NCBI GenBank assembly: GCA_945860955.1
Contig: CAMATH010000042.1
Coordinates: forward strand, 1 to 59,408
DNA from: Planctomicrobium piriforme
GTDB lineage: Bacteria; Planctomycetota; Planctomycetia; Planctomycetales; Planctomycetaceae
DNA: 59,408 bases
Direction: 5' to 3'
Both the position numbers and the translations under genes were made by a program. This document shows, one piece after another, positions 1 to 59,408 of this stretch (its first letter is position 1; each line of letters opens with the position of its first letter). Below the pieces are notes generated by a model, which worked only from the letters and a program-made list of their open reading frames with translations, was not told the origin of the DNA and searched no databases.

Positions 1-2
1 CA

Positions 3-746
3 TCAATGCCCCCTCGCGGCATAGATTCGAATGCGCGACACACCTGCGGTTCGAGTCAGGCCTCTGACAGAGTACCCGGCGAATGTTCCGGTGGCCGGGA
101 TTTGCTGGCTTGACGAGACGAACTCGCCGTTGATCCACAGCGAGACCACCTTTTCACTGAAGACAAAGACGACGTGATTCGCACCGTTCGTCTTCCAGTT
201 TGCATCGACATGCGGCATGCGTGAACCGCGTTCCTCACGGCTGCTGTAGTAGCCACTGAATTTTCCGAACGAGATTCCCGGAGAGTATCCATTCAGGCAA
301 TGTGTCAGGCGCAGTTGCTCGTCCAATGGTTCGTCCTTCTTCGATAACAGACCGATTTCAAAGGTTCCGTTCCGGTCGGCGGGTTCCTGGTCCCAGCCGT
401 GAAGGACGAGTTCAAGCGCATTGCCGGGCTTCAGTGGGGACACCGCCGGATCCTCAACTGTGGTCGAGAATGAGTACCGGTTCTCGATCGGCGAAGGACC
501 GTGGAAGTAGGCGGTTCCGTTTGTGTCCTTGCGGACCACGATCCACGGCATCGTCGCGAGCGGTCCGACGGGTTGCCCGTCGGCGTGGAAGTCCGAATAG
601 ACGTCAAGTGACTTCAGTGGCTCGATTCGCGACGCGGGATCTTCGGATTTGTCGCCCGGGGTTTCGGCCTTGAGTTGAGTAACGGTCGTCAACTGCAGAA
701 GGATCAGCAGCAACGGTAGTGGGCTAAATCGGTGTCGTGACTTCAT
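3..746 (-). CDS. Secreted protein, possible concanavalin-like beta-sandwich fold
   Basis: A 247-residue protein with an N-terminal signal peptide (basic MKSRHRF, then a Leu-rich core, probable cleavage after about residue 26). The mature part alternates short beta-strand-like stretches and contains segments such as FEIGLLSKKDEP and VVSLWINGEFV. The 'W-hNG' turn near the C-terminus is common in concanavalin/LamG-like or 3-keto-disaccharide-hydrolase-like sandwiches of planctomycetes, but I cannot assign a family. No catalytic residues are evident. The frame is open upstream to 956, but only the ATG at 746 puts the signal peptide at the N-terminus, so I start there. The gene is divergent from the large cluster that begins at 1228. 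Likely exported to the periplasm or cell surface; function unknown. Confidence 0.7.
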   Translation of the reverse strand: MKSRHRFSPLPLLLILLQLTTVTQLKAETPGDKSEDPASRIEPLKSLDVYSDFHADGQPVGPLATMPWIVVRKDTNGTAYFHGPSPIENRYSFSTTVEDPAVSPLKPGNALELVLHGWDQEPADRNGTFEIGLLSKKDEPLDEQLRLTHCLNGYSPGISFGKFSGYYSSREERGSRMPHVDANWKTNGANHVVFVFSEKVVSLWINGEFVSSSQQIPATGTFAGYSVRGLTRTAGVSRIRIYAARGH

Positions 747-1227
747 GTTGATCTCAGTTTGATAGATCGCCGTGCACAAAATGAATGTGGAAGCCGCCCT
801 GGTCATCTGACGGCAGGCGGCTTTCACGGTCCTCCAAGGTAAACGAAACGAGGATTCCGTCCGAACAGAATTCCTGCTCAACAAAAAGAATCTCTCGAAA
901 AACTGTCCGGCCTGACACGTCGCCTTGTTTCTAAGAGAAGTGACGCCCATTCCCAAATCGTCCGCAGTGGACGCGAACCGGAATTGTTCCTACTGAAGCG
1001 GGGAGTTTTTCAATGTCTGCGTGCTTCACAAAAATCTGTTCAGCGGGCCACGAATTGACACTGATCGTGTCGCAGACATAGCATGGAAGCTACGGGGAGA
1101 ATGTGCTAGGACTCCATGAAGCGATGCTCCCACACCCTATCGACCGATTCCCAGTGGGGTCGCTTGATTCAGCGTTGTACTGGACGATGTTCTTTTTTCT
1201 TGAAACTGCTCTTCAAGGGTTGGGCCG
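747..1227. other. Divergent intergenic region upstream of the large cluster
   Basis: A 481-base gap separating the minus-strand secreted protein gene from the plus-strand cluster. No credible gene is present. It should carry promoters in both directions, and one candidate for the plus strand is listed separately. No long inverted repeat was noticed. Confidence 0.5.
1055..1084 (+). promoter_or_regulatory. Candidate sigma70-type promoter for the large cluster
   Basis: A perfect -35 hexamer TTGACA (1055-1060) is followed after 18 bases by TAGCAT (1079-1084), a 4-of-6 match to the -10 consensus. It lies about 140 bases upstream of the first cluster gene. The call rests on consensus matching only; planctomycete promoters are poorly defined. 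Confidence 0.3.
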
Positions 1228-2976
1228 ATGAGTGCGTTCTTCTGGAAGCTCGGTCAACGCGTCGTTCATGACCGTCATCGGAACATCTGCATCAGCACAA
1301 TACTGCTGGTGATTGCGGTTGTGGCCGGCACTCGGGAAGCAGTCGAAGCTCTCCGCGATACAAGTTCTGTATTCATTCACATGCTGACGGTCGCACTGGT
1401 CGCGGGGCTGGCCTCGGCTGGATTACTTGGGCTGCACAATCGGTGGGTACGCCAGCAGCAGGCCACCGGGTTGCGGTTTCTCGTGTGGTCTTCCGGAGCG
1501 AGGTTTGTCGGTCTCAATCTGGCACTGGCGGCTGGTCTGCTTGTCACGGGAGTCATCCAGTTGCTGCTGTTCGGCTCGGCGTGGTGGGCCTTGCTGGCAA
1601 CAGCGGCCGTGGCCGGAAGCGTAGCCGTGCTGCTGCTTGGAATAGTACCCGTGTTGCCGCTGATGTCATTGGTCCTCTGTCGACAACCGACTCCTCGAAT
1701 CGGCAGTATGTTTGCGAACTGGCCGGCCCTGGTCCTGCTGTGCGAGAGACAGCGCCGGGCCAGGCGAGCGGATTCGGCGTCGGCCAGTCCGGTCTTGGAA
1801 GAATTTCGCGACGCGCTGGATGCCCACGCGGCCGGTATGGATTCGCGAGGGATTCGACTTCCGGCGAGTGTGCCGATGCCTGAAGAGGTGACACGCCGAT
1901 TGACCGCATTGAGTTATCCCGCAGGAGTCTCTGCACTCGTCACGGCAATTATGTTGTTCTGTCTGGAACCGGCTGCAGCGGAGCGTGCCGGGACTTCGCC
2001 GGAGCGCCGCATGGCTCACCAGGCCGCGCCAGACAATGGCCAAGTCGATCACGCGACCGATGTCAGCCTGAAGCGTGGCGAGGACCACGGTGACGGAGCA
2101 AAGGACGAGCAGTCAACCTCGCCCAACATCGGCAAACAGCAACCAGAATGCCAGCAACCGGGCGGTCAGCAATCGGGCGGTCAGCAATCGACAGGTCAGC
2201 AATCGACAGGTCAGCAATCGGGAGGAAAGCAACCTGGAGGTCAGCAACCGGGTGGTCAGCAACCGAGTGGTCAACGACCGGGCGGTCATCAACCGGGCGG
2301 TCAACAATTAGGAAGTCAGCAACCGGGAAGTCAGCAACCGGGAAGTCAGCAACCGGGAGGTCAGCAACCAGGAAGTCAACAACCGGGAGGTCAGCAACCA
2401 GGAAGTCAACAACCGGGCGGTCAACAATCGGGAGGAAAGCAACCTGGAGGTCAGCAACAGGGTGGTCAACAACAGGGTGGTCAACAACCGGGTGGCCAGC
2501 AATCGACAGGCCAGCAATCGACAGGCCAGCAACCGGGAAGTCAGCAACCGGGAGGCCAGCAACCGAGTGGACAACCATTGGTAGGCCAACGACCGGTAGG
2601 CCAGCAACTGGGTGGCCAGCAATCGACAGGGGCGCAACCGGGAAGTGTGGCTGCAAATTCGACGGTGTCGAATGGTTCAATTGGAAAGCAGTCGCTAGAC
2701 ACCGGACCTTCAGTGCCGAAGCAACCTGCAACCACTCAACAACTGCCGCCGGGAATGGGCCAGGTGAGTGTGATTCGGTATTCCGGTGGAACCCAGACTG
2801 GAGGCGATCTGGTCGATGTGCCTGAACCGTCGAATCCAAACGCGCCCTCGGATTCGGACAACGTTCGGCGTTCTGCCTCTGGTCGCCCCGCAGTTCGATC
2901 GCCCCGCGTGCGACCGATTCAAGTGCCCCTCTTACGACTAAATCCGGCGACCCAATCCGGTCAGCAGAAAAACTGA
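1228..2976 (+). CDS. Five-helix membrane protein with long Gln/Pro/Gly pentapeptide repeat tail
   Basis: A 582-residue protein of unknown function. About five hydrophobic segments are visible (roughly residues 20-36, 52-68, 92-112, 117-146 and 229-247). They are followed by a polar tail with 34 back-to-back five-residue units, mostly QQPGG, QQPGS, QQSGG or QQSTG (residues 304-473), and a Pro-rich C-terminus (about 520-582). The tail is probably disordered and could act as a spacer or interaction surface. The start is ATG 1228 with AAGGG eight bases upstream. The MoxR gene starts 68 bases downstream on the same strand, so this is probably the first gene of the cluster. No homologue is recognised by eye. 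Confidence 0.75.
   Translation: MSAFFWKLGQRVVHDRHRNICISTILLVIAVVAGTREAVEALRDTSSVFIHMLTVALVAGLASAGLLGLHNRWVRQQQATGLRFLVWSSGARFVGLNLALAAGLLVTGVIQLLLFGSAWWALLATAAVAGSVAVLLLGIVPVLPLMSLVLCRQPTPRIGSMFANWPALVLLCERQRRARRADSASASPVLEEFRDALDAHAAGMDSRGIRLPASVPMPEEVTRRLTALSYPAGVSALVTAIMLFCLEPAAAERAGTSPERRMAHQAAPDNGQVDHATDVSLKRGEDHGDGAKDEQSTSPNIGKQQPECQQPGGQQSGGQQSTGQQSTGQQSGGKQPGGQQPGGQQPSGQRPGGHQPGGQQLGSQQPGSQQPGSQQPGGQQPGSQQPGGQQPGSQQPGGQQSGGKQPGGQQQGGQQQGGQQPGGQQSTGQQSTGQQPGSQQPGGQQPSGQPLVGQRPVGQQLGGQQSTGAQPGSVAANSTVSNGSIGKQSLDTGPSVPKQPATTQQLPPGMGQVSVIRYSGGTQTGGDLVDVPEPSNPNAPSDSDNVRRSASGRPAVRSPRVRPIQVPLLRLNPATQSGQQKN
2137..2646 (+). repeat. 34 in-frame tandem copies of a 15-bp unit
   Basis: Exactly 34 consecutive 15-base units encode the pentapeptides QQPGG, QQSTG, QQPGS, QQSGG, KQPGG and variants. 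Blocks are themselves repeated: a QQPGS/QQPGG alternation in the middle, and two QQSTG-QQSTG doublets. This points to repeated slippage or unequal recombination. Because the unit is a multiple of three, copy-number change keeps the frame. It also keeps other frames open, which creates spurious ORFs on both strands. Confidence 0.95.
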
Positions 2977-3044
2977 CTGGTTGGTGTTCGATGTGTGTGG
3001 GGACGGAGTTCTCTACCGTATTCTCTTGATGATCGGAATTTTTC

Positions 3045-4250
3045 ATGACGGCGACACCGCGAAAGTTTGCGAATAGCGACCAGATCCGCGCCTCCGCGGA
3101 GGACATGCTGAGGCGGTTCCGGCAGACCATGTACGGTCTCGACGACGTTGCGCGGCTGTGTCTCGTCGCGTTCTACTGCGGCGGGCATGTTCTGCTCGAA
3201 GGCAATCCGGGACTCGGCAAGACCGATCTGGTCAAGAAACTGGCGGGTATCTTGAACCTGAATTTCGGCCGAATCCAGTTCACCCCGGACCTGATGCCGG
3301 CGGATATCACCGGGACCAATCAGCCGGACTTCAATAACGGCATGCTGTCCCGGTTTGAATTCAATCCGGGGCCGGTGCTGAAACATCACATTCTGCTGGG
3401 TGATGAGATCAACCGCGCGACCCCAAAGACCCAGGCGGCGATGCTCGAAGCGATGGCCGAGAAACAGGTCACGGTCCTCGGGACGCGACGACCGACACTG
3501 AAGCCGTTCATGGTCCTGGCGACTCAGAATCCGATCGACCAGGAAGGGACGTACTCGCTGCCAGAGGCTCAGCTTGACCGGTTCATGTTTCACATCGACA
3601 TGCCGTCTCCGCGGCGGGATTCGATTCAGGCGATCCTAAGAAAAACCACCGGTGCCGATTCGCGTGGCGAAGGCCGGATCGAGTCGCCGCAGAACGAGGC
3701 TGTGTCCGACGGCGGCGACGCCGCCGCCGGCTCCAGCGGACACGATCCGTTTGCCGAGGCACTGCAGGATCATCGGGAAGTAGCGGCCGCGATCAGCAGC
3801 GTGCGTCCGTCGCCGAGTCTCGAGAAACACGTCTGCAATCTGGTGTTCGCGTTTGACGGCTCGGAGTCTGAATATGCCGGCACGTTGTCCGGGAACTTCA
3901 GGAAGGCCCGGGAACTGGCCGCGGCAGTGACTCAGTACGCGATCGGTCCGCGATCGGCCATTGCGATGATGAACGGGGCGAAAGCGTGGTTTCTGCTCTG
4001 CGGCGACGGGAAGCGGGAGTTCGCATCGACGTCGGATCTGAACCGGATCGTCGTGGCGGCTCTGCGACACCGGCTGAAACTGGATTTCTCGTGGCGAGAG
4101 AAGTTCGCGTCGCACGCAAAGATCAACGTCCGGCACCCGGCACTGATGGAATTGCTGATTCTGGAACTGTGCCGGTTGACCTCTCCGGATGACGAGGCGC
4201 ATGAGGTCTTTCAGACGCACAGCAGCCGGTTGAAGGAGTTGTCGTCGTGA
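3045..4250 (+). CDS. MoxR-family AAA+ ATPase
   Basis: A 401-residue AAA+ ATPase. Walker A GNPGLGKT is at residues 53-60, Walker B LLGDEINRA has D120/E121, and the ATQNP segment (about 158-163) and the EAQLDRF segment are characteristic of MoxR proteins. MoxR ATPases are chaperone-like enzymes that work with VWA proteins, and that arrangement is seen here: the DUF58 gene overlaps its end by four bases and two VWA genes follow. The protein is longer than a typical MoxR (about 320-340 residues) because of a low-complexity insertion at roughly residues 203-245 between the ATPase core and the C-terminal lid. No strong ribosome-binding site is visible before ATG 3045. Likely cytoplasmic, acting on membrane-bound VWA partners. 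Confidence 0.93.
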   Translation: MTATPRKFANSDQIRASAEDMLRRFRQTMYGLDDVARLCLVAFYCGGHVLLEGNPGLGKTDLVKKLAGILNLNFGRIQFTPDLMPADITGTNQPDFNNGMLSRFEFNPGPVLKHHILLGDEINRATPKTQAAMLEAMAEKQVTVLGTRRPTLKPFMVLATQNPIDQEGTYSLPEAQLDRFMFHIDMPSPRRDSIQAILRKTTGADSRGEGRIESPQNEAVSDGGDAAAGSSGHDPFAEALQDHREVAAAISSVRPSPSLEKHVCNLVFAFDGSESEYAGTLSGNFRKARELAAAVTQYAIGPRSAIAMMNGAKAWFLLCGDGKREFASTSDLNRIVVAALRHRLKLDFSWREKFASHAKINVRHPALMELLILELCRLTSPDDEAHEVFQTHSSRLKELSS

Positions 4251-5284
4251 GCGGACTCGGTTCGTTGATACCGCTCCCGTTGCCATTGAGCGACGCGGAT
4301 CTGGAGCGTTTTCGGCTTAGGCTGGATCGTCGCGCCGCGACTGTGCCGGCGGGCGAACTCCTGATGCGAAAACGCGGCCAGAGTCTGGAATTCCGCGAAT
4401 ACGACGCGTACGTGCCCGGCGATGACGTGCGGTTTGTGGACTGGCGGCTGTCCCTCAGCCGCGGTGCGCCGTGGGAGTTTTGGAAGAAGTCGTTTGACAC
4501 CGAAGAGGCGCTGCGGATTGTCGTCACGGTCGATCAGTCGCCGACGATGGACGGAGTGGAGGGGTCCGGAAAGCGGTTGATCGCGGCGTGGCTGGCGGAG
4601 GCGCTCGGACGCATCGCGCTCTTGGGGAAAGACCGGGTTGTTCTGCATCGACTCGCGGCGGAAGCCGCGACGCGAGACGCTGGGGAGCCTGTCGACGACT
4701 CCGGCGAGCAGGGAGTGGAACGCTGGTCAGGAATGTCGACTGAGATTCGAAATCAGCAGGCTGGGGGAAAGATTCGCGATTGGTTGTGCGAGTCGGACTC
4801 GCTCAGTTGTGGGGACGGAGGCAGCCAGGCAGACGGATTGCAGGCGATCAGCCGGTGCCTTCAACCGGGCGCGGTGTGGCTGATCGTGTCAGACTTTTTC
4901 TGTCCTCCGCGATGTTCCGAACTGCTGGCCGGCTGCGTCACGATGGCGACCCAGCGTCGGTGTACGGTCGCGGTGCTGGAACTCGACAGTTGGCCGTGGG
5001 AGCGCTCGCTGATCGTCGATCGATCCTGCCGGATGGTGGGGCCGGGTGTCGATCCCCAGCGACACGACCTGCGGTTTGACGTGGACGACGCCTTGCTGCG
5101 ACGCGTCGAAACCCGGATCGCACAGAACCGAGACGTATTTTTCGATCGAGTCCGGCTGGGTGCCGTGCGCAGTCGCTGGTCGTGGCCGGTCGTGAAGAAA
5201 CTCGATCATGCGTCGATGTTTCGCGACTGGTTTACAAACGATCCCGTGATTGCCGCCGTGTTGATGGCGGGAGGTTCGCGATGA
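4247..5284 (+). CDS. DUF58 domain protein, MoxR partner
   Basis: A 345-residue protein carrying the DUF58 signature: a basic RKRGQSLEFREYDAYVPGDD run followed by VRFVDW (about residues 43-66). A VWA-like fold follows, in which the usual metal-site DxSxS is replaced by DQSPTM, so metal binding is doubtful. DUF58 proteins are almost always encoded beside MoxR and are thought to act with it; that is family knowledge, not shown here. It starts with GTG at 4247 in a GTGA overlap with the MoxR stop, and its own stop overlaps the next start as ATGA. Both overlaps indicate translational coupling. No transmembrane segment is obvious. Confidence 0.9.
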   Translation: MSGLGSLIPLPLPLSDADLERFRLRLDRRAATVPAGELLMRKRGQSLEFREYDAYVPGDDVRFVDWRLSLSRGAPWEFWKKSFDTEEALRIVVTVDQSPTMDGVEGSGKRLIAAWLAEALGRIALLGKDRVVLHRLAAEAATRDAGEPVDDSGEQGVERWSGMSTEIRNQQAGGKIRDWLCESDSLSCGDGGSQADGLQAISRCLQPGAVWLIVSDFFCPPRCSELLAGCVTMATQRRCTVAVLELDSWPWERSLIVDRSCRMVGPGVDPQRHDLRFDVDDALLRRVETRIAQNRDVFFDRVRLGAVRSRWSWPVVKKLDHASMFRDWFTNDPVIAAVLMAGGSR

Positions 5285-7149
5285 CGTTTTCGCTGGTGGC
5301 CCTGGCGTCGCTGAGCGCGATCTCCGCATTGACAATCCGCCGGATGCGGCGGCCGAAGTTCGTGCCGGTGGAACTGAGTGCGGTGCGGTTCTTCCTCGAC
5401 GAGCCGCCCAGTGAATCGCGACGGCAGTGGGTGCTGTGCCCTCCGCAGTGGCGTGACCGCTCGTATCTGATGCAGATGGCCGCGCTGGTTCTGCTGCTGC
5501 TGGCGGCCGGGTTGCAGGAGCTGACGGCTCCGATCGACACGGCGTTGCGTGTTGATATTTACGTGGATGGCTCGGGAAGTATGCAGACGACGCAGGACGG
5601 TCGAACTCGGTCGGAAATGGCTCTGGAAGTACTCCGGCAAACGCTCGACAAAATCGAGGCCACCGAAGCTGCATCGCGGGAAGTTCGGGTCTCGACGTTT
5701 GATCTGGATGTCGATGAGCGGGTCGAGCCGACGAGCGATCTGTCGGGTTTGCGGCCGCACCTTGAGGATGTCGTGCGATCACGACTGCTGGGGACGGACC
5801 TGTCCGCGCTGCAGCGGTTTCTGAGTCGTCGGCCGCTGAACGACTCGGCGTGGTGGCCGACTCACGTTGTCGTGATCTCGGATCAGCCGGCACCGAAGTG
5901 GTCTCAGGAATCCCAACGCGGATCTGTGCAGTGGCTGGGTGTGGCGAAACCGGTTGCCAGTCACGGGATCACGCGGATCGAACCGGTCCGGCATCCGCTT
6001 TCCGGTGGTCTGGTGAATCTTCGCGTCCACGTGCAAGCGCGGGGCAAGCAGCCGCTCGAGGAAACGACGCTCACTGTGTCGACAGGCTCCGCAGAGCCGC
6101 GCATGGAATCGTTCCCGGTGGCGTGGGACGGGGCGGGCTATGCGCGATTCGATCTGGCTCGCAGCAGAGTCTTTCAGGCGGCGAGTGGCGAACCGCTGAG
6201 GCTGGAGTTGTCCGGTCGGGATGCGTGGCCGGCGGACAATCGGGCGACGGTCCTGCTGCCGGATCAGACGAGTGTTGCCGTTCGGTGGCAAGTCCCCGGC
6301 GCGACGGTCCCGGATCTTCCGGGCTGGTCGACCGAGGAGTACCCCCAAGTGACCGGAAGAAATGGTGAGCCGCCTCCGCTTCCGCGGCTCGTGGTGACCG
6401 ACTTTGCAGGGTGCGGTGAATTTCCGGAAAGCATACCACTGCTGGTCGTCGGGCATCCCGACGGGAGTCCCGGTCCGGCACCGAATGGTGCCGACGATTG
6501 GTTTCTGTGTTCGGTCTTCGACGACAGCCCGTTTCTGCGAGACGTGAATCTGGACGCACTTGAAGGAACCCCCGAGATGAAACCACTGGCTGCGGAAACG
6601 CTGCTGCTGTCGCTTGGCCAGTCCGATCGGCCATTGACGGACGTGCATGTTGCGCTCGCGGCGTTTCGTGGCAGCTCCTACGAGACGTTGCAGGTCGCTC
6701 TGGCGAGTCTGTCGGCGGGCGGAGGTCGCGGGCCAATCGTATGGATGCCACTGCTGCCGGACTTTCAAGAACTTCCGATCAATCCCGAAACGGCGTCGGA
6801 CAGTGACCGTCAGGCGGCGGCGAGCCGTCTGGCATGGCAGGCCGTGTTTCTGAATTCGGTATCATGGTTGCTGTCGCGGGATGAATCGCCGCTGTTTGGA
6901 CTGACGGATCGAGAGCATCCTGAGCCGAACTACGAACAGGCTCCGTTTCGGCTGCCGCTGCATCCTGGTGAGGGAGATACCAGCGGGGAGTCGAACACGC
7001 GGGCCGTCTTCGATCCCGCGGTTCGGATCGAACGGGAAGAACCGGGAATGTGGTGGCAATTGCCGGTTCTGTTGGCGCTGGTGCTGCTGACTGTGGAACG
7101 CGTGCTCGCGCTGACGACGATTCGATCAGAGAGAGGTCTCGTGCCATGA
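5281..7149 (+). CDS. BatA-like membrane protein with VWA domain
   Basis: A 622-residue protein. The N-terminus matches the BatA-type layout: a first hydrophobic segment (1-22), a basic loop (RRMRRPKFVP), a second helix (about 62-79), then a VWA domain with an intact MIDAS motif DGSGS at D96-S100. A long extracytoplasmic region follows, and a final helix lies at about 590-612. BatA/B-type proteins are membrane VWA partners of MoxR ATPases. The frame is open upstream to 5182, but ATG 5281 overlaps the DUF58 stop as ATGA, which is the more likely start. Its stop overlaps the next ATG in the same way. Confidence 0.87.
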   Translation: MTFSLVALASLSAISALTIRRMRRPKFVPVELSAVRFFLDEPPSESRRQWVLCPPQWRDRSYLMQMAALVLLLLAAGLQELTAPIDTALRVDIYVDGSGSMQTTQDGRTRSEMALEVLRQTLDKIEATEAASREVRVSTFDLDVDERVEPTSDLSGLRPHLEDVVRSRLLGTDLSALQRFLSRRPLNDSAWWPTHVVVISDQPAPKWSQESQRGSVQWLGVAKPVASHGITRIEPVRHPLSGGLVNLRVHVQARGKQPLEETTLTVSTGSAEPRMESFPVAWDGAGYARFDLARSRVFQAASGEPLRLELSGRDAWPADNRATVLLPDQTSVAVRWQVPGATVPDLPGWSTEEYPQVTGRNGEPPPLPRLVVTDFAGCGEFPESIPLLVVGHPDGSPGPAPNGADDWFLCSVFDDSPFLRDVNLDALEGTPEMKPLAAETLLLSLGQSDRPLTDVHVALAAFRGSSYETLQVALASLSAGGGRGPIVWMPLLPDFQELPINPETASDSDRQAAASRLAWQAVFLNSVSWLLSRDESPLFGLTDREHPEPNYEQAPFRLPLHPGEGDTSGESNTRAVFDPAVRIEREEPGMWWQLPVLLALVLLTVERVLALTTIRSERGLVP

Positions 7150-10013
7150 ACGGTTCAGTCTCGCGGTTTGAATGGACGCCGGCGATGGGCTGGCAAGCCG
7201 TGGTCGTCGACGTCTGCCTGGCCGGTATGGCAGCGGTGGCGGTTTGGCTGGTTGTGCGCGCGCTTCGTCAACGGACCGAAACGGGCACAGCAGCCACACA
7301 GTCGGTGGATCGGACGCGGCTGTGCCGGCGGGTTTCCATGGCACTGTCGCTGGTTGGTATCTTGCTGCTGGCTCTAGCGGCACTCGATCTGCGTAAAGAA
7401 GTGCGTGAGTCGTTTGATGCTCCGACCGTGGTCGTTTTGCTCGATGAATCCGACAGCGTACGACGGGAAAGCGAACTGCGTCGCCGCGAACTGGAAACCC
7501 TGGCGACGGGCCTGACGGAAGCGCTCTCGCCGGCAGGCATCACGAGTGAGCCGGCAAATCGCGTCCAGTCCGTGAAGCTGGTCCGATTCTCGGGAAGTTC
7601 TGCGGCGGCAAAGACGGTGCCTGTTTCGCAGTTGTCCGCCAGCCTGTTCGAGTCTGGCACGGCGACCGATGGAACGGACATCGAGGCGGCACTCCACCGG
7701 GCTGCCGACACGGTTCACTCGACCAAAGGAGTGGGCGTTGTGCTGTTGTGTTCGGACGGGAATCAGACGTCGGGAGACGCCGTGGCGGCGGCACGCCGGC
7801 TGGCAGGCGAAGGCATTCCGGTTCACGTCGTGCCATTGACCAGTCCGGGCCCGGCGCTCTTTCTGCATGGCAACTCGGTTCCCTCAACGGTGACCTCGGA
7901 ATCGTTATCCGCGGTACGAACGCTGATTCGTAACAGTGGGTCGCGCGATCAGGCGGGAATACTGGAAATCGCTCTGCATCACAACGCGCTGAAAGAGGCG
8001 ACGCCACTGGTCCTTCCGCTGAAAAAGGAACGGAAGCCGATCACATTCCGCGCCGGTCAGACTTCCGGCCTGAGACAGCCGCTGAGTTTTCGAGGTCGCG
8101 GACTGCAGTTCGTCGAATTGAAGCTGACGCCCGTGGCCGACGCGGATCCGCGTAACGGTGAAGGTGGCGGAAACGGATTGGCGTCTGGGAAAGTCGCGAC
8201 GTCCCATGCGGGAACGCATCGCGTGACGCGGCCGGTGTACGTGCAAGGGAAAGCCCGCATCCTGGCCATCGGCAACGACACGAGATGGGATACGATGGTC
8301 GACCGCGAGCGCTGGGAAGTGACCGTGTGCCTGCCGGGAGATGCTCTGCAACACCTCAACAATAAAGGCCGCGACTTCGATGCGGTGGTGCTGTCGGCGG
8401 TCGATTCAAAGCGTCTGGAGGCGGGACTGTTGCCTGAACTGCGCCGGCAGGTCGAGCAGCTAGGCACCGGGCTGCTGCTGATCAACGGCGACCACGAACA
8501 GGCGGACGAGAAGACCCCCTCGGTGCTGATGAGTTATCTGAAGACAGAGCTGGAGCCGATTCTGCCCGTCAATCCCGGACCGCGCGAGCATATCGAGAAG
8601 CCGCCGCCGCAGCGAGTGGTGATTACCGTGGATGCCTCCGGGTCAATGTCCGGCCAGAGAATGAGCATCGCGCACGCAATCTGCGGTGCCATTATCGACA
8701 AGCTCCGTCCGATCGACACGCTCGAAGTGATCGTTTTTAGAACTACGAGTTCAGTGGTCCTCTCCAGACGCAACATGGATCCCGATGGCAAAGCGGCAGC
8801 GATCGCTAAGGTTGCCGGCATTCAAGCCTACGGAGGGACAGACCCCAACGTCACGCTGGCGGTGATACAGGGGCTCAATCTCATGGAGGGAGCCTTTGTG
8901 ATGATTTGCGATGGCGACATGTCGCTCGACTATGCGCAGAGTCTCCAGGGCGTTATCGGTCGTAGTGTTTTTTCGAAGGCGTTCGGCGCGGGCCTGCCAG
9001 AGATCCCAGAGACAAGTCCACTTTACCAATTCAAACACAGAAAGGCCGTGCCGTCTCTTGCAAGCATTCCGTCGCTCAAATTCGAGCCGACTGAGCCAGA
9101 GAAACGCGACAAGTACTTCGAACGCAAACAGTTTATTCCGGGACAACGATTGCTCGATGACCAGGACAAGAGCCGGGGGTGGCTGCCGGGGTTGACTCTT
9201 CCGGGGCACGCGGTCTCGACGCTTTCGGACCATGACAGCACAAGGTTGATCGGGCTGCATCCCGAGAACTCAGATCCGATCCTCGCTTTTCGCGACGCCG
9301 GATTGGGACGCGTCGGCGTGTTTTCGTGCGGCATTCCGAATGCCTGGCTCGACGATCCCGATCCCCAAAGAGCCGATGACCGAAATGCCGCTGCCGAGAA
9401 AGCCGCTGCCCGGAAAGCCGTGACGGCATGGTGTGAGGAAGTCTCGGCTTTCAGTGTGCCGGATCGTTACTGGATGGACGTAACAAGGAATCGCAACCGC
9501 CTGGAGGTGCGACTCGTGGCGTTCAAAGCGGTAGGCCAACCGGTTTTTCTGAATGGCGTCACGCTGACCCTGCGTCGCGACGGCGTGATACAGGGATCGG
9601 AGGCTCTGAAGCCGGATGAACGGGGCTTCCTGTGTGGATCCCTGCAAATCCCGGAGCAGGTCGCGGACGGGGTTCTGCACCTGATGATCGAAGAGTCCGG
9701 AGCCCGAGGCATTGCGTTGCCGCGTCGGCAGCGAGTGCCAGTGGTGCTGCCTCGGCAGCAGGAACACGAAGCTGGATCCGAACCGAATTCGACGGCTGCG
9801 GAGAAGTGGACCCAGGGCATCAATCACCAGCTCCTCGAGCAGATCGCCGGAGCCGGGAGCGGACGTGTGCTCGATCGCAATTCGGAATGGCCCGATTTGA
9901 GAGCGACTCCGCGCCGGCAGACGCGCACGCACTACTGGCAGGAACTGGCATCGGCCAGCGCGATGGCCGTCGTGCTGGCGGTGTTTCTCAATGCGGTGGG
10001 AAGAAAGTGGTGA
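7146..10013 (+). CDS. Large membrane protein with VWA and glutamine-amidotransferase-like domains
   Basis: A 955-residue protein. Two N-terminal helices (about 17-39 and 64-81) are followed by a first VWA-like segment with a degenerate metal site (DESDS at D100). Next is a GATase1-like segment (about 370-470, containing ILAIGNDTRWD and GLLLINGDHE), interrupted by a second VWA domain with an intact site DASGSMSG at D496. A C-terminal helix lies at about 932-952. This VWA-within-GATase arrangement is common in the membrane proteins that accompany MoxR/DUF58/BatA in planctomycetes. The GATase part lacks a visible catalytic Cys-His pair and is probably structural. ATG 7146 overlaps the previous stop as ATGA. 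Confidence 0.83.
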   Translation: MNGSVSRFEWTPAMGWQAVVVDVCLAGMAAVAVWLVVRALRQRTETGTAATQSVDRTRLCRRVSMALSLVGILLLALAALDLRKEVRESFDAPTVVVLLDESDSVRRESELRRRELETLATGLTEALSPAGITSEPANRVQSVKLVRFSGSSAAAKTVPVSQLSASLFESGTATDGTDIEAALHRAADTVHSTKGVGVVLLCSDGNQTSGDAVAAARRLAGEGIPVHVVPLTSPGPALFLHGNSVPSTVTSESLSAVRTLIRNSGSRDQAGILEIALHHNALKEATPLVLPLKKERKPITFRAGQTSGLRQPLSFRGRGLQFVELKLTPVADADPRNGEGGGNGLASGKVATSHAGTHRVTRPVYVQGKARILAIGNDTRWDTMVDRERWEVTVCLPGDALQHLNNKGRDFDAVVLSAVDSKRLEAGLLPELRRQVEQLGTGLLLINGDHEQADEKTPSVLMSYLKTELEPILPVNPGPREHIEKPPPQRVVITVDASGSMSGQRMSIAHAICGAIIDKLRPIDTLEVIVFRTTSSVVLSRRNMDPDGKAAAIAKVAGIQAYGGTDPNVTLAVIQGLNLMEGAFVMICDGDMSLDYAQSLQGVIGRSVFSKAFGAGLPEIPETSPLYQFKHRKAVPSLASIPSLKFEPTEPEKRDKYFERKQFIPGQRLLDDQDKSRGWLPGLTLPGHAVSTLSDHDSTRLIGLHPENSDPILAFRDAGLGRVGVFSCGIPNAWLDDPDPQRADDRNAAAEKAAARKAVTAWCEEVSAFSVPDRYWMDVTRNRNRLEVRLVAFKAVGQPVFLNGVTLTLRRDGVIQGSEALKPDERGFLCGSLQIPEQVADGVLHLMIEESGARGIALPRRQRVPVVLPRQQEHEAGSEPNSTAAEKWTQGINHQLLEQIAGAGSGRVLDRNSEWPDLRATPRRQTRTHYWQELASASAMAVVLAVFLNAVGRKW

Positions 10014-10026
10014 CTGGAGCGTCAGC

Positions 10027-11085
10027 ATGAGCGACTCGCAAATACAATCATCTTCCGAACAGGCGACGCTTCCGGCGGCGACGTTGGGGCTGTCGTCTGT
10101 GCCGGTTGAGGAATTGATCGCACTGCTGTCCGGCATCGGCATTGATTTGCTGACACAGGCGACGGTCCATGAACGACTGAGTCTGGGTGACGCCGTCCGC
10201 CGAGTGCCGGGCGGGGTCGAACTGCTGAAGCGGTTGGACGAATTCCGGCCCGGGATCGAGCTGCCGAAAGACCGACTGACGTCGGCGGCTGAGACCCTTA
10301 TTGACGGCCTGCGAAACGTCGGAGTACTGAACCGGTACTGGATGCGGCGCGACGCAACGCAGCGGGCCAGAACAAACTGGCGACGCGCCGTGCGGCGGCA
10401 TGTCGAACGGATCATTCGCGGACGGCGCTCGATGGAGGAATTCGGTGGCCTGTTCAACGGTTTTCTGCGGCGGCAGGTATCGGCTGGTTCGGGCTGCGCG
10501 ATTCCGGTTTCGATGTGGCAAACCTGCAGTCTGGCAGCGTGGACGAATCTGGCATTCGCCCGAGAGGCGACTGACATCATTCACGGGACGCTGCGGTCGC
10601 GCATCTGCCGGTCGAGTCGCTGGCGTATCGCACCCAAGTTGCATCCGAACTCGATCCGGCTGCTGATCCGATTGGCATCGCCGACGGGAGCCCATCCGCG
10701 CCGCATGCTTCACGTGCTGAGGGAACATGCCGGGCAATGTCTGCAAGAGACGCACTGGGCGCGGTTCTGGGATCAATGGGTCATAGCCGAAGCCCTCGAG
10801 TGTAGGCTGTGGCTCGTGCCACGTCCGGTGTTACTGTTGCCGTTCGTGATCGAGCAGGCAGCCGCTCGGCAGGCGCTGGCGAACGATCCGGATGCCGAGC
10901 CGCCGGCCGTTCGACTGGACGAGTATGAGGCGTCATCACTCACTGATCCGGACTGGAAAGCCGATCGACCCGAATGTTTGTCCACCCCGTGGCCCCCTGC
11001 CGTTCTGGATGCTGAATCGCGACGGAATTCGTCGAGCCTGACGAGATTACTGCAAAGGAGACTTCACCATGTTTCGCGGAAATGA
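10027..11085 (+). CDS. Uncharacterised protein of the dual-ATPase cluster
   Basis: A 352-residue, Arg-rich, mostly helical protein that I do not recognise. It has no signal peptide or clear membrane segment, so it is probably cytoplasmic. I chose ATG 10027 because a GGAG sits seven bases upstream (10016-10019), although the frame is open to 9991. The end overlaps the following RavA-type ATPase gene by 17 bases. That overlap suggests the two are translated together, and this protein may be an adaptor for the second ATPase. It has no visible catalytic motif. Confidence 0.72.
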   Translation: MSDSQIQSSSEQATLPAATLGLSSVPVEELIALLSGIGIDLLTQATVHERLSLGDAVRRVPGGVELLKRLDEFRPGIELPKDRLTSAAETLIDGLRNVGVLNRYWMRRDATQRARTNWRRAVRRHVERIIRGRRSMEEFGGLFNGFLRRQVSAGSGCAIPVSMWQTCSLAAWTNLAFAREATDIIHGTLRSRICRSSRWRIAPKLHPNSIRLLIRLASPTGAHPRRMLHVLREHAGQCLQETHWARFWDQWVIAEALECRLWLVPRPVLLLPFVIEQAAARQALANDPDAEPPAVRLDEYEASSLTDPDWKADRPECLSTPWPPAVLDAESRRNSSSLTRLLQRRLHHVSRK

Positions 11086-12133
11086 ACTGTACGACCGCTG
11101 TCGGAAGCACCAGAACCTGCTGGGGACGCTGGCGTCGATCGAGGAGGAGCTGAACAAACGGTTCTTCGAGGCCGACAAAGCGGTTCGGGCCATGATTCTG
11201 GCGGTAGCAACCGGCGAGCCGCTCTTGTTCGTCGGGGCTCCCGGCGTGGCCAAGTCGATGATGATTCGGACATTCTGCCGCATGACGGGCCTGTTGCCGC
11301 CGGAGGATCCTTCGCCGTCCGACGTCATCGAGCAGTCGGCAGAGTATTTCGAGTACTTGCTGACTCCGTTCACAGAGCCGGGCGAACTGTTCGGGTTCTG
11401 GGATTTTGAAAAACTGCACAACGAACACGTTCTGCAGCGTGCCAACCACGGACGGATGATGCAGCACGCGCGGGTCGTGTATCTGGACGAAGTCTTCAAC
11501 GGATCCGGGGCGATTCTGAACTCGATCCTCAGCTTTCTGAACGAGCGGTTGTTTCACGACAACAACCGCGTGATCCCTGTCGGTATGGAGAACCTGTTCG
11601 GTGCCACGAATCAGGTACCGGAAACCGACGACCTGCGCGCTGTCTACGACCGCTTCGTCCTGCGGTGTGGCATGCACAATGTGAAAGCGACCGGCGAGGC
11701 TCTGCGCGGCCTGCTGGCCCGTGGCTGGAAGACGACTTACTCGAAGCGCGTCGAACCGGTTGCGGATGTAAAGAACTTCTGGAATTCGCTCGCCGCGTTC
11801 CGGAACTCGCTGAACGACCTGACGCTCACGGACGCCCCACCGGTTTATCAAGCGCTGGCGACGATGATCTCGACGGCTCGTCGCTATGAAATGTCGGATG
11901 TTTCGAATCGCCGGTTGATCAAGTTCGTCCGCGTGATGGCGGCGCATCGAATCTACGAAGGCTGCTTGTCGAACGAGAAGCCGCGGCAGTTCGATGAAGC
12001 TCCGGTGCGACGTGAGGATCTCGCCCTGCTCGGCAAGTACTTCCTGGACGTCGTGGATGATCCGGAAAACGAACAGAAACTGAATCAACTCCTCAGCCTG
12101 ACCAAGCTCGAACCCTGGAAGGAAGGGCCGTGA
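11069..12133 (+). CDS. RavA-type MoxR AAA+ ATPase
   Basis: A 354-residue AAA+ ATPase of the RavA branch of the MoxR group, distinct from the first MoxR. Walker A GAPGVAKS is at residues 56-63 and Walker B VVYLDEVFNG has D140/E141. The run FEYLLTPFTEPGELFG and the segment GAILNSILSFLNER are close in pattern to Escherichia coli RavA, and the ATNQVPE sensor and LRAVYDRF arginine-finger region are also present. E. coli RavA works with a VWA partner, ViaA; the candidate counterpart is the next gene. The ATG lies 17 bases inside the end of the preceding gene, and the stop overlaps the next start. The protein is shorter than E. coli RavA (about 500 residues) and lacks its long C-terminal extension. 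Confidence 0.9.
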   Translation: MFRGNELYDRCRKHQNLLGTLASIEEELNKRFFEADKAVRAMILAVATGEPLLFVGAPGVAKSMMIRTFCRMTGLLPPEDPSPSDVIEQSAEYFEYLLTPFTEPGELFGFWDFEKLHNEHVLQRANHGRMMQHARVVYLDEVFNGSGAILNSILSFLNERLFHDNNRVIPVGMENLFGATNQVPETDDLRAVYDRFVLRCGMHNVKATGEALRGLLARGWKTTYSKRVEPVADVKNFWNSLAAFRNSLNDLTLTDAPPVYQALATMISTARRYEMSDVSNRRLIKFVRVMAAHRIYEGCLSNEKPRQFDEAPVRREDLALLGKYFLDVVDDPENEQKLNQLLSLTKLEPWKEGP

Positions 12134-13986
12134 TCATGACCGGCGCACCACAATCAGAGACGGCCCGTTCGCGAGAAGTTCCGCATGCGGGGATAGTGCC
12201 GTCCGCTTGCCGCACGCTGCTTGCCGGCCCCGGCCGGTGGAAGCCGCGTGTGCGAAGCTGCAGCGATCGGACCCGTTCGCTGATTCAGGCGCTTCATGAC
12301 CGGCATATCGGGATTACGCCATGGCTGGCGGAACGACTCGAGGCAGCGCTGGATCCGGGGCGGCGCGAACCAGCGTCGCCCGAGCTTGTGGATCCGTGGG
12401 TGATCGCGATCAATCAACTCAAGCAGGCGCTGCGCGTCCGCGGATCGGATCAGAACGCGGGGATGGCGAATGCGGGGCGGGCAGTGATTGTCTCAGCCGC
12501 TCCGTCGTACTTCGTGTTTCGAGTCGCGGCGTTTCTGTTGGACCGCGCGTGTCGGCGCATCGGGCGAACAGTTCTGTTCTGTGAAGACTGGCTGCTGCTG
12601 CGAGGTGTTTCGGAGACTGCCTACCTCGAATACGAACGCGAACTGATGACCGCTCTGTTGGCTGTCGTGCGCGACGAGGAAAACGAATTGGAGCTCTTCT
12701 GGTACGAGTCGGCGGTCACGCTGTCCGGTCGTGCCAGCAGTCTTTCGGGACACGGACGAGACGGGACCTCGATGCCGCAGGTCACACCGGTGGCGACGGC
12801 GTTGTTGAAGCGGATGCGCCCGTCGATCCCGGATGATGAACCGGATCGTAAGACGATCCGGCGGCTCGAACAGTCACGTCCGCTGAGAACTCTGCGTAAG
12901 CATCGCCGAACCGACGGGATCAACGGGGTCACGATGACGCGGTCGATCGAGGATCTGAGTGACATCATGCTCAGCGAACTGACGCTTCCAGAGCTGATGC
13001 AGATGCAGCGGCTGATGAATGAAGGCTATCTGTCACGTTTCCGGCCTCCGAAACAGGAACAGAATCGTGACGTCCTGTTGGCGGTGCTGCTGCCGGGGGA
13101 AGTCCGGGACTCGCTGCCGGGGACGTTTGTGAAAGCCTGCTGGTTCGACCTGTGTCTGCGACTGGGACAGAGGCTGTGCCAGAGCGGACTGTATCAGAGC
13201 GAGTTTCGTCTGATCGAAGGCGACCGGCTCGGCATGTACCGCACGGAATCGTTCCCGCTGGCGGCGCTGCGTGCTCCCGAACTGGCCGACGGCGATCAAC
13301 CGAGTGAGTTCTACCGGCATGACTTTCTGAATTCGATGCACTGGCTGCCGCGGTTTCTCAATGAGCAGGGAATCTGGTCGGATCCGGTGCCGCAGCGCGG
13401 AGGCGACGGCCTTTCGACAGGTGACAACATCGCCGACTGGTGCGCCGCCGCGTGGAAGTCACACGTCGAACTTCCGTCGCCGGTCACAGGCACTCCGTCT
13501 CGAAATGGCTCAACTCGAAGCGGTTCATCCCGCACCGGCTCGGCAGCGCAAAGTGTTGCGGAATCGAATCGTGGTTCTGCATCCAAGCGCCGATCAGGGA
13601 GCACGCGACTGCGACGCAATTCCGCCAGTCTGGAAATGGCCGACTTCAAGTTCATTCATGTGATGGTGGTCTGCCCGAATTCGTGTCGAGGTAATCCGCT
13701 CAACGTTTCTCAGAAGCAGTTGAAACGGCGACTCCTGCGCGGGGCTCCGCCGACGGCCAATCTGAGCGTAACGTGGATTCCGGACGATCTGCAGATTGAT
13801 GGCTGGAAGTTCGATACCGGACGAGAGCCGGCGGAAGAGATCCTGCCTGCCAGCGGCTCGGGAACGAGCGGAGCTTTTGTGACCTGGAATCAAGCCCATC
13901 TGGAAGCGGACGATGTATCCGGTTTCGCAGGTGGGCTTGTCGGGAGCTGGTTCCGGCAAATCCAACAGGAAATCTGGCAAGGGTGA
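12130..13986 (+). CDS. Uncharacterised protein, possible degenerate VWA partner of RavA-type ATPase
   Basis: A 618-residue protein, probably cytoplasmic. In the middle, about residues 275-330, the pattern 'DLSDIMLSELTLPELMQMQ, then RLMNEGYLSRFRPPKQ, then VLLAVLLPGEVRDS' resembles the region leading into the VWA domain of MoxR-associated proteins. There a helical SEL-LPEL stretch precedes the first beta-strand and its DxSxS metal site. Here the DxSxS is absent (PGEVRDS), so any VWA fold would be metal-free. A Ser/Arg-rich linker (about 455-495) precedes a C-terminal segment with a hydrophobic strand (FIHVMVVCP). GTG 12130 overlaps the previous stop as GTGA; ATG 12136 is the alternative start. 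Function is inferred only from position. Confidence 0.7.
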   Translation: MIMTGAPQSETARSREVPHAGIVPSACRTLLAGPGRWKPRVRSCSDRTRSLIQALHDRHIGITPWLAERLEAALDPGRREPASPELVDPWVIAINQLKQALRVRGSDQNAGMANAGRAVIVSAAPSYFVFRVAAFLLDRACRRIGRTVLFCEDWLLLRGVSETAYLEYERELMTALLAVVRDEENELELFWYESAVTLSGRASSLSGHGRDGTSMPQVTPVATALLKRMRPSIPDDEPDRKTIRRLEQSRPLRTLRKHRRTDGINGVTMTRSIEDLSDIMLSELTLPELMQMQRLMNEGYLSRFRPPKQEQNRDVLLAVLLPGEVRDSLPGTFVKACWFDLCLRLGQRLCQSGLYQSEFRLIEGDRLGMYRTESFPLAALRAPELADGDQPSEFYRHDFLNSMHWLPRFLNEQGIWSDPVPQRGGDGLSTGDNIADWCAAAWKSHVELPSPVTGTPSRNGSTRSGSSRTGSAAQSVAESNRGSASKRRSGSTRLRRNSASLEMADFKFIHVMVVCPNSCRGNPLNVSQKQLKRRLLRGAPPTANLSVTWIPDDLQIDGWKFDTGREPAEEILPASGSGTSGAFVTWNQAHLEADDVSGFAGGLVGSWFRQIQQEIWQG

Positions 13987-13990
13987 ATCC

Positions 13991-16291
13991 ATGAGCCGCC
14001 ACAGTGAATCGAAACAGATCGACCGGTTTCACCGGCTGGAGTCATTGGACGCTCAGCGTGTTTTCACGCTGTTGCGGCCGTTTCTGCGCGAGCTTGATCC
14101 CCAGTTGCGGCCACTGGCCGTTCGAGAGATTAAGATGCAGATTCTGCCGGCGCGGAACGGGGTGAGCGTTGAGCTGCTGCTGCCGGAGTTCAAGGGGCCG
14201 AGCGAACCGTTGAACGTTTTGAACGAACAATTCGCAAATCTGCGCGAGCAATACGGCAAGCAGATGGGGCGCAACGCAACGGTCGACCGGGGTCGCGGGT
14301 TCGAGCAGGCCGCGACGTTGCTCGGAGGGCTGGCCGGACTCCTGCTGACTGGGTATTCGCTCAGCGGCGAAAAGCCGGCCCAAGCGGCGGCTGGCGAGTA
14401 TCTGGCCGTGTCCGACCCGGGGTTGACGCAGGAGCAAGCCGGGACTCTGTTCGCACACATGGCGATGCAATCGACAGCGGCCCGCTGGTCCGTCGCGGAG
14501 GTCGGCGGACGTCCCCGTTACTTTTTCTGCGGAAAAAGCGACCGCAGTCGCAACGGAAACTGGGAGAGCCTGGCACCTGAGTTGCAGTCACAGTTTCAAA
14601 TACTGCGGGCCTTCCGCCGCGACACCTTCACGGTGTTCCTCCCCGAGAGGCTGGCTTATCCGTTGCTCGGCGAGGCCGAGCCCGAGGTCATTCCCGGAGT
14701 CGACGTGTTGTCACAGATGAAGGAATTGCTGGAAGAGTGTCCGGAAGTACTGGCGCTGCCTCTGTCTGAAGACGGCGTGCATCACAGCGTGTTGCTGGCC
14801 GTTCTGCCGGCTCAAAACTCCGGTTTGAATCACACGGCGGATAACGTGCTGCGGGCCGATCTCCTGGCGTTGCCGGCCGGGCGGTTCCATCGCAACTACT
14901 TCCTCGATCCCGAATATCAGCGGATCCACGTGACGCCGCAGAATCTGGAATTCACGGCAACGGCGCACGAGGGACTGCGGTCGCATCTGAAGCGGCAGAA
15001 GGGTTGCGAGGGCTACCGGCTTGAGTTGCGCGACACCGGATTGCGTACGTGGGAGCAGGACATCGGCGAGATTTACCGGCGTTACCAGGACTACGAATAC
15101 AAGTACCGCCTTTGGTCCGAAGCAAACGCGGTCCGCCCAGCGCTGATGAGGTTCTCGCACGACCAGTTGCCCGAGCTGGCCCGTCTGCTGCGGGCACTGC
15201 CCTTGCGGACGTTGAACAGTGCCGGCCTGAGCTATGCCTGCTTTACTCCACAGGAGGCGTCGCCGACGTCGCCGGCAGATGCCGATCCAATCAGCGAGCT
15301 GTCTTACCACTATTTGTACTTCGATCATGGTTGGAGCGATCTGGCCGAAGTCGCTCCGTTGTTGAACTTCGCGCGACAGTGCGAACGCCCGGGGGTTCGC
15401 ACCAAAGGCCGGCCGGAGACGATGAGGTTCTGGCTGGATCCGTTCTGGGCGCGGTCCTATCACACGGGAGGGAGCCGGGCCGATACTCCCGGCGAGAATC
15501 GGTGTCTGGTGTTTGTTCCGGAAGCGAAGGCTCTATTTCCGACGCTGCACGGCTGGGATCCGGCCGAGATGGAGGCGTACCTGCGTGACGTATTGACTGA
15601 CTTTCTGTCGCCGGGGCAGAAGGGCATGCTGGGATCGCGTCCGCTGTTCCTGTTTGATGGGCCGTACGGTCCGGACGACGATCGCATCTGTATCACGTTG
15701 CTGGACCGCAATGAATTCAAGCCGTTCCGGCAGCGGCTCGACTGGGTCAACGACCATCTTGACATCCTCGAAGCGATCGACAGTGACAAGGAGCGGCGAG
15801 TCGCGGTGACGGCGAAGATTTCCGGGATGGCGAATCTGGCGCGCTGGGAGGTCATCGCCGACGAACTGGCATCGCGCGGACGGCCGGCTCAGGATCGTGT
15901 CGAAGCGGTGGCCCGGCAGTCACACCAGGAAGTCCTCGAACTGGTCCGCGGCGAGTTGTCCGTGTTCGACGCGCAGTTGAATGACGCGTTTCAGCGACTG
16001 CAGACGGTACTCGAACAGGCCCAGAAGCTGAATGCGGAAACCGTTGAATTACGAGCATTCCTGCGGGCCGCGGAATCGGCCCGCAATGAGATGCTTGGTT
16101 CTGCTCGACGGTTGCAACAAACAACGACGTCTGGCGTGACGAGCTTCGAGGAGTGGGAGAAGAAGGCCGCCGAGACGCTTGAGAGATTTCGCGTCTCACG
16201 AATTGAGACAGAAGATTCAATCCGCAAGTCGGCGACAGAACTGGCGGAATCGCGGAAACGCATCCTCGCGTTTCTGTCGCAGCTTTGGTGA
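13991..16291 (+). CDS. Uncharacterised protein with C-terminal coiled coil
   Basis: A 766-residue protein I do not recognise. One short hydrophobic stretch occurs near residues 100-118 (AATLLGGLAGLLLTGYSL). The last 120 or so residues (about 645-766) are Glu/Arg/Leu-rich with heptad-like spacing and look like a coiled coil. There is no signal peptide and no catalytic motif. It starts at ATG 13991, four bases after the preceding stop; an upstream in-frame ATG at 13913 would overlap the previous gene by 74 bases and is less likely. Its position directly after the ATPase/adaptor genes suggests a structural or scaffold role in the same complex. Confidence 0.7.
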   Translation: MSRHSESKQIDRFHRLESLDAQRVFTLLRPFLRELDPQLRPLAVREIKMQILPARNGVSVELLLPEFKGPSEPLNVLNEQFANLREQYGKQMGRNATVDRGRGFEQAATLLGGLAGLLLTGYSLSGEKPAQAAAGEYLAVSDPGLTQEQAGTLFAHMAMQSTAARWSVAEVGGRPRYFFCGKSDRSRNGNWESLAPELQSQFQILRAFRRDTFTVFLPERLAYPLLGEAEPEVIPGVDVLSQMKELLEECPEVLALPLSEDGVHHSVLLAVLPAQNSGLNHTADNVLRADLLALPAGRFHRNYFLDPEYQRIHVTPQNLEFTATAHEGLRSHLKRQKGCEGYRLELRDTGLRTWEQDIGEIYRRYQDYEYKYRLWSEANAVRPALMRFSHDQLPELARLLRALPLRTLNSAGLSYACFTPQEASPTSPADADPISELSYHYLYFDHGWSDLAEVAPLLNFARQCERPGVRTKGRPETMRFWLDPFWARSYHTGGSRADTPGENRCLVFVPEAKALFPTLHGWDPAEMEAYLRDVLTDFLSPGQKGMLGSRPLFLFDGPYGPDDDRICITLLDRNEFKPFRQRLDWVNDHLDILEAIDSDKERRVAVTAKISGMANLARWEVIADELASRGRPAQDRVEAVARQSHQEVLELVRGELSVFDAQLNDAFQRLQTVLEQAQKLNAETVELRAFLRAAESARNEMLGSARRLQQTTTSGVTSFEEWEKKAAETLERFRVSRIETEDSIRKSATELAESRKRILAFLSQLW

Positions 16292-16316
16292 CAACTCTTG
16301 AGGCTCAGGTCCGTGG

Positions 16317-16336
16317 CCGCGCTCGCCAGAGCGCGG
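16317..16336 (+). other. Intercistronic hairpin
   Basis: A perfect eight-base-pair GC-rich stem, CCGCGCTC / GAGCGCGG, with a GCCA loop, lies in the 112-base gap between the coiled-coil protein gene and the next small membrane protein gene. Only GTTT follows, so termination would be weak. It may stabilise transcript ends or reduce expression of the distal genes. Confidence 0.6.
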
Positions 16337-16403
16337 GTTTCGCGGGCAGACGACATCCGACATGACGGTTCGCGTTCTGGCGAACGCGGATACGGAACGA
16401 AAC

Positions 16404-16877
16404 ATGGCAACGAAGTCAGACAATTCGACAACGGACGATTCACCGTTTGCCAATGAGTTGGCGCGGACTGAAGCGTCGCTGCGCGAATGGCAAGTGGAAT
16501 CCACTCGTTGCCGCGGCGAGTTGCAGGAATGGGACGGTCTTGAGTCGGTCGTCGATGACCGGAAACGCGCACACCAACGACTGCGAACACAGATTCGCGT
16601 CGCGCTGCGAGCGGCCCGCAACGCCACGCGGTGGCAGTTCTCGATTCTCAGTTCGCTGTGGTCGGTGTTGCGGTTTCGCTGGCTAAGCACGCGACTCTGG
16701 ATGCTGCGGCTGAAGATCGTGTTGATCGCATTCGCGATTGCGATCAACCGGCTGTTGGTCTGGTCGCGGCGTGTGCTGATCCCGCTCGCGCTGCTTTGGG
16801 TGGCCATTGAGCTGGTGCGGTTTCTGTGGAGTGTCGGTTTCCAGTTCTACGAGCGAATGGTCCGCGGTCTGCTATGA
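16404..16877 (+). CDS. Small membrane protein with N-terminal helical region
   Basis: A 157-residue protein with a soluble N-terminus rich in Glu, Arg and Thr, probably a short coiled coil over residues 15-60. It is followed by two closely spaced hydrophobic segments in the C-terminal half (the stretches LRLKIVLIAFAIAINRLLVW and VLIPLALLWVAIELVRFLW). I chose ATG 16404, which has GGA seven bases upstream; an alternative in-frame ATG at 16362 would add 14 residues. It lies within the large cluster and is likely to anchor or regulate the complex at the inner membrane. No family is recognised. Confidence 0.65.
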   Translation: MATKSDNSTTDDSPFANELARTEASLREWQVESTRCRGELQEWDGLESVVDDRKRAHQRLRTQIRVALRAARNATRWQFSILSSLWSVLRFRWLSTRLWMLRLKIVLIAFAIAINRLLVWSRRVLIPLALLWVAIELVRFLWSVGFQFYERMVRGLL

Positions 16878-16941
16878 AGCAAGTTGGGAACACGGGTCCA
16901 TAACATTGGCATCAGCGTTGTGACACGGGTGGGTGAATCTC

Positions 16942-18717
16942 ATGTTGCAGTTTCGATCTCCTCATTTGACGTCGCAGCGAATCGCTCGCGGTTGGACTCG
17001 CCCCCGGTGGGTCGTGGCCGGCTGGTGTTTCGTGATGGTCGTCGTGTTGCCGCTGACTTTGATTGGACTCGGCGTGCATTACGAGTGGTTCGATCAAGCG
17101 AACGTGCTCTACGAATGGCATGACGCGGTGTATCTGCCATTGCGTGGCTGGCTGGTTCTGAAGCCGTGGCCGTACTGCCTGATTCCATTGGGGTATCTGA
17201 TCGGAATCGCGGGCGCGCTCGCGGCTCCGTTTCTGATCGGACGGTCACCGTTGAAGCAGGCTTATTTGTGGTGTGCAAGATTCGTGCTGCTCGGTCTGAC
17301 GCGACTGCCATATGACCGAACCGAACACTTCTTCAACTGGTGGCAGCGCTGGGGGCGTTCCCGACATGCTGTGTGGCCGCTGCTCGCCGATGAAATGCGT
17401 GTCGCGGTGCGGCAGCAGTTTGACGCCCGACCCGACCGGCGCGCCTGGTGGCTGGCCGAGCTGATTCGCTGGACGGCCCTGACGATTCAGTTGCGCCGGC
17501 TGATTGCGATGCCAGTTGAGCCCCCCGAATCATTTCGCACGGATTGTCTGACAATGGTGTCTTGGTTCCGGAAGTGGTTCCGTGGCAAAGGTGCTGACAC
17601 CGAGCCCGCTGTCATGCCCGGGCAACCGCCGACTGAGTCGTCGCAGCGATCAAGTCCGCAGCGGAAACTGATCAGCGAAGCGAATTCACTCTCGCGGGAT
17701 GACCGCATTCGCAATGCGCGAGCGTGGACGGAAGCGGTCGTCAGACTCGCAGCGGTCTCCACGGAACAGGCCGAGGCCGAGGAAGCCGGCCGCCCCGCGT
17801 TGCTGACGGGCCAATGGAAGGACGTCTTTCGCAGTCGACGTGGCACGGTGCGTGAGCGTGCGACACTCGCGTGGTATCTGATCCGACGGCAGCCACACCT
17901 GACCGAACTGGTGGAATGGCTGCGGCGTGATGCGTCTGACTGTGTTACCGAAGAGATGGAGTTGAGGTCGGTCTGTGACGACGCTGGCTTCGCTCAGGAA
18001 GCTGCCATTCCGGTGGATGCGGGTCTTGACTTCGAATCGGCGGCGCGCGATGTCGCCCTGCTGGTCCCCATACTGACGCGACTCGGCAGCCAGATCGCGG
18101 ATGTTGAAACCAGTCACGACGCCGAACAGGCCGTTGATCTCGGAGATCGCCACGGACGACAGGCGATGCTCGGTGCCGACGCCCGCTGGATATTGCGTCG
18201 CGTGACAATGTCGACGATGCGACGGCGACGACTTGTGGAACAGATATTGCGGGAACTGGAAGCTCGCGTGTTTCATCCATCCGCTTCGGTGACGACCGGT
18301 GAAACCATTCCGCTGGAAGGCGACCGGGAAGTTGGGGCGCTGTGTCTCGACCTGGCTCTGGTCCCCGCGCTGCTGACCGGCGAACCGGGACCACTCGTCG
18401 CGCTGCTCGACGCCATCGACGCGTTTCATCTCATGTGGTCGCTGGCCAACGCCAATGCCACCGGGACTCAAGAGCATTCCCCGTTGCAACCACGCACGCT
18501 ATCGATCGTGTGGAGTCGACTGAGTGAGGCTCTTGACGAAGTGCCTCGAAGCGACATCCGAAGTTATTGCCGCGAACTTCAAGGAAAACTGTTCGCCCGG
18601 ACGGCTGCCTCCGTTTCGGGCTCCGCGTTGTGCGGACCTTCCGTCGTGCGGAGCGGCGATCTCGGCATTTTGCACGACCGCGGTGAACTCGTAGATCGCG
18701 TGTCGACACCGCGTTGA
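16942..18717 (+). CDS. Membrane protein of the dual-ATPase cluster, unknown function
   Basis: A 591-residue protein with two clear N-terminal helices (about 23-44 and 78-98) and possibly a third (about 107-119). A long soluble region that looks mostly helical follows. No enzymatic motif is visible. ATG 16942 is preceded by GGGTGGGTG; a GTG at 16933 is an alternative start three codons upstream. The gene ends 19 bases before the giant propeller-like gene, so the two probably share a transcript. It may form the membrane base of the system. Confidence 0.7.
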   Translation: MLQFRSPHLTSQRIARGWTRPRWVVAGWCFVMVVVLPLTLIGLGVHYEWFDQANVLYEWHDAVYLPLRGWLVLKPWPYCLIPLGYLIGIAGALAAPFLIGRSPLKQAYLWCARFVLLGLTRLPYDRTEHFFNWWQRWGRSRHAVWPLLADEMRVAVRQQFDARPDRRAWWLAELIRWTALTIQLRRLIAMPVEPPESFRTDCLTMVSWFRKWFRGKGADTEPAVMPGQPPTESSQRSSPQRKLISEANSLSRDDRIRNARAWTEAVVRLAAVSTEQAEAEEAGRPALLTGQWKDVFRSRRGTVRERATLAWYLIRRQPHLTELVEWLRRDASDCVTEEMELRSVCDDAGFAQEAAIPVDAGLDFESAARDVALLVPILTRLGSQIADVETSHDAEQAVDLGDRHGRQAMLGADARWILRRVTMSTMRRRRLVEQILRELEARVFHPSASVTTGETIPLEGDREVGALCLDLALVPALLTGEPGPLVALLDAIDAFHLMWSLANANATGTQEHSPLQPRTLSIVWSRLSEALDEVPRSDIRSYCRELQGKLFARTAASVSGSALCGPSVVRSGDLGILHDRGELVDRVSTPR

Positions 18718-18736
18718 TCTGCGGACTTTCTCCAGA

Positions 18737-21700
18737 ATGTCACACGAAACCAATTCGAACCCCACCATGTTGTTTCCATTTCGAATCCGCCGCAGTTCGA
18801 TCGTCAGTCCACAGCAGCGAGCTGTCGCATGGCACTCGTTTGTCTGGCGCTGGGACAGCGCGATGCTATTGCTGCTGATTCTCGGTTTCCTGCTGTGGGC
18901 GTTTGTGGTCCGCCGCATGGATCTGTGGGGAGCGTTCGACGGTTCCGGGCAGTTCGAACCGGTGGGTGATTCGCGCAAACGATTCGACGTCGAAGAAGAG
19001 ATTCGTCGGCACGGCGTTCTCGACGCGACACATCGCGGGGACCGGCTGGTCGTCACGCTGAAGGGGGGCGGCGTCCGAGAGTACGACACCGGGATGGACA
19101 TCTGGGGCAATCTGCCTCCATTGCCGGAGACGCTGGTCGACCGCGACATCGTCCAGATTCGGGCTGGCAACGGGAATGGCAATGAACCGTTCGATGAGCG
19201 GCGCGACCGCTTGTTCGCGCGTACCGCCAGCGGCGGACTGGCCGTGCTGCGGGATGATGGCTGGCAGGTCATCTCCCGCGATACAAAGTTCTTCGGCCTC
19301 AGTGGCCGGCCGGTGGAATGGCGTGACGTGACTGCGGCAGCGGTGTCCGACGACCGTCGGCATGTCGTGCTGGGCTGCCGCACCGAGGGACTCGGACTGT
19401 ACGACGCCCGTGATCGTGTATGGCCGAGAATCGAAGGGTTGAGCCGCCTACGGGACATCGGAGCGATTCGCGAAATCGCGTGGTGGAAAAGTCGCGGCTG
19501 CTTCGTGATCGGCGGCGAACGCCGACTGGCGCTGTTTCGGGTGCCTGGCAATCCCGCGGCGGCGATGGAGCCTCCGACTGCGGTGGATTCCGCGGGGGTG
19601 ACTTCGGGGGACACCGATGACTCCATCGAACTCCCGTCCGAGTTCGCCCGCGAAATTGTGGATCTTCACGTGACGCCTCAAGGCACGCTGTGGGTACTCG
19701 ATCGACAGCCGCGGTCGCCGAATCAAGTGCGGATTTCGAATTGGGCGGCGGATCGCGAACCCGTGGTGGAGTTCGAAGAGAACGAGATTCACCTGGGCCT
19801 GACCCTGAGCGACTTGAACTTCGCGATGCAGATCGACGACCGGCTGTTCGTCTGCGGCGAAACGACCAACGACGCGACTTGTGGAGTCTTCGAATATCAC
19901 TGCGACCGTCACGCGTGGTCGCGACGTTCCACGACGCCCGTCAACACCACTCTGCGGAGTCTTGATGGCGGGAGTTTCTATGTCGGGACTGAGAAGACCG
20001 TCGAGCAGTTTCCAACTGACGCGAACAGCTCAATCTGGCGATTCGAGGGTTCCGACAGATCGGTACAGCGTCTGATCTGGGGCCGCGCCGGCGAGATTCT
20101 CGCGCAGTTGAAAGATGATCGAATCTTCTCATTGCGGCGCGGACAGCCGCCGGTCGAAGTGTTTCACGCGCCGGCATCAAACGTCGATCTGGCGACTGTA
20201 CATTCGGCGTACGATCTCGACGGCACCCACATTCTGCTGGTCGGTCCTCACTCCGCGGTCATCCACAACACGCAGACTCGCGTCTATGACGACTTTCCGA
20301 TCTCAAGTGATGACCAAGAAGCGAAATGGTTGGCCGAGCCAGGTCTGAGTTTCGCATCGACAGGCGGATCGGCGTTCTTCCATTCACAGGACGGAACGGT
20401 TCGCGTCTTGCCGCTGCGCGACCTGATTGGCGGCGGCAAGCGGTTTCAGCGCGTGAAACCCCATCAGGTCGCCGCCGGAACAGCGCTCTCGCTAATGCCG
20501 ATGTCAACCGGCAAGGTCGCCGTGCTGGATGCTGATCGCGTGCTGCATCGCATTGATGCGTCTTCGGGCGGTCCTGTGGTACTCGGCGGCCGTCGGATTC
20601 CCGAGTCGTCGGGTCAGACGCTTGTGCCGCGGGACGTCGCTGGCTTGACGACGGAGACTCTCGCAGACCGTGACAGCGCTTTTTTGTTCCCAGAACAGAA
20701 GCGGCTGACCGTGCATCGGAGTGACTCACGCGAATTGCAGAATTACGCCTTGCCGGAGGATGAGGAGATTCTGGAATTGGCCTCCATGAAGTCGCGGCTG
20801 CTGATGCCGACCCGCGATGGCGATGTGTACGACTTCCGATCAACGAAAGATCGCTGGCCACCCCAGGGAGCGACGTCCGTGCTGCTTGGCGGCGATGGTC
20901 GATTCAACTCCAACGTCAATCTCGACATCACGGATGACGAACTGTCGGACGTGCGGGTTGATACCGACGGCGACCTGTATCTCGCCGGAGCGGGCAAAGT
21001 CGTGCGTTATTCGCCGGCTCACCGACGAGTGGTGGATCGCTGGAACTACGCCAGCACGAGCAGCGTGCGTCTGGCCGGAATCTCGAATCACAAGCCTGTG
21101 GCAGTGATTAATGGACATGTCATGCACGGCTCAGATTCAAAGTTGGAGGAGGCATCAAGGGCGGAAACTGTGAGCCTGTTCCACGAGCAGTTATGGATCA
21201 CCGCCACGGGTGCCGACGGACTTCGGCGATTGGGGTGGTATCCCCGACTGAATAAGGATCCGCGGCGGCAGTTCGTTTTCTTCAAGCATCCGAAGTCCGA
21301 TGCCCGGCAATTTCTTGATGCCGTTCGGCTGTCGAGCGGCGGTGAGGCCGATGGGGACGTGCTGGTATCAACGGATGCCGGACTGCGCGTTTACAGCTCG
21401 CGAGCCCGCTCGTGGTACTGGTTCAAGGACAAATCGTTTTTTGCCGCCGCGGAACTGTACCGGCTCGGCGATTTCGTGCTTGTCGCGAAACGACTGGGTG
21501 AGCGGCGGTATGAACTGGGCGTGTTTCATGTCCACGGTCTCAAAGTTCCGCACGAACCGGACGCGAGTGCGCTGACTTTCCGGAGCCCGCTGTGGCAACC
21601 GCCATCTGAACTGCGTGCCTTTGCCATGGACGAGACCAAGGGCGACTTCGTGTTCGTGTTGCCAGACAATTCCGTGCATCGCTGGCGTCCCGGAGTCGGA

Positions 21701-24700
21701 ATCGCAAGTGGCTCGTCGGTAGTCGAGATCGCCGCACCGGGAGACTCGCCGGAGGCGAGCGATTTGAAGCGTGTGGTGTCGTGTGGTTCGTATCTGTGCT
21801 TTGCGGGTGAAAAGGTGTTGTGGACTTACAAGACGAACTCACATACGTGGCGTCGACTGTCGTTGAAATTTCCGGCGGGGACGACTGCGAGCGACTTTTC
21901 GGTGCAGGGCATCGAGAATGATCCACGTCTGGATCAGGTGTGGTGCGCCGTGCGAAGTGGTGGAGAACTGCTGGTGGGTGCGTGGACGACCACTGCAGCC
22001 TCCTCGGACATCAACTTGAAGTCGCTGTTCAAGCCGAGCGCCAGCAGTTTTATGGGGAATGCAGATCGGCTGATTGATGCTCAGCAAATGATTGATCCCG
22101 AGAAAAACAGTGACGTCATCACATTGCTGCAGTCTGACCGAGTCGACTGGTTTCATCCAGACCGGCGCGAACACCGTAGCGGTGCGTCTTTTCCCGGCGC
22201 GTCGCCAACCGAAAAGCTCATCTACGGGAAGATTGACGGACGGCGGATCGCCACGAACTCGCTGGGCCGATTCTGGATTGCAAAGTCAAGCGACGAGTTT
22301 CCGTCGGGTTTCCGATACTGCGATGTCGATCCGAGTGGTGACACGAAGTACGCGTTCGATCAAAGTGCGGCCGTATGGCGTCGCCAGCCCAATGGCGGGA
22401 TCGACGTCTGCCAGACGGCGGCAGCGGTGTCCGATGAATATCAATCATTTGCCGCCCAGATCGTGCCGATGGAAGTCGACCCGGCATCCGTACTGGCCGT
22501 CTATCCGTGGCACGACCTGTCGGTCCTGCTCACTGTGGAAGGGGCCCGCGTCTACGACGAGAAGCAGTTTCGCGAAGTCTCCGTCAGCGACGTGAAACTG
22601 TCTCCCGTGAAATCGCCACTGTCTCGATCTGGACTCCGCGCGTTCGAAGATGACGGCTCGCTGTGGATCCAGCGCGATGGTGCGCTCCTGCATCTCGCCG
22701 GATCCTCTGACCCGTCGAAGTCCCTCGCACCGCCTCCACGGCTGTTTCGTGATGCTGTCGAGTTCGTGCCGTTTTCAAGCGGGCAACATTGGGTTCGCGC
22801 GACGAATCAGTGGCACTTCTGGAGGCCGGCCGAGCGCATGTTCGCGCCGGTGCCCCGCAGTGCCACACCCGTCGCCGAGTCGGGTCTGAAACTCTTCCTC
22901 CGGTCCGATCTGTCGCCGGTGGCGATCGATCGCGCCAGCCGGCAACTGTTGTGGTGGAACCCGGCTGGTTCATGGAACGCCCGGTCAACCGCGATTCTGC
23001 CGTCGAATGTTGTCCTCGACGAGATCCGCTGGCTCGCCCGTGACGGACGCGACTGGTGGGCTCTGTTCGACGACCGCATTGAACGGCTCGCGGAACGGCG
23101 GCGGGAGGCGTCCTTCGGTCTTCACGTTGTCGACTCGTACCGACTCTCTGCGGCGGTGCGGAACGGTCTACGGGAGGGGCTGCTCAACGTGCGATTGAGC
23201 GACGACGGCATCGAATTCGTCGGCGTACGTTGTGGCTGCCGCGCGGCGGCCGTCTCGGAATCCGTCACCGAGCGGGGCGACTTTCGCTGCTCTGGCGGCC
23301 TGCAATGGTGGACCTCGCGGATTGATGAATCTCCATTGGCCACTTCGCTCGACGCGAATGCCCGACTGCTGTTCATTGACGAACTCCACCAAACCGGCTG
23401 GCTTGCGACCGACGACAGCACCCGCTTCTTCGCGCTGATGGCTGACAAGTCGCGTCTGCCAGGTTCAGGCAACCACTCCAGCGTCGCCAAAGCGGCGGCT
23501 GGCGTCCTCTGGTCGAATCCGAATCCGCTCGACGCGGACACACGCCGGTTGCTCGCCGGTCGGGAGCAGCGACTGTCGTTGACCGGGCTCGAACTTCCGT
23601 TGATCGGCGCACGACCACTGGCTCACGTGTTCGCCGAACCCAACCTGAAAAACTCCGCGACCGGTACGGCGGACGCTGTGTCTTTCAGCCTCCCCGACCG
23701 CCATTCAGAGTCTCTGCACAAAATCCCACGCGGTACTCCGTTGCGGCTGGTTGAGCGGTTCGAGCGGTTCTTACCGGCCGATCAGTCGACAGAAGTCTGG
23801 TATCGCGCGGTGCGGGATGACTTCACCATGTTGTGGACACCGGCCGCGCAGCTTGATCTGGAAAAGTCCCGAGTCACGGCGGATTCGGCGCCGCTGTATA
23901 GCGATCCCCGCGGCGACTCCCCTGTCGTTGGCCGGTCGCCGCGTGGAACGGCGATGAGTGTTGTCGGGGTCCAGAAGGGTTGGGCACTTCTGTTTCTCAC
24001 AAAGGCTGAAGTCGGGTGGCTGCCCGAAACCGCGGTCAGGCTGAAAGTCCCCGTCGCATCGGGAAAATGGTCGGAAGTTGACGTTCAGACTTCTGCCCGC
24101 GCGGCGGCGTTTCGCCAATCGATCGCGAAGGCACAGGTCGAATTCGGACCGAACGGAGCTTTGACGGTCACATTGAGTGAGACTGGATCGACATCGCGTC
24201 GCATGGCTGTGGTCGATCCCTGGCCGTCGATCAGCTCGCTCCGTCGCGACGGCAATACGGGCTGGGAGTCCCGCTTCGGAAAGGTTCCCAACGGCCGGCC
24301 GGCCTGGCAAGCGGTCACAGATCTCGAAATCAAACAAGGCTCGCTTGTGGCACTGCGTCCCGGCGGCGATGTGAAGCTCGCACCGGCCGGTGGATTTCTT
24401 GAAGTCAAAGGCATCAAGGTCGATCGGTCGCTCAATCTCGGCTGGTTGAAATGGGACCGCCAGTCGAAGCATTTCGAAATGAACTGCACCGATGGTCCGC
24501 AGGTATTCCCGCCGAGTGCGATCGTTGCGGCTGTGCCAGGCGGCGGCACTCGGTTCCTGTTCGAAGAAGTCGACGGACTCGTCTATCGCGAGTCAGGGAA
24601 ACCGTTTGTCAGCAATCGTCACGGCGTCTGGCGGTACGACAGCGACAACCTCTCTCTGACGCGCGGCACCGTTGATTCCGTCGAATTCCGGCCGCACGTC

Positions 24701-27700
24701 GGTGCCGTAGCGGCACGCCCCTTTGTCGGCGGTTTTCTCGACGACAAAGGGGCGTACATTCAAGCCGTGAAAGGAATGCCCGTCGCCAGCGGTCACACGG
24801 GTCACAACGTGGTCAAGCACGGCCCGGTCACGTTTCACGAAGATGTACGACAGACTCCGCTCAAAGTCACACTGACTCGAATGGACCGTACAGTGCTGAC
24901 GGACAAAGTGCTGACAGATGACGGATTCAACTGGGATCGCCGGCATAGTCTCGCGATCAATGCTGCCGGGGTGTTGCTGCAATCGGATGCCGGGGTGCAT
25001 CAACATGCCGCCGTCCCTGAAAGCGAATTCTCGGCGTCCCCTGAAGAACAGGGCCGGCTCTTCAGTGAAGATCGCGCGACAACCTGGCTTCATCACGGCG
25101 ACGACTGGTGGAAGCAGACGCGGAGCGGCTGGACGGCGGTCGACTCGCCGCGGCTGAACCGGACGCTCGTCGCTGCGGCCGCGGCTGGCGGTTGGAGCTG
25201 GAAGCGAAACGGCGCGGGTGATGTCACGGTCACCTGTGCCGGCCCGGCGGTCGGTTTTCGGCAGGTCGCCGACGCCAGCGGCATTGTGTACTTCACCTCA
25301 GACGAATTGGGCGACGCCGCAGCCTTTGATGGAGAACTGCACGTGGTGACGCAGTCCGCGCATCAGTTCATGGATCTAGCCGCGACGGCAACGGAGCCAT
25401 TGGCTGTCGGCGGGTCGCTCGATCAGGGGACCGCCCGGCAGCCGCTTCCCGCAAAAACGAAACTTGAGGAGATCGATCTGGCAGTTCGACGCGACCGGAA
25501 CTTCGGAGCCGCGAATCGTGGCGAGATCCTCTATCGCATTATCAATGGACGTATCGAGCACTGGAACAAGCCGACGGCCCGCTTCGAACCGACTCTACCG
25601 GCGGACAATCCGCTCATGCTAGAACGGCTCGCCTCGACATCGCGGCTGAGGTTCTGGCGGCACGACGACGCTCGCCTCAAGAAAGAAGTGCGGCTGGACA
25701 AACCGGTCGGAGGAGACGACTGGGTTGAATACACGTTCAGCGTCGTTACTGGACCGCGTTCGCAACAGCAGATCCGATTTCCGTTCGACCGGGCCAAGTC
25801 CGTGGCAGCACGCTTTGGACAGTTGTTTGTGGGCACGGATTGCGGACTGCAAGTCAGTCCCGAATCCGACGCAATCGACGAGACGAAGGCCGGGAAGTTT
25901 GACCTGCATCAGCCGACATTAAGACTATTACAAGTGCGCGACGGCGGCGGCAGTCTCGTCGTCGATCGCGTTGGGATTCCGTTTGCGAATCCGACGGTCC
26001 TCGCGGTTCGATCGGACAGTCTCTGCCTGGCGACTTCGGACGGGAAGACGTTTGTGGCGCAGCCTTCCGGCCGGGAACTGGACGAGCGACTGCGCTTCCA
26101 GAGCGCACTCTGGCAGTGGCGCGAGCAGACCGTGTCAGCGGATACCGAAGCGCGCCCGTCCACCAATGCGACGGCACCCAAGGCGGCTGCTTCCAAGGTG
26201 GTGTTGGCGGGGCGTTACATCAATGAGCGTCGTGTCTACGACTCCGAGTTGATCGACTTCACTAACGGCCGATTGCCGCACGATCGGATCATTGATGCCA
26301 CGCATCACGACGGCCAAACCTTCACGCTCTGGCACGACGGCTGGCTCACGACCCATTCCGGTGACAACGCCGATTTCAATGCCGGTTTCCAGAACTTCGA
26401 CCAGCGGAGCTTCAAGCCGACGGGCCTGTTTATCGTTCGCCATGCGAATCTGCAGTTGCAACCGAGTCTCTATGTGAGAAACGATCAGCGCGATGTCCTG
26501 CGGTACGACGGACCGACTGGCCAGTGGCTGCCGGTCCGGATGGACGAAGAACGGCGGCGTCTCAATGACTACGCGGCAAGTCGGCCGGCGTTCTCGCGCG
26601 ACCGTTTGCGGTTGGTCGTCAACGATCAGCGGCAGTTCCAATTTCAGTATCTCACGCTGCCGACGTCCGCCAGCCCAAATGGCCAATGGCGCGAACTTCC
26701 CTGGAGGCCTCGTGATAACTCTGACGTCGGCACAGCCGCGGTGCGGTTCTGTCTTGAGTGCGATCATTGGCAGGAATTCATCTGCGATCAACGCAGCGAC
26801 TCGCTCTGGGCCGCGACGCCAATGGGTTTCTGTCGCTTCAGCAGAGTGGCCGGGGATTCCCGACCCGCCTCGGGTTCGCCCCATTCAGCGACCGCGCCGG
26901 GACGGGTCAAACTGCGACTTGACGAATTCGTCTCCGCTCGACAACACGCCGATGCGGAGCGGCTGTCCGTCACGGAGATCCGTATTGCCACGGCTCCTGC
27001 CGGCGCGACGCAGCAGGTCCCCGAACAATTCGCCGTCGAATTTCGTCGCGATTACGACAGCGCGCACGTCTACTCCGCCACGCTGGATACTCGTCGAGAC
27101 ACCGGTGTGTTCCAGAAATTCGACCGTTCTGACAAATCGGTATCGAAGACCGATCCGTTCGCAGAGCAGGAGCCCGTCAAGACCAGCTTCTGGAAATGGC
27201 GACTGACCGGGCGGAATGGCCATCACGCCTCAAACAAACGACACCCTCAGCCGGGCAAGCTGGAATGCAGGCTCTTAAGCGAAGCTCCGGATGCCCCTGG
27301 TGAGAACATCGATCTGTCTAGCGGACGCTTCCCATTCGACCAACCGGATTCGCTCGTGTGCGACGGCAAGGCCGTGCATCTCGCCGCACCTTTTGGCGAA
27401 CCACGATTCGGGTGGATCGCTGTGAATGGCGAAGATCTCCATCTGCGGCACTGGAAGCGGCCGTTCGACCGGGAAACCGCCAAAAGAGTCGAGCGCGTCT
27501 TTCCGGCCAGAAACAGCGAGCACAACGAGGTTCTGGGACTGCTGACGGCTAACGGCGAAGTCCTCACGATCCTTGGAAACAAAGAGAAGAAAGAATCGGA
27601 CTTGGCAATCTTCGCAGGTGACGACGGCTTCTGGTCGTACCGACAAAAGCCGCTCACATCGTCGCGAGAGATCTCGTCCAGGACTACACCCGCGTCTGCC

Positions 27701-28588
27701 TCGACCCGATTGCCGGGTGAACTCCTCGCAAACGTGAGGACTGGGGCGCAGGGAATCGGGCGGCGGCATCTATTGGCCGGGCAGTTCACCGATGACGTCA
27801 TCTGCGGCCTGCCTGTCCAGCGGTTCGCGTTCGACGCGGGCACACAGGGTGTTACCGACGACGAGTCCGACTCCTGCCAGTACTTCATACCGACTCTGGC
27901 TGGTATTGAAGGCCGAACCGCCGACTTCAGCCGTCAAAAGCTCGAACCTCCAAAAGTGCCGGACCAGGCCGACGATGCGACAGATTCGGCAGAGCGGGCT
28001 CCGCGTGTCGTCTATCTCGACGAGAAGCACAGGTTGCACTGGTTGTCGCTGAATTCATCAGACCCCGGCGAAATCCAGATGTCCCGCCTCGATTCGTTCG
28101 ATCAACGCAGCACTCAGATTGTCACCCAGGAAAGAGAGGTTCTGGTTCCCACGGATGCTGTCCCGATCAGCGCCAGACGAGACATGCTCGGGAACTTCCT
28201 CATCCGCTGGAAACGGCACGACGAGACCGGATGGACGTTGATCGAGAAAACCGGGAACGGAGCAAACGCAACTTCCGAAAACACTATGCGGATCCCCGTC
28301 CAAACGTGGCGACGGTTCCAGCAGAACCGATACGTCTGGGGCAACCCGGAGCCGGTCCTGACTCTTCGCATCGACCCGGCGATTCATCATCTCATCGTAC
28401 TGGACTCAAAACACAACGAGAATTCCCACCGCATTCGCGCCCCGCAGGAACCCATCATTGAACTGATTTCATACGGCTCACAACTGCTGACTGTCACCAC
28501 CACGGGTGTCTACAAATTGCAACTCAACAGGCCCTTGGTCACGGCGTTCTCTGGCGCGGGTACCCCCGCCGCTACCAATCCCGACTAA
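18737..28588 (+). CDS. Giant membrane-anchored propeller-like protein with SH3b-like segments
   Basis: A 3,283-residue protein. One hydrophobic helix (about residues 42-58) follows a basic N-terminus, giving a type II anchor with almost the whole chain probably outside the cytoplasm. The body is made of many irregular beta-rich repeats of the kind seen in regulator-type and WD-like propellers, for example GDVLVSTDAGLRVYSS and LFVGTDCGLQVSPES. Two consecutive SH3b-like segments lie at about 1648-1712 and 1713-1775 (SLPDRHSESLHKIPRGTPL; APLYSDPRGDSPVVG). No catalytic site is seen. It is the last gene of the cluster. Likely role is a large binding or scaffold surface. The start could also be the ATG at 18767. 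Repeat and SH3b calls are by pattern only. Confidence 0.8.
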   Translation: MSHETNSNPTMLFPFRIRRSSIVSPQQRAVAWHSFVWRWDSAMLLLLILGFLLWAFVVRRMDLWGAFDGSGQFEPVGDSRKRFDVEEEIRRHGVLDATHRGDRLVVTLKGGGVREYDTGMDIWGNLPPLPETLVDRDIVQIRAGNGNGNEPFDERRDRLFARTASGGLAVLRDDGWQVISRDTKFFGLSGRPVEWRDVTAAAVSDDRRHVVLGCRTEGLGLYDARDRVWPRIEGLSRLRDIGAIREIAWWKSRGCFVIGGERRLALFRVPGNPAAAMEPPTAVDSAGVTSGDTDDSIELPSEFAREIVDLHVTPQGTLWVLDRQPRSPNQVRISNWAADREPVVEFEENEIHLGLTLSDLNFAMQIDDRLFVCGETTNDATCGVFEYHCDRHAWSRRSTTPVNTTLRSLDGGSFYVGTEKTVEQFPTDANSSIWRFEGSDRSVQRLIWGRAGEILAQLKDDRIFSLRRGQPPVEVFHAPASNVDLATVHSAYDLDGTHILLVGPHSAVIHNTQTRVYDDFPISSDDQEAKWLAEPGLSFASTGGSAFFHSQDGTVRVLPLRDLIGGGKRFQRVKPHQVAAGTALSLMPMSTGKVAVLDADRVLHRIDASSGGPVVLGGRRIPESSGQTLVPRDVAGLTTETLADRDSAFLFPEQKRLTVHRSDSRELQNYALPEDEEILELASMKSRLLMPTRDGDVYDFRSTKDRWPPQGATSVLLGGDGRFNSNVNLDITDDELSDVRVDTDGDLYLAGAGKVVRYSPAHRRVVDRWNYASTSSVRLAGISNHKPVAVINGHVMHGSDSKLEEASRAETVSLFHEQLWITATGADGLRRLGWYPRLNKDPRRQFVFFKHPKSDARQFLDAVRLSSGGEADGDVLVSTDAGLRVYSSRARSWYWFKDKSFFAAAELYRLGDFVLVAKRLGERRYELGVFHVHGLKVPHEPDASALTFRSPLWQPPSELRAFAMDETKGDFVFVLPDNSVHRWRPGVGIASGSSVVEIAAPGDSPEASDLKRVVSCGSYLCFAGEKVLWTYKTNSHTWRRLSLKFPAGTTASDFSVQGIENDPRLDQVWCAVRSGGELLVGAWTTTAASSDINLKSLFKPSASSFMGNADRLIDAQQMIDPEKNSDVITLLQSDRVDWFHPDRREHRSGASFPGASPTEKLIYGKIDGRRIATNSLGRFWIAKSSDEFPSGFRYCDVDPSGDTKYAFDQSAAVWRRQPNGGIDVCQTAAAVSDEYQSFAAQIVPMEVDPASVLAVYPWHDLSVLLTVEGARVYDEKQFREVSVSDVKLSPVKSPLSRSGLRAFEDDGSLWIQRDGALLHLAGSSDPSKSLAPPPRLFRDAVEFVPFSSGQHWVRATNQWHFWRPAERMFAPVPRSATPVAESGLKLFLRSDLSPVAIDRASRQLLWWNPAGSWNARSTAILPSNVVLDEIRWLARDGRDWWALFDDRIERLAERRREASFGLHVVDSYRLSAAVRNGLREGLLNVRLSDDGIEFVGVRCGCRAAAVSESVTERGDFRCSGGLQWWTSRIDESPLATSLDANARLLFIDELHQTGWLATDDSTRFFALMADKSRLPGSGNHSSVAKAAAGVLWSNPNPLDADTRRLLAGREQRLSLTGLELPLIGARPLAHVFAEPNLKNSATGTADAVSFSLPDRHSESLHKIPRGTPLRLVERFERFLPADQSTEVWYRAVRDDFTMLWTPAAQLDLEKSRVTADSAPLYSDPRGDSPVVGRSPRGTAMSVVGVQKGWALLFLTKAEVGWLPETAVRLKVPVASGKWSEVDVQTSARAAAFRQSIAKAQVEFGPNGALTVTLSETGSTSRRMAVVDPWPSISSLRRDGNTGWESRFGKVPNGRPAWQAVTDLEIKQGSLVALRPGGDVKLAPAGGFLEVKGIKVDRSLNLGWLKWDRQSKHFEMNCTDGPQVFPPSAIVAAVPGGGTRFLFEEVDGLVYRESGKPFVSNRHGVWRYDSDNLSLTRGTVDSVEFRPHVGAVAARPFVGGFLDDKGAYIQAVKGMPVASGHTGHNVVKHGPVTFHEDVRQTPLKVTLTRMDRTVLTDKVLTDDGFNWDRRHSLAINAAGVLLQSDAGVHQHAAVPESEFSASPEEQGRLFSEDRATTWLHHGDDWWKQTRSGWTAVDSPRLNRTLVAAAAAGGWSWKRNGAGDVTVTCAGPAVGFRQVADASGIVYFTSDELGDAAAFDGELHVVTQSAHQFMDLAATATEPLAVGGSLDQGTARQPLPAKTKLEEIDLAVRRDRNFGAANRGEILYRIINGRIEHWNKPTARFEPTLPADNPLMLERLASTSRLRFWRHDDARLKKEVRLDKPVGGDDWVEYTFSVVTGPRSQQQIRFPFDRAKSVAARFGQLFVGTDCGLQVSPESDAIDETKAGKFDLHQPTLRLLQVRDGGGSLVVDRVGIPFANPTVLAVRSDSLCLATSDGKTFVAQPSGRELDERLRFQSALWQWREQTVSADTEARPSTNATAPKAAASKVVLAGRYINERRVYDSELIDFTNGRLPHDRIIDATHHDGQTFTLWHDGWLTTHSGDNADFNAGFQNFDQRSFKPTGLFIVRHANLQLQPSLYVRNDQRDVLRYDGPTGQWLPVRMDEERRRLNDYAASRPAFSRDRLRLVVNDQRQFQFQYLTLPTSASPNGQWRELPWRPRDNSDVGTAAVRFCLECDHWQEFICDQRSDSLWAATPMGFCRFSRVAGDSRPASGSPHSATAPGRVKLRLDEFVSARQHADAERLSVTEIRIATAPAGATQQVPEQFAVEFRRDYDSAHVYSATLDTRRDTGVFQKFDRSDKSVSKTDPFAEQEPVKTSFWKWRLTGRNGHHASNKRHPQPGKLECRLLSEAPDAPGENIDLSSGRFPFDQPDSLVCDGKAVHLAAPFGEPRFGWIAVNGEDLHLRHWKRPFDRETAKRVERVFPARNSEHNEVLGLLTANGEVLTILGNKEKKESDLAIFAGDDGFWSYRQKPLTSSREISSRTTPASASTRLPGELLANVRTGAQGIGRRHLLAGQFTDDVICGLPVQRFAFDAGTQGVTDDESDSCQYFIPTLAGIEGRTADFSRQKLEPPKVPDQADDATDSAERAPRVVYLDEKHRLHWLSLNSSDPGEIQMSRLDSFDQRSTQIVTQEREVLVPTDAVPISARRDMLGNFLIRWKRHDETGWTLIEKTGNGANATSENTMRIPVQTWRRFQQNRYVWGNPEPVLTLRIDPAIHHLIVLDSKHNENSHRIRAPQEPIIELISYGSQLLTVTTTGVYKLQLNRPLVTAFSGAGTPAATNPD

Positions 28589-29160
28589 CCCACAAACAGA
28601 TCCCTGGGCGCCGCCCCAAAGTCACGACTACCGCGTTTTTTTGCCGAATACCACTGCTTTTCAGCCAACATTTCGATCTCAATTTTTTCGAATGTCCGGC
28701 CGGGTTCCGGACGGCTCGCAGATTCGCCGTGCGACGATCATTTCCAGTCACCGGCACCGTGCTAGTCGGTTGGTGTGGAGGCAGTGACATACTGCTCGGA
28801 TTGTACCGCTCAGCAACAGGTGAAACTGCAGTTTGGCCCCCGCGCGGTTGATGGCTCATTGCTCTCACAGATTCTGTCACAGATCGCTTGCAATCACTCA
28901 CAAAACCACGCAAAATCTGGAACAGCGACGCGATCCGAAACGGCCCGCATTGGTAGCCCGATCTGCCTGCGTGACAACGAGTTAAGTGATCAAGGCGGCG
29001 GTCAAATTCCCCCCAACTCCGTCTCCATTGGCTTCCGATCGAATTGGGCGAACCACGTCACGCGAGAAACAAAAACGTCGCCGGCTGCGGCCGTGCGCGT
29101 TGCTTGGACGTCGACATTGGGGTGGCTCGTCGAAACTTTGGATAAAAAGCCGCACTGTGT

Positions 29161-29222
29161 GTTCCAGAATTCGTTCCAGAATTTGTGGTAAATCCTGACA
29201 AACGACCAGAAATTCTGGAACG
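29161..29222. repeat. GTTCCAGAATT direct plus inverted repeat
   Basis: The 11-mer GTTCCAGAATT occurs twice in direct orientation (29161-29171, 29173-29183) and once inverted (29211-29221). The second direct copy and the inverted copy form a perfect 13-bp inverted repeat (29172-29184 with 29210-29222) separated by 25 bases. It lies 63 bases from the tRNA-Thr 3' end. It could be a protein-binding site, a hairpin, or the scar of an insertion near the tRNA. Confidence 0.7.
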
Positions 29223-29239
29223 CAGACACTCGCACCCCG

Positions 29240-29278
29240 AAAAGGAAAAACCCATAACTCCTTTTGGAGTCATGGGTT
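29240..29278 (-). terminator. Rho-independent terminator of tRNA-Thr
   Basis: Read on the minus strand, a hairpin with a seven-bp and a five-bp stem separated by one A/C mismatch (29249-29278, four-base loop) is followed by TTTTTCCTTTT. It begins 7 bases after the tRNA gene and is the clearest terminator in the window. Confidence 0.85.
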
Positions 29279-29284
29279 ATCGAA

Positions 29285-29357
29285 AGCCGCCACCGCGACT
29301 CGAACGCGGGACCTACGCTTTACGAAAGCGTCGCTCTACCAACTGAGCTATGGCGGC
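29285..29357 (-). tRNA. tRNA-Thr (anticodon CGT)
   Basis: The minus-strand sequence folds into a complete cloverleaf. The acceptor stem is GCCGCCA/TGGCGGC, the D-stem GCTC/GAGC, the anticodon stem ACGCT/AGCGT with loop TTCGTAA (anticodon CGT, reading ACG codons), and the T-stem CCGCG/CGCGG with loop TTCGAGT. The discriminator base is T and the CCA end is not encoded. No intron or mismatch is seen in any stem. Confidence 0.97.
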
Positions 29358-29371
29358 CTGGAAGGGGACGG

Positions 29372-29400
29372 ATAGTACCGGATTTCGGCGGCCGTGGCAA
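29372..29400 (-). promoter_or_regulatory. Candidate promoter of tRNA-Thr
   Basis: On the minus strand, TTGCCA (29395-29400) is followed after exactly 17 bases by TACTAT (29372-29377). Each hexamer matches the sigma70 consensus at four of six positions. The -10 box ends 14 bases before the tRNA 5' end, leaving room for a short leader. Spacing and position make this more credible than most promoter calls here. Confidence 0.5.
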
Positions 29401-29505
29401 GTGCGTCGGACACTTGTTGAAGGCGGGCAAGTGAGCCGTCGTCGGCGTTTCGTCCCGGGGACATGCAGCTAAGATGGGGATTGAGACGCGGAGCGGTACA
29501 GTTGT

Positions 29506-29514
29506 TGCTACACT
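29506..29514 (+). promoter_or_regulatory. Candidate extended -10 element for the Ser/Thr kinase gene
   Basis: TGCTACACT fits an extended -10 (TGn followed by a TATAAT-like TACACT). It lies 50 bases upstream of the chosen ATG at 29565 and inside the longer open frame starting at 29463, which supports the shorter start. No good -35 box accompanies it. Confidence 0.25.
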
Positions 29515-29564
29515 GGTGCCGTTGTTCGCAGGCATTCGCAGTCACGGATTCGTCGAAACATCTC

Positions 29565-31787
29565 ATGGCATCCCATACCGAATCTCCAGTCCAGGGGGGA
29601 CTCGAACGTCTGAAGCGGTCCTTTTCCGCTTCCGGATTGTCCTCGCGTCGCAACTGGTGGATTTTTCCGCTCGTGGTCGCCGGCGTCCTCTCGGTGGTTG
29701 GTTGGTGGATCCGGACAGGAGTCGAAGCGGAGTTGATGAAGTCGGTCGCGGAGCAGTTGTCGACCATTCGCGATGCGGACGTCGAAGCGCTCAAGATCTG
29801 GCTGAAATCGCAGGAACGCAATGTCGTTCAGGCGGCCGAGTCACGCCGTGTCAGTAGTTGGGCTGTCAATCTGATCGACATGTCGCCGACCGTGAAACCA
29901 CACGAGTTGTTCGAGTCGGGGGCGCATGCACAATTGGTTGCGAGCCTCGAACCGTGGTTGTCCGACGAGAAATTCCAGGGCTTCGCGCTGCTCAATCGCG
30001 ACTGGAAAATCGTCGCGTCCACGCATGAGGAATTGGTGGGGAAAGTCGCCCCGTCGGAATATGGCGTGTTTCTGGATCCCGCCTTCAGTGGCCGCCCGAC
30101 CGTGTCGCGTCCATTTCCCTCGCTGGTCATGCTTCCCGACGAGTTCGATGTCCTTCGCGCTGGTGTCCCGACAATGTACGCCGCCGCGCCGGTTCATGAA
30201 AACGGTGTGGTTGTGGGGGTGTTGGCGCTGCGAATCCGACCGGAGCTGGACTTCACACGTCTGCTTCAGGTGGGGCAAATGGGGGCCACCGGGGAGACCT
30301 ACGCGTTCGACCAGGAGGGACTGCTGCTGTCGGAAAGTCGGTTTGACAAGAAACTGAAGGCGACGGGCTTGATTCCTGACCAGTCAGTCTCCCGTTCCAT
30401 TCTGATGCTGAAACTCAAGGATCCCGGTGTCGATCTCATGAAGGGAAAGCGTCCCCAGCTCGACCGAGATCAACTCCCGTTGACTGTGCCTGTCGCGTCG
30501 GCGATTCAAACCAAAGCCCCGGGCAGTAACGTCGACGGGTATCGCGACTACCTCGGCGAACCGTCCGTGGGGGCCTGGACGTGGATCGACGAGTACGGCT
30601 TTGGCGTGAACACCGAAGTCACCTACGACGAGGCGTTTCGCGCGGTGACCGTGGTTCGCCGGATGTTCTGGGGATTGCTCGCGCTTCTGGGACTCTCGTT
30701 CATCGCGATCGTTTTCGTGACGTGGCTGCTCGCGCGATGGCAGCGCACCGCGCAGCAGGCGGTTCTCGCCGCCAGACAACTGGGCCAGTACACATTGGAT
30801 CCGAAGGAAATTGGCTCCGGAGGGATGGGGACGGTTTATCGCGCGCATCACGCGATGCTTCGTCGTCCGACTGCGGTTAAGTTGCTCAATGTGGAACGAA
30901 CCAATGAGACGACGCTCAAACGATTTGAGCGTGAAGTCCAATTGACCAGTCAACTGAACCATCCGAATACGGTGGCGATCTACGATTTTGGCCGAACTCC
31001 CGAGGGGATTTTCTACTATGCGATGGAGTTTCTGGATGGCCTGACGTTGCACGATCTGGTCGTGCGGTTCGGCCCACAGCCTCCCGGGCGGGTCATTTCC
31101 ATTCTCCGCCAGATTTGCGGATCGCTCGCCGAGGCCCATGACCTGGGGTTGATCCATCGCGATATCAAGCCGGCCAATGTGCTGATCAATCACCGTGGTG
31201 GAATGTTCGACGTGGTCAAAGTCGTCGACTTTGGACTGGTGAAAGACACCACGGGAGCGCAGGTGAATCTCACCCACGCGAACGCGATCACCGGGACGCC
31301 GATGTATATGGCCCCCGAGTCGATCGAAAAGGGAGATCTGGTTGATCAGCGCGTTGATTTGTACGCGGTGGGAGGGGTCGGGTACTTCCTGCTGACAGGA
31401 ACCGCGATGTTCTTGAGTGACAGTCTCTTCGACTTGCTGAGACTGCAGTCTTCGGTGACACCAGACTCGCCATCGACTCGACTGGGACGGGACGTTGCCA
31501 CCGACCTGGAAGAGGTGATCATGACGTGCCTCGCGAAATCGCCCGCCGACCGGCCCCAGACGGCCCGCGATCTCGAACGCAGACTGGCGGCATGCGCTGA
31601 TGTCGATTCCTGGACTTTTGAGGAAGCCCAGGAATGGTGGAAGGCCTACGAAGCGAAGTCGCGGCCTGCCGAGACGCAACCCGAGACATCAACGCACGAA
31701 CAGGGAGCGACCATGCTGTTGCCGAACACTCCCAGCGTCGAAAACCGAGAACAGATCACACGGGACGGGACAAAGACCCAGTCGTGA
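29565..31787 (+). CDS. Transmembrane Ser/Thr protein kinase with N-terminal sensor domain
   Basis: A 740-residue kinase in reverse order compared with PknB. A first helix (about 23-42) is followed by an extracytoplasmic region of about 320 residues that looks like a double-Cache sensor (GETYAFDQEGLLLSESRFD). After a second helix (about 370-392) the protein kinase domain spans about 409-680. The kinase is complete: glycine loop GSGGMGTVY, ATP-binding Lys439, catalytic loop HRDIKPAN (H531-D533), DFG at D555 and the TPMYMAPE activation segment. It is likely to sense a small extracellular ligand and phosphorylate cytoplasmic targets. I prefer ATG 29565 to 29463 because it leaves a normal short N-terminal tail before the first helix. 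The RsbW/STAS genes nearby are on the other strand. Confidence 0.92.
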   Translation: MASHTESPVQGGLERLKRSFSASGLSSRRNWWIFPLVVAGVLSVVGWWIRTGVEAELMKSVAEQLSTIRDADVEALKIWLKSQERNVVQAAESRRVSSWAVNLIDMSPTVKPHELFESGAHAQLVASLEPWLSDEKFQGFALLNRDWKIVASTHEELVGKVAPSEYGVFLDPAFSGRPTVSRPFPSLVMLPDEFDVLRAGVPTMYAAAPVHENGVVVGVLALRIRPELDFTRLLQVGQMGATGETYAFDQEGLLLSESRFDKKLKATGLIPDQSVSRSILMLKLKDPGVDLMKGKRPQLDRDQLPLTVPVASAIQTKAPGSNVDGYRDYLGEPSVGAWTWIDEYGFGVNTEVTYDEAFRAVTVVRRMFWGLLALLGLSFIAIVFVTWLLARWQRTAQQAVLAARQLGQYTLDPKEIGSGGMGTVYRAHHAMLRRPTAVKLLNVERTNETTLKRFEREVQLTSQLNHPNTVAIYDFGRTPEGIFYYAMEFLDGLTLHDLVVRFGPQPPGRVISILRQICGSLAEAHDLGLIHRDIKPANVLINHRGGMFDVVKVVDFGLVKDTTGAQVNLTHANAITGTPMYMAPESIEKGDLVDQRVDLYAVGGVGYFLLTGTAMFLSDSLFDLLRLQSSVTPDSPSTRLGRDVATDLEEVIMTCLAKSPADRPQTARDLERRLAACADVDSWTFEEAQEWWKAYEAKSRPAETQPETSTHEQGATMLLPNTPSVENREQITRDGTKTQS

Positions 31788-31888
31788 TGTGCGCTGGTGA
31801 TCACTGCCAGTAGGTCGCCGTCAACAAACTTCAACACGGTAATTGCGGATGTCGCACGGCGGGTGCGTATGACCGACGGAAAGAATTT

Positions 31889-31924
31889 GACAGGATGAAG
31901 AGGATGAATGGGATGAACAGGATG
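31889..31924. repeat. Four tandem 9-bp units (consensus AACAGGATG)
   Basis: Four consecutive nonamers, GACAGGATG, AAGAGGATG, AATGGGATG and AACAGGATG, make a purine-rich block. Repeats of this GGATGAACAGGATG type are scattered between genes in several bacterial genomes. No role can be assigned. Confidence 0.8.
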
Positions 31925-32121
31925 GAGTCGCGCGCCATTCCTGCTCTCTGGATCAGTGGCGGAAATTGAACAACTCCCAATTCAAACGCTTGACAGCCGC
32001 CACAGCAATCCTGTCCAAAAATTTAATCGCCGGCTTGCAGGCAATTGTCTCGTTACCGGGCGTGCGCGTGTCAACGGGCAGGGAAGGTGGAGTTCCGGTG
32101 ATCCTAGCCCCTAAGCTGGCT

Positions 32122-32137
32122 GTGGAATAAATTCCAC
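32122..32137. repeat. Small palindrome, copy 1 of a possible intergenic repeat
   Basis: GTGGAAT / ATTCCAC around an AA centre, followed by GCTATG. The hairpin near 48,830 has the same plan (CGTGGAT / ATCCACG followed by GCTAC), suggesting a shared short intergenic repeat family. Confidence 0.5.
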
Positions 32138-32234
32138 GCTATGGACACTTGCTGCCAGGCCCTCTGCACCACATGTCGCGTGCCGCGCAAATTCCAATTT
32201 TGATCAGCAACAGTATCTAAGCGTGGTTCCGCAA

Positions 32235-32684
32235 CTATTCGGAAGTCGGCTCCGACTCCATGATCGTCCGGGTCTTTTCCAAAACCACCCGATTGCCCCG
32301 TTCGTTGTACACGATCGCGTTCATGAACGCCCGCATCAGGTGGATGCCGCGACCGCAGGGGCGTTCCAGATTCTCGTCCGCTGTCGGGTCGGGAACTTCG
32401 ACCGGATTGAACCCCTCCCCCTCATCTTCGATTTCGATTCGGCAACCATTCGAGTCAATCTGCCATGCGATCCGCACGAACTTCTGTGGATCAAGTCGGT
32501 TGCCATGCTTGATGGCGTTGACCAGCGCCTCTTCCAGCGCGAGCCGAATTCCGAACAGATCGTGGTCGCCGTACGCCAGCTCTTCGAGCTTGCGGATGAT
32601 CTGGTCTTGAATCGTCTGCCCGGCGACCGTATCGCTGGGAATGGTGACTTCAAACTTCGCCTGCTGGTCGTCAATCGCGGACAT
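32235..32684 (-). CDS. RsbW-like anti-sigma factor serine kinase (HATPase)
   Basis: A 149-residue GHKL ATPase of the RsbW/SpoIIAB type. The N-box ALEEALVNAIKHGN (about 61-74), the G1 box IEDEGEGFNP and the G2 segment GRGIHLMRAFMN are all present. Such proteins bind a sigma factor or other target and phosphorylate a STAS-domain antagonist. The STAS gene lies just upstream on the same strand (126-base gap), making a two-gene partner-switching unit. I chose ATG 32684 because the upstream extension to 32759 has no resemblance to the family. No sigma factor gene is visible nearby, so the controlled partner is encoded elsewhere or is not a sigma factor. Confidence 0.9.
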   Translation of the reverse strand: MSAIDDQQAKFEVTIPSDTVAGQTIQDQIIRKLEELAYGDHDLFGIRLALEEALVNAIKHGNRLDPQKFVRIAWQIDSNGCRIEIEDEGEGFNPVEVPDPTADENLERPCGRGIHLMRAFMNAIVYNERGNRVVLEKTRTIMESEPTSE

Positions 32685-32740
32685 GATGTTCAGGCAGCGA
32701 GACAGGTTGGAACGGGCGTTGAAAGCACCAGCGGGCCAAT

Positions 32741-32760
32741 CGTGCCGCTTACGCGGCACG
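32741..32760 (-). other. Intercistronic hairpin between STAS and RsbW-like genes
   Basis: A perfect eight-bp stem, CGTGCCGC / GCGGCACG, with a four-base loop in the gap between the two partner-switching genes. It has no T-run and could tune the ratio of antagonist to kinase by attenuating or stabilising the transcript. Confidence 0.55.
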
Positions 32761-32810
32761 CGACTGCCCGCTCCGAACGGACCCCGCCGGTCAAACCGAC
32801 GTGAAGGGGA

Positions 32811-33161
32811 CTAAAACTTCTCGAGCGCTTTGTCCCGAGTTTCCATGATCTTGAACAGTTTGTCGAGACGGGTAATCTTGAAGACTTCAAGAATATCTTT
32901 GCGAATCGCGCACAACCGCAACTCGCCCTGAGCCGCCTTCACCTTCTTGTCGAGGGTGATCAACTTGCCCAGCGCGGCGCTCGACAGGTACTCGACATTC
33001 GAAAAGTCGAGTACGACCTTCTGGCGGTGATCGTCGTCAATCAGACTGAAGAGCTGATTGCCGATGATCTGAATGTTGCTCTCGTCGAGGATCTTCTTGT
33101 CGGTGAAACGGGCGATCGTCACGCCGTTCACTTCTTCGATATCGATCTTGCGGGTAGACAT
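32811..33161 (-). CDS. STAS-domain anti-sigma factor antagonist
   Basis: A 116-residue single STAS domain. The hallmark VVLDFSNVEYLSSAALGKLI (about 49-68) contains the Ser pair where RsbV/SpoIIAA proteins are phosphorylated. A second conserved segment (about 80-92, LRLCAIRKDILEVF) is also normal for the family. It is expected to be phosphorylated by the RsbW-like kinase encoded immediately downstream and, when unphosphorylated, to sequester it. ATG 33161 gives the usual family length. A candidate promoter and a 5' leader hairpin are listed separately. Confidence 0.92.
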   Translation of the reverse strand: MSTRKIDIEEVNGVTIARFTDKKILDESNIQIIGNQLFSLIDDDHRQKVVLDFSNVEYLSSAALGKLITLDKKVKAAQGELRLCAIRKDILEVFKITRLDKLFKIMETRDKALEKF

Positions 33162-33185
33162 CTGTTCGGTCCGGAGGTTGTGCGA

Positions 33186-33203
33186 AAGGGGCGAAAACCC
33201 CTT
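33186..33203 (-). other. Leader hairpin upstream of the STAS gene
   Basis: A perfect six-bp stem, AAGGGG / CCCCTT, with a six-base loop, centred about 33 bases before the STAS start codon. It lies between the candidate promoter and the start, so it would be in the 5' untranslated leader. Confidence 0.5.
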
Positions 33204-33211
33204 GAACGCCG

Positions 33212-33240
33212 ATCTTCCAGCGTGATTGCCGCACTGTCAA
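33212..33240 (-). promoter_or_regulatory. Candidate promoter of the STAS/RsbW-like operon
   Basis: On the minus strand a perfect TTGACA (33235-33240) is followed after 17 bases by GAAGAT (33212-33217), a weak 3-of-6 match to the -10 consensus. The start codon lies about 50 bases downstream. Confidence 0.35.
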
Positions 33241-33319
33241 GCGTCGCGCGACCCCGGCGGCGGCTGTTCCCCAATTTTCGGGTTGCGGATCGCAGTCGCA
33301 ACGACTCGGAACTCTCCGC

Positions 33320-33325
33320 TACAAT
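33320..33325 (+). promoter_or_regulatory. Candidate -10 box of the RNase HII-like gene
   Basis: TACAAT, a 5-of-6 match to the -10 consensus, lies 45 bases before the TTG start at 33371. No convincing -35 box is seen 16-18 bases upstream. The same TACAAT box precedes the DUF1501 gene. Confidence 0.25.
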
Positions 33326-33370
33326 CTGTGCGATTGTGGCCGTGCCGTCAGAGTTTCTCAAACCAGTGAC

Positions 33371-34348
33371 TTGAACTTGCCGCTCCTGATTGGAATCGAC
33401 GAAGCTGGCTACGGTCCGAATCTCGGACCGTTGCTGCTGGCCGCCACAGTTTGGGAGATTCCCGGAAAACCCGCTGACACCGACCTATTCCAGCAGTTTT
33501 CCGAAGTCGTCCGCGATGCTGATGCGTTCGCAGACGGTCGCCTTCTGATCGCCGACTCCAAGCAGGTCTATTCCCCCAGCCAGGGGCTGGCGGCTTTGGA
33601 GATGGGGGTCTTCGCCGGCCTGCGGCTGTGGGGTGATGGCGGACCCGAGCGGGTTGTCACCTCCAATTTCCATACACTGGTTCGCGCGCTGCATCAGGGG
33701 CCGACTGGTGTTCTGGAGGGTGAGCCGTGGTACGACCAGTCCGAACTCCTCCTTCCGCTGAACCCGTTACCGGAATTGACAGAGCATTTCGAAAGGTGGT
33801 CCACATGTTGCCAGTCGCGGGGAATCACCCTGCGGCACATTGCATTCGACCTTGTTTCGCCCCAGAGATTCAACGCGCTCAATTCGTTGACGGGAAGCAA
33901 GGGGAGATCGCTGTCGGAGCTGTCGCTGCGCCTGCTGCGGACATGTCTTGAATCGTGTCATGCGATCGAGGGGGTGGAGACTTTGGTTCTGGCCGACAAA
34001 CATGGCGGCCGCAATCGGTATCACGAGTTTTTGCCGTTCTGCTGTGACGACGCGTTCATCACCTGTCTGGAGGAAGGAGCCCAGCGGAGTCGATATCGCG
34101 CCGGGGCGATTGAGTTTCGGTTCGAAACCAAAGCGGAACGGCACCTCCCGACGGCGCTGGCTTCCATGGTGGCAAAGTATGTGCGGGAATTGTCCATGCG
34201 ACTATTCAATCGCTACTGGCAATCGCAAATCCCCGGTTTGAAACGAACCGCCGGTTACCCGCTCGACGCGGTCCGCTTTCGTCGCGAGATTGCCAGCCGG
34301 CAATGCGAGCTATTGATCCCCGATGAGGTTTTGTGGCGGGAGAAGTAG
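33371..34348 (+). CDS. RNase HII-like protein (RNase H fold), planctomycete-type paralogue
   Basis: A 325-residue protein whose N-terminus IGIDEAGYGPNLGPL has the same pattern as the RNase HII catalytic signature GIDEAGRGP-GP. D10 and E11 are in the metal-binding positions. Later IADSKQVYS resembles the HII 'DSKKLS' motif, LVLADKHGG supplies a third Asp, and LASMVAKYVRELSM resembles the HII 'SIvAKv-R' segment. It is longer than true RNase HII (about 200-220 residues), with extra sequence between the motifs, so it may be a divergent nuclease. The frame begins with TTG at 33371 and no ATG lies near the conserved start. A good terminator follows at 34518. Confidence 0.75.
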   Translation: MNLPLLIGIDEAGYGPNLGPLLLAATVWEIPGKPADTDLFQQFSEVVRDADAFADGRLLIADSKQVYSPSQGLAALEMGVFAGLRLWGDGGPERVVTSNFHTLVRALHQGPTGVLEGEPWYDQSELLLPLNPLPELTEHFERWSTCCQSRGITLRHIAFDLVSPQRFNALNSLTGSKGRSLSELSLRLLRTCLESCHAIEGVETLVLADKHGGRNRYHEFLPFCCDDAFITCLEEGAQRSRYRAGAIEFRFETKAERHLPTALASMVAKYVRELSMRLFNRYWQSQIPGLKRTAGYPLDAVRFRREIASRQCELLIPDEVLWREK

Positions 34349-34517
34349 CCCGGAACCTGAATTCGAGGGTTGGTCGGAATGCCAAGGTCCGGATTTGTCG
34401 CGAAATCCCGTACGCATCACATCGAAAAATGCGACCTCATGCCCGAGCCGCGCCCGTCAGGAAGCGGTAAAAGCCTGTCCAAAATCAAAACCGTTTTTGT
34501 TGCTTGTTTCGCGGACG

Positions 34518-34544
34518 GTCGGCACTCACTGAGCCGACTTTTTT
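34518..34544 (+). terminator. Rho-independent terminator after the RNase HII-like gene
   Basis: GTCGGC pairs with GCCGAC around a nine-base loop and is followed directly by TTTTTT on the plus strand. It lies 170 bases after the stop codon and only six bases before the end of the convergent aroH gene. Confidence 0.75.
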
Positions 34545-34549
34545 GTTAC

Positions 34550-34921
34550 TTACTGAGCGCTATGGATATCCGGCCGCAGCGATTTCGCTTCGCGCAGATA
34601 GGTGTGGGTGATTTCTTTCAACGATTTCGTCGTATTGATATGCAGCAGAACGCGAACGCAGCGGGGGAGCCGACCGGGGACGGCGATTTCCGACGCGCAC
34701 AGCAGCGGAACCAGTTGCAGGCCGATTTCACGTGCCGCCTCGGCCGGAAATGTGGCATTGAGGTCGGGGGTGGTCGTGAACAGAATTGAAGCGATATCCT
34801 CAAAATCGGTGATCGCGTTGGTCCGGAGAACTTCCTGGAGCAACTCGCGAGTCGCTTCCAGGACCGCTTCGCGCGTATTGGCTGTCGCGGTGGTGGCACC
34901 ACGGACGCCGCGAACTCGCAT
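34550..34921 (-). CDS. aroH: Chorismate mutase, AroH type
   Basis: A 123-residue protein matching the monofunctional AroH family of Bacillus subtilis (about 127 residues) along its whole length. It has the start [11 protein letters not shown], the segment [21 protein letters not shown], the CASEIAVPG stretch with the active-site Cys/Glu region, [10 protein letters not shown] with the catalytic Arg, and the end [13 protein letters not shown]. It converts chorismate to prephenate for phenylalanine and tyrosine synthesis in the cytoplasm. I start at ATG 34921 because B. subtilis AroH begins at the equivalent position; ATG 34933 or GTG 34963 are possible. No other aromatic-pathway gene is nearby. 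Confidence 0.93.
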
Positions 34922-34960
34922 CGGATTTTGCATCGGAAAATCAACCAGATGAAGTGCCGA

Positions 34961-34988
34961 CACCCCGGACTGAATTCAGTCCGGGGTG
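34961..34988. terminator. Perfect 28-bp palindrome, probable terminator-like hairpin
   Basis: Two perfect 14-base half-sites meet at an AATT centre (34973-34976), so RNA from either strand could form a 12-bp GC-rich stem with a tetraloop. It lies between the stop of the oxidoreductase gene and the start of aroH, both on the minus strand. No U-tract follows on either side, so it may act as a factor-dependent terminator, an RNA-stabilising hairpin, or a dimer-protein site controlling aroH. Confidence 0.7.
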
Positions 34989-35045
34989 CCGTGCGGGAAA
35001 CTCTTCAGGCCGCCCACCGGGCTACCGGAGAGCGGGCCAGTGCGG

Positions 35046-36374
35046 TTAGAGCGACCAACCTTCGCGGTATTCGCGCTTGATCACGTGGGCGACCTCGGGG
35101 GCGTTTTTCGCCGTCAGGTTCTTGGCGTCCCACTCGATGATTTTCCCTTCCGACTTCGGACCCTTGCCGGCATAGACCGCCAGGTTGCCGAGGAGGATGG
35201 TTTCCGACAGAGGGCCGGCGTAGTCGGCGAAGTTCGACATCGCGGGTTCGCCACCCTTGATCGCGTTGATCCACTCTTCAAAGTGGCCGGGCGAGTGCTT
35301 GTAGTCGACTTCCGCCGCCTTCGCGCCGCTGAGCAGCTCGAAGCGTTCGCAGTAATCACCGACCGCCCACAACGTGTCCTTGTCGCCGACGATCAGGGCA
35401 CCGCTGTCGGGGAGCGCCTTGCCGCCAAACAGCTCGCGAGACGGCTTCTTGCCGCCGTCGTACCAGACGACCGGAATCGCCGGGCGACCGTTCGCTTCCG
35501 GGAAGGCGAACTTGATCACCGACCAGGCGGGGTAGCTGTCGCCGTTGTGGCCCGAGTGTTCGGCCGCGATGGTGGTGGGATCTTTGAGTCCCAGCGCCAT
35601 GAACGGCATGTTGAACGTGTGGCAGGCCATATCACCCAAGGCTCCGGTGCCGAAGTCCCACCAGCCGCGCCAGGCGAACGGGTGGTACGCACCCGGAGCG
35701 TAATCGCGGATTTTTGCGGGGCCGAGGAACAGATCCCAGTTGACGTTTTCGGGGACGGCGGCCGCCTTGGGACGGGGTCCACCCTGCGCCCAGATCGGCC
35801 GATTCGTCCAAACATGGACTTCCTTGACGGTGCCAACGGCACCCGACTTAATCAACGCGGCTGCCCAGCGGAGGTTGTTGCCAGCCGTTCCCTGGTTTCC
35901 CATCTGTGTCGCGAGTTTCTTCTCGCGGGCCAAGTCGGCCATCAGACGCGCTTCGGAAACGGAGTGGGTCAGGGGCTTCTGACAGAAGCAGTGCTTACCG
36001 AGTCGCATTCCCATGACCGACGCCGGAGCGTGCGAGTGGTCGGGGGTGCTGACGGTGATGGCGTCGATGTCTTTGGCCATCTCGTCAAACATTTTGCGGT
36101 AGTCCGAGAACTTTTTCGCCTTCGAAAACGCTTCGGCTTCCGACCGCTTGCCAAGACGCTGTGAGTCAATGTCACAAATCGCCACGATGTCGCCAAACCG
36201 GGCGGCGTCGGCGGAATCGCTTTCCCCCTTGCCCCCGATTCCGATGCACGCCAACCGGATGCGCTCGTTCGCCGACGCGCTGACCGGGACTTGGATGCCG
36301 CCGGCCGCCCACAGGCCAACCCCCAAGGCGGCCGCTTCCTGCATGAACCCACGACGACTGTTTCGCTGCGACAT
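35046..36374 (-). CDS. Tat-exported Gfo/Idh/MocA-family oxidoreductase
   Basis: A 442-residue protein with a twin-arginine signal (NSRRGFMQ at residues 5-12, followed by a hydrophobic stretch), so it is probably folded with its cofactor before export. The Rossmann segment LACIGIGGKG (41-50) ends in an acidic VAICDID, and GKHCFCQKPL (126-135) supplies the family Lys (K133, equivalent to the EKP motif). The C-terminal half has the Gfo/Idh beta-sheet features. Members oxidise or isomerise sugars and inositols using NAD(P), and the substrate here is unknown. Exported members of this family are frequent in planctomycetes. Divergent from the LRR gene with 147 bases between starts. Confidence 0.92.
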   Translation of the reverse strand: MSQRNSRRGFMQEAAALGVGLWAAGGIQVPVSASANERIRLACIGIGGKGESDSADAARFGDIVAICDIDSQRLGKRSEAEAFSKAKKFSDYRKMFDEMAKDIDAITVSTPDHSHAPASVMGMRLGKHCFCQKPLTHSVSEARLMADLAREKKLATQMGNQGTAGNNLRWAAALIKSGAVGTVKEVHVWTNRPIWAQGGPRPKAAAVPENVNWDLFLGPAKIRDYAPGAYHPFAWRGWWDFGTGALGDMACHTFNMPFMALGLKDPTTIAAEHSGHNGDSYPAWSVIKFAFPEANGRPAIPVVWYDGGKKPSRELFGGKALPDSGALIVGDKDTLWAVGDYCERFELLSGAKAAEVDYKHSPGHFEEWINAIKGGEPAMSNFADYAGPLSETILLGNLAVYAGKGPKSEGKIIEWDAKNLTAKNAPEVAHVIKREYREGWSL

Positions 36375-36521
36375 GTGGAGAAACTCCCGAAATGAAACGG
36401 ATGAAGCGTGAACGGTGACAGATGGTCGCCCGGTACGATATCATGCGAATTTCCCGTTCGCAACCAGTCCGTTCCCACCAATCTCCCGCGATTTTCCCCT
36501 TTGACTTCCTCAGGTCGTTCC

Positions 36522-37844
36522 ATGCTCACCCGTCTGCCTCTGGTTTTGCTTCTGTGCCTTGCGACCCTGGCCAGTGCCACTTCCGCTTTCGCTCAGGCCG
36601 CCGCTTCCAAAACCAAAGCGGCCAAGCCCGCGCCGGCAGCCGCGAAGGTCGAATTGTCGGAGGCTCAGCAGCAGGCTCTCGCCGCCCTGAAAAAACTCGA
36701 GGCGAAAATCACCCTGGGAGCCGACGGTTCCGTCACCGGAATTGACCTCGGGAAGATTGAAACGCTCGACGAGCAGGTTCCCCCGATCACCGCCTTTCCC
36801 CAGTTGGAAAAACTGGTTCTCTGGGGACCGGGGATTTCCGACGCGGCACTGGACCATGTCGCCCAACTGACCAATCTGCGCGATCTGGTCATCGAAAACT
36901 GTTCCACCGTCACCGATGCGGGCATTGAAAAGCTCAAAACGCTGACGAAACTGAAATCGATCAACCTGCGGCGGTCGGGAATGTCGGATGAGGCGATCAA
37001 GTCGCTCAAAGCTCTCCCCGCGCTGGAAGAGTTACATCTGCTGTACACCCGCCTCACCGATGCCGGCCTGGAAGAGATGAAGGGGATGCAAGGGGTGACG
37101 CTGCTCGACATCCGTGGTTGTGTCTCGATTACCGACGCCGGCCTGCAGAGTCTGCAGGAGTTGAAAAACCTCAAGACCCTGCGACTGCGGAATTTCGCCC
37201 TGACGAATGCTGGCCTGGCGCACCTGAAGCTGCTCGGCAAAATGCGAGTGCTGGCGATCGAGGATTCCGAAAATGTTGACGATTCCGGGGTTCAGAGTCT
37301 GTCGGGGATGACGGGACTCGAAGACATCACCTTTTTCCGCGACAACGTTTCGGATGCCGGGTTGGCGCACCTGGCGAAAATGCCAGGACTCAAGCGGGTC
37401 AGCCTGCGAGGCTGTAACCGAATCAAAGGCCCCGGTCTCGCGTCGCTCGCCGAATTGGCGGGCCTGCGGACGCTGGTCCTGAGCGAAACTGATATCGGCG
37501 ACGATTCGCTGGTCAACCTGAAAAAGCTCCAGAAACTCGATTCGCTCGACCTGTGGCACACCCGGGTGGGGGACGCCGGCCTGGCGGAGCTTTCGGGGTT
37601 GAAATCGCTGCGGATCCTGATCCTCAAGGAAAACGCGGTGACCGATGGGGGACTGCCCGCGCTCGCGAAGCTCCCCAAGCTGGAAAACCTCGACTTGAAC
37701 GGGACTCAGGTCACGGATGCCGGGCTGGAGACGATCGCCGGTTTCCCCGCCTTAAAAACGCTCGATTTGCGGGCCGCGAAAGCCACCCCCGAAGGAATCG
37801 CCGCCCTGCAGAAGAAGCTCCCCAAGCTGCAGATTCTGAAGTAG
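36522..37844 (+). CDS. Secreted leucine-rich-repeat protein
   Basis: A 440-residue protein with a signal peptide (cleavage after about residue 24, ASATSAFA-Q), an Ala/Lys-rich spacer (25-50), then about a dozen repeats of roughly 24 residues ending in variants of 'TDAGL' (for example LTDAGLEEM, VTDGGLPAL). This is the bacterial cysteine-free LRR type typical of planctomycetes, forming a curved binding solenoid. No enzymatic domain is attached. I chose ATG 36522 because it places the signal peptide at the N-terminus; the frame is open up to 36408. Probably a periplasmic or surface protein-protein interaction module. Confidence 0.9.
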   Translation: MLTRLPLVLLLCLATLASATSAFAQAAASKTKAAKPAPAAAKVELSEAQQQALAALKKLEAKITLGADGSVTGIDLGKIETLDEQVPPITAFPQLEKLVLWGPGISDAALDHVAQLTNLRDLVIENCSTVTDAGIEKLKTLTKLKSINLRRSGMSDEAIKSLKALPALEELHLLYTRLTDAGLEEMKGMQGVTLLDIRGCVSITDAGLQSLQELKNLKTLRLRNFALTNAGLAHLKLLGKMRVLAIEDSENVDDSGVQSLSGMTGLEDITFFRDNVSDAGLAHLAKMPGLKRVSLRGCNRIKGPGLASLAELAGLRTLVLSETDIGDDSLVNLKKLQKLDSLDLWHTRVGDAGLAELSGLKSLRILILKENAVTDGGLPALAKLPKLENLDLNGTQVTDAGLETIAGFPALKTLDLRAAKATPEGIAALQKKLPKLQILK

Positions 37845-37845
37845 C

Positions 37846-38287
37846 TAAGAACCTGTCCACAATCAATTTCGTGGTTTGTGAAATCCTTCGGACAAACCGA
37901 ATCAGCAGCGGTTAAGCAAAGTTCGCGGTCATGTCGCATCGAATTCAGTGATGCACGTCTACCCCGCAGGGGTTTTATAGCAAAGCCCAGGGTTGGTCGA
38001 GCGAAGCGAGACCTACCCTGGGTCACGCGACGAATCGGTTCTTACCCTGAAAGGGTTTCACCCGGGGGCGAACGCGTGAATCGAACCTCAATGGTTCATG
38101 GATTCGTTCCGGAAATCGAAGTGCTGTTCCTTCATTCCGGCCGGGATGGAACCCTATCAGGGTACGGCTCGGCGCCGATTCAAAAACCCAGGGTGGGTCT
38201 CGCTCCGGATCTACCGGCAGTCGGGTTTGGCGGTTCGCCCGCAAAACAACCACCAGAATACGGAATTGATTTTTTGGCAGGTTCTAA
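37846..38287. repeat. Hairpin-rich intergenic repeat block, possibly MITE-like
   Basis: A 440-base block between the LRR and PAP2 genes. It contains hairpins ACCCC/GGGGT (37961-37973), a 12-pair stem with one mismatch from CCCAGGGT (37986) to ACCCTGGG (38022), and short ACCCT/AGGGT hairpins with GAA or ATC loops. A degenerate second copy of the CCCAGGGT-GGTCTCGCT motif follows near 38188. The ends carry similar inverted sequences (AGAACCTG at 37849-37855 region and its complement at 38279-38286). The right end overlaps the PAP2 stop codon. No protein gene is visible. Confidence 0.6.
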
Positions 38288-38973
38288 CTCGTGGTGACAC
38301 ACTCGAAACGAGTGAATCCGCGCGCGAGTCGGTTGTCGCCAAACAGTATCGTGCAGAACCCGTATCCCACTGCCGCCCCCCAAAGAGTATCGCTCAGAAA
38401 GTGCGAACCTCCCTCAACCCGCTGTACCGCGACGAGGGTCGCGACCGCGACAAACAGCCACTTCCCTTTGGGGTACACCGCCCACATGGCGACACAGAAA
38501 CCCGCGACAAACGCCGAATGTGCCGACGGAAAACTCTGGAGTTTCGATCCCCCTGCGAACAGCGGAAACAGGCCGCGAAACGAATTCCAGACACCACCGG
38601 CAATGTCCTCGGAAGTGAAAGAGAAAAAATGATACGGTCGCGCTCGCGCGACACACAGCTTCAAAACATCGGCCGACAGCCCCGCACCGATCGCCGCCAG
38701 TGCGATTCGCACGCTGGCCCGCCCTCGACCGGCGTCACACAATAACAACGCCGCACAAATGGCCACTAGTCCGGTCGGCTGCCCGAACGGTTCAACGTGT
38801 TCGAGAAACTCGTGGGCGAATTGCCCGCCCCGCTGCACGTGACAGAATCGGCTCACTGGCACATCGACCGACAGCGCCAACACGCCTGCCAGAATCAACA
38901 CGGGCAGCACGACGCGCGGTGATCCCGGCAGCCGGGCTCCCGAGGTGGTGGCGGTCGGAATGGGGACACTCAT
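38284..38973 (-). CDS. PAP2-family membrane phosphatase
   Basis: A 229-residue membrane protein with the three PAP2 motifs: KLCVARARP (first motif, K-6x-RP), PSAHS (second, normally PSGHS) and QRVEGGSHFLSD (third, with the catalytic His). Several hydrophobic segments give about five or six helices. The family removes phosphate from lipid phosphates such as phosphatidic acid or undecaprenyl pyrophosphate at the outer face of the inner membrane; the substrate here is unknown. The Ala in place of Gly in PSGH is tolerated in some members. Its ATG overlaps the TerC-family stop by four bases, so the two are translationally coupled. Confidence 0.9.
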   Translation of the reverse strand: MSVPIPTATTSGARLPGSPRVVLPVLILAGVLALSVDVPVSRFCHVQRGGQFAHEFLEHVEPFGQPTGLVAICAALLLCDAGRGRASVRIALAAIGAGLSADVLKLCVARARPYHFFSFTSEDIAGGVWNSFRGLFPLFAGGSKLQSFPSAHSAFVAGFCVAMWAVYPKGKWLFVAVATLVAVQRVEGGSHFLSDTLWGAAVGYGFCTILFGDNRLARGFTRFECVTTS

Positions 38974-40049
38974 GTCGACTTGGGTTCGTCGTGTCCCCTC
39001 TGACCGGTATGCTGTTTCGCCCGACGCTGCCGGATCGCGTACGGAATCGCCAGACAGGACCCAATCACCACCGTGTAAAAGACCCAGGCGAACCAGTGGT
39101 ACTTTCGGCCTTCAACCTTCGCCAGGGACTCTGCGGGGAATTTTGGCTGAATCAGCGGATGGATGAATTCGGGGAGCCAGCCGGGACCTTTCCGTACATG
39201 CGACATTTCGTACATGTTCCCGACCGCCTCCTTCTCCACGTCATTGGCGGCGGCGTCCAGCAGCAGATCGCGATGCGCTTCGGTCATCTGGCCGGTATAG
39301 CGCAGATGATGGATGACAGACTCGAAAAACCAGTAGTCTTTCCGCTGGGTGTCCATCACCACGAGCTCTTTCAAGTCATCGGGCAGCTTCGTGAAGCCAT
39401 CGCCGCTGGGGAGTTCCGCCGAGGCTTTCATAAAGTCCTCTTCCCAATGACTGCTCAACGAGATCCCGTGTCGATTCACCATGTACCGGGCGACTTCGCG
39501 ATCCCCCAGAATCATCTCGGCGGCGGTCAGAGCCAGAACAGCGGTCCCCACCCACACGATCCATGGATAACGGTTCATCAACCGCGCGATCAGGCCACTG
39601 CACGTCATGATGATGCCAATCGACACCACCAGCCCCATCAGCAGCCGCAGTGTGTCGCCATGGCTCGCCCCCGCCACCGCGAGCATGTTGTCGAGGCTCA
39701 TCATGAAGTCGGCGACGAAGATCATCCGGATCGCGGCGAGTGCGCTCTGGTCGGCGTTGTCGGGGGTGATCTCATGGTCGTCGTCTTCCAACAGAAGTTT
39801 GACGGCGATCCACAACAGCACCAGTCCTCCAACCAGACGAACGCCGGGAATCATCAGCAAAAACGCCATGAGCAGTGTGAAGACGATTCGCATGAAGATG
39901 GCGATTCCGCCTCCCCACATGATCGCGCGATGCCGCTGATGGGCGGGGAGTTTATGTGCCGCCAGCGCGATCACCACCGCATTGTCGCCCGACAACACGA
40001 TGTCAATCAGAATGATCTGTACGACGGAGAGGATATAGTCGAGTGGCAT
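38970..40049 (-). CDS. TerC-family integral membrane protein with C-terminal extension
   Basis: A 359-residue protein. The N-terminal two thirds have about seven helices and the TerC-family charged signatures IDIVLSGDNAVVIALAA (near residues 15-31) and VADFMMSLDNMLAVAGASHG (about 112-131), in which acidic residues sit inside helices. TerC-like proteins are linked to metal handling, especially manganese export, and to tellurite resistance. A soluble stretch of about 100 residues and one more helix (about 320-340) extend the C-terminus beyond the normal family length. I use ATG 40049 because the frame upstream to 40493 is basic, low in family likeness and overlaps the divergent gene. It is the first gene of a two-gene unit with the PAP2 phosphatase. 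Confidence 0.88.
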   Translation of the reverse strand: MPLDYILSVVQIILIDIVLSGDNAVVIALAAHKLPAHQRHRAIMWGGGIAIFMRIVFTLLMAFLLMIPGVRLVGGLVLLWIAVKLLLEDDDHEITPDNADQSALAAIRMIFVADFMMSLDNMLAVAGASHGDTLRLLMGLVVSIGIIMTCSGLIARLMNRYPWIVWVGTAVLALTAAEMILGDREVARYMVNRHGISLSSHWEEDFMKASAELPSGDGFTKLPDDLKELVVMDTQRKDYWFFESVIHHLRYTGQMTEAHRDLLLDAAANDVEKEAVGNMYEMSHVRKGPGWLPEFIHPLIQPKFPAESLAKVEGRKYHWFAWVFYTVVIGSCLAIPYAIRQRRAKQHTGQRGHDEPKST

Positions 40050-40181
40050 GCAGCAGTCGGGGAGATTTGGGGCGGCGGGATCGGATGACGCAGATGCGCT
40101 AGGATAGTATTCCCGATTCTTTCGTACCATCCGAACCCCGGAAAAGTCCGGTCGGCACGACTGCCCTCCCGGTCTCAAATC

Positions 40182-40190
40182 TGGTACAAT
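40182..40190 (+). promoter_or_regulatory. Candidate extended -10 promoter of the DUF1501 operon
   Basis: TGGTACAAT combines the extended -10 TGn with TACAAT (40185-40190, 5 of 6). It lies 49 bases before ATG 40239 in the 189-base divergent gap shared with the TerC-family gene. No good -35 box is present, as expected for an extended -10 promoter. Confidence 0.4.
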
Positions 40191-40238
40191 GAAGGTTCGT
40201 AACCAACGATTCCGCCTCCGCGACGCGGCGACATTTCC

Positions 40239-41705
40239 ATGGCCCTGTTCCCTTGTGATTCGCGAAAGTGTCCACCGGTCGAGCCGGCGGTTTCGCGGCG
40301 TCGGTTCCTGGTCGAATCGGGGGGGGGCTTTGGGGCGGTCGCCTTGGCGGCGATGTGCGGCGACACGACTCGCCAAGCGTTCGCTGCGGGGCAGGGCAGG
40401 GGGGATCCGTCGCCTCAGTGGCCCCGAACTCCCCACTTTGCCCCCCGGGCGAAACGGGTGATCTGGCTGTTTATGCACGGCGGTCCCAGTCATGTCGACT
40501 TATTTGACCCCAAGCCCGATCTTGTGAAATACGCGGGGGAACCACTGCCCGAGAGTCTGGGGCCGGTGATGACTCGTCGCAAAGTGGCGGCGAATCCGCT
40601 GTTGGGACCGGTGGCTCCCTTTCGTCCCCGGGGCGAGTCGGGGTTGGAGATCAGCGATCTCCTTCCCGAAATCGCCACCTGCGCCGACGACCTGTGTGTG
40701 ATTCGAAGCTGCCACGGCGATAGCGTGAATCACCCGCAATCGGTCTACCAGATGAACACGGGCAGCATTCTCATGGGACGGCCCAGTGTGGGAAGCTGGG
40801 TCGCGTATGGTCTCGGAAACGAAAGTCAGGATCTCCCCTCGTTCGTGGTACTCCCTGATCCCGCCGGGGCAGTCAAAGGAGGTCCCCCCGCCTGGGGTGC
40901 GGGCTATCTCCCGGCGGCCTATCAGGGGACAACGGTCCGTCCGGGCAAAGCGCCTTTGCTCTATTTGAAACCGCAGCCCGGAATCGACGCCGGTTCACAG
41001 CGGGCGATGCTGGATCTGGTCCACACACTCAATCAGCGGCACTTGGCCGATCGGGAATTTGACGGCGAACTGAGCGCACGAATCGAAGCAGGGGAACTCG
41101 CGTTTCGGATGCAGTCGGCCGCGCCACGGGTCGTCGATTTGCAGGAGGAAACAGCGGAAACGCAGGCGCTCTATGGGATTGGGAATCCCGCGACCGACGA
41201 ATTTGGCACCCGCTGTCTGCTCGCCCGTCGGATGATTGAACACGGAATCCGATTCGTGCAGTTGTACTCGGGAGGAACGGACGGCTGGGACGCACACAAC
41301 GATGTTCTCAAGAACCACACCGATATGTGTCGGAAGACCGATCTTCCGGTCGCGGGGCTGCTTCGCGATCTGAAACGCCGGGGGTTGCTCGACGAGACTC
41401 TCGTCATCTGGGGCGGGGAGTTTGGGCGCATGCCGATGAGCGAACAGGGGGTGGGCCGCGACCACAATCCCTGGGGGTATTCGGTCTGGCTGGCGGGGGC
41501 GGGAGTGAAACCCGGTTTCGCGTACGGTGCGACCGATCCTGTCGGGCTGCGGGCGGCCGAGAACAAGGTTCACGTCCATGACCTGCATGCCACGATCCTG
41601 CATCTATTGGGCTTCGATCACGAACGGTTGACGTATTTTCACAATGGTCGCGATGAGCGCCTGACCGAAGTGAGTGGCCGAGTCGTCACCGAGGTGTTGG
41701 CATGA
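40239..41705 (+). CDS. DUF1501 protein, Tat-exported
   Basis: A 488-residue protein with a twin-arginine signal (VSRRRFLVE at about 18-26). It has the DUF1501 hallmarks: RVIWLFMHGGPSHVDLFDPK near residue 75, a DLCVIRSCHGDSVNH segment, FVQLYSGGTDGWDAHND, and a C-terminal GGEFGRMP followed by GRDHNP. The fold is related to alkaline-phosphatase/sulfatase enzymes, but the reaction is unknown. In planctomycetes it is normally paired with DUF1549/DUF1553 proteins, as here, where the next ATG overlaps its stop. Probably acts in the periplasm on exported polysaccharide-related substrates; that is inference from the families. Confidence 0.93.
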   Translation: MALFPCDSRKCPPVEPAVSRRRFLVESGGGFGAVALAAMCGDTTRQAFAAGQGRGDPSPQWPRTPHFAPRAKRVIWLFMHGGPSHVDLFDPKPDLVKYAGEPLPESLGPVMTRRKVAANPLLGPVAPFRPRGESGLEISDLLPEIATCADDLCVIRSCHGDSVNHPQSVYQMNTGSILMGRPSVGSWVAYGLGNESQDLPSFVVLPDPAGAVKGGPPAWGAGYLPAAYQGTTVRPGKAPLLYLKPQPGIDAGSQRAMLDLVHTLNQRHLADREFDGELSARIEAGELAFRMQSAAPRVVDLQEETAETQALYGIGNPATDEFGTRCLLARRMIEHGIRFVQLYSGGTDGWDAHNDVLKNHTDMCRKTDLPVAGLLRDLKRRGLLDETLVIWGGEFGRMPMSEQGVGRDHNPWGYSVWLAGAGVKPGFAYGATDPVGLRAAENKVHVHDLHATILHLLGFDHERLTYFHNGRDERLTEVSGRVVTEVLA

Positions 41706-43723
41706 TTCGCCGCTGGAGAACCCTGGCGGTATTCCTCTCGGCGCTGCTGGCGGGCGCGCTTTTGCGGGGCGAAGAACCGCCGCCAACCGTCGACGAGCCT
41801 TCCATCACGGCCAGCGACCGTGATCATTGGGCGTTTCGACCGGTGAAACGCCCCGCGATTCCCGACGTCCGCGCCGCCGAGTGGTGTCGCACGCCGATTG
41901 ATCGCTTTGTGTTGGCGGCTCAAGAACGGGATGCGGTCCATCCCGCTCCGGAAGCCGATCGCCGGACGTTGATCCGTCGACTCAGTTTTGATCTCACGGG
42001 ACTGCCGCCCAATTCGCTTGAGATTGAACAATTCCTCCACGACCCCGCACCCGACGCGTTCGAACGCTTGGTCGACCGGTTCCTCGCCTCTCCCGCCTAT
42101 GGTGAACGCTGGGCGCAACACTGGCTGGACCTGGCGCGGTTCGCAGAGACGGACGGCTTTGAGCACGACCTCGAACGTCCGCACGCCTGGCGGTACCGCG
42201 ACTGGGTGATTTCGGCGCTGAATGCGGATCTTCCGTACGACGAGTTCGTGCGGAGGCAACTGGCGGGTGATGAGTTGTCGCCCGACGATCCCGAGGCGGC
42301 GATCGCCACCGGGTTTCTGCTGTGCGGTCCCGACATGCCCGACATCAATCTGCAAGAGGAACGACGGCACCACTTCCTCAACGACCTCACCGGGACGGTC
42401 GGGGCCGCGTTACTCGGTTTGCAGGTCGGGTGCGCGGCGTGTCATGACCACAAATACGACCCGATCAGCCAGTTCGATTTCTATCGGCTGCGGGCCTGTT
42501 TTGAGCCGATGGAGATTTTCCGCGACCACCCGCTTCCCCCCCGGTCCGCGACGGACAGCGAGGCCCGTCCCTTCGGACGCATCGTGCGAGAATTCAGTCC
42601 GGAATCGTCCCCGGGCCGACTTTACCTGCGGGGAGACTTTCGGCGACCCGGGCCGGAAACCGACGCGGGCTGGCTGCGCGTCGTGTCAACGGGGGCATCC
42701 CGGGTCGACCCACCGACCCAGGACCACACGACAACCCGGCGACGGATCCAGTTGGCGAACTGGATCACAAGTCCCCAGAATCCCCTCACCACTCGCGTGC
42801 TGGTCAATCGGGTCTGGCAACATCATTTCGGCGTCGGACTGGTCGCAACTCCCAGCGATTTCGGCAAATTCGGCGCAGATCCCTCGCATCCCGAGTTGCT
42901 CGACTGGCTGGCGGACGAGTTTCTGCGCGAGGGCTGGAGTCTGAAGCGACTGCATCGCCTGATGTTGAATTCGGCGACATGGCGACAGGCGAGCCTGCCA
43001 CCCCAGTCGGACACGAATGAGTCCGAACTGACCAGCGTGTACAAGGAATGGAACAACTCGGTCACCCGCGATCCCGCCAATCGACTGCTGACCCGCTTTC
43101 GCCGACGTCGGCTCGATGGCGAAGAGATTCGCGATGCGCTGCTCGCTGTTTCGAGGGAATTGTGTTCCGAACGGGGAGGGCAGGGGGTTCGTCCGCCACT
43201 TCCACCCGAGGTGGTGCAGACGTTGCTGGCGAATCAGTGGAAGACGAGTCCTCGCCTGGAAGACCATCGCCGACGCAGTATCTATCTGTTCGTCCGCAGG
43301 AATCTGCGCTACCCCCTGTTTGAGGCATTCGACCGGCCCGATACAAACGCGAGCTGCCCGCAACGGGGACGGTCGACAATCGCGCCGCAGTCCTTGGTGA
43401 TGCTGAATGCTGAACTGTCGCTGGAGACCGCGAAACACTGTGCGGGGCGTCTTCTTTCGCGGGGCGGATCGTCTCGCGAGGTGCTGGCCAACGGCGCGTT
43501 TCAGTCGCTGCTCGGCAAGACACATCCCACTGCGGAAGAGTCGCAGGCGGCGGTTGAATTCCTCGATCGAGAAGCCGCGCGAAAACGGGCCGAGTCAAGT
43601 TCCGGCGCGGAATTTGCCATGCCAGCACCGCTACCGGCGGGCGTCGATCGGTATGATGCCGCCGCGCTGGTCGAACTTTGCCTGGCGCTGGTGAATGTGA
43701 GCGAGTTTCAGTACGTCGACTGA
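41702..43723 (+). CDS. DUF1549/DUF1553 protein
   Basis: A 673-residue secreted protein with a signal-like N-terminus (MIRRWRTLAVFLSALLAGAL). The DUF1549 part (about 55-260) contains RRLSFDLTGLPP, the WLDLARFAETDG segment and the Cys-Ala-Ala-Cys-His motif at C244-H248, a potential haem-attachment or metal site typical of the family. The DUF1553 part (about 350-650) contains NPLTTRVLVNRVWQHHFG and GWSLKRLHRLMLNSATW. Unlike many relatives it lacks an N-terminal planctomycete cytochrome C domain. ATG 41702 overlaps the DUF1501 stop as ATGA, so the pair is translated together. Confidence 0.93.
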   Translation: MIRRWRTLAVFLSALLAGALLRGEEPPPTVDEPSITASDRDHWAFRPVKRPAIPDVRAAEWCRTPIDRFVLAAQERDAVHPAPEADRRTLIRRLSFDLTGLPPNSLEIEQFLHDPAPDAFERLVDRFLASPAYGERWAQHWLDLARFAETDGFEHDLERPHAWRYRDWVISALNADLPYDEFVRRQLAGDELSPDDPEAAIATGFLLCGPDMPDINLQEERRHHFLNDLTGTVGAALLGLQVGCAACHDHKYDPISQFDFYRLRACFEPMEIFRDHPLPPRSATDSEARPFGRIVREFSPESSPGRLYLRGDFRRPGPETDAGWLRVVSTGASRVDPPTQDHTTTRRRIQLANWITSPQNPLTTRVLVNRVWQHHFGVGLVATPSDFGKFGADPSHPELLDWLADEFLREGWSLKRLHRLMLNSATWRQASLPPQSDTNESELTSVYKEWNNSVTRDPANRLLTRFRRRRLDGEEIRDALLAVSRELCSERGGQGVRPPLPPEVVQTLLANQWKTSPRLEDHRRRSIYLFVRRNLRYPLFEAFDRPDTNASCPQRGRSTIAPQSLVMLNAELSLETAKHCAGRLLSRGGSSREVLANGAFQSLLGKTHPTAEESQAAVEFLDREAARKRAESSSGAEFAMPAPLPAGVDRYDAAALVELCLALVNVSEFQYVD

Positions 43724-43761
43724 CCGGTCGACCCCCTCTGGGAAATCAGGAACCACACGAG

Positions 43762-44868
43762 ATGATTGCTCTGCGAGTTCGTCGTGCGATGCTGCGAAAC
43801 TGCCTGCTGGCCGGCTGGATTGTGCTGGTTGCGGGGGCGACCGGTGCCTGGGCCGACAAGCTGGTTCACGTCGCAAGCGGCGGTACCGTCGGAACCGGTA
43901 TTCCCGCAGTCAGCGCCAAGATGACCGCGCCGTTCGGCGTCGATTTCGATCGTGAAGGAACGATGTTCATCGTGGAACTCGAGGGAGGCCACGTTCATCG
44001 AGTCGACACGCAAGGACGCTTCACCACCATTGGCGGAACGGGGGCGAAGGGAGATTCGGGGGATGGGGGACCGGCCAACGACGCGGTCTTTCACTCGATG
44101 CACACACTGGCGATCGCACCCGATGGGGTGTTGTACATCGCCGACACGCTCAACCATCGCGTGCGAAAGCTCGATCCCCGCACGGGAAAAGTCGAGGCGT
44201 TTGCGGGGACTGGAACCAAAGGTTATGCCGGCGACGGAGGGCCGGCGAAAGAGGCGCAGTTCAACGGCGTCTATTGTGTCGCGTTCACTCCCGACTACCA
44301 GACGTTGATTGTGACCGATCTCGAAAACAAGCGGATCCGGGGCGTCGACATGCGGACGGGGGTCGTCCATCTGATCGCGGGTAACGGCCAGAAGGGGGTG
44401 CCTTCCGACGGTGCCAACGCCGTCACCAGTCCGCTGGTCGATCCCCGCGCCGCGGCCGCCGACCGCGACGGGAATGTCTACGTGCTGGAGCGCGGGGGGC
44501 ATGCGCTGCGGGTTGTCGACCCGCGCGGAAAAATTCGCACCGTCGTGGGAACGGGAATGCCAGGAGGCACTGGGGACGGTGGCCCCGCGCTGCAGGCAAC
44601 CTTGCGCGGCCCCAAGCATTTGTGTTTGGAAGTGGATGGCAACGTTCTGATCGCGGACACCGACAATCACCTTATTCGGCGGTACTTGCCGGCCACGGGA
44701 AGAATCGAGCGGGTCGCCGGGACGGGAAAACAGGGGACCGAGGGTTTGGGTGGCCCTCCGGAACAGGCCGAACTCTTTCATCCGCATGGTGTCTGTTTTG
44801 ATGCCGCCGGTACGCTGTTCATCGTCGATACCGGTAATCATCGGATTCTCAAACGAGTGCGTGAGTGA
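43762..44868 (+). CDS. Secreted NHL-repeat beta-propeller protein
   Basis: A 368-residue protein with a signal peptide (ending near ATGAWA, residue 32), then about six NHL-type blades. Each blade has a 'GTGtkG-sGDGGPA' linker followed by a beta-rich 'vyIADTlNHRvRkLD' strand set (for example GVLYIADTLNHRVRKLD). NHL propellers bind proteins or small ligands; no enzyme domain is fused. ATG 43762 is chosen over the upstream open frame because it gives a proper signal peptide. It starts 38 bases after the DUF1553 stop and ends three bases before the PTS enzyme I gene, so it is probably co-transcribed with both. Confidence 0.9.
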   Translation: MIALRVRRAMLRNCLLAGWIVLVAGATGAWADKLVHVASGGTVGTGIPAVSAKMTAPFGVDFDREGTMFIVELEGGHVHRVDTQGRFTTIGGTGAKGDSGDGGPANDAVFHSMHTLAIAPDGVLYIADTLNHRVRKLDPRTGKVEAFAGTGTKGYAGDGGPAKEAQFNGVYCVAFTPDYQTLIVTDLENKRIRGVDMRTGVVHLIAGNGQKGVPSDGANAVTSPLVDPRAAAADRDGNVYVLERGGHALRVVDPRGKIRTVVGTGMPGGTGDGGPALQATLRGPKHLCLEVDGNVLIADTDNHLIRRYLPATGRIERVAGTGKQGTEGLGGPPEQAELFHPHGVCFDAAGTLFIVDTGNHRILKRVRE

Positions 44869-44871
44869 CGC

Positions 44872-46602
44872 ATGATTCTGAACGGTAAGGGGCTGAGCCA
44901 GGGAGTGGGACGCGGTCTCACACAGGTGATCGACACCCGCGCGATGATCGCTGCCGCGCTGGCCGTGCCGGCGGCCAATCCGCCAAACGTCGAAATCGAA
45001 CGCCTGCGGGCGGCGATCGCCCGCGCGACGGTGGAACTCGATCGGGTGCAGCGGCACCTCTCGGGACGCGTGAACGCGGCCGAGGCGGCGATCTTCGCCT
45101 CGCATACAGCGCTGTTGCGTGACCCCCAGTTTTCTGGACGGATCGAACGGGTCATTCAGGCGGGATATCTGTCGGCCGAGGCGGGAGTCGCCGAGGTCGT
45201 GACGGAACTGCATGCGTCGTTCATGGCGCAACCCGTGGCCCTACTGCACGACAAGGCGGCAGACGTGCTGGATATTGGCCGGCGGGTGGTGCATTGTCTG
45301 CGATCGTCTCTGCGTGAAAACGAAGTGATCGCGGACGGTGGACGGGTGATTGTCGCCGCCAGTCTGACCCCTTCGCAACTGGTCCGTTTCGCCCGCCAGG
45401 GAATTGTGGGAGTGGTGGTCGATTCGTGCGGTCCCAAATCGCACACCGCGATTCTGGCGCGCAGTCTGGGGATCCCGCTGGTTGCCGGCGTTCATGACCC
45501 CTGCGTTCAAATCGCCGACAATGTCGAGGCGATCGTCGATGCCTCCGGAAATCGCGTCTTTGTGGATCTGACCGCCGCCGAGCGCGACCAGGCTCCGACG
45601 GTGGAATCACCCGACGTCGCGACTGAGGAGGACGATTTCCGACCTGAGCCTGCGGTGACGCCGGATGGTGTCACTGTCCGTCTGATGCTGAATATCAGTG
45701 ATCCGAGTGAGGCGTGGCAGGTCCAGACTTTGGGGACAGATGGTGTCGGACTGTTCCGGACCGAGTTCTACTACATGACCTGCGCGGGCTGGCCGACCGA
45801 GGAGGAGAGTTACGAAGTCTACCGGGAAGTGGGCGAGGCGGTCGGTGATGCCGAACTGCACATTCGGCTCGTCGATTTCGGCGCCGACAAGTGCCCTCCG
45901 TATTCGGAAATTCCGATCAACCGGAATCCCAGTCTGGGCCTGCGGGGGATTCGACTGTTGTTGCAACGCGACGACATCCTGCAACCCCAAGTCCGGGCGT
46001 TGGCGCGTCTGGGGCGTGAGCGCCCGCTGACCGTGCTGGTTCCAATGCTCGACTCCCTCGACACGCTGAATGAAACGACGGACCGGTTGTGCCGAATTGT
46101 GGGTTGTGCCGAGCGCTCACTACTTCCCTTTCGATTGGGGGCGATGATCGAGGTGCCCGCCGCCGCGCTCATGATTCGCGATTTGTTGCCGCACGTCGAC
46201 TCGATTTCGGTCGGACTCAACGATTTGACACAATACCTGCTCGCGGCTGATCGAGATGACGAGTATGTTGAACGCTATCACGACGCGATGCAGCCAGCCG
46301 TCTTGCGACTGCTGGCGGACGTCGTGACCGCCGCACGCGACGCGGGAAAGCCGGTCACCATCTGTGGCGAATTGGCGGGCGATCCACGCCTGACGGGGCT
46401 GCTACTTTCACTCGGCCTGCGTCGTTTGAGCGTTTCCCAGAGCAGCTACAAGGCGGTGCTGCATGCGATTCGCCATATTTCGGTGCGGGGCGTTCGGGAA
46501 TTGGGGGAAATGATCTCACAAATGACCACGGCGGCCGCCGTGAGAGATTGGGTCCGTCGAAATCTGACGCCGCCCACGGGGAGAGATCTTCAACGCGGGT
46601 AA
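44872..46602 (+). CDS. ptsI: PTS enzyme I (phosphoenolpyruvate-protein phosphotransferase)
   Basis: A 576-residue cytoplasmic enzyme matching enzyme I throughout. The phosphorylated His is H191 in GPKSHTAILARSLGIP (E. coli H189). The PEP-binding barrel shows GVGLFRTEF, RLVDFGADKCPPY, NPSLGLRGIRL, MIEVPAAALM and GLNDLTQYLLAADRDD, and the proton-donor Cys is C498 in ICGELAGD (E. coli C502). It takes phosphate from PEP and passes it to HPr. No HPr, EIIA or sugar permease gene is in the window, so it is an orphan here and may serve a regulatory, nitrogen-type PTS. It begins three bases after the NHL gene. Confidence 0.95.
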   Translation: MILNGKGLSQGVGRGLTQVIDTRAMIAAALAVPAANPPNVEIERLRAAIARATVELDRVQRHLSGRVNAAEAAIFASHTALLRDPQFSGRIERVIQAGYLSAEAGVAEVVTELHASFMAQPVALLHDKAADVLDIGRRVVHCLRSSLRENEVIADGGRVIVAASLTPSQLVRFARQGIVGVVVDSCGPKSHTAILARSLGIPLVAGVHDPCVQIADNVEAIVDASGNRVFVDLTAAERDQAPTVESPDVATEEDDFRPEPAVTPDGVTVRLMLNISDPSEAWQVQTLGTDGVGLFRTEFYYMTCAGWPTEEESYEVYREVGEAVGDAELHIRLVDFGADKCPPYSEIPINRNPSLGLRGIRLLLQRDDILQPQVRALARLGRERPLTVLVPMLDSLDTLNETTDRLCRIVGCAERSLLPFRLGAMIEVPAAALMIRDLLPHVDSISVGLNDLTQYLLAADRDDEYVERYHDAMQPAVLRLLADVVTAARDAGKPVTICGELAGDPRLTGLLLSLGLRRLSVSQSSYKAVLHAIRHISVRGVRELGEMISQMTTAAAVRDWVRRNLTPPTGRDLQRG

Positions 46603-46652
46603 CGTAAGATTCGGTGGCAACGAACCCCGTTTTTTCGATTTCAGAGACGAAA

Positions 46653-47723
46653 TTAGGTGAACAGCCATTTGGGGCGGATCCCCGACTCGTCGGCGACGGT
46701 TCGGAGCTTCGCGACCACGTCGGCGGGGAGCGGAATACCCGATGCGATCGCGTTTCGCCGGGCGGCCCATTCGCGTTCGCCGGGGAGCAGCACGCGCTCG
46801 ATGCCCTCGGCCGTTTTCGCCGCATGGATTTCGTCGATCAGTCGTCTCAGCCGCGATTCGAATTCGGTGGGCGACGTCATAGCCGCCACATTGATCGCGA
46901 CGAACGACGCGTTGTGCCAGGAGGGGCGCGATGGATCGTCAAACATCCAGCTCCCGACCTGCCAGGTCATGTTTCCGCCGGGGAGAATGGCCGAGAGGAT
47001 CTCGCACCACAGGCCGAATCCATAGCCTTTGTGCCCGGCCATCGGGGCCAGCGACGCCTGATGCGGGTAGAGACTGCCGTCGGTTGTTGGGAGACCATCG
47101 GGGCCAATCAGCCAGGTGGGAGGAATCTCTTCTCCTCGCTGATGGGCCGCGTAGACCTTGCCTCCCGCGACCGCCGCCGTCGCCATGTCGAGCAGGATGG
47201 GGTCGCCATTCAAGAGCGGAATGCCGTAGGCGATGGGGTTGCTCCCCAAGACCGCCCCGCGCGAACCGGGGGCGGCGACACTGGGGATGTCGTTCCCCGT
47301 GACCATGGCGATCATTCCCTGTCGGGCGGCGAGGGAGGCGTAGTAGCCTGCCGCCCCGATGTGCCCGGTGTTTCTCAATCCAACATAGGCGATTCCGGTG
47401 TTTCGGGCTTTTTCCAGCGCGGTCTCAATGGCGAAACAGCCTCCCACCTGGCCGAGCGCGGACTCGCCGTCGATCACGGCCCAGCCAGGGCCTTGTCGCT
47501 CGATCCTGGGCCGCGCTCCCGGACCGTACCCTCCACCGCGCAATTTCCGCAAATAGCCGGACAGCAGTTTGGTGCCATGGGTGAACACCCCCATGGCATC
47601 CGTCTCGACCAGCGCGTCGGCGGTGACACGAGAATCCGTCTCCGGAAGTCCGGTTCCACGCAGGGTGGCGACAACGAATTCGTGGAGGTCGGAAATTGCG
47701 ACCGTCAATGTGGCTTCGGGCAT
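46653..47723 (-). CDS. Ldh2/MDH2-family NAD(P)-dependent dehydrogenase
   Basis: A 356-residue protein of the type II malate/L-lactate/ureidoglycolate dehydrogenase family. Features include SRVTADALVETDAMGVFTHG near residue 31, RNTGHIGAAGYYA with the catalytic His, the nucleotide-binding region GSNPIAYGIP and LLDMATAAVAGGKV, and the C-terminal GHKGYGFGLWCEIL. It reduces or oxidises 2-hydroxy acids with NAD(P)H, and the exact substrate cannot be told from sequence. It is convergent with ptsI, with 50 bases between the stops. GGAG lies about 10 bases before ATG 47723. Confidence 0.92.
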   Translation of the reverse strand: MPEATLTVAISDLHEFVVATLRGTGLPETDSRVTADALVETDAMGVFTHGTKLLSGYLRKLRGGGYGPGARPRIERQGPGWAVIDGESALGQVGGCFAIETALEKARNTGIAYVGLRNTGHIGAAGYYASLAARQGMIAMVTGNDIPSVAAPGSRGAVLGSNPIAYGIPLLNGDPILLDMATAAVAGGKVYAAHQRGEEIPPTWLIGPDGLPTTDGSLYPHQASLAPMAGHKGYGFGLWCEILSAILPGGNMTWQVGSWMFDDPSRPSWHNASFVAINVAAMTSPTEFESRLRRLIDEIHAAKTAEGIERVLLPGEREWAARRNAIASGIPLPADVVAKLRTVADESGIRPKWLFT

Positions 47724-48032
47724 GACGCCGGTTCTCCGCGTTCAGGCTGGGAATTGAGCGAAGGCGGGAGTCTATCCAAATCACGCCAGAGGCGGGAAGC
47801 GCTCGGGCGGTCAGGCGGTGGATTGGGGGAAACCGGGTCACTGAGATTAGCGAATGACAGGACTTGTGCCCCAAAAATGTGGGTCGAATTCGGTAGAACT
47901 CATACTCGGCAGAATGGCAAAAACTTCGCGTGCGCCTGTGCGCTCGGCGAAAACCCCTACGTGAGTTCCACCGTTCGAACGCAAATGCCCTACGAATTCC
48001 AACGAGGAACCATTGAACCGGAATTGGCGCGG
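47724..48032. other. Intergenic region with no recognised feature
   Basis: A 309-base gap between the dehydrogenase start and the VapC stop. No gene, strong hairpin or repeat was noticed. It should hold the dehydrogenase promoter on the minus strand, but no clear hexamer pair stands out. Confidence 0.4.
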
Positions 48033-48443
48033 CTACACCAATTCCCAGTTTTTTACAACCAAGCCTGGGACGGCAAGCAGGTCGCTATCGGTTGTCACCA
48101 CAACGCAATTTCCGAGGGATAAGGCCACAGCCGCCAACATGATATCCACAGTTTGCATCGGACGGCCGCTTCGACGCAATTCCGCCGCCACGACCCCAAA
48201 CATTTCGGCGGCACGGCGATCGAAGGGCCAGCATCTGATCCCAAGCAACGTTCTGCGAAGTCGAGCCGTGTTTTCTTCGCGGCTCGCGCTGAATTGCAGT
48301 CCAAAGAACAATTCGGCAATGACAGGTTCGCATGTCCCAATCCGGGCTCCACTGCGCCGAGCGTCCATCACGTGTCGGGAAAATGGTGCGCGACCACGGA
48401 TCAGGGCAGTCACCGCGTTGGAATCCAAGAGATACCGTGTCAA
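48033..48443 (-). CDS. VapC-like PIN-domain ribonuclease toxin
   Basis: A 136-residue PIN domain: the N-terminal LTRYLLDSNAVTALI with the first metal-binding Asp (D7), then PVIAELFFG with the conserved Glu, then TVDIMLAAVAL, and finally VVTTDSDL near the C-terminus. PIN toxins of TA modules cut RNA when not held by their antitoxin. No ATG lies near the conserved start; the best start is TTG at 48443, which overlaps the antitoxin stop codon (ATTGA), a normal arrangement for coupled toxins. The longer open frame up to 48587 runs through the antitoxin gene and is rejected. Likely cytoplasmic. Confidence 0.85.
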   Translation of the reverse strand: MTRYLLDSNAVTALIRGRAPFSRHVMDARRSGARIGTCEPVIAELFFGLQFSASREENTARLRRTLLGIRCWPFDRRAAEMFGVVAAELRRSGRPMQTVDIMLAAVALSLGNCVVVTTDSDLLAVPGLVVKNWELV

Positions 48444-48739
48444 TTCCAGTCCTTCGCGAGTTTCTCCGCGTAATCGCCAAAATTGGCCTTTTCCCTTTCC
48501 CGACGAATGCTCCGCTCGGCTTCCAGTGTCGCACGTTCCGTTTCGGTGAAAATCAGGGGTTGAAGTGTAGCGTACCAGTTCAACCATGCCTCAATTCCGG
48601 CGGGTGAATTGTCCCAGCCATCCACCGAATCGTCATTTTCAGTCACGAGCGACACCTTGAGGGCCGTACCGTCAGGCAAATTCAGAGGCGTATCCGTCTC
48701 AATTCGACCATTTCGCACAACGGCGTCAATCACGATCAT
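48440..48739 (-). CDS. VapB-like antitoxin
   Basis: A 99-residue protein. The first half (IVIDAVVRNGRIETDTPLNL then PDGTALKVSL) resembles the small AbrB/DUF104-type antitoxin motif 'v-nG-i-p-e-l-LpeGt-v-v'. The second half is an acidic and basic helix (AERSIRREREKANFGDYAE) suited to wrapping around a PIN toxin. I start at ATG 48739, with GGAG eight bases upstream; the frame is open to 48805. The stop overlaps the toxin's TTG start. Antitoxins of this type usually repress their own promoter; no operator was identified. Confidence 0.75.
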   Translation of the reverse strand: MIVIDAVVRNGRIETDTPLNLPDGTALKVSLVTENDDSVDGWDNSPAGIEAWLNWYATLQPLIFTETERATLEAERSIRREREKANFGDYAEKLAKDWN

Positions 48740-48813
48740 AGGGAGTCTCCAGGGAACAAAATCCTCGTGAAGCTGTATTTTCCGCGACTCGGTTGGACCA
48801 ATCAAGGCAGGAC

Positions 48814-48851
48814 GGGAGGGTAACGTGGATTCAAATCCACGCTACCCTCCC
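48814..48851 (-). terminator. Long hairpin downstream of the giant macroglobulin-like gene
   Basis: GGGAGGGTA (48814-48822) pairs with TACCCTCCC (48843-48851). After one mismatched pair, CGTGGAT pairs with ATCCACG around a TCAA loop: 16 paired bases in all. It lies 77 bases beyond the stop of the minus-strand giant gene and before the antitoxin gene. There is no T-run, so termination would not be classical. The inner CGTGGAT-ATCCACGCTAC resembles the palindrome at 32122. Confidence 0.65.
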
Positions 48852-48928
48852 TCAATCACACCTGCCACGCGACATCCGCAGTCGCCGTGTTGGCGAGCAG
48901 AATCGGCTAGCGCAATCAAGGCCGCGGC

Positions 48929-51900
48929 CTAATACGCCTTCTTCGCCTTCACCCCCGAGTCCTTGTTTTCCAGCAAATTGCGGTAGTTCATCCGCTGTTC
49001 CTGCTGCCAGGTGTTATTCGAATCGTTCAGGTTCTTCAACAGAATCGAATTCCCGCCCGGGGCGTTGGGCGCGGGCGGTTGTCCCGCCGGTGCCGATTCG
49101 ACAGGCTTCTCAGGCGCTCCCAGCGACTGCTTGCCGCGGAAGAACGCGTAGCGATTCGAATCAATCTTCGCGATCACCGTACTCGTTCCCAGAATTCCAT
49201 CCGCGACAAACAGCCCTCGCAAGTCGGTCTCTCCCGAAATGAACTTCTCATTTCGACTGCCGATCACCTTGACGTGAATCTTGTGGGCGTACCGGTCGGC
49301 GACCGTGTCTTTCACCGTCACCCGAACCCGGCCGGCAGTGGCGTCTTCCTGAATCTCCAGCACCAGGGGCGAGACCAGCACCAGGCCGCTGGTGTAGAGG
49401 TTCTCTCCCTGCGCGACCACCAGATACGCCCCTTCATCGCTGAGGGGCATCTCCAGTTCCCGTTCCCGATCGCGGTAGTCGTGACCGTTACCGAGTTCGA
49501 CTTCCTGTTCGTGGTACGGACGGATTCCAGCGAGATTGATCGCTGTGATCTTGCTGAGGTTTCGCTGCAACAGACTGAACTTCAACAAGTCAATCCGGTA
49601 GACCTTCACCGAAGCCCCCTTCACATTGCGGAACTTCAGGGTCGCCCTCGCCGGTTCGCCCGGCTTCACTGTTGTGACCTCCGGCAGCGAGATCTGTTTG
49701 TGGAGGAAGAAGTCGATCGACTCCCGCGCGTCGGGGAATTCGTCGCGGACTCGTTCGTATTCCACAATCGCCTCGGCCGGCCTGCCGAGACTGTGGTACA
49801 CCTGACCCATGATGTAGATCGCGGGGTTCTTGTTCGCCGCCGCCACTGCGACTCCTGTCACCGCGTCGATCCGCTTGTACTCGGCGACTTTCTTGCAGGT
49901 CGCCAGAGCCTCTTCGTGCCGACCTTCGGCGAACTGGCAGAATCCGATCACGTACCAGAAGCTGTCGAGCAGCTTGCTCTCGGGATAGCGCTCGGCGAAC
50001 TTTGTGCAACGGTCAATCGCCGGCTTGTACTGTTCGAGTTCGAGATAGGCATTGGCCATGGCGAACGCGACCTGGTCGGCGGCCGGATCGCTGGGCCAGT
50101 TTGTGAGGAAGTGATCGAGCATCTGAACGGCGGCGACCACCAGATCGACCCGCGTCACACCAGCGGCCTTCAATTTGGGCTGAGTCGCCGCCTCCGCCGC
50201 CTTTCCCTGGATCTCCTGGGCCAAGGCGTACGTCGCGGTGGCCACGTATCCCTCTGGCGGGTATTCACGCAGCAGCCGTTCGACCACCTGGACCGATCTC
50301 AGGAATTCCCCCTGACCGTCGAGGAAGCCGGCGATCTGATTTTCCCGTAGGAAACTCGCTTCCGCCGTCGCCCGGTAAACCAGGTAGCCCCGTTCGTACT
50401 CGCCAAGCTGAATGTACGATCGCGCCACCTTCAGGATCGACTCGAACGGCACCTCGAAGTCGGGGAACTTCTCTTTGATGATTTCGAAGAACTGCACGAT
50501 CCCTTGATGATCGTTCCGGGCGAGCGCGACCTGAAACAGCATCTTCACCAGTTCGGTCTGGTACTGGTCGGTCATGCGGTAATCACGGAAGAGCGGCTGC
50601 AAGTGTTCGTCCGCCTTGTCGAACTCACCTTTGGCGACGTAACGTTTTCCGAACTCAAACAACTCCATCGGCGTGAGACGGTATTCATCCTTCGACGCGA
50701 CTCCGCGGGGCAACACGTCCAGCGGCAAATCCTTCGCGACGGCGATCCGCTCGGGCTGGTAGAAGCTCCGCAATACTGACGGGGCACAGTGATACGAACC
50801 CGGCAGCACGCCCGCGATCGCGAACTTGATTGAGCCGGGGTACGGGCGATCTCCCAGGTAAAAGTTGATCGCGCCCGGAACGATTTCGTAGCGGTCGAAT
50901 GTTCCTTGAATCGATTCGGGAACCACGACCGCCCCCGCGGGGATCGGCTCGGTGTAGATCAGGTAGTCGAGCTGTTCGTTGGCGACTCCCTTCACCTCAC
51001 GACGCCAGATCGAAATCGAAATCTCGCCCCGTTCGCCGATCGGCAGTTGCGTCAGCGGATTGTGGAACGTCTTGACCTGTCCAGTGAGGTTGCTGAATCC
51101 GCGAGGAATTTCCTGTCCATCGAGCATCCGGGGTGCGGGTGCGTACAGGCGATTGAACGCGAACTCCTGTGTCGTCTGGCGAATCTTATCAGCGGGGACA
51201 AAACCGGTCAGCACGGCGCTGTAGCTAAAGGTTCCCCGTCCTTCGATATCCAGGTTGATCTTTTGGGGCTTGTCGGTGACCAGCAGTTTGGCCGGCACCG
51301 CCACCACCCGGCTCGGTTCGATCGAGGGGTCAATCGCGATCTTCTCGACCAGACGGTCGTTCGCGAAAATCGACAGGGTGTACTTTTCATTGAGCAACTT
51401 GCCACGGCCGAACCATTCGGCGAGAGCGGCGATCGCGGGGGCATTCGCCTTTTCAGGAGTCCAGCGGGAACCGACGCGGGCAGACATCAGCCAGTCGGCG
51501 ACCTCGGCATTTTGAGCGGCGGCCGGTTCCGCGGTCGACAAAGCCAGCAGGTACAGCGCCCGTAATTCGACTCCCGATTGCATCCAGGGAATGCAGCCGC
51601 GCATCGCGACATCGATCTCCCCCTTGGTGGGGACCGGCTTGGAGGGGATTTTCGTTTTCGCCAGAGTGAGAACTTCCTGGGCGAACTCGGGCTTGTCGAG
51701 ACGTTGGAACGTGAGTGCCAGATGCACGAGTCCCGATGCGGTCAGCGACTGCCGACTGCGGTGCAGGCGATTGGCATGCGCGAAGTCGGCTGATCCCGCT
51801 TCCGCCAGGCCGTGCAACACAATCGCCTTGCCTTCGAGATCTCCTTCGTCAGCCGACGCGAACGCCGACTGCAAATGCTGAACCCCCTTGTCGAAAGTCG

Positions 51901-54900
51901 CCGCCGGGACGGCGAAACCGGCTTTACGGGCGGCCGACAGAGCCCACATAGCCCGGCTCGAGAGATACCGGTCCGACCGTTCGGTCGTGGGGCGTCCCGA
52001 CCAGCTCCAGCCGCCGTCGTCCCGCTGAGCCGAGACCAGGCGGGAAATCGACACCTGGATCTTGCCGGCGAGAGACTGCGCCTCGGGAGAATCGGTCGTG
52101 CGACTCGCTCCAATCAACTTAAGAACCGCGACTCCACCCACACAGTCGGAAACGGCCCGTTCGAGGTCGGCAGCAGGTTGCGCCAGTCGGCGTTCGTACA
52201 GAGAGACCGTGCTTCCCAGAACGGTGTCCAGCAGACCGCGATGAATGCTGGGACCGATCACCAGTTCGAGTTGCGGACGCAACGCTGTGAGGCCGGCGGG
52301 AAACTGGATCGGAAACGACGTGTTTTGCGTCGACGAACCACTCGCGGTCGCGTAGACCGGCAGGCCGTAATCGAGAACCGGGACCGATCGCTCGACGCGG
52401 TCCTGCCGCTCGCCAGCGGCCAGGGTCACGGTGATCTCGGCCGACTCGCCCGCTCCAATGTCGAGTGGAAAGGCGATCTCGGTGATTCCCGGTTTGTCCG
52501 CGGTGATCATCCGCTTGTATTCGGTCGTCTTTTCGCCGAACACCGCTTTGAATTTCACTTCGACCTGTTCCGTGAGCGCCACCGGATGATGCACTTCCAC
52601 AGGAACGTCGGCCTTGTCTCCGACCGTGAATCCCAACGGGAGGCGAATCTCGGCGAAGAGTTCCTTGCGGGTCACCACCTCGGCTTCCGCCTGTCCCGCC
52701 TGAGAATCGCGAGTGATTCCCTGTGCCAGGAGTGTCCAGGCGGTCGACTGGTCGGGAAGTCGCAACGTCAGTTTCGCTTTCCCGTCGTTGTCCGTCAGGA
52801 TCGTCGGGTTCCAGTACGCAGTCTCGGCGGAGGGGGCAGTCGGAACGATCTCCATCCCCTCGGCGGCGAGTTTCGCCAGAGTGGCCACGGACAACCGATT
52901 AAGAACCTGATACTCACCGTTCGGATTGACGCCCCAAAGCGGGACGTTGTTCCGCGACAGGTCGGTGAACAACCGATTGGAATTCGCCGACTTCGCGGTG
53001 GGGCTGTTGCGGTACAGGACGATCCCGGAATTCAGGAACTCGGGATTGATGCGGTACCAGTTGGAATTTCCATGGATCGAATCGTTGAGCGCGAAATACG
53101 ACGCGCTGTTGGCGGCCATGACCTCCGATTCCTTGCCCAGGAAAACCTGCGATCCGGGTTTGGCTGCCCACGTCCCATTCGCGATCACGACATTCCGCAT
53201 GGGATTCATCGATTGCGGCCCTCCCATCTGCCCCACCCCCGGTCCGTTCACCATGGAGCCGGGGGCATTCATTCTGTATCGCGGGTTCCGTCGATTCAGT
53301 CGATTCGATCCCAGTTCGGTCCAGGTCGACTGTCGCTGGAAATTGAAATTCGCCGCCTGTTGCGAGAGCTGGTCTTTCTGTGCCGGCCCAAGGATTCCGA
53401 GGGGCGTTCCGTCCACAATTCCGTTCAACGTCTGGTCAGCCCACCCCAGCGGGAGATTGCCAGCGTTTTCGGTGTTTACCGAGAACGAGACGACATCGTC
53501 CAAGTTCACGTTGGCGTCGGAATAAAGTTCGAATCGCTCGACGGTTCCATTCCCATCCCCATTCGAATCCACGAAATCGACCGACTGCGTCTGAGCGAGC
53601 TGAAGCGACAACACCTGCTCGGCAACCGTGTGGGCTTGCGCCTCGGCGGCCAGAATTCGCTGACGTTCTTCTTCACCCAGCAAGAACAGATTGATCGGTC
53701 GCGTAGGCGGCTGGTAACGAAAGACGCAACTGGTGGTCGTGCGCAACGAGATCTGGCGACGATCGGCACTGAAGAACGCGTCGATCGAACCTCCTTGTCT
53801 GCCGAACAGTTGCAACAGGTTCTTCTGCACGATCGCCAACGACAATTCGGTGCTGACCGGGTTTCCCGCCGCATCGGTGACTTCAATGTCGACCGACAGC
53901 GGATCTCCCGGATTGAGCGTCGTCGCCGATGGGGTGATGCGGACTTTCAAGTCCCGGGCGACGCGGAATTCGCTGCGTGCCTCGTGGAATTTTCCCCCTT
54001 CCATCACCGTCACCGACAGTTCGAAATTGGGGGCGAGTTTTTCTTCGAAGGGAATTTCCAGCGCGTTGGGACCGGTTTCCAGATTCACCAGGCGGTAACC
54101 CAGAATGTTCGCCCCCTCAAACGTCACGAGGGCAAGGGCCGGCTTGTCGCGCCAGTGAACCTGCACGGTTCCCTTTTCGCCCACACGGTAATGATGCGAG
54201 TCGGCGAGAATTCGCAGACGCACTTGATCATCCTTTCCAGAGATCAGCACGGGAATCTGGCCGCTGATCTCGTTCCCGAAGCGGTCTTTGCCGGTCGCCC
54301 GCACCAGGTACCGCCCGGCCCGTTCAATCGACACCGCCTGCCGTCCTTTGCCTTCTTTCTCGTCGGTCTTGGTTTCGAACGTTGAGATCAATCTCTCACC
54401 CGAAGGCAATCCCCGGGCTGCCGGCAGGTATTCGAACACCTGCAACTTTAACTCCGTCGCGACCGGCTTTCCCGCCGGGCTGTTGACGGCCAACGTGACA
54501 TCGAATTTCTCGTCGGCCAGGTAAACGCTCCGCAACAGACTGACATCAATCTCAAAACCGCGGGTCGCCAGAAACACCTGGGCCGACGTTTCGAGGTTCC
54601 GCTCGGGGAACAGACCCGCCAGAACCAACGGTCGCGATTCACTGTATTGCTGGGTGTCGAGTTCGAACGCGACTTCCCCCTTGTCGTCAGTCACCGCCGT
54701 GTATAGGCGATCTTCGGCGAGTCGATACTGAATCTCACGACCGACGATCGGCGTGCCATAGTGGTATTTGATCGTGAATTTCCCTTTCACCTTTTCGCCG
54801 CGATAGACGACCCGCTCGGGAACGTCGACGGTGAACTGCACTGGTTCCAACTGGTAGTCGTGGACCAGGAATGTCGTCTCATACGATTGCGACCGGCCCG

Positions 54901-57442
54901 GCTGGTGAACATGCACTCGATACGCTCCCTGCGGGGAGGTGCCGGGCAGTAGAAACCGCGCGGCGAGTGTGCCGAATTCGCCCAGCGCGACCGCCTGCGA
55001 ATGCACAACCCGGCCCCGGGCGTCATAAATGTCGAGCTGATATTTCTCCCCCACCTTGTATGTGAAGCGGTCCTCTTCCACCCAGCGGATGATTCCCTTG
55101 AGCTGCACAAACTGACCCGCGCGATACGCCGGTCGGTCGGTGTAGAGATATCCCTTGGGTGACAGTCCGACAGCGAAATTCAAGCCATCGAGACTGAGAA
55201 CGCTCGACGCGGTGTGCCCTTCCTGAATTGCGAAAACCCGCAGATCGGAGATCGTCTTCAGCTCGGCGAGCGACTTCTGAACGACCCCCTGGTCGCCGGT
55301 TTCCAGCTCCGCCAGCAGCTTGGAGCCGTCGCTGACCAGCAGCTTCACCCCCGCCGCGGGCTGCCCCTTCAGCAGGTTCTCCACGAAGACGAACAGTTCG
55401 TTGCGGGAACTCTTGACGATCACATCGAGATCGCTGACGACCACCATGGTGGTCGCTTCCATTGTGTCGCTGCTGACGGTCACCGCGGTCACTCCGGGGC
55501 CTTTCACCGGAATGTCGACGAATTGTTCCGTCCGTTTGTACTTTTCGTACCCTTCGACTTTGTGTTCGAGAGTTTCGTCCGGATCGATGAGCGCGATGTC
55601 GAGCGATTCGACCCCCGTCGCCAGGTGCATCTTGCGGAAATAGTCCGCCAGATCGACGCGGTACAGTTTCACGGTCACCGCTTCAAGATTGCGGGTCGTC
55701 ACTTTGATTCGCGGCTGTTCATCGCTGCGGAATTTCTTCTCGGTGACAATCTCCAGTTTCTTGGCCGTCAACTGCGCAATGTGCTTTTGCGCTTCCTGCT
55801 GGTGCGGGCCGTCGACTTTTTTGTAGGCTTCCAACGCTTCCGCGAGTCGGTTCAGCCGTTCTTCGAGCGTGCGGCCAATCATCAATGCCGCCTCCGACGC
55901 CTGAGACGTCCCGGGATACTTGGAGACCACCTTTTGCAAGTCGACAATGGTAGCTTCAAAAAACTCGGCGGCTTTGGCCGGGTCGGCGGCGATCGGCTCG
56001 AGGTCCGCCCGTTCCGGCGGAGGAGGGTTTTGCAACCGCGCCCCCTGCGCGTAGTTCATCTGACCAAACGTCAGCAGAATCTGTGCCGCCCGCGCGTCGA
56101 GCGGATACTTGTTCAGAAACGTCTCCCACTGCTGCCGGGCGATGTCGTAGTGTTCGGTCCGCCGTTGTTCCTCGGCCATCGAGTACTCGGTATCGATGAT
56201 CAACCGCTGGACGTCGCTCCAACCCGAGTCAGAAGGAAACCGGTCGAGAAACTGCCGCCAGGCGGCGATCGCTTCGTCGTACTTTTTCTGTGACGCGTAC
56301 GAGACCCCCAACTGGTTCCAGGCGGCAGCGACCTGCGGCGCTTTCTCGTACGCCGGGTTTTCGATCAGCCCCTTCAAGCGATTGACCGCCTGTTCGAATC
56401 GGCTATGTGTGATGAAGCAACGGGCGATGTCAAACTCGGCCTGAGCGGCGAGCTTGTGTTCGGGATACGCTTTGATGAACCGTTCCAGTCGCGCGACGGC
56501 CAGCTCCATGTCTCCCACCGTGGCCGGCTGTGGCGCGCCAAACGTCTGAGCCAAACGGTACGCCGCGTCTGCCGCAAAGTCACCCCCGGACTTCTTCGCC
56601 AAATCACTCTCCAGGAAGTCTTCCCATGTCTTCCGGGCTTCGACAGGTTGGCCGGCGGCGAGCTGCGACTGTCCCAAGCGGTAACGCGCTTCGACTTCGA
56701 ATTCCGCGGGTGCCCGATTCGCCGCGACCACCCGCGGACCGGCATGAACCATCAAGAACTGCACATAACTGGCAATCGCCTGTTGCGACTGATTCGTCTC
56801 CTGCTGGCAGCGGGCGATGCGGAGTTCAATCTTCTGCTGAGTCGGCAGACTCGGCCGCATGGTGAGCGCCTGCTGATAGAACGTCAGCGCCTGCGCATAC
56901 GCGGGAACCTTTTCGACTCCCGGGCCGACAACGTGGTCGCCCGTGTAGTATCGGTCGGCGAATTCGAGGTAGATCGCCGTCAGTTCATCGCGACGGCCGG
57001 CGGAGAGCAGCCGTTCTGTCTCCGTCTTATAGATCTCCGCCGCCTCCTGGTATTTCCGCACCTTGGCGAAAACCATCGCGCGACCGAACCGGGCTCGCGA
57101 GACCCAGGGACTCTTGGGGAACTTCTGTTCCAGCTCGGCGAAGCTCGCCAAAGCAAGTTCCTGCCGATCGAGGTGATGCAGGGCGAGGCCCTTGAGGTAC
57201 AGCGAGTACTCCCGAATCTCGCTCTTTGCATCGGTCTTGAGGAGCACGTCGATCTGCTGAACCGCCCCCTCGAAATCGCGTCCCTGGAGCGCCTCGTGCA
57301 GGGGGTGAGGCAGCTTGGGGAGCGACGTGACTTCTGTGCGAACGGCGTCCGCTGCCTTGACCGTGCCCCCGCCGGGAACCGTCACGGACGCGAATCCGAC
57401 GACCCCCAGGCAGAACAACATCCTTCCAAATGACAAATCCAT
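48929..57442 (-). CDS. Giant secreted TPR / alpha-2-macroglobulin-like protein without thioester
   Basis: A 2,837-residue protein with a signal-peptide-like N-terminus (1-30). Order of parts: TPR-type helical repeats (about 50-560); macroglobulin-like beta domains beginning with RIKVTTRNLEAVTVKLYRVD near 579; an Asn/Gly-rich insert with an EF-hand-like DSNGDGNGTVE near 1286; the conserved alpha-2-macroglobulin segment WNPTILTDNDGKAKLTLRLP near 1545; a helical thioester-domain-like region (about 1740-2000); another TPR block (about 2200-2550); and a second macroglobulin-like module near 2600 similar to the first. The thioester motif CxEQ is absent; the equivalent region reads RAVSDCVGG. It is divergent from the DUF1573 gene. 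Likely a periplasmic or surface protein that traps or binds other proteins. Confidence 0.85.
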   Translation of the reverse strand: MDLSFGRMLFCLGVVGFASVTVPGGGTVKAADAVRTEVTSLPKLPHPLHEALQGRDFEGAVQQIDVLLKTDAKSEIREYSLYLKGLALHHLDRQELALASFAELEQKFPKSPWVSRARFGRAMVFAKVRKYQEAAEIYKTETERLLSAGRRDELTAIYLEFADRYYTGDHVVGPGVEKVPAYAQALTFYQQALTMRPSLPTQQKIELRIARCQQETNQSQQAIASYVQFLMVHAGPRVVAANRAPAEFEVEARYRLGQSQLAAGQPVEARKTWEDFLESDLAKKSGGDFAADAAYRLAQTFGAPQPATVGDMELAVARLERFIKAYPEHKLAAQAEFDIARCFITHSRFEQAVNRLKGLIENPAYEKAPQVAAAWNQLGVSYASQKKYDEAIAAWRQFLDRFPSDSGWSDVQRLIIDTEYSMAEEQRRTEHYDIARQQWETFLNKYPLDARAAQILLTFGQMNYAQGARLQNPPPPERADLEPIAADPAKAAEFFEATIVDLQKVVSKYPGTSQASEAALMIGRTLEERLNRLAEALEAYKKVDGPHQQEAQKHIAQLTAKKLEIVTEKKFRSDEQPRIKVTTRNLEAVTVKLYRVDLADYFRKMHLATGVESLDIALIDPDETLEHKVEGYEKYKRTEQFVDIPVKGPGVTAVTVSSDTMEATTMVVVSDLDVIVKSSRNELFVFVENLLKGQPAAGVKLLVSDGSKLLAELETGDQGVVQKSLAELKTISDLRVFAIQEGHTASSVLSLDGLNFAVGLSPKGYLYTDRPAYRAGQFVQLKGIIRWVEEDRFTYKVGEKYQLDIYDARGRVVHSQAVALGEFGTLAARFLLPGTSPQGAYRVHVHQPGRSQSYETTFLVHDYQLEPVQFTVDVPERVVYRGEKVKGKFTIKYHYGTPIVGREIQYRLAEDRLYTAVTDDKGEVAFELDTQQYSESRPLVLAGLFPERNLETSAQVFLATRGFEIDVSLLRSVYLADEKFDVTLAVNSPAGKPVATELKLQVFEYLPAARGLPSGERLISTFETKTDEKEGKGRQAVSIERAGRYLVRATGKDRFGNEISGQIPVLISGKDDQVRLRILADSHHYRVGEKGTVQVHWRDKPALALVTFEGANILGYRLVNLETGPNALEIPFEEKLAPNFELSVTVMEGGKFHEARSEFRVARDLKVRITPSATTLNPGDPLSVDIEVTDAAGNPVSTELSLAIVQKNLLQLFGRQGGSIDAFFSADRRQISLRTTTSCVFRYQPPTRPINLFLLGEEERQRILAAEAQAHTVAEQVLSLQLAQTQSVDFVDSNGDGNGTVERFELYSDANVNLDDVVSFSVNTENAGNLPLGWADQTLNGIVDGTPLGILGPAQKDQLSQQAANFNFQRQSTWTELGSNRLNRRNPRYRMNAPGSMVNGPGVGQMGGPQSMNPMRNVVIANGTWAAKPGSQVFLGKESEVMAANSASYFALNDSIHGNSNWYRINPEFLNSGIVLYRNSPTAKSANSNRLFTDLSRNNVPLWGVNPNGEYQVLNRLSVATLAKLAAEGMEIVPTAPSAETAYWNPTILTDNDGKAKLTLRLPDQSTAWTLLAQGITRDSQAGQAEAEVVTRKELFAEIRLPLGFTVGDKADVPVEVHHPVALTEQVEVKFKAVFGEKTTEYKRMITADKPGITEIAFPLDIGAGESAEITVTLAAGERQDRVERSVPVLDYGLPVYATASGSSTQNTSFPIQFPAGLTALRPQLELVIGPSIHRGLLDTVLGSTVSLYERRLAQPAADLERAVSDCVGGVAVLKLIGASRTTDSPEAQSLAGKIQVSISRLVSAQRDDGGWSWSGRPTTERSDRYLSSRAMWALSAARKAGFAVPAATFDKGVQHLQSAFASADEGDLEGKAIVLHGLAEAGSADFAHANRLHRSRQSLTASGLVHLALTFQRLDKPEFAQEVLTLAKTKIPSKPVPTKGEIDVAMRGCIPWMQSGVELRALYLLALSTAEPAAAQNAEVADWLMSARVGSRWTPEKANAPAIAALAEWFGRGKLLNEKYTLSIFANDRLVEKIAIDPSIEPSRVVAVPAKLLVTDKPQKINLDIEGRGTFSYSAVLTGFVPADKIRQTTQEFAFNRLYAPAPRMLDGQEIPRGFSNLTGQVKTFHNPLTQLPIGERGEISISIWRREVKGVANEQLDYLIYTEPIPAGAVVVPESIQGTFDRYEIVPGAINFYLGDRPYPGSIKFAIAGVLPGSYHCAPSVLRSFYQPERIAVAKDLPLDVLPRGVASKDEYRLTPMELFEFGKRYVAKGEFDKADEHLQPLFRDYRMTDQYQTELVKMLFQVALARNDHQGIVQFFEIIKEKFPDFEVPFESILKVARSYIQLGEYERGYLVYRATAEASFLRENQIAGFLDGQGEFLRSVQVVERLLREYPPEGYVATATYALAQEIQGKAAEAATQPKLKAAGVTRVDLVVAAVQMLDHFLTNWPSDPAADQVAFAMANAYLELEQYKPAIDRCTKFAERYPESKLLDSFWYVIGFCQFAEGRHEEALATCKKVAEYKRIDAVTGVAVAAANKNPAIYIMGQVYHSLGRPAEAIVEYERVRDEFPDARESIDFFLHKQISLPEVTTVKPGEPARATLKFRNVKGASVKVYRIDLLKFSLLQRNLSKITAINLAGIRPYHEQEVELGNGHDYRDRERELEMPLSDEGAYLVVAQGENLYTSGLVLVSPLVLEIQEDATAGRVRVTVKDTVADRYAHKIHVKVIGSRNEKFISGETDLRGLFVADGILGTSTVIAKIDSNRYAFFRGKQSLGAPEKPVESAPAGQPPAPNAPGGNSILLKNLNDSNNTWQQEQRMNYRNLLENKDSGVKAKKAY

Positions 57443-58074
57443 GATCGCATCCAGACGCGGGAATTCAGGAACTGAGCGAACCGACAGGTCTCTGGGAAGC
57501 CCAAGCGGCCTCCCGGAAAGCGTCGTGTGACTCTTATTAGATCATCCGGGAGGGGGTTTGCGGGTAAAACGTTTGTAACCCGATGGTCGTGACATGTAGC
57601 GGACGGCGTTCCTACGACGCCGCGGTCTGGACGCCCGTCGGCAGAGTTGAGTGGAGACAGATTTAAACGCCGCATCGGAAACGCCGGCTCGTTAGACGAC
57701 ATCCCCAGTCCGCGCGAGGGACGGCGAACTCATCGCAACGACGGTTCGGGGGGGGGCATGGTTGGGGGACTCGGGAGTCCGAGTCGAAGAATTCGACGAC
57801 CGCAGGGGGGGTTAGGGGGATATTCCAGTGACGCAACATTCACTTCACTAACAGGTTGTGGCGAATCACGGCAATTCCCCGGGGACACGGCCGAAGCGTT
57901 CACCTACCACTATTCCGCAATTTCACGGTAGAATACGGGGCGAAGTTCCAGTTTGGTTTCGAATCAAACCGGGAATTGTGCGTAGTGGGGGATGTGAAGC
58001 GTCTTGAGGGGCGCGGAGTGTCCGCCCCCCAGAAGTGAATTTGAGTCAGTTTGTCTGCCGACGAGGCGTGGAAC
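57443..58074. other. Long divergent regulatory region (giant gene / DUF1573)
   Basis: A 632-base gap with no credible gene. It contains a near-palindrome GGGTAAAACGTTTGTAACCC (57562-57581), which could bind a dimeric regulator of the giant gene. It also holds G-rich and hairpin elements (listed separately), a TAGAAT box (57929-57934) as a possible -10 for DUF1573, and a GGGGCG/CGCCCC hairpin (58008-58028) in the DUF1573 leader. Confidence 0.5.
57748..57819 (+). other. G-quadruplex candidate and paired hairpins
   Basis: G9 (57748-57756), G5 (57764-57768) and G3 (57773-57775) fit a G3+N1-7 quadruplex pattern on the plus strand. Then GGACT/AGTCC (57767-57780) and GTCGAA/TTCGAC (57783-57797) form adjacent small hairpins, followed by further G7 and G5 runs (57805-57819). 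Confidence 0.5.
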
Positions 58075-59355
58075 ATGCGGATTGGTGTGGCCCTGGCGGG
58101 TGTGTTGGCGTTCATCGGTGTGACGTACGGCGTCGTGACGATGCTAAAGGGATATCAGGTGGCGCAGCCTTCCGCCTCCCCGTCGAAGCGTACGATCACC
58201 AGCGGCGCGCAGACGGTCGACCCCGCCCCGGTCGTGCACGCGGATCACGGGGATCACGGGGCAAAGGGTGAGAAGACGGAGGTTTTGCGGGCGACGTCGG
58301 CGAGCTATGTCCCCCCGATCTCTGCGAAAGGCCCCTGGCCCAAGGTCGTCATCGAGGAAACGGAGTACCAGTTCGGTCGCATGGAGGTCGGACAGGAAGA
58401 CCACCACGACTTTGTGATCCGCAATGAAGGGGAAGCCGACCTGGAGATCGCCAAGGGGAACACGACGTGCCAATGCACGATCAGCGAGGTGGACAACAAC
58501 CTGATCCCCCCCGGCGGGTCGGCGACGATCACGCTCCGGTGGAAGCCGACCGCGCAAACCGACGCGTTTGAAAAAGGGGCCGAGATCCGGACGAACGACC
58601 CGAAAAAGAAGTCGTTCACATTAAAAATCGTCGGGATGGTCGTCCCCCGGTTGATTCTGATGCCGAGCGAAAACTGGGAGATTCGCGAGGTCAACGAGGC
58701 GACGAATTCCATTGTGTCGGGTTTCCTGTTCTCGCCCGTGTTGAAGGAATTCGGCATCGTGAAACTGACCTACGACGAGAATCTGATGGAAGTGAAAACC
58801 CAGCCTGCCGACGAGAACATCCTGAAATCGTTGCAGGGCGTGTCGGGATACCGTTTTGATGTGCAGGTCAAACCGGGGATGGCTGTCGGAACCTTCAGTT
58901 ATCCCCTCAAGATTCACACCAGTCTGTTCGATCGTAAGGCGGATGGAAGCGAGGGGGAAGAACCGTACATCGTCGATGTGAACATCACGGGCAGGCGGGA
59001 TGGACCGGTGAAGTTCATGGGACCGTCGTACATCGCGTCCGAAAGTGTGGTCGGGATGGGAACCTTTTCGTCGGCGGAAGGGAAGACCCTCTCGTTGATG
59101 ATGCTGGTCCGGGGCGCGCCGGAAGAGGGATTGAAGTTCCTGGATGTCGAATCCGATCCGAAAGGAATGAAAGTGACGCTCGATCCGCAGGCGAAAGCAC
59201 TGGGGGCCGCAATGCGGTACACCATTCGGTTTGAAATCCCCCCGGGAAGCGTTCGCGGCGTACGACGCGAAGAGGAGCCGGCGACGGTGAAAATCAAGAC
59301 CAACCACGCCGAGGCACCGGACATTTCGTTAAAAGTGCATTTCACGGCGTATTGA
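58075..59355 (+). CDS. DUF1573-domain protein, membrane-anchored
   Basis: A 426-residue protein with one N-terminal hydrophobic segment (about 3-25, signal anchor) and a Ser/Thr/His-rich linker. It is followed by a DUF1573 immunoglobulin-like domain (about 105-200) recognisable by EETEYQFGRMEVGQ, HDFVIRNEGEADLEI, the TTCQCT Cys pair and the PPGGSATITLRWKP run. The C-terminal half contains more beta-sandwich sequence, perhaps a second degenerate copy. DUF1573 proteins are common in planctomycetes and Bacteroidetes and have no established activity. ATG 58075 has GAGG about ten bases upstream (58062-58065); TTG 58051 is an alternative start. It ends 53 bases before the window edge. Confidence 0.9.
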   Translation: MRIGVALAGVLAFIGVTYGVVTMLKGYQVAQPSASPSKRTITSGAQTVDPAPVVHADHGDHGAKGEKTEVLRATSASYVPPISAKGPWPKVVIEETEYQFGRMEVGQEDHHDFVIRNEGEADLEIAKGNTTCQCTISEVDNNLIPPGGSATITLRWKPTAQTDAFEKGAEIRTNDPKKKSFTLKIVGMVVPRLILMPSENWEIREVNEATNSIVSGFLFSPVLKEFGIVKLTYDENLMEVKTQPADENILKSLQGVSGYRFDVQVKPGMAVGTFSYPLKIHTSLFDRKADGSEGEEPYIVDVNITGRRDGPVKFMGPSYIASESVVGMGTFSSAEGKTLSLMMLVRGAPEEGLKFLDVESDPKGMKVTLDPQAKALGAAMRYTIRFEIPPGSVRGVRREEEPATVKIKTNHAEAPDISLKVHFTAY

Positions 59356-59408
59356 TTCATTGACAGGGGTGAGATGGAGAAGTCTCCCCGTGTGTGGATA
59401 ATCCCGTT

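What the first reader, a model, noticed from the sequence alone, without database searches (positions are those of the whole stretch)
18737..28588. A 3,283-residue membrane-anchored protein built of propeller-like repeats with embedded SH3b-like segments
One N-terminal helix and then more than 3,200 residues of beta-rich irregular repeats of the regulator/WD type with two adjacent SH3b-like segments in the middle. SH3b domains often bind peptidoglycan. A giant cell-wall-binding propeller scaffold attached to an ATPase cluster is unusual.
Basis: partly seen in the sequence, partly recalled or inferred. Interest (0 to 1): 0.65.

Follow-up and report, generated by a model that had tools for sequence, protein, structure and literature searches.

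The report
Giant propeller protein in MoxR operon
A 3,283-residue membrane-anchored bacterial protein made of propeller-shaped repeats turns out to be the last gene of a large, apparently undescribed operon with two ATPase motors, kept in the same gene order in scattered and unrelated bacteria, so it is probably the outer scaffold of an ATP-driven machine in the cell envelope.

Summary
The ORF is real: 18737-28588, 3,283 aa, one membrane helix. A model of residues 62-1150 is all-beta, 84 strands (about 21 blades), matching multi-propeller proteins. One SH3b is marginally supported (1717-1762), not two. SH3_3 was not found in the matching middle segments of 20 homologues, so peptidoglycan binding is not a family trait.

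The main result lies outside the finding. The giant ends an eleven-gene operon (MoxR, DUF58, two VWA membrane proteins, G06, bpMoxR, two unassigned proteins, two membrane proteins, giant). The operon recurs on Paracoccus megaplasmids; 20 of 33 genome loci hold G02-G09, G11 and G12, in several phyla. In Planctomycetota 1 of 392 sampled genomes holds it, plus one marginal partial hit. Charge bias in 22 of 22 and paired cysteines in homologues place the chain outside the cytoplasm. In one alphaproteobacterial clade an anti-phage Shango system lies beside it.

Best reading: extracytoplasmic scaffold or client of a two-MoxR chaperone machine, possibly a conflict system; function untested.

The parts
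1228..2976 (+). G01: five predicted membrane helices plus a long G/Q/P/S-rich low-complexity tail
   Evidence: Pfam 0 families; same kind of protein (>=3 helices, >=55% G/Q/S/P/N/D/A in the second half) directly upstream of G02 in 16 of 23 loci examined, window included; 15-bp repeat x32 at 2137-2622. Membership by position and composition only.
3045..4250 (+). G02: MoxR-type AAA_3 ATPase (first MoxR)
   Evidence: PF07726 185.8 bits; Walker A GNPGLGKT; Paracoccus counterparts E 3e-67 and 3e-65
4247..5284 (+). G03: DUF58 protein
   Evidence: PF01882 35.5 bits; Paracoccus E 3e-25 and 9e-25
5182..7149 (+). G04: Bat-like membrane protein with VWA domain (helices near 32, 93, 625; DGSGS)
   Evidence: PF13519 29.8 bits; helices; motif; Paracoccus E 3e-9 and 2e-6. 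'Bat-like' rests on layout, no Bat model was hit.
7050..10013 (+). G05: membrane protein with two VWA stretches (MIDAS DASGS at residue 528)
   Evidence: PF13519 50.1 bits, 2 stretches; DxSGS in 28 of 29 rows; Paracoccus E 3e-28 and 8e-28
9991..11085 (+). G06: 364 aa, no known family
   Evidence: Pfam 0; iterated profile hits 33 of 35 loci, some weakly and some being members of the profile itself
11069..12133 (+). G07: second MoxR (bpMoxR/RavA group)
   Evidence: PF20030 bpMoxR 153 bits; 41% identical to both Paracoccus copies; P-loop GAPGVAKS
12130..13986 (+). G08: 618 aa, unassigned family with a conserved central block
   Evidence: Pfam: two stray hits (E 0.036, 0.039) in 19 members; PDB none at E<=0.1; Paracoccus E 1e-23 and 1e-21
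13913..16291 (+). G09: 792 aa, unassigned, C-terminal part of coiled-coil type
   Evidence: Pfam 0 for the window copy, scattered weak hits, many to coiled-coil models, in 18 members; Paracoccus E 4e-12 and 8e-10
16362..16877 (+). G10: 171 aa, two membrane helices
   Evidence: helices at about 110 and 137; no sequence match in Paracoccus; a small membrane protein sits at this place in L041 and relatives of it in L040, L042
16933..18717 (+). G11: 594 aa membrane protein, unassigned
   Evidence: helices near 24 and 80; weak to Paracoccus (E 0.004 and 0.035); 26 further rows in the family profile
18737..28588 (+). G12: the giant, 3,283 aa, membrane-anchored multi-propeller protein
   Evidence: Paracoccus E 5e-13 and 9e-13
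18854..18910 (+). membrane helix of the giant (residues 40-58), N-in/C-out by charge
23885..24022 (+). SH3b-like domain (residues 1717-1762), particular to this copy among the segments scanned
   Evidence: PF08239 24.4 bits; 28.5 bits in a fragment; 1 of 21 members
22697..23746 (+). region rich in insertions particular to this copy, between the two halves (residues 1321-1670)
   Evidence: five runs of 34-68 residues present in at most 4 of the 21 other proteins

Best explanation
The giant is the extracytoplasmic scaffold (or client) of an ATP-driven MoxR/VWA chaperone machine that spans the inner membrane. Shown by sequence: two MoxR ATPases, DUF58, membrane VWA proteins with MIDAS motifs, unassigned soluble proteins, two membrane proteins and a single-pass giant with at least about 21 modelled propeller blades, kept together in one gene order in scattered phyla. 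Inferred: the cytoplasmic MoxR rings with G06/G08/G09 couple through G10/G11 to the anchored giant; the VWA domains of G04/G05, facing the periplasm as in Bat proteins, bind it; ATP hydrolysis assembles, loads or remodels the propeller scaffold. Inferred more weakly: the machine is a conflict (anti-phage or anti-element) system rather than housekeeping, because it is rare, patchy, plasmid-borne in Paracoccus and adjoins Shango in one clade. The SH3b is a late addition at the joint of the two halves in this copy.
For: Gene order: Paracoccus plasmids; 20 of the 33 genome loci hold G02-G09, G11 and G12. Of all 35 loci 25 show the giant, 6 end at a contig edge before or just at its place, 4 lack it. 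Apart from other MoxR: 32 loci at E<=5e-60, L069 (contig edge, 194 residues) at 2e-45, the other 47 kept at 6e-42 or weaker; clade of 36 rows supported 100/100 against 4 outgroup rows. No giant (E<=10) and no G06, G08, G09, G11 (E<=1) hit in L070-L118. Topology: charge bias 22 of 22; Cys pairs both present 15-20, both absent 1-7, single 0-2 of 22. Propeller fold. A Bat-type VWA protein, BB0173, has its VWA in the periplasm (PMC5700661, abstract and passages). Rarity: 0 of 3 congeners with all candidates scored; 1 of 392 Planctomycetota plus one marginal partial hit, only 3 candidates scored per genome. Shango: SngA and SngC in L140, SngB and SngC in L141, all three in L146 by PADLOC, BLAST relatives in L035 and L036; Shango is a tested anti-phage system (PMC10250203, abstract and passages).
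Against: No direct evidence that the proteins touch each other. PADLOC gives only P-loop-level scores (best 14.4 bits) in the 9 operon proteins scanned. The Shango association is confined to one clade, so possibly one event, and in L141 it lies on the other strand than the giant. The giant has no sharply hypervariable stretch and evolves only somewhat faster than the MoxRs, unlike the variable effectors of described conflict systems. The window copy lacks 18 and L134 19 of the 20 conserved cysteines, so disulphides are not essential to the fold. Four Acidobacteriota loci keep G06-G09 without the giant, so the giant is not indispensable to that core. Searches with single proteins found neither the giant's N-terminal part in 98 nor G09 in 296 other relatives, but at about 20% identity such searches are weak.
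Confidence: 0.45

Rival explanations
1. Envelope maintenance: an enlarged Bat/RL3499-type MoxR-DUF58-VWA chaperone that keeps the cell envelope or a periplasmic complex intact under stress, the giant being its scaffold; no role in conflict.
For: G02-G05 resemble the Bat layout (MoxR, DUF58, Bat, VWA; SH3 and TPR also occur there) described in PMC5700661 (passages); RL3499 is important for membrane integrity and morphology in R. leguminosarum (PMC3893208 introduction, passage; the primary paper is not held). Conservation along the giant without a hypervariable block.
Against: Housekeeping would not predict such rarity in the phylum or carriage on megaplasmids typed as conjugative; a second MoxR with G08/G09 is not part of Bat operons as described there.
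Confidence: 0.33
2. It is simply a beta-propeller ternary conflict system of Kaur et al. 2020 (bpMoxR, vWA with propeller, membrane propeller protein), with an oversized third component.
For: G07 matches PF20030, the model named for those systems, at 153 bits; those systems have a third component with a membrane segment and propellers (PMC7159879 section 22).
Against: No VWA in G08 by Pfam (19 members) or by hhalign against the operon's own VWA and DUF58 profiles; no TPR family in the giant; no giant, G06, G08, G09 or G11 relatives in the 49 other MoxR loci at hand. The P-loop form is shared by those loci too and so does not discriminate.
Confidence: 0.12
3. One reading: a cell-wall-binding propeller scaffold that holds peptidoglycan through SH3b domains.
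For: One SH3b-like domain in a probably extracytoplasmic chain.
Against: SH3_3 in 1 of 21 middle segments scanned; the place is a shorter stretch without recognisable domain in the homologues, proline-rich in about nine of 21 by eye; first segment 0 families.
Confidence: 0.06
4. Part of an injection or secretion apparatus.
For: NCBIfam CIS12_fam matches residues 283-411 at 26.6 bits, and 2 of 19 members match it at E<=0.01.
Against: Curated cut-off is 860 bits; about 128 of 715 positions; no sheath, tube or baseplate family among the Pfam hits of the operon. Best read as propeller-to-propeller similarity.
Confidence: 0.04

Closest known systems
MoxR-vWA-beta-propeller ternary systems (Kaur et al. 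2020, PMC7159879)
   Same: bpMoxR-type ATPase; membrane-tied propeller protein; planctomycetes among the holders
   Different: two MoxR genes, DUF58 and VWA membrane genes, unassigned families G08/G09, a giant of 2.4-3.3 thousand residues; no vWA-propeller fusion found; the words DUF58, Paracoccus and acidobacteria do not occur in that main text; section 22 and passages were read, supplements not
Bat / RL3499-RL3502 MoxR operons
   Same: MoxR, DUF58, membrane VWA proteins in one operon
   Different: a second MoxR and further genes including the giant; no TPR protein seen
RavA-ViaA of E. coli
   Same: the three solved sequences that the G07 profile finds at E<=1e-10 are all RavA (best 1.3e-35)
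   Different: no ViaA-like partner recognised; membrane and giant components added
Extracellular two-component-sensor propellers (BT4673, 3ott; BT4663, 4a2l)
   Same: weak profile matches (E 1.3e-4 and 0.075) and extracytoplasmic propellers on a membrane anchor
   Different: no kinase; many more blades

Membership tests
Beta-propeller ternary system (Kaur et al. 2020) | MoxR component of the bpMoxR type | tested here: met
   PF20030 153 bits, cut-off 27; but the model also passes on G02 (31.4 bits), and RavA is the nearest solved relative
Beta-propeller ternary system (Kaur et al. 2020) | P-loop GXXXTAKS in the MoxR component (said to be frequent, not universal) | tested here: inconclusive
   GPPGTAKS in 28 of 36 rows of the G07 family, window GAPGVAKS; also in 43 of 49 other MoxR loci, so not discriminating
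Beta-propeller ternary system (Kaur et al. 2020) | vWA component with a C-terminal propeller of about four blades | tested here: inconclusive
   VWA found in G04/G05 without propeller families; none in G08 by Pfam or hhalign; folds of G04, G05, G08 not predicted
Beta-propeller ternary system (Kaur et al. 2020) | third component with membrane segment, TPR and propeller | tested here: inconclusive
   membrane helix and propellers present; no TPR by Pfam; residues after 2750 not folded
Bat / RL3499-type operon | MoxR + DUF58 + membrane VWA protein | tested here: met
Bat / RL3499-type operon | TPR protein | tested here: inconclusive
   no TPR family among Pfam hits of the operon genes; Pfam can miss divergent TPR
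Beta-propeller fold | radial four-stranded blades | tested here: met
   by predicted model for residues 62-1150; residues after 1590 only weakly
Bacterial SH3 (PF08239) | score above curated cut-off of 27 bits | tested here: inconclusive
   19.8 (whole protein), 21.5, 24.4, 24.6 and 28.5 (fragments)
CIS12 contractile injection protein (NF053768) | score above curated cut-off of 860 bits | tested here: not met
   26.6 bits
Known anti-phage system (PADLOC 2.0.0) | operon genes match a defence family | tested here: not met
   9 of the window operon's proteins scanned (G02-G09 and G11; not G01, G10, giant): only P-loop level hits of G02, best 14.4 bits

The most novel reading that the evidence does not exclude
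A transferable envelope-sited immune machine: two MoxR ATPases drive a giant extracytoplasmic array of some 50-60 propeller blades (extrapolated) that senses or blocks incoming phage or plasmid DNA at the membrane, and in Paracoccus and relatives it is wired to the Shango effector through the TerB_N-like protein that sits between the giant and SngA.
Probability: 0.2. Interest if true: 0.88.

Novelty: new variant of a known kind. Interest (0 to 1): 0.62.

Why it matters
It joins, in one conserved operon, two MoxR modules that are otherwise described apart, and gives them an obvious large extracytoplasmic partner. If it is a defence system, it would act at the envelope with a propeller scaffold far larger than those I know of (recalled, not searched); if it is a chaperone for envelope assembly, it offers tractable species (Rhodobacter capsulatus, Azospirillum brasilense) to find out what MoxR/VWA pairs do. 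Six searches of the held library (listings and abstract starts seen) and the word search of the nearest paper showed no published account.

Tried and rejected
Whole-protein PDB search with P0001: no convincing hit (best E 0.26). CIS12 match: rejected, far under its cut-off. G08 as a divergent VWA: no support from hhalign against G05 and G03 (probability 0.05% and 0.07%) or Pfam; not excluded, since no fold was predicted. Island signature in the window: GC of operon 0.612 against 0.601 downstream, and no exact same-strand repeat of 14 bases or more of the adjacent tRNA-Thr elsewhere in the window; no sign of recent insertion. Contamination of the contig: the gene at 46614-48122 has relatives 75-77% identical (in pieces, with stops) in one congener and 40-42% in two others, so the contig probably belongs to the genus. 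Hypervariable region in the giant: three pairs compared in 150-residue steps; lowest steps are the N-terminal tail (two pairs), the C-terminal end, and the joint region in one pair (41-48% against 55-71% elsewhere), nothing sharper. Viral homes: the MoxR scan found two loci of generic MoxR, without other system genes. First genome-contig scan with one MoxR found nothing. Dropped rows: L132 (Oscillochloris giant, in several frames) left out of the alignment; contig-edge loci L037, L039, L044, L048, L055, L069 not counted for presence or absence of the giant; L042 could be looked at for only about 6 kb past G09; the G444 hit (22.6 bits, 3.5-kb stretch, only G08) not counted as a member. VIA rows name Rsa4 at the top (Z 20.7); that it is a client of the MoxR-like Rea1 is recalled, and it is tied with other WD40 proteins, so no weight was given to it.
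Full report
1. The observation. The window is contig C42 of an 8.4-Mb genome in 282 contigs. The ORF 18737-28588 is open for 3,283 codons. Hydropathy gives one membrane helix at about residues 40-58. Sequence libraries see almost nothing in it: Pfam only SH3_3 at 1717-1762, 19.8 bits, below the cut-off of 27. A 161-residue fragment lifts the same match to 28.5 bits, a 75-residue one gives 24.6, and a fragment of the first supposed SH3b gives 0 families. So one SH3b is marginally supported and the second is not.

2. Fold. An alignment of the window and 18 locus proteins over residues 62-1150 gave an AlphaFold2 model with mean pLDDT 71.1 and pTM 0.49. It contains 84 strands, about 21 blades of four. 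Foldseek returns 1,715 PDB chains at E<=0.001, headed by DDB1-type multi-propellers; TM-scores by the query's length are low (0.14-0.22 in the 50 rows shown), as expected if the mutual placing of domains is wrong, but this also means that the whole arrangement is not established. VIA-align puts model residues 423-776 on WD40 propellers at Z 20.7, rmsd 4.4, 303 residues, many propellers being tied. A second model, residues 1590-2750, is poor (pLDDT 54.8), its best match Z 8.6 over 111 residues; the SH3b stretch is unresolved there.

3. The operon. Eleven genes on the same strand, some overlapping and none far apart, end with the giant: G02 MoxR (AAA_3), G03 DUF58, G04 membrane VWA, G05 double VWA, G06 unassigned, G07 bpMoxR, G08 and G09 unassigned, G10 and G11 membrane proteins, G12 giant. 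A tblastn of G07 against plasmids found two Paracoccus megaplasmids at 38-39% identity, 94-97% coverage and 222-223 bits; the best match in the other 196 relatives of the window's genome had 122 bits. Both megaplasmids are typed as conjugative. In these, phmmer recovers G02, G03, G04, G05, G07, G08, G09 and the giant in the same order (best E 3e-67, 3e-25, 3e-9, 3e-28, 1e-67, 1e-23, 4e-12, 5e-13; E-values relative to the ORFs of the two loci). G11 (0.004) and G06 (0.03) are weak there, and G10 gave nothing.

4. Distribution. A scan of genome contigs (one genome each of 84,980 species) with the three aligned MoxR proteins kept the best 80 of 337 relatives. 32 of these 80 have E<=5e-60; L069, cut by its contig, has 2e-45; the other 47 have 6e-42 or weaker. 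The 33 loci L037-L069 come from Acidobacteriota, Aminicenantes, Alphaproteobacteria, a Thiosymbion, an Alteromonadaceae, Chloroflexota, a cyanobacterium and Opitutia; with the window and the plasmids they form a clade, 100/100 against 4 outgroup rows. Profiles built from three copies, then from the family, find the other operon genes in order in these loci; 20 of the 33 hold G02-G09, G11 and G12, and L070-L118 hold none of G06, G08, G09, G11 or the giant. Of the 35 loci (33 plus two plasmids), 25 show the giant, 6 end at a contig edge, and 4 (L038, L040, L041, L042, all Acidobacteriota) continue without it. L038, L041 and L042 keep G06-G09 without the MoxR/DUF58/VWA half; a small membrane protein after G09 is seen by eye in L041 with relatives in L040 and L042; L040 also keeps G05. 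In the window's own phylum a G08 profile found 1 of 392 genomes plus one marginal partial hit, with only the 3 best candidates scored per genome, and 0 of 3 congeners with all candidates scored. In the tree the window sits on a long branch whose exact place is unsure. Horizontal spread is the simplest reading.

5. The giant family. 22 full-length giants (window, 2 plasmids, 19 genomes) were aligned. The window copy is the longest; it carries insert runs of 292 residues in total that at most 4 of the other 21 share, 239 of them between residues 1321 and 1670. At the place of the SH3b the homologues have a shorter stretch, in about nine of 21 plainly proline-rich by eye, mostly bounded by two cysteines, and SH3_3 matches 1 of 21 middle segments scanned, the window's. 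The SH3b therefore looks like a late addition at the joint of two propeller halves. All 22 have an N-terminal helix with higher net charge on its N side. Taking the 20 conserved cysteine columns in order as ten pairs (my assignment), both are present in 15-20, both absent in 1-7 and one alone in 0-2 of 22. The window lacks 18 of the 20, L134 19, L143 11. Concerted gain or loss suggests disulphides, hence an extracytoplasmic chain in the homologues; for the window copy the topology rests on homology and charge.

6. Mechanism. Background: MoxR ATPases act with VWA proteins in the maturation of complexes (PMC3893208 introduction, passage; PMC7159879, passages), and in Borrelia a Bat-type VWA protein is fixed in the inner membrane with its VWA in the periplasm (PMC5700661, abstract and passages). 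G05 keeps the MIDAS DxSGS in 28 of 29 rows. From this I infer that the cytoplasmic ATPases and the extracytoplasmic VWA domains act on the anchored giant. No interaction is shown.

7. What for. For conflict: rarity and patchiness, plasmids typed as conjugative, and neighbours. In L146 (Paracoccus lutimaris), L140 and L141 genes after the giant match PADLOC Shango models: SngA 286 and 254 bits (L146, L140), SngB 573 and 577 (L146, L141), SngC 845, 862 and 933 (L146, L140, L141); SngB of L140 and SngA of L141 were not scanned. BLAST relatives lie in the same place in L035 and L036. A 582-617 aa protein with a weak TerB_N match (23.8 bits, cut-off 25) stands between giant and SngA in L146, with relatives in L035, L036, L140, L141 and L142. 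In L141 the Shango genes are on the opposite strand to the giant. Shango parts also occur on other plasmids, whereas the giant was found on two plasmids only, so the two are separate units that met in one clade. Shango protects against phages (PMC10250203, abstract and passages). Against conflict: nothing beyond P-loop level in the window's operon matches PADLOC, the giant shows no sharply hypervariable region, and the MoxR/DUF58/VWA half suggests envelope upkeep. I give conflict a modest lead within the machine reading, at 0.45 for the whole statement and 0.33 for envelope maintenance.

8. Comparison and novelty. The nearest described kind is the beta-propeller ternary system of Kaur et al. 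(PMC7159879, section 22 read). The bpMoxR criterion is met; the vWA-propeller fusion and TPR criteria are inconclusive, and I do not file it there. The nearest by gene content of the first half is the Bat/RL3499 operon. No paper describing the joint operon was found in six searches of the held library, which lacks most subscription journals. I call it a new variant of a known kind.

Noticed in passing
L146:9322-17123; L140:1440-9088 (-); L141:11709-18501 (-); L035/L036 after the giant: Shango anti-phage genes (SngA, SngB, SngC) directly beside the giant in the Paracoccus/Rhodobacter clade, with a TerB_N-like protein in between in several loci.
   Followed up: partly
window 1228-2976 and the gene upstream of G02 in other loci: A multi-helix protein with a very long low-complexity G/Q/S/P tail precedes G02 in 16 of 23 loci; many end in a P-x-W motif near the C-terminus that the window copy lacks. 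In the window a 15-bp repeat of 32 copies lies in this gene.
   Followed up: partly
L138:10180-11097, L139:9699-10820, L149:7696-8685 (-), L144, L148, L145, L150, L151: A 306-380 aa gene directly after the giant, in at least two small families that do not match each other.
   Followed up: partly
L038, L041, L042: Acidobacteriota keep a reduced operon without the giant; L041 and L042 share a 1,060-1,072 aa protein downstream instead.
   Followed up: partly
L049:2173-3630; L037:2020-5421: By eye only: a TIR/SEFIR-like protein and a STAND-NTPase-like protein upstream of the operon, both conflict-type neighbours.
   Followed up: no
window 29463-31787: Serine/threonine kinase with a weak Cache match next to the operon; it falls in one loose BLAST cluster with proteins near the Acidobacteriota copies, among them a kinase in L038.
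   Followed up: no
window 48929-57442 (-): A second giant, 2,837 aa, read by eye as alpha-2-macroglobulin-like with tetratricopeptide-like ends.
   Followed up: no
window 29284-29358 (-): tRNA-Thr (CGT) 0.7 kb after the giant, a common kind of insertion site, but no same-strand repeat of it of 14 bases or more elsewhere in the window.
   Followed up: partly
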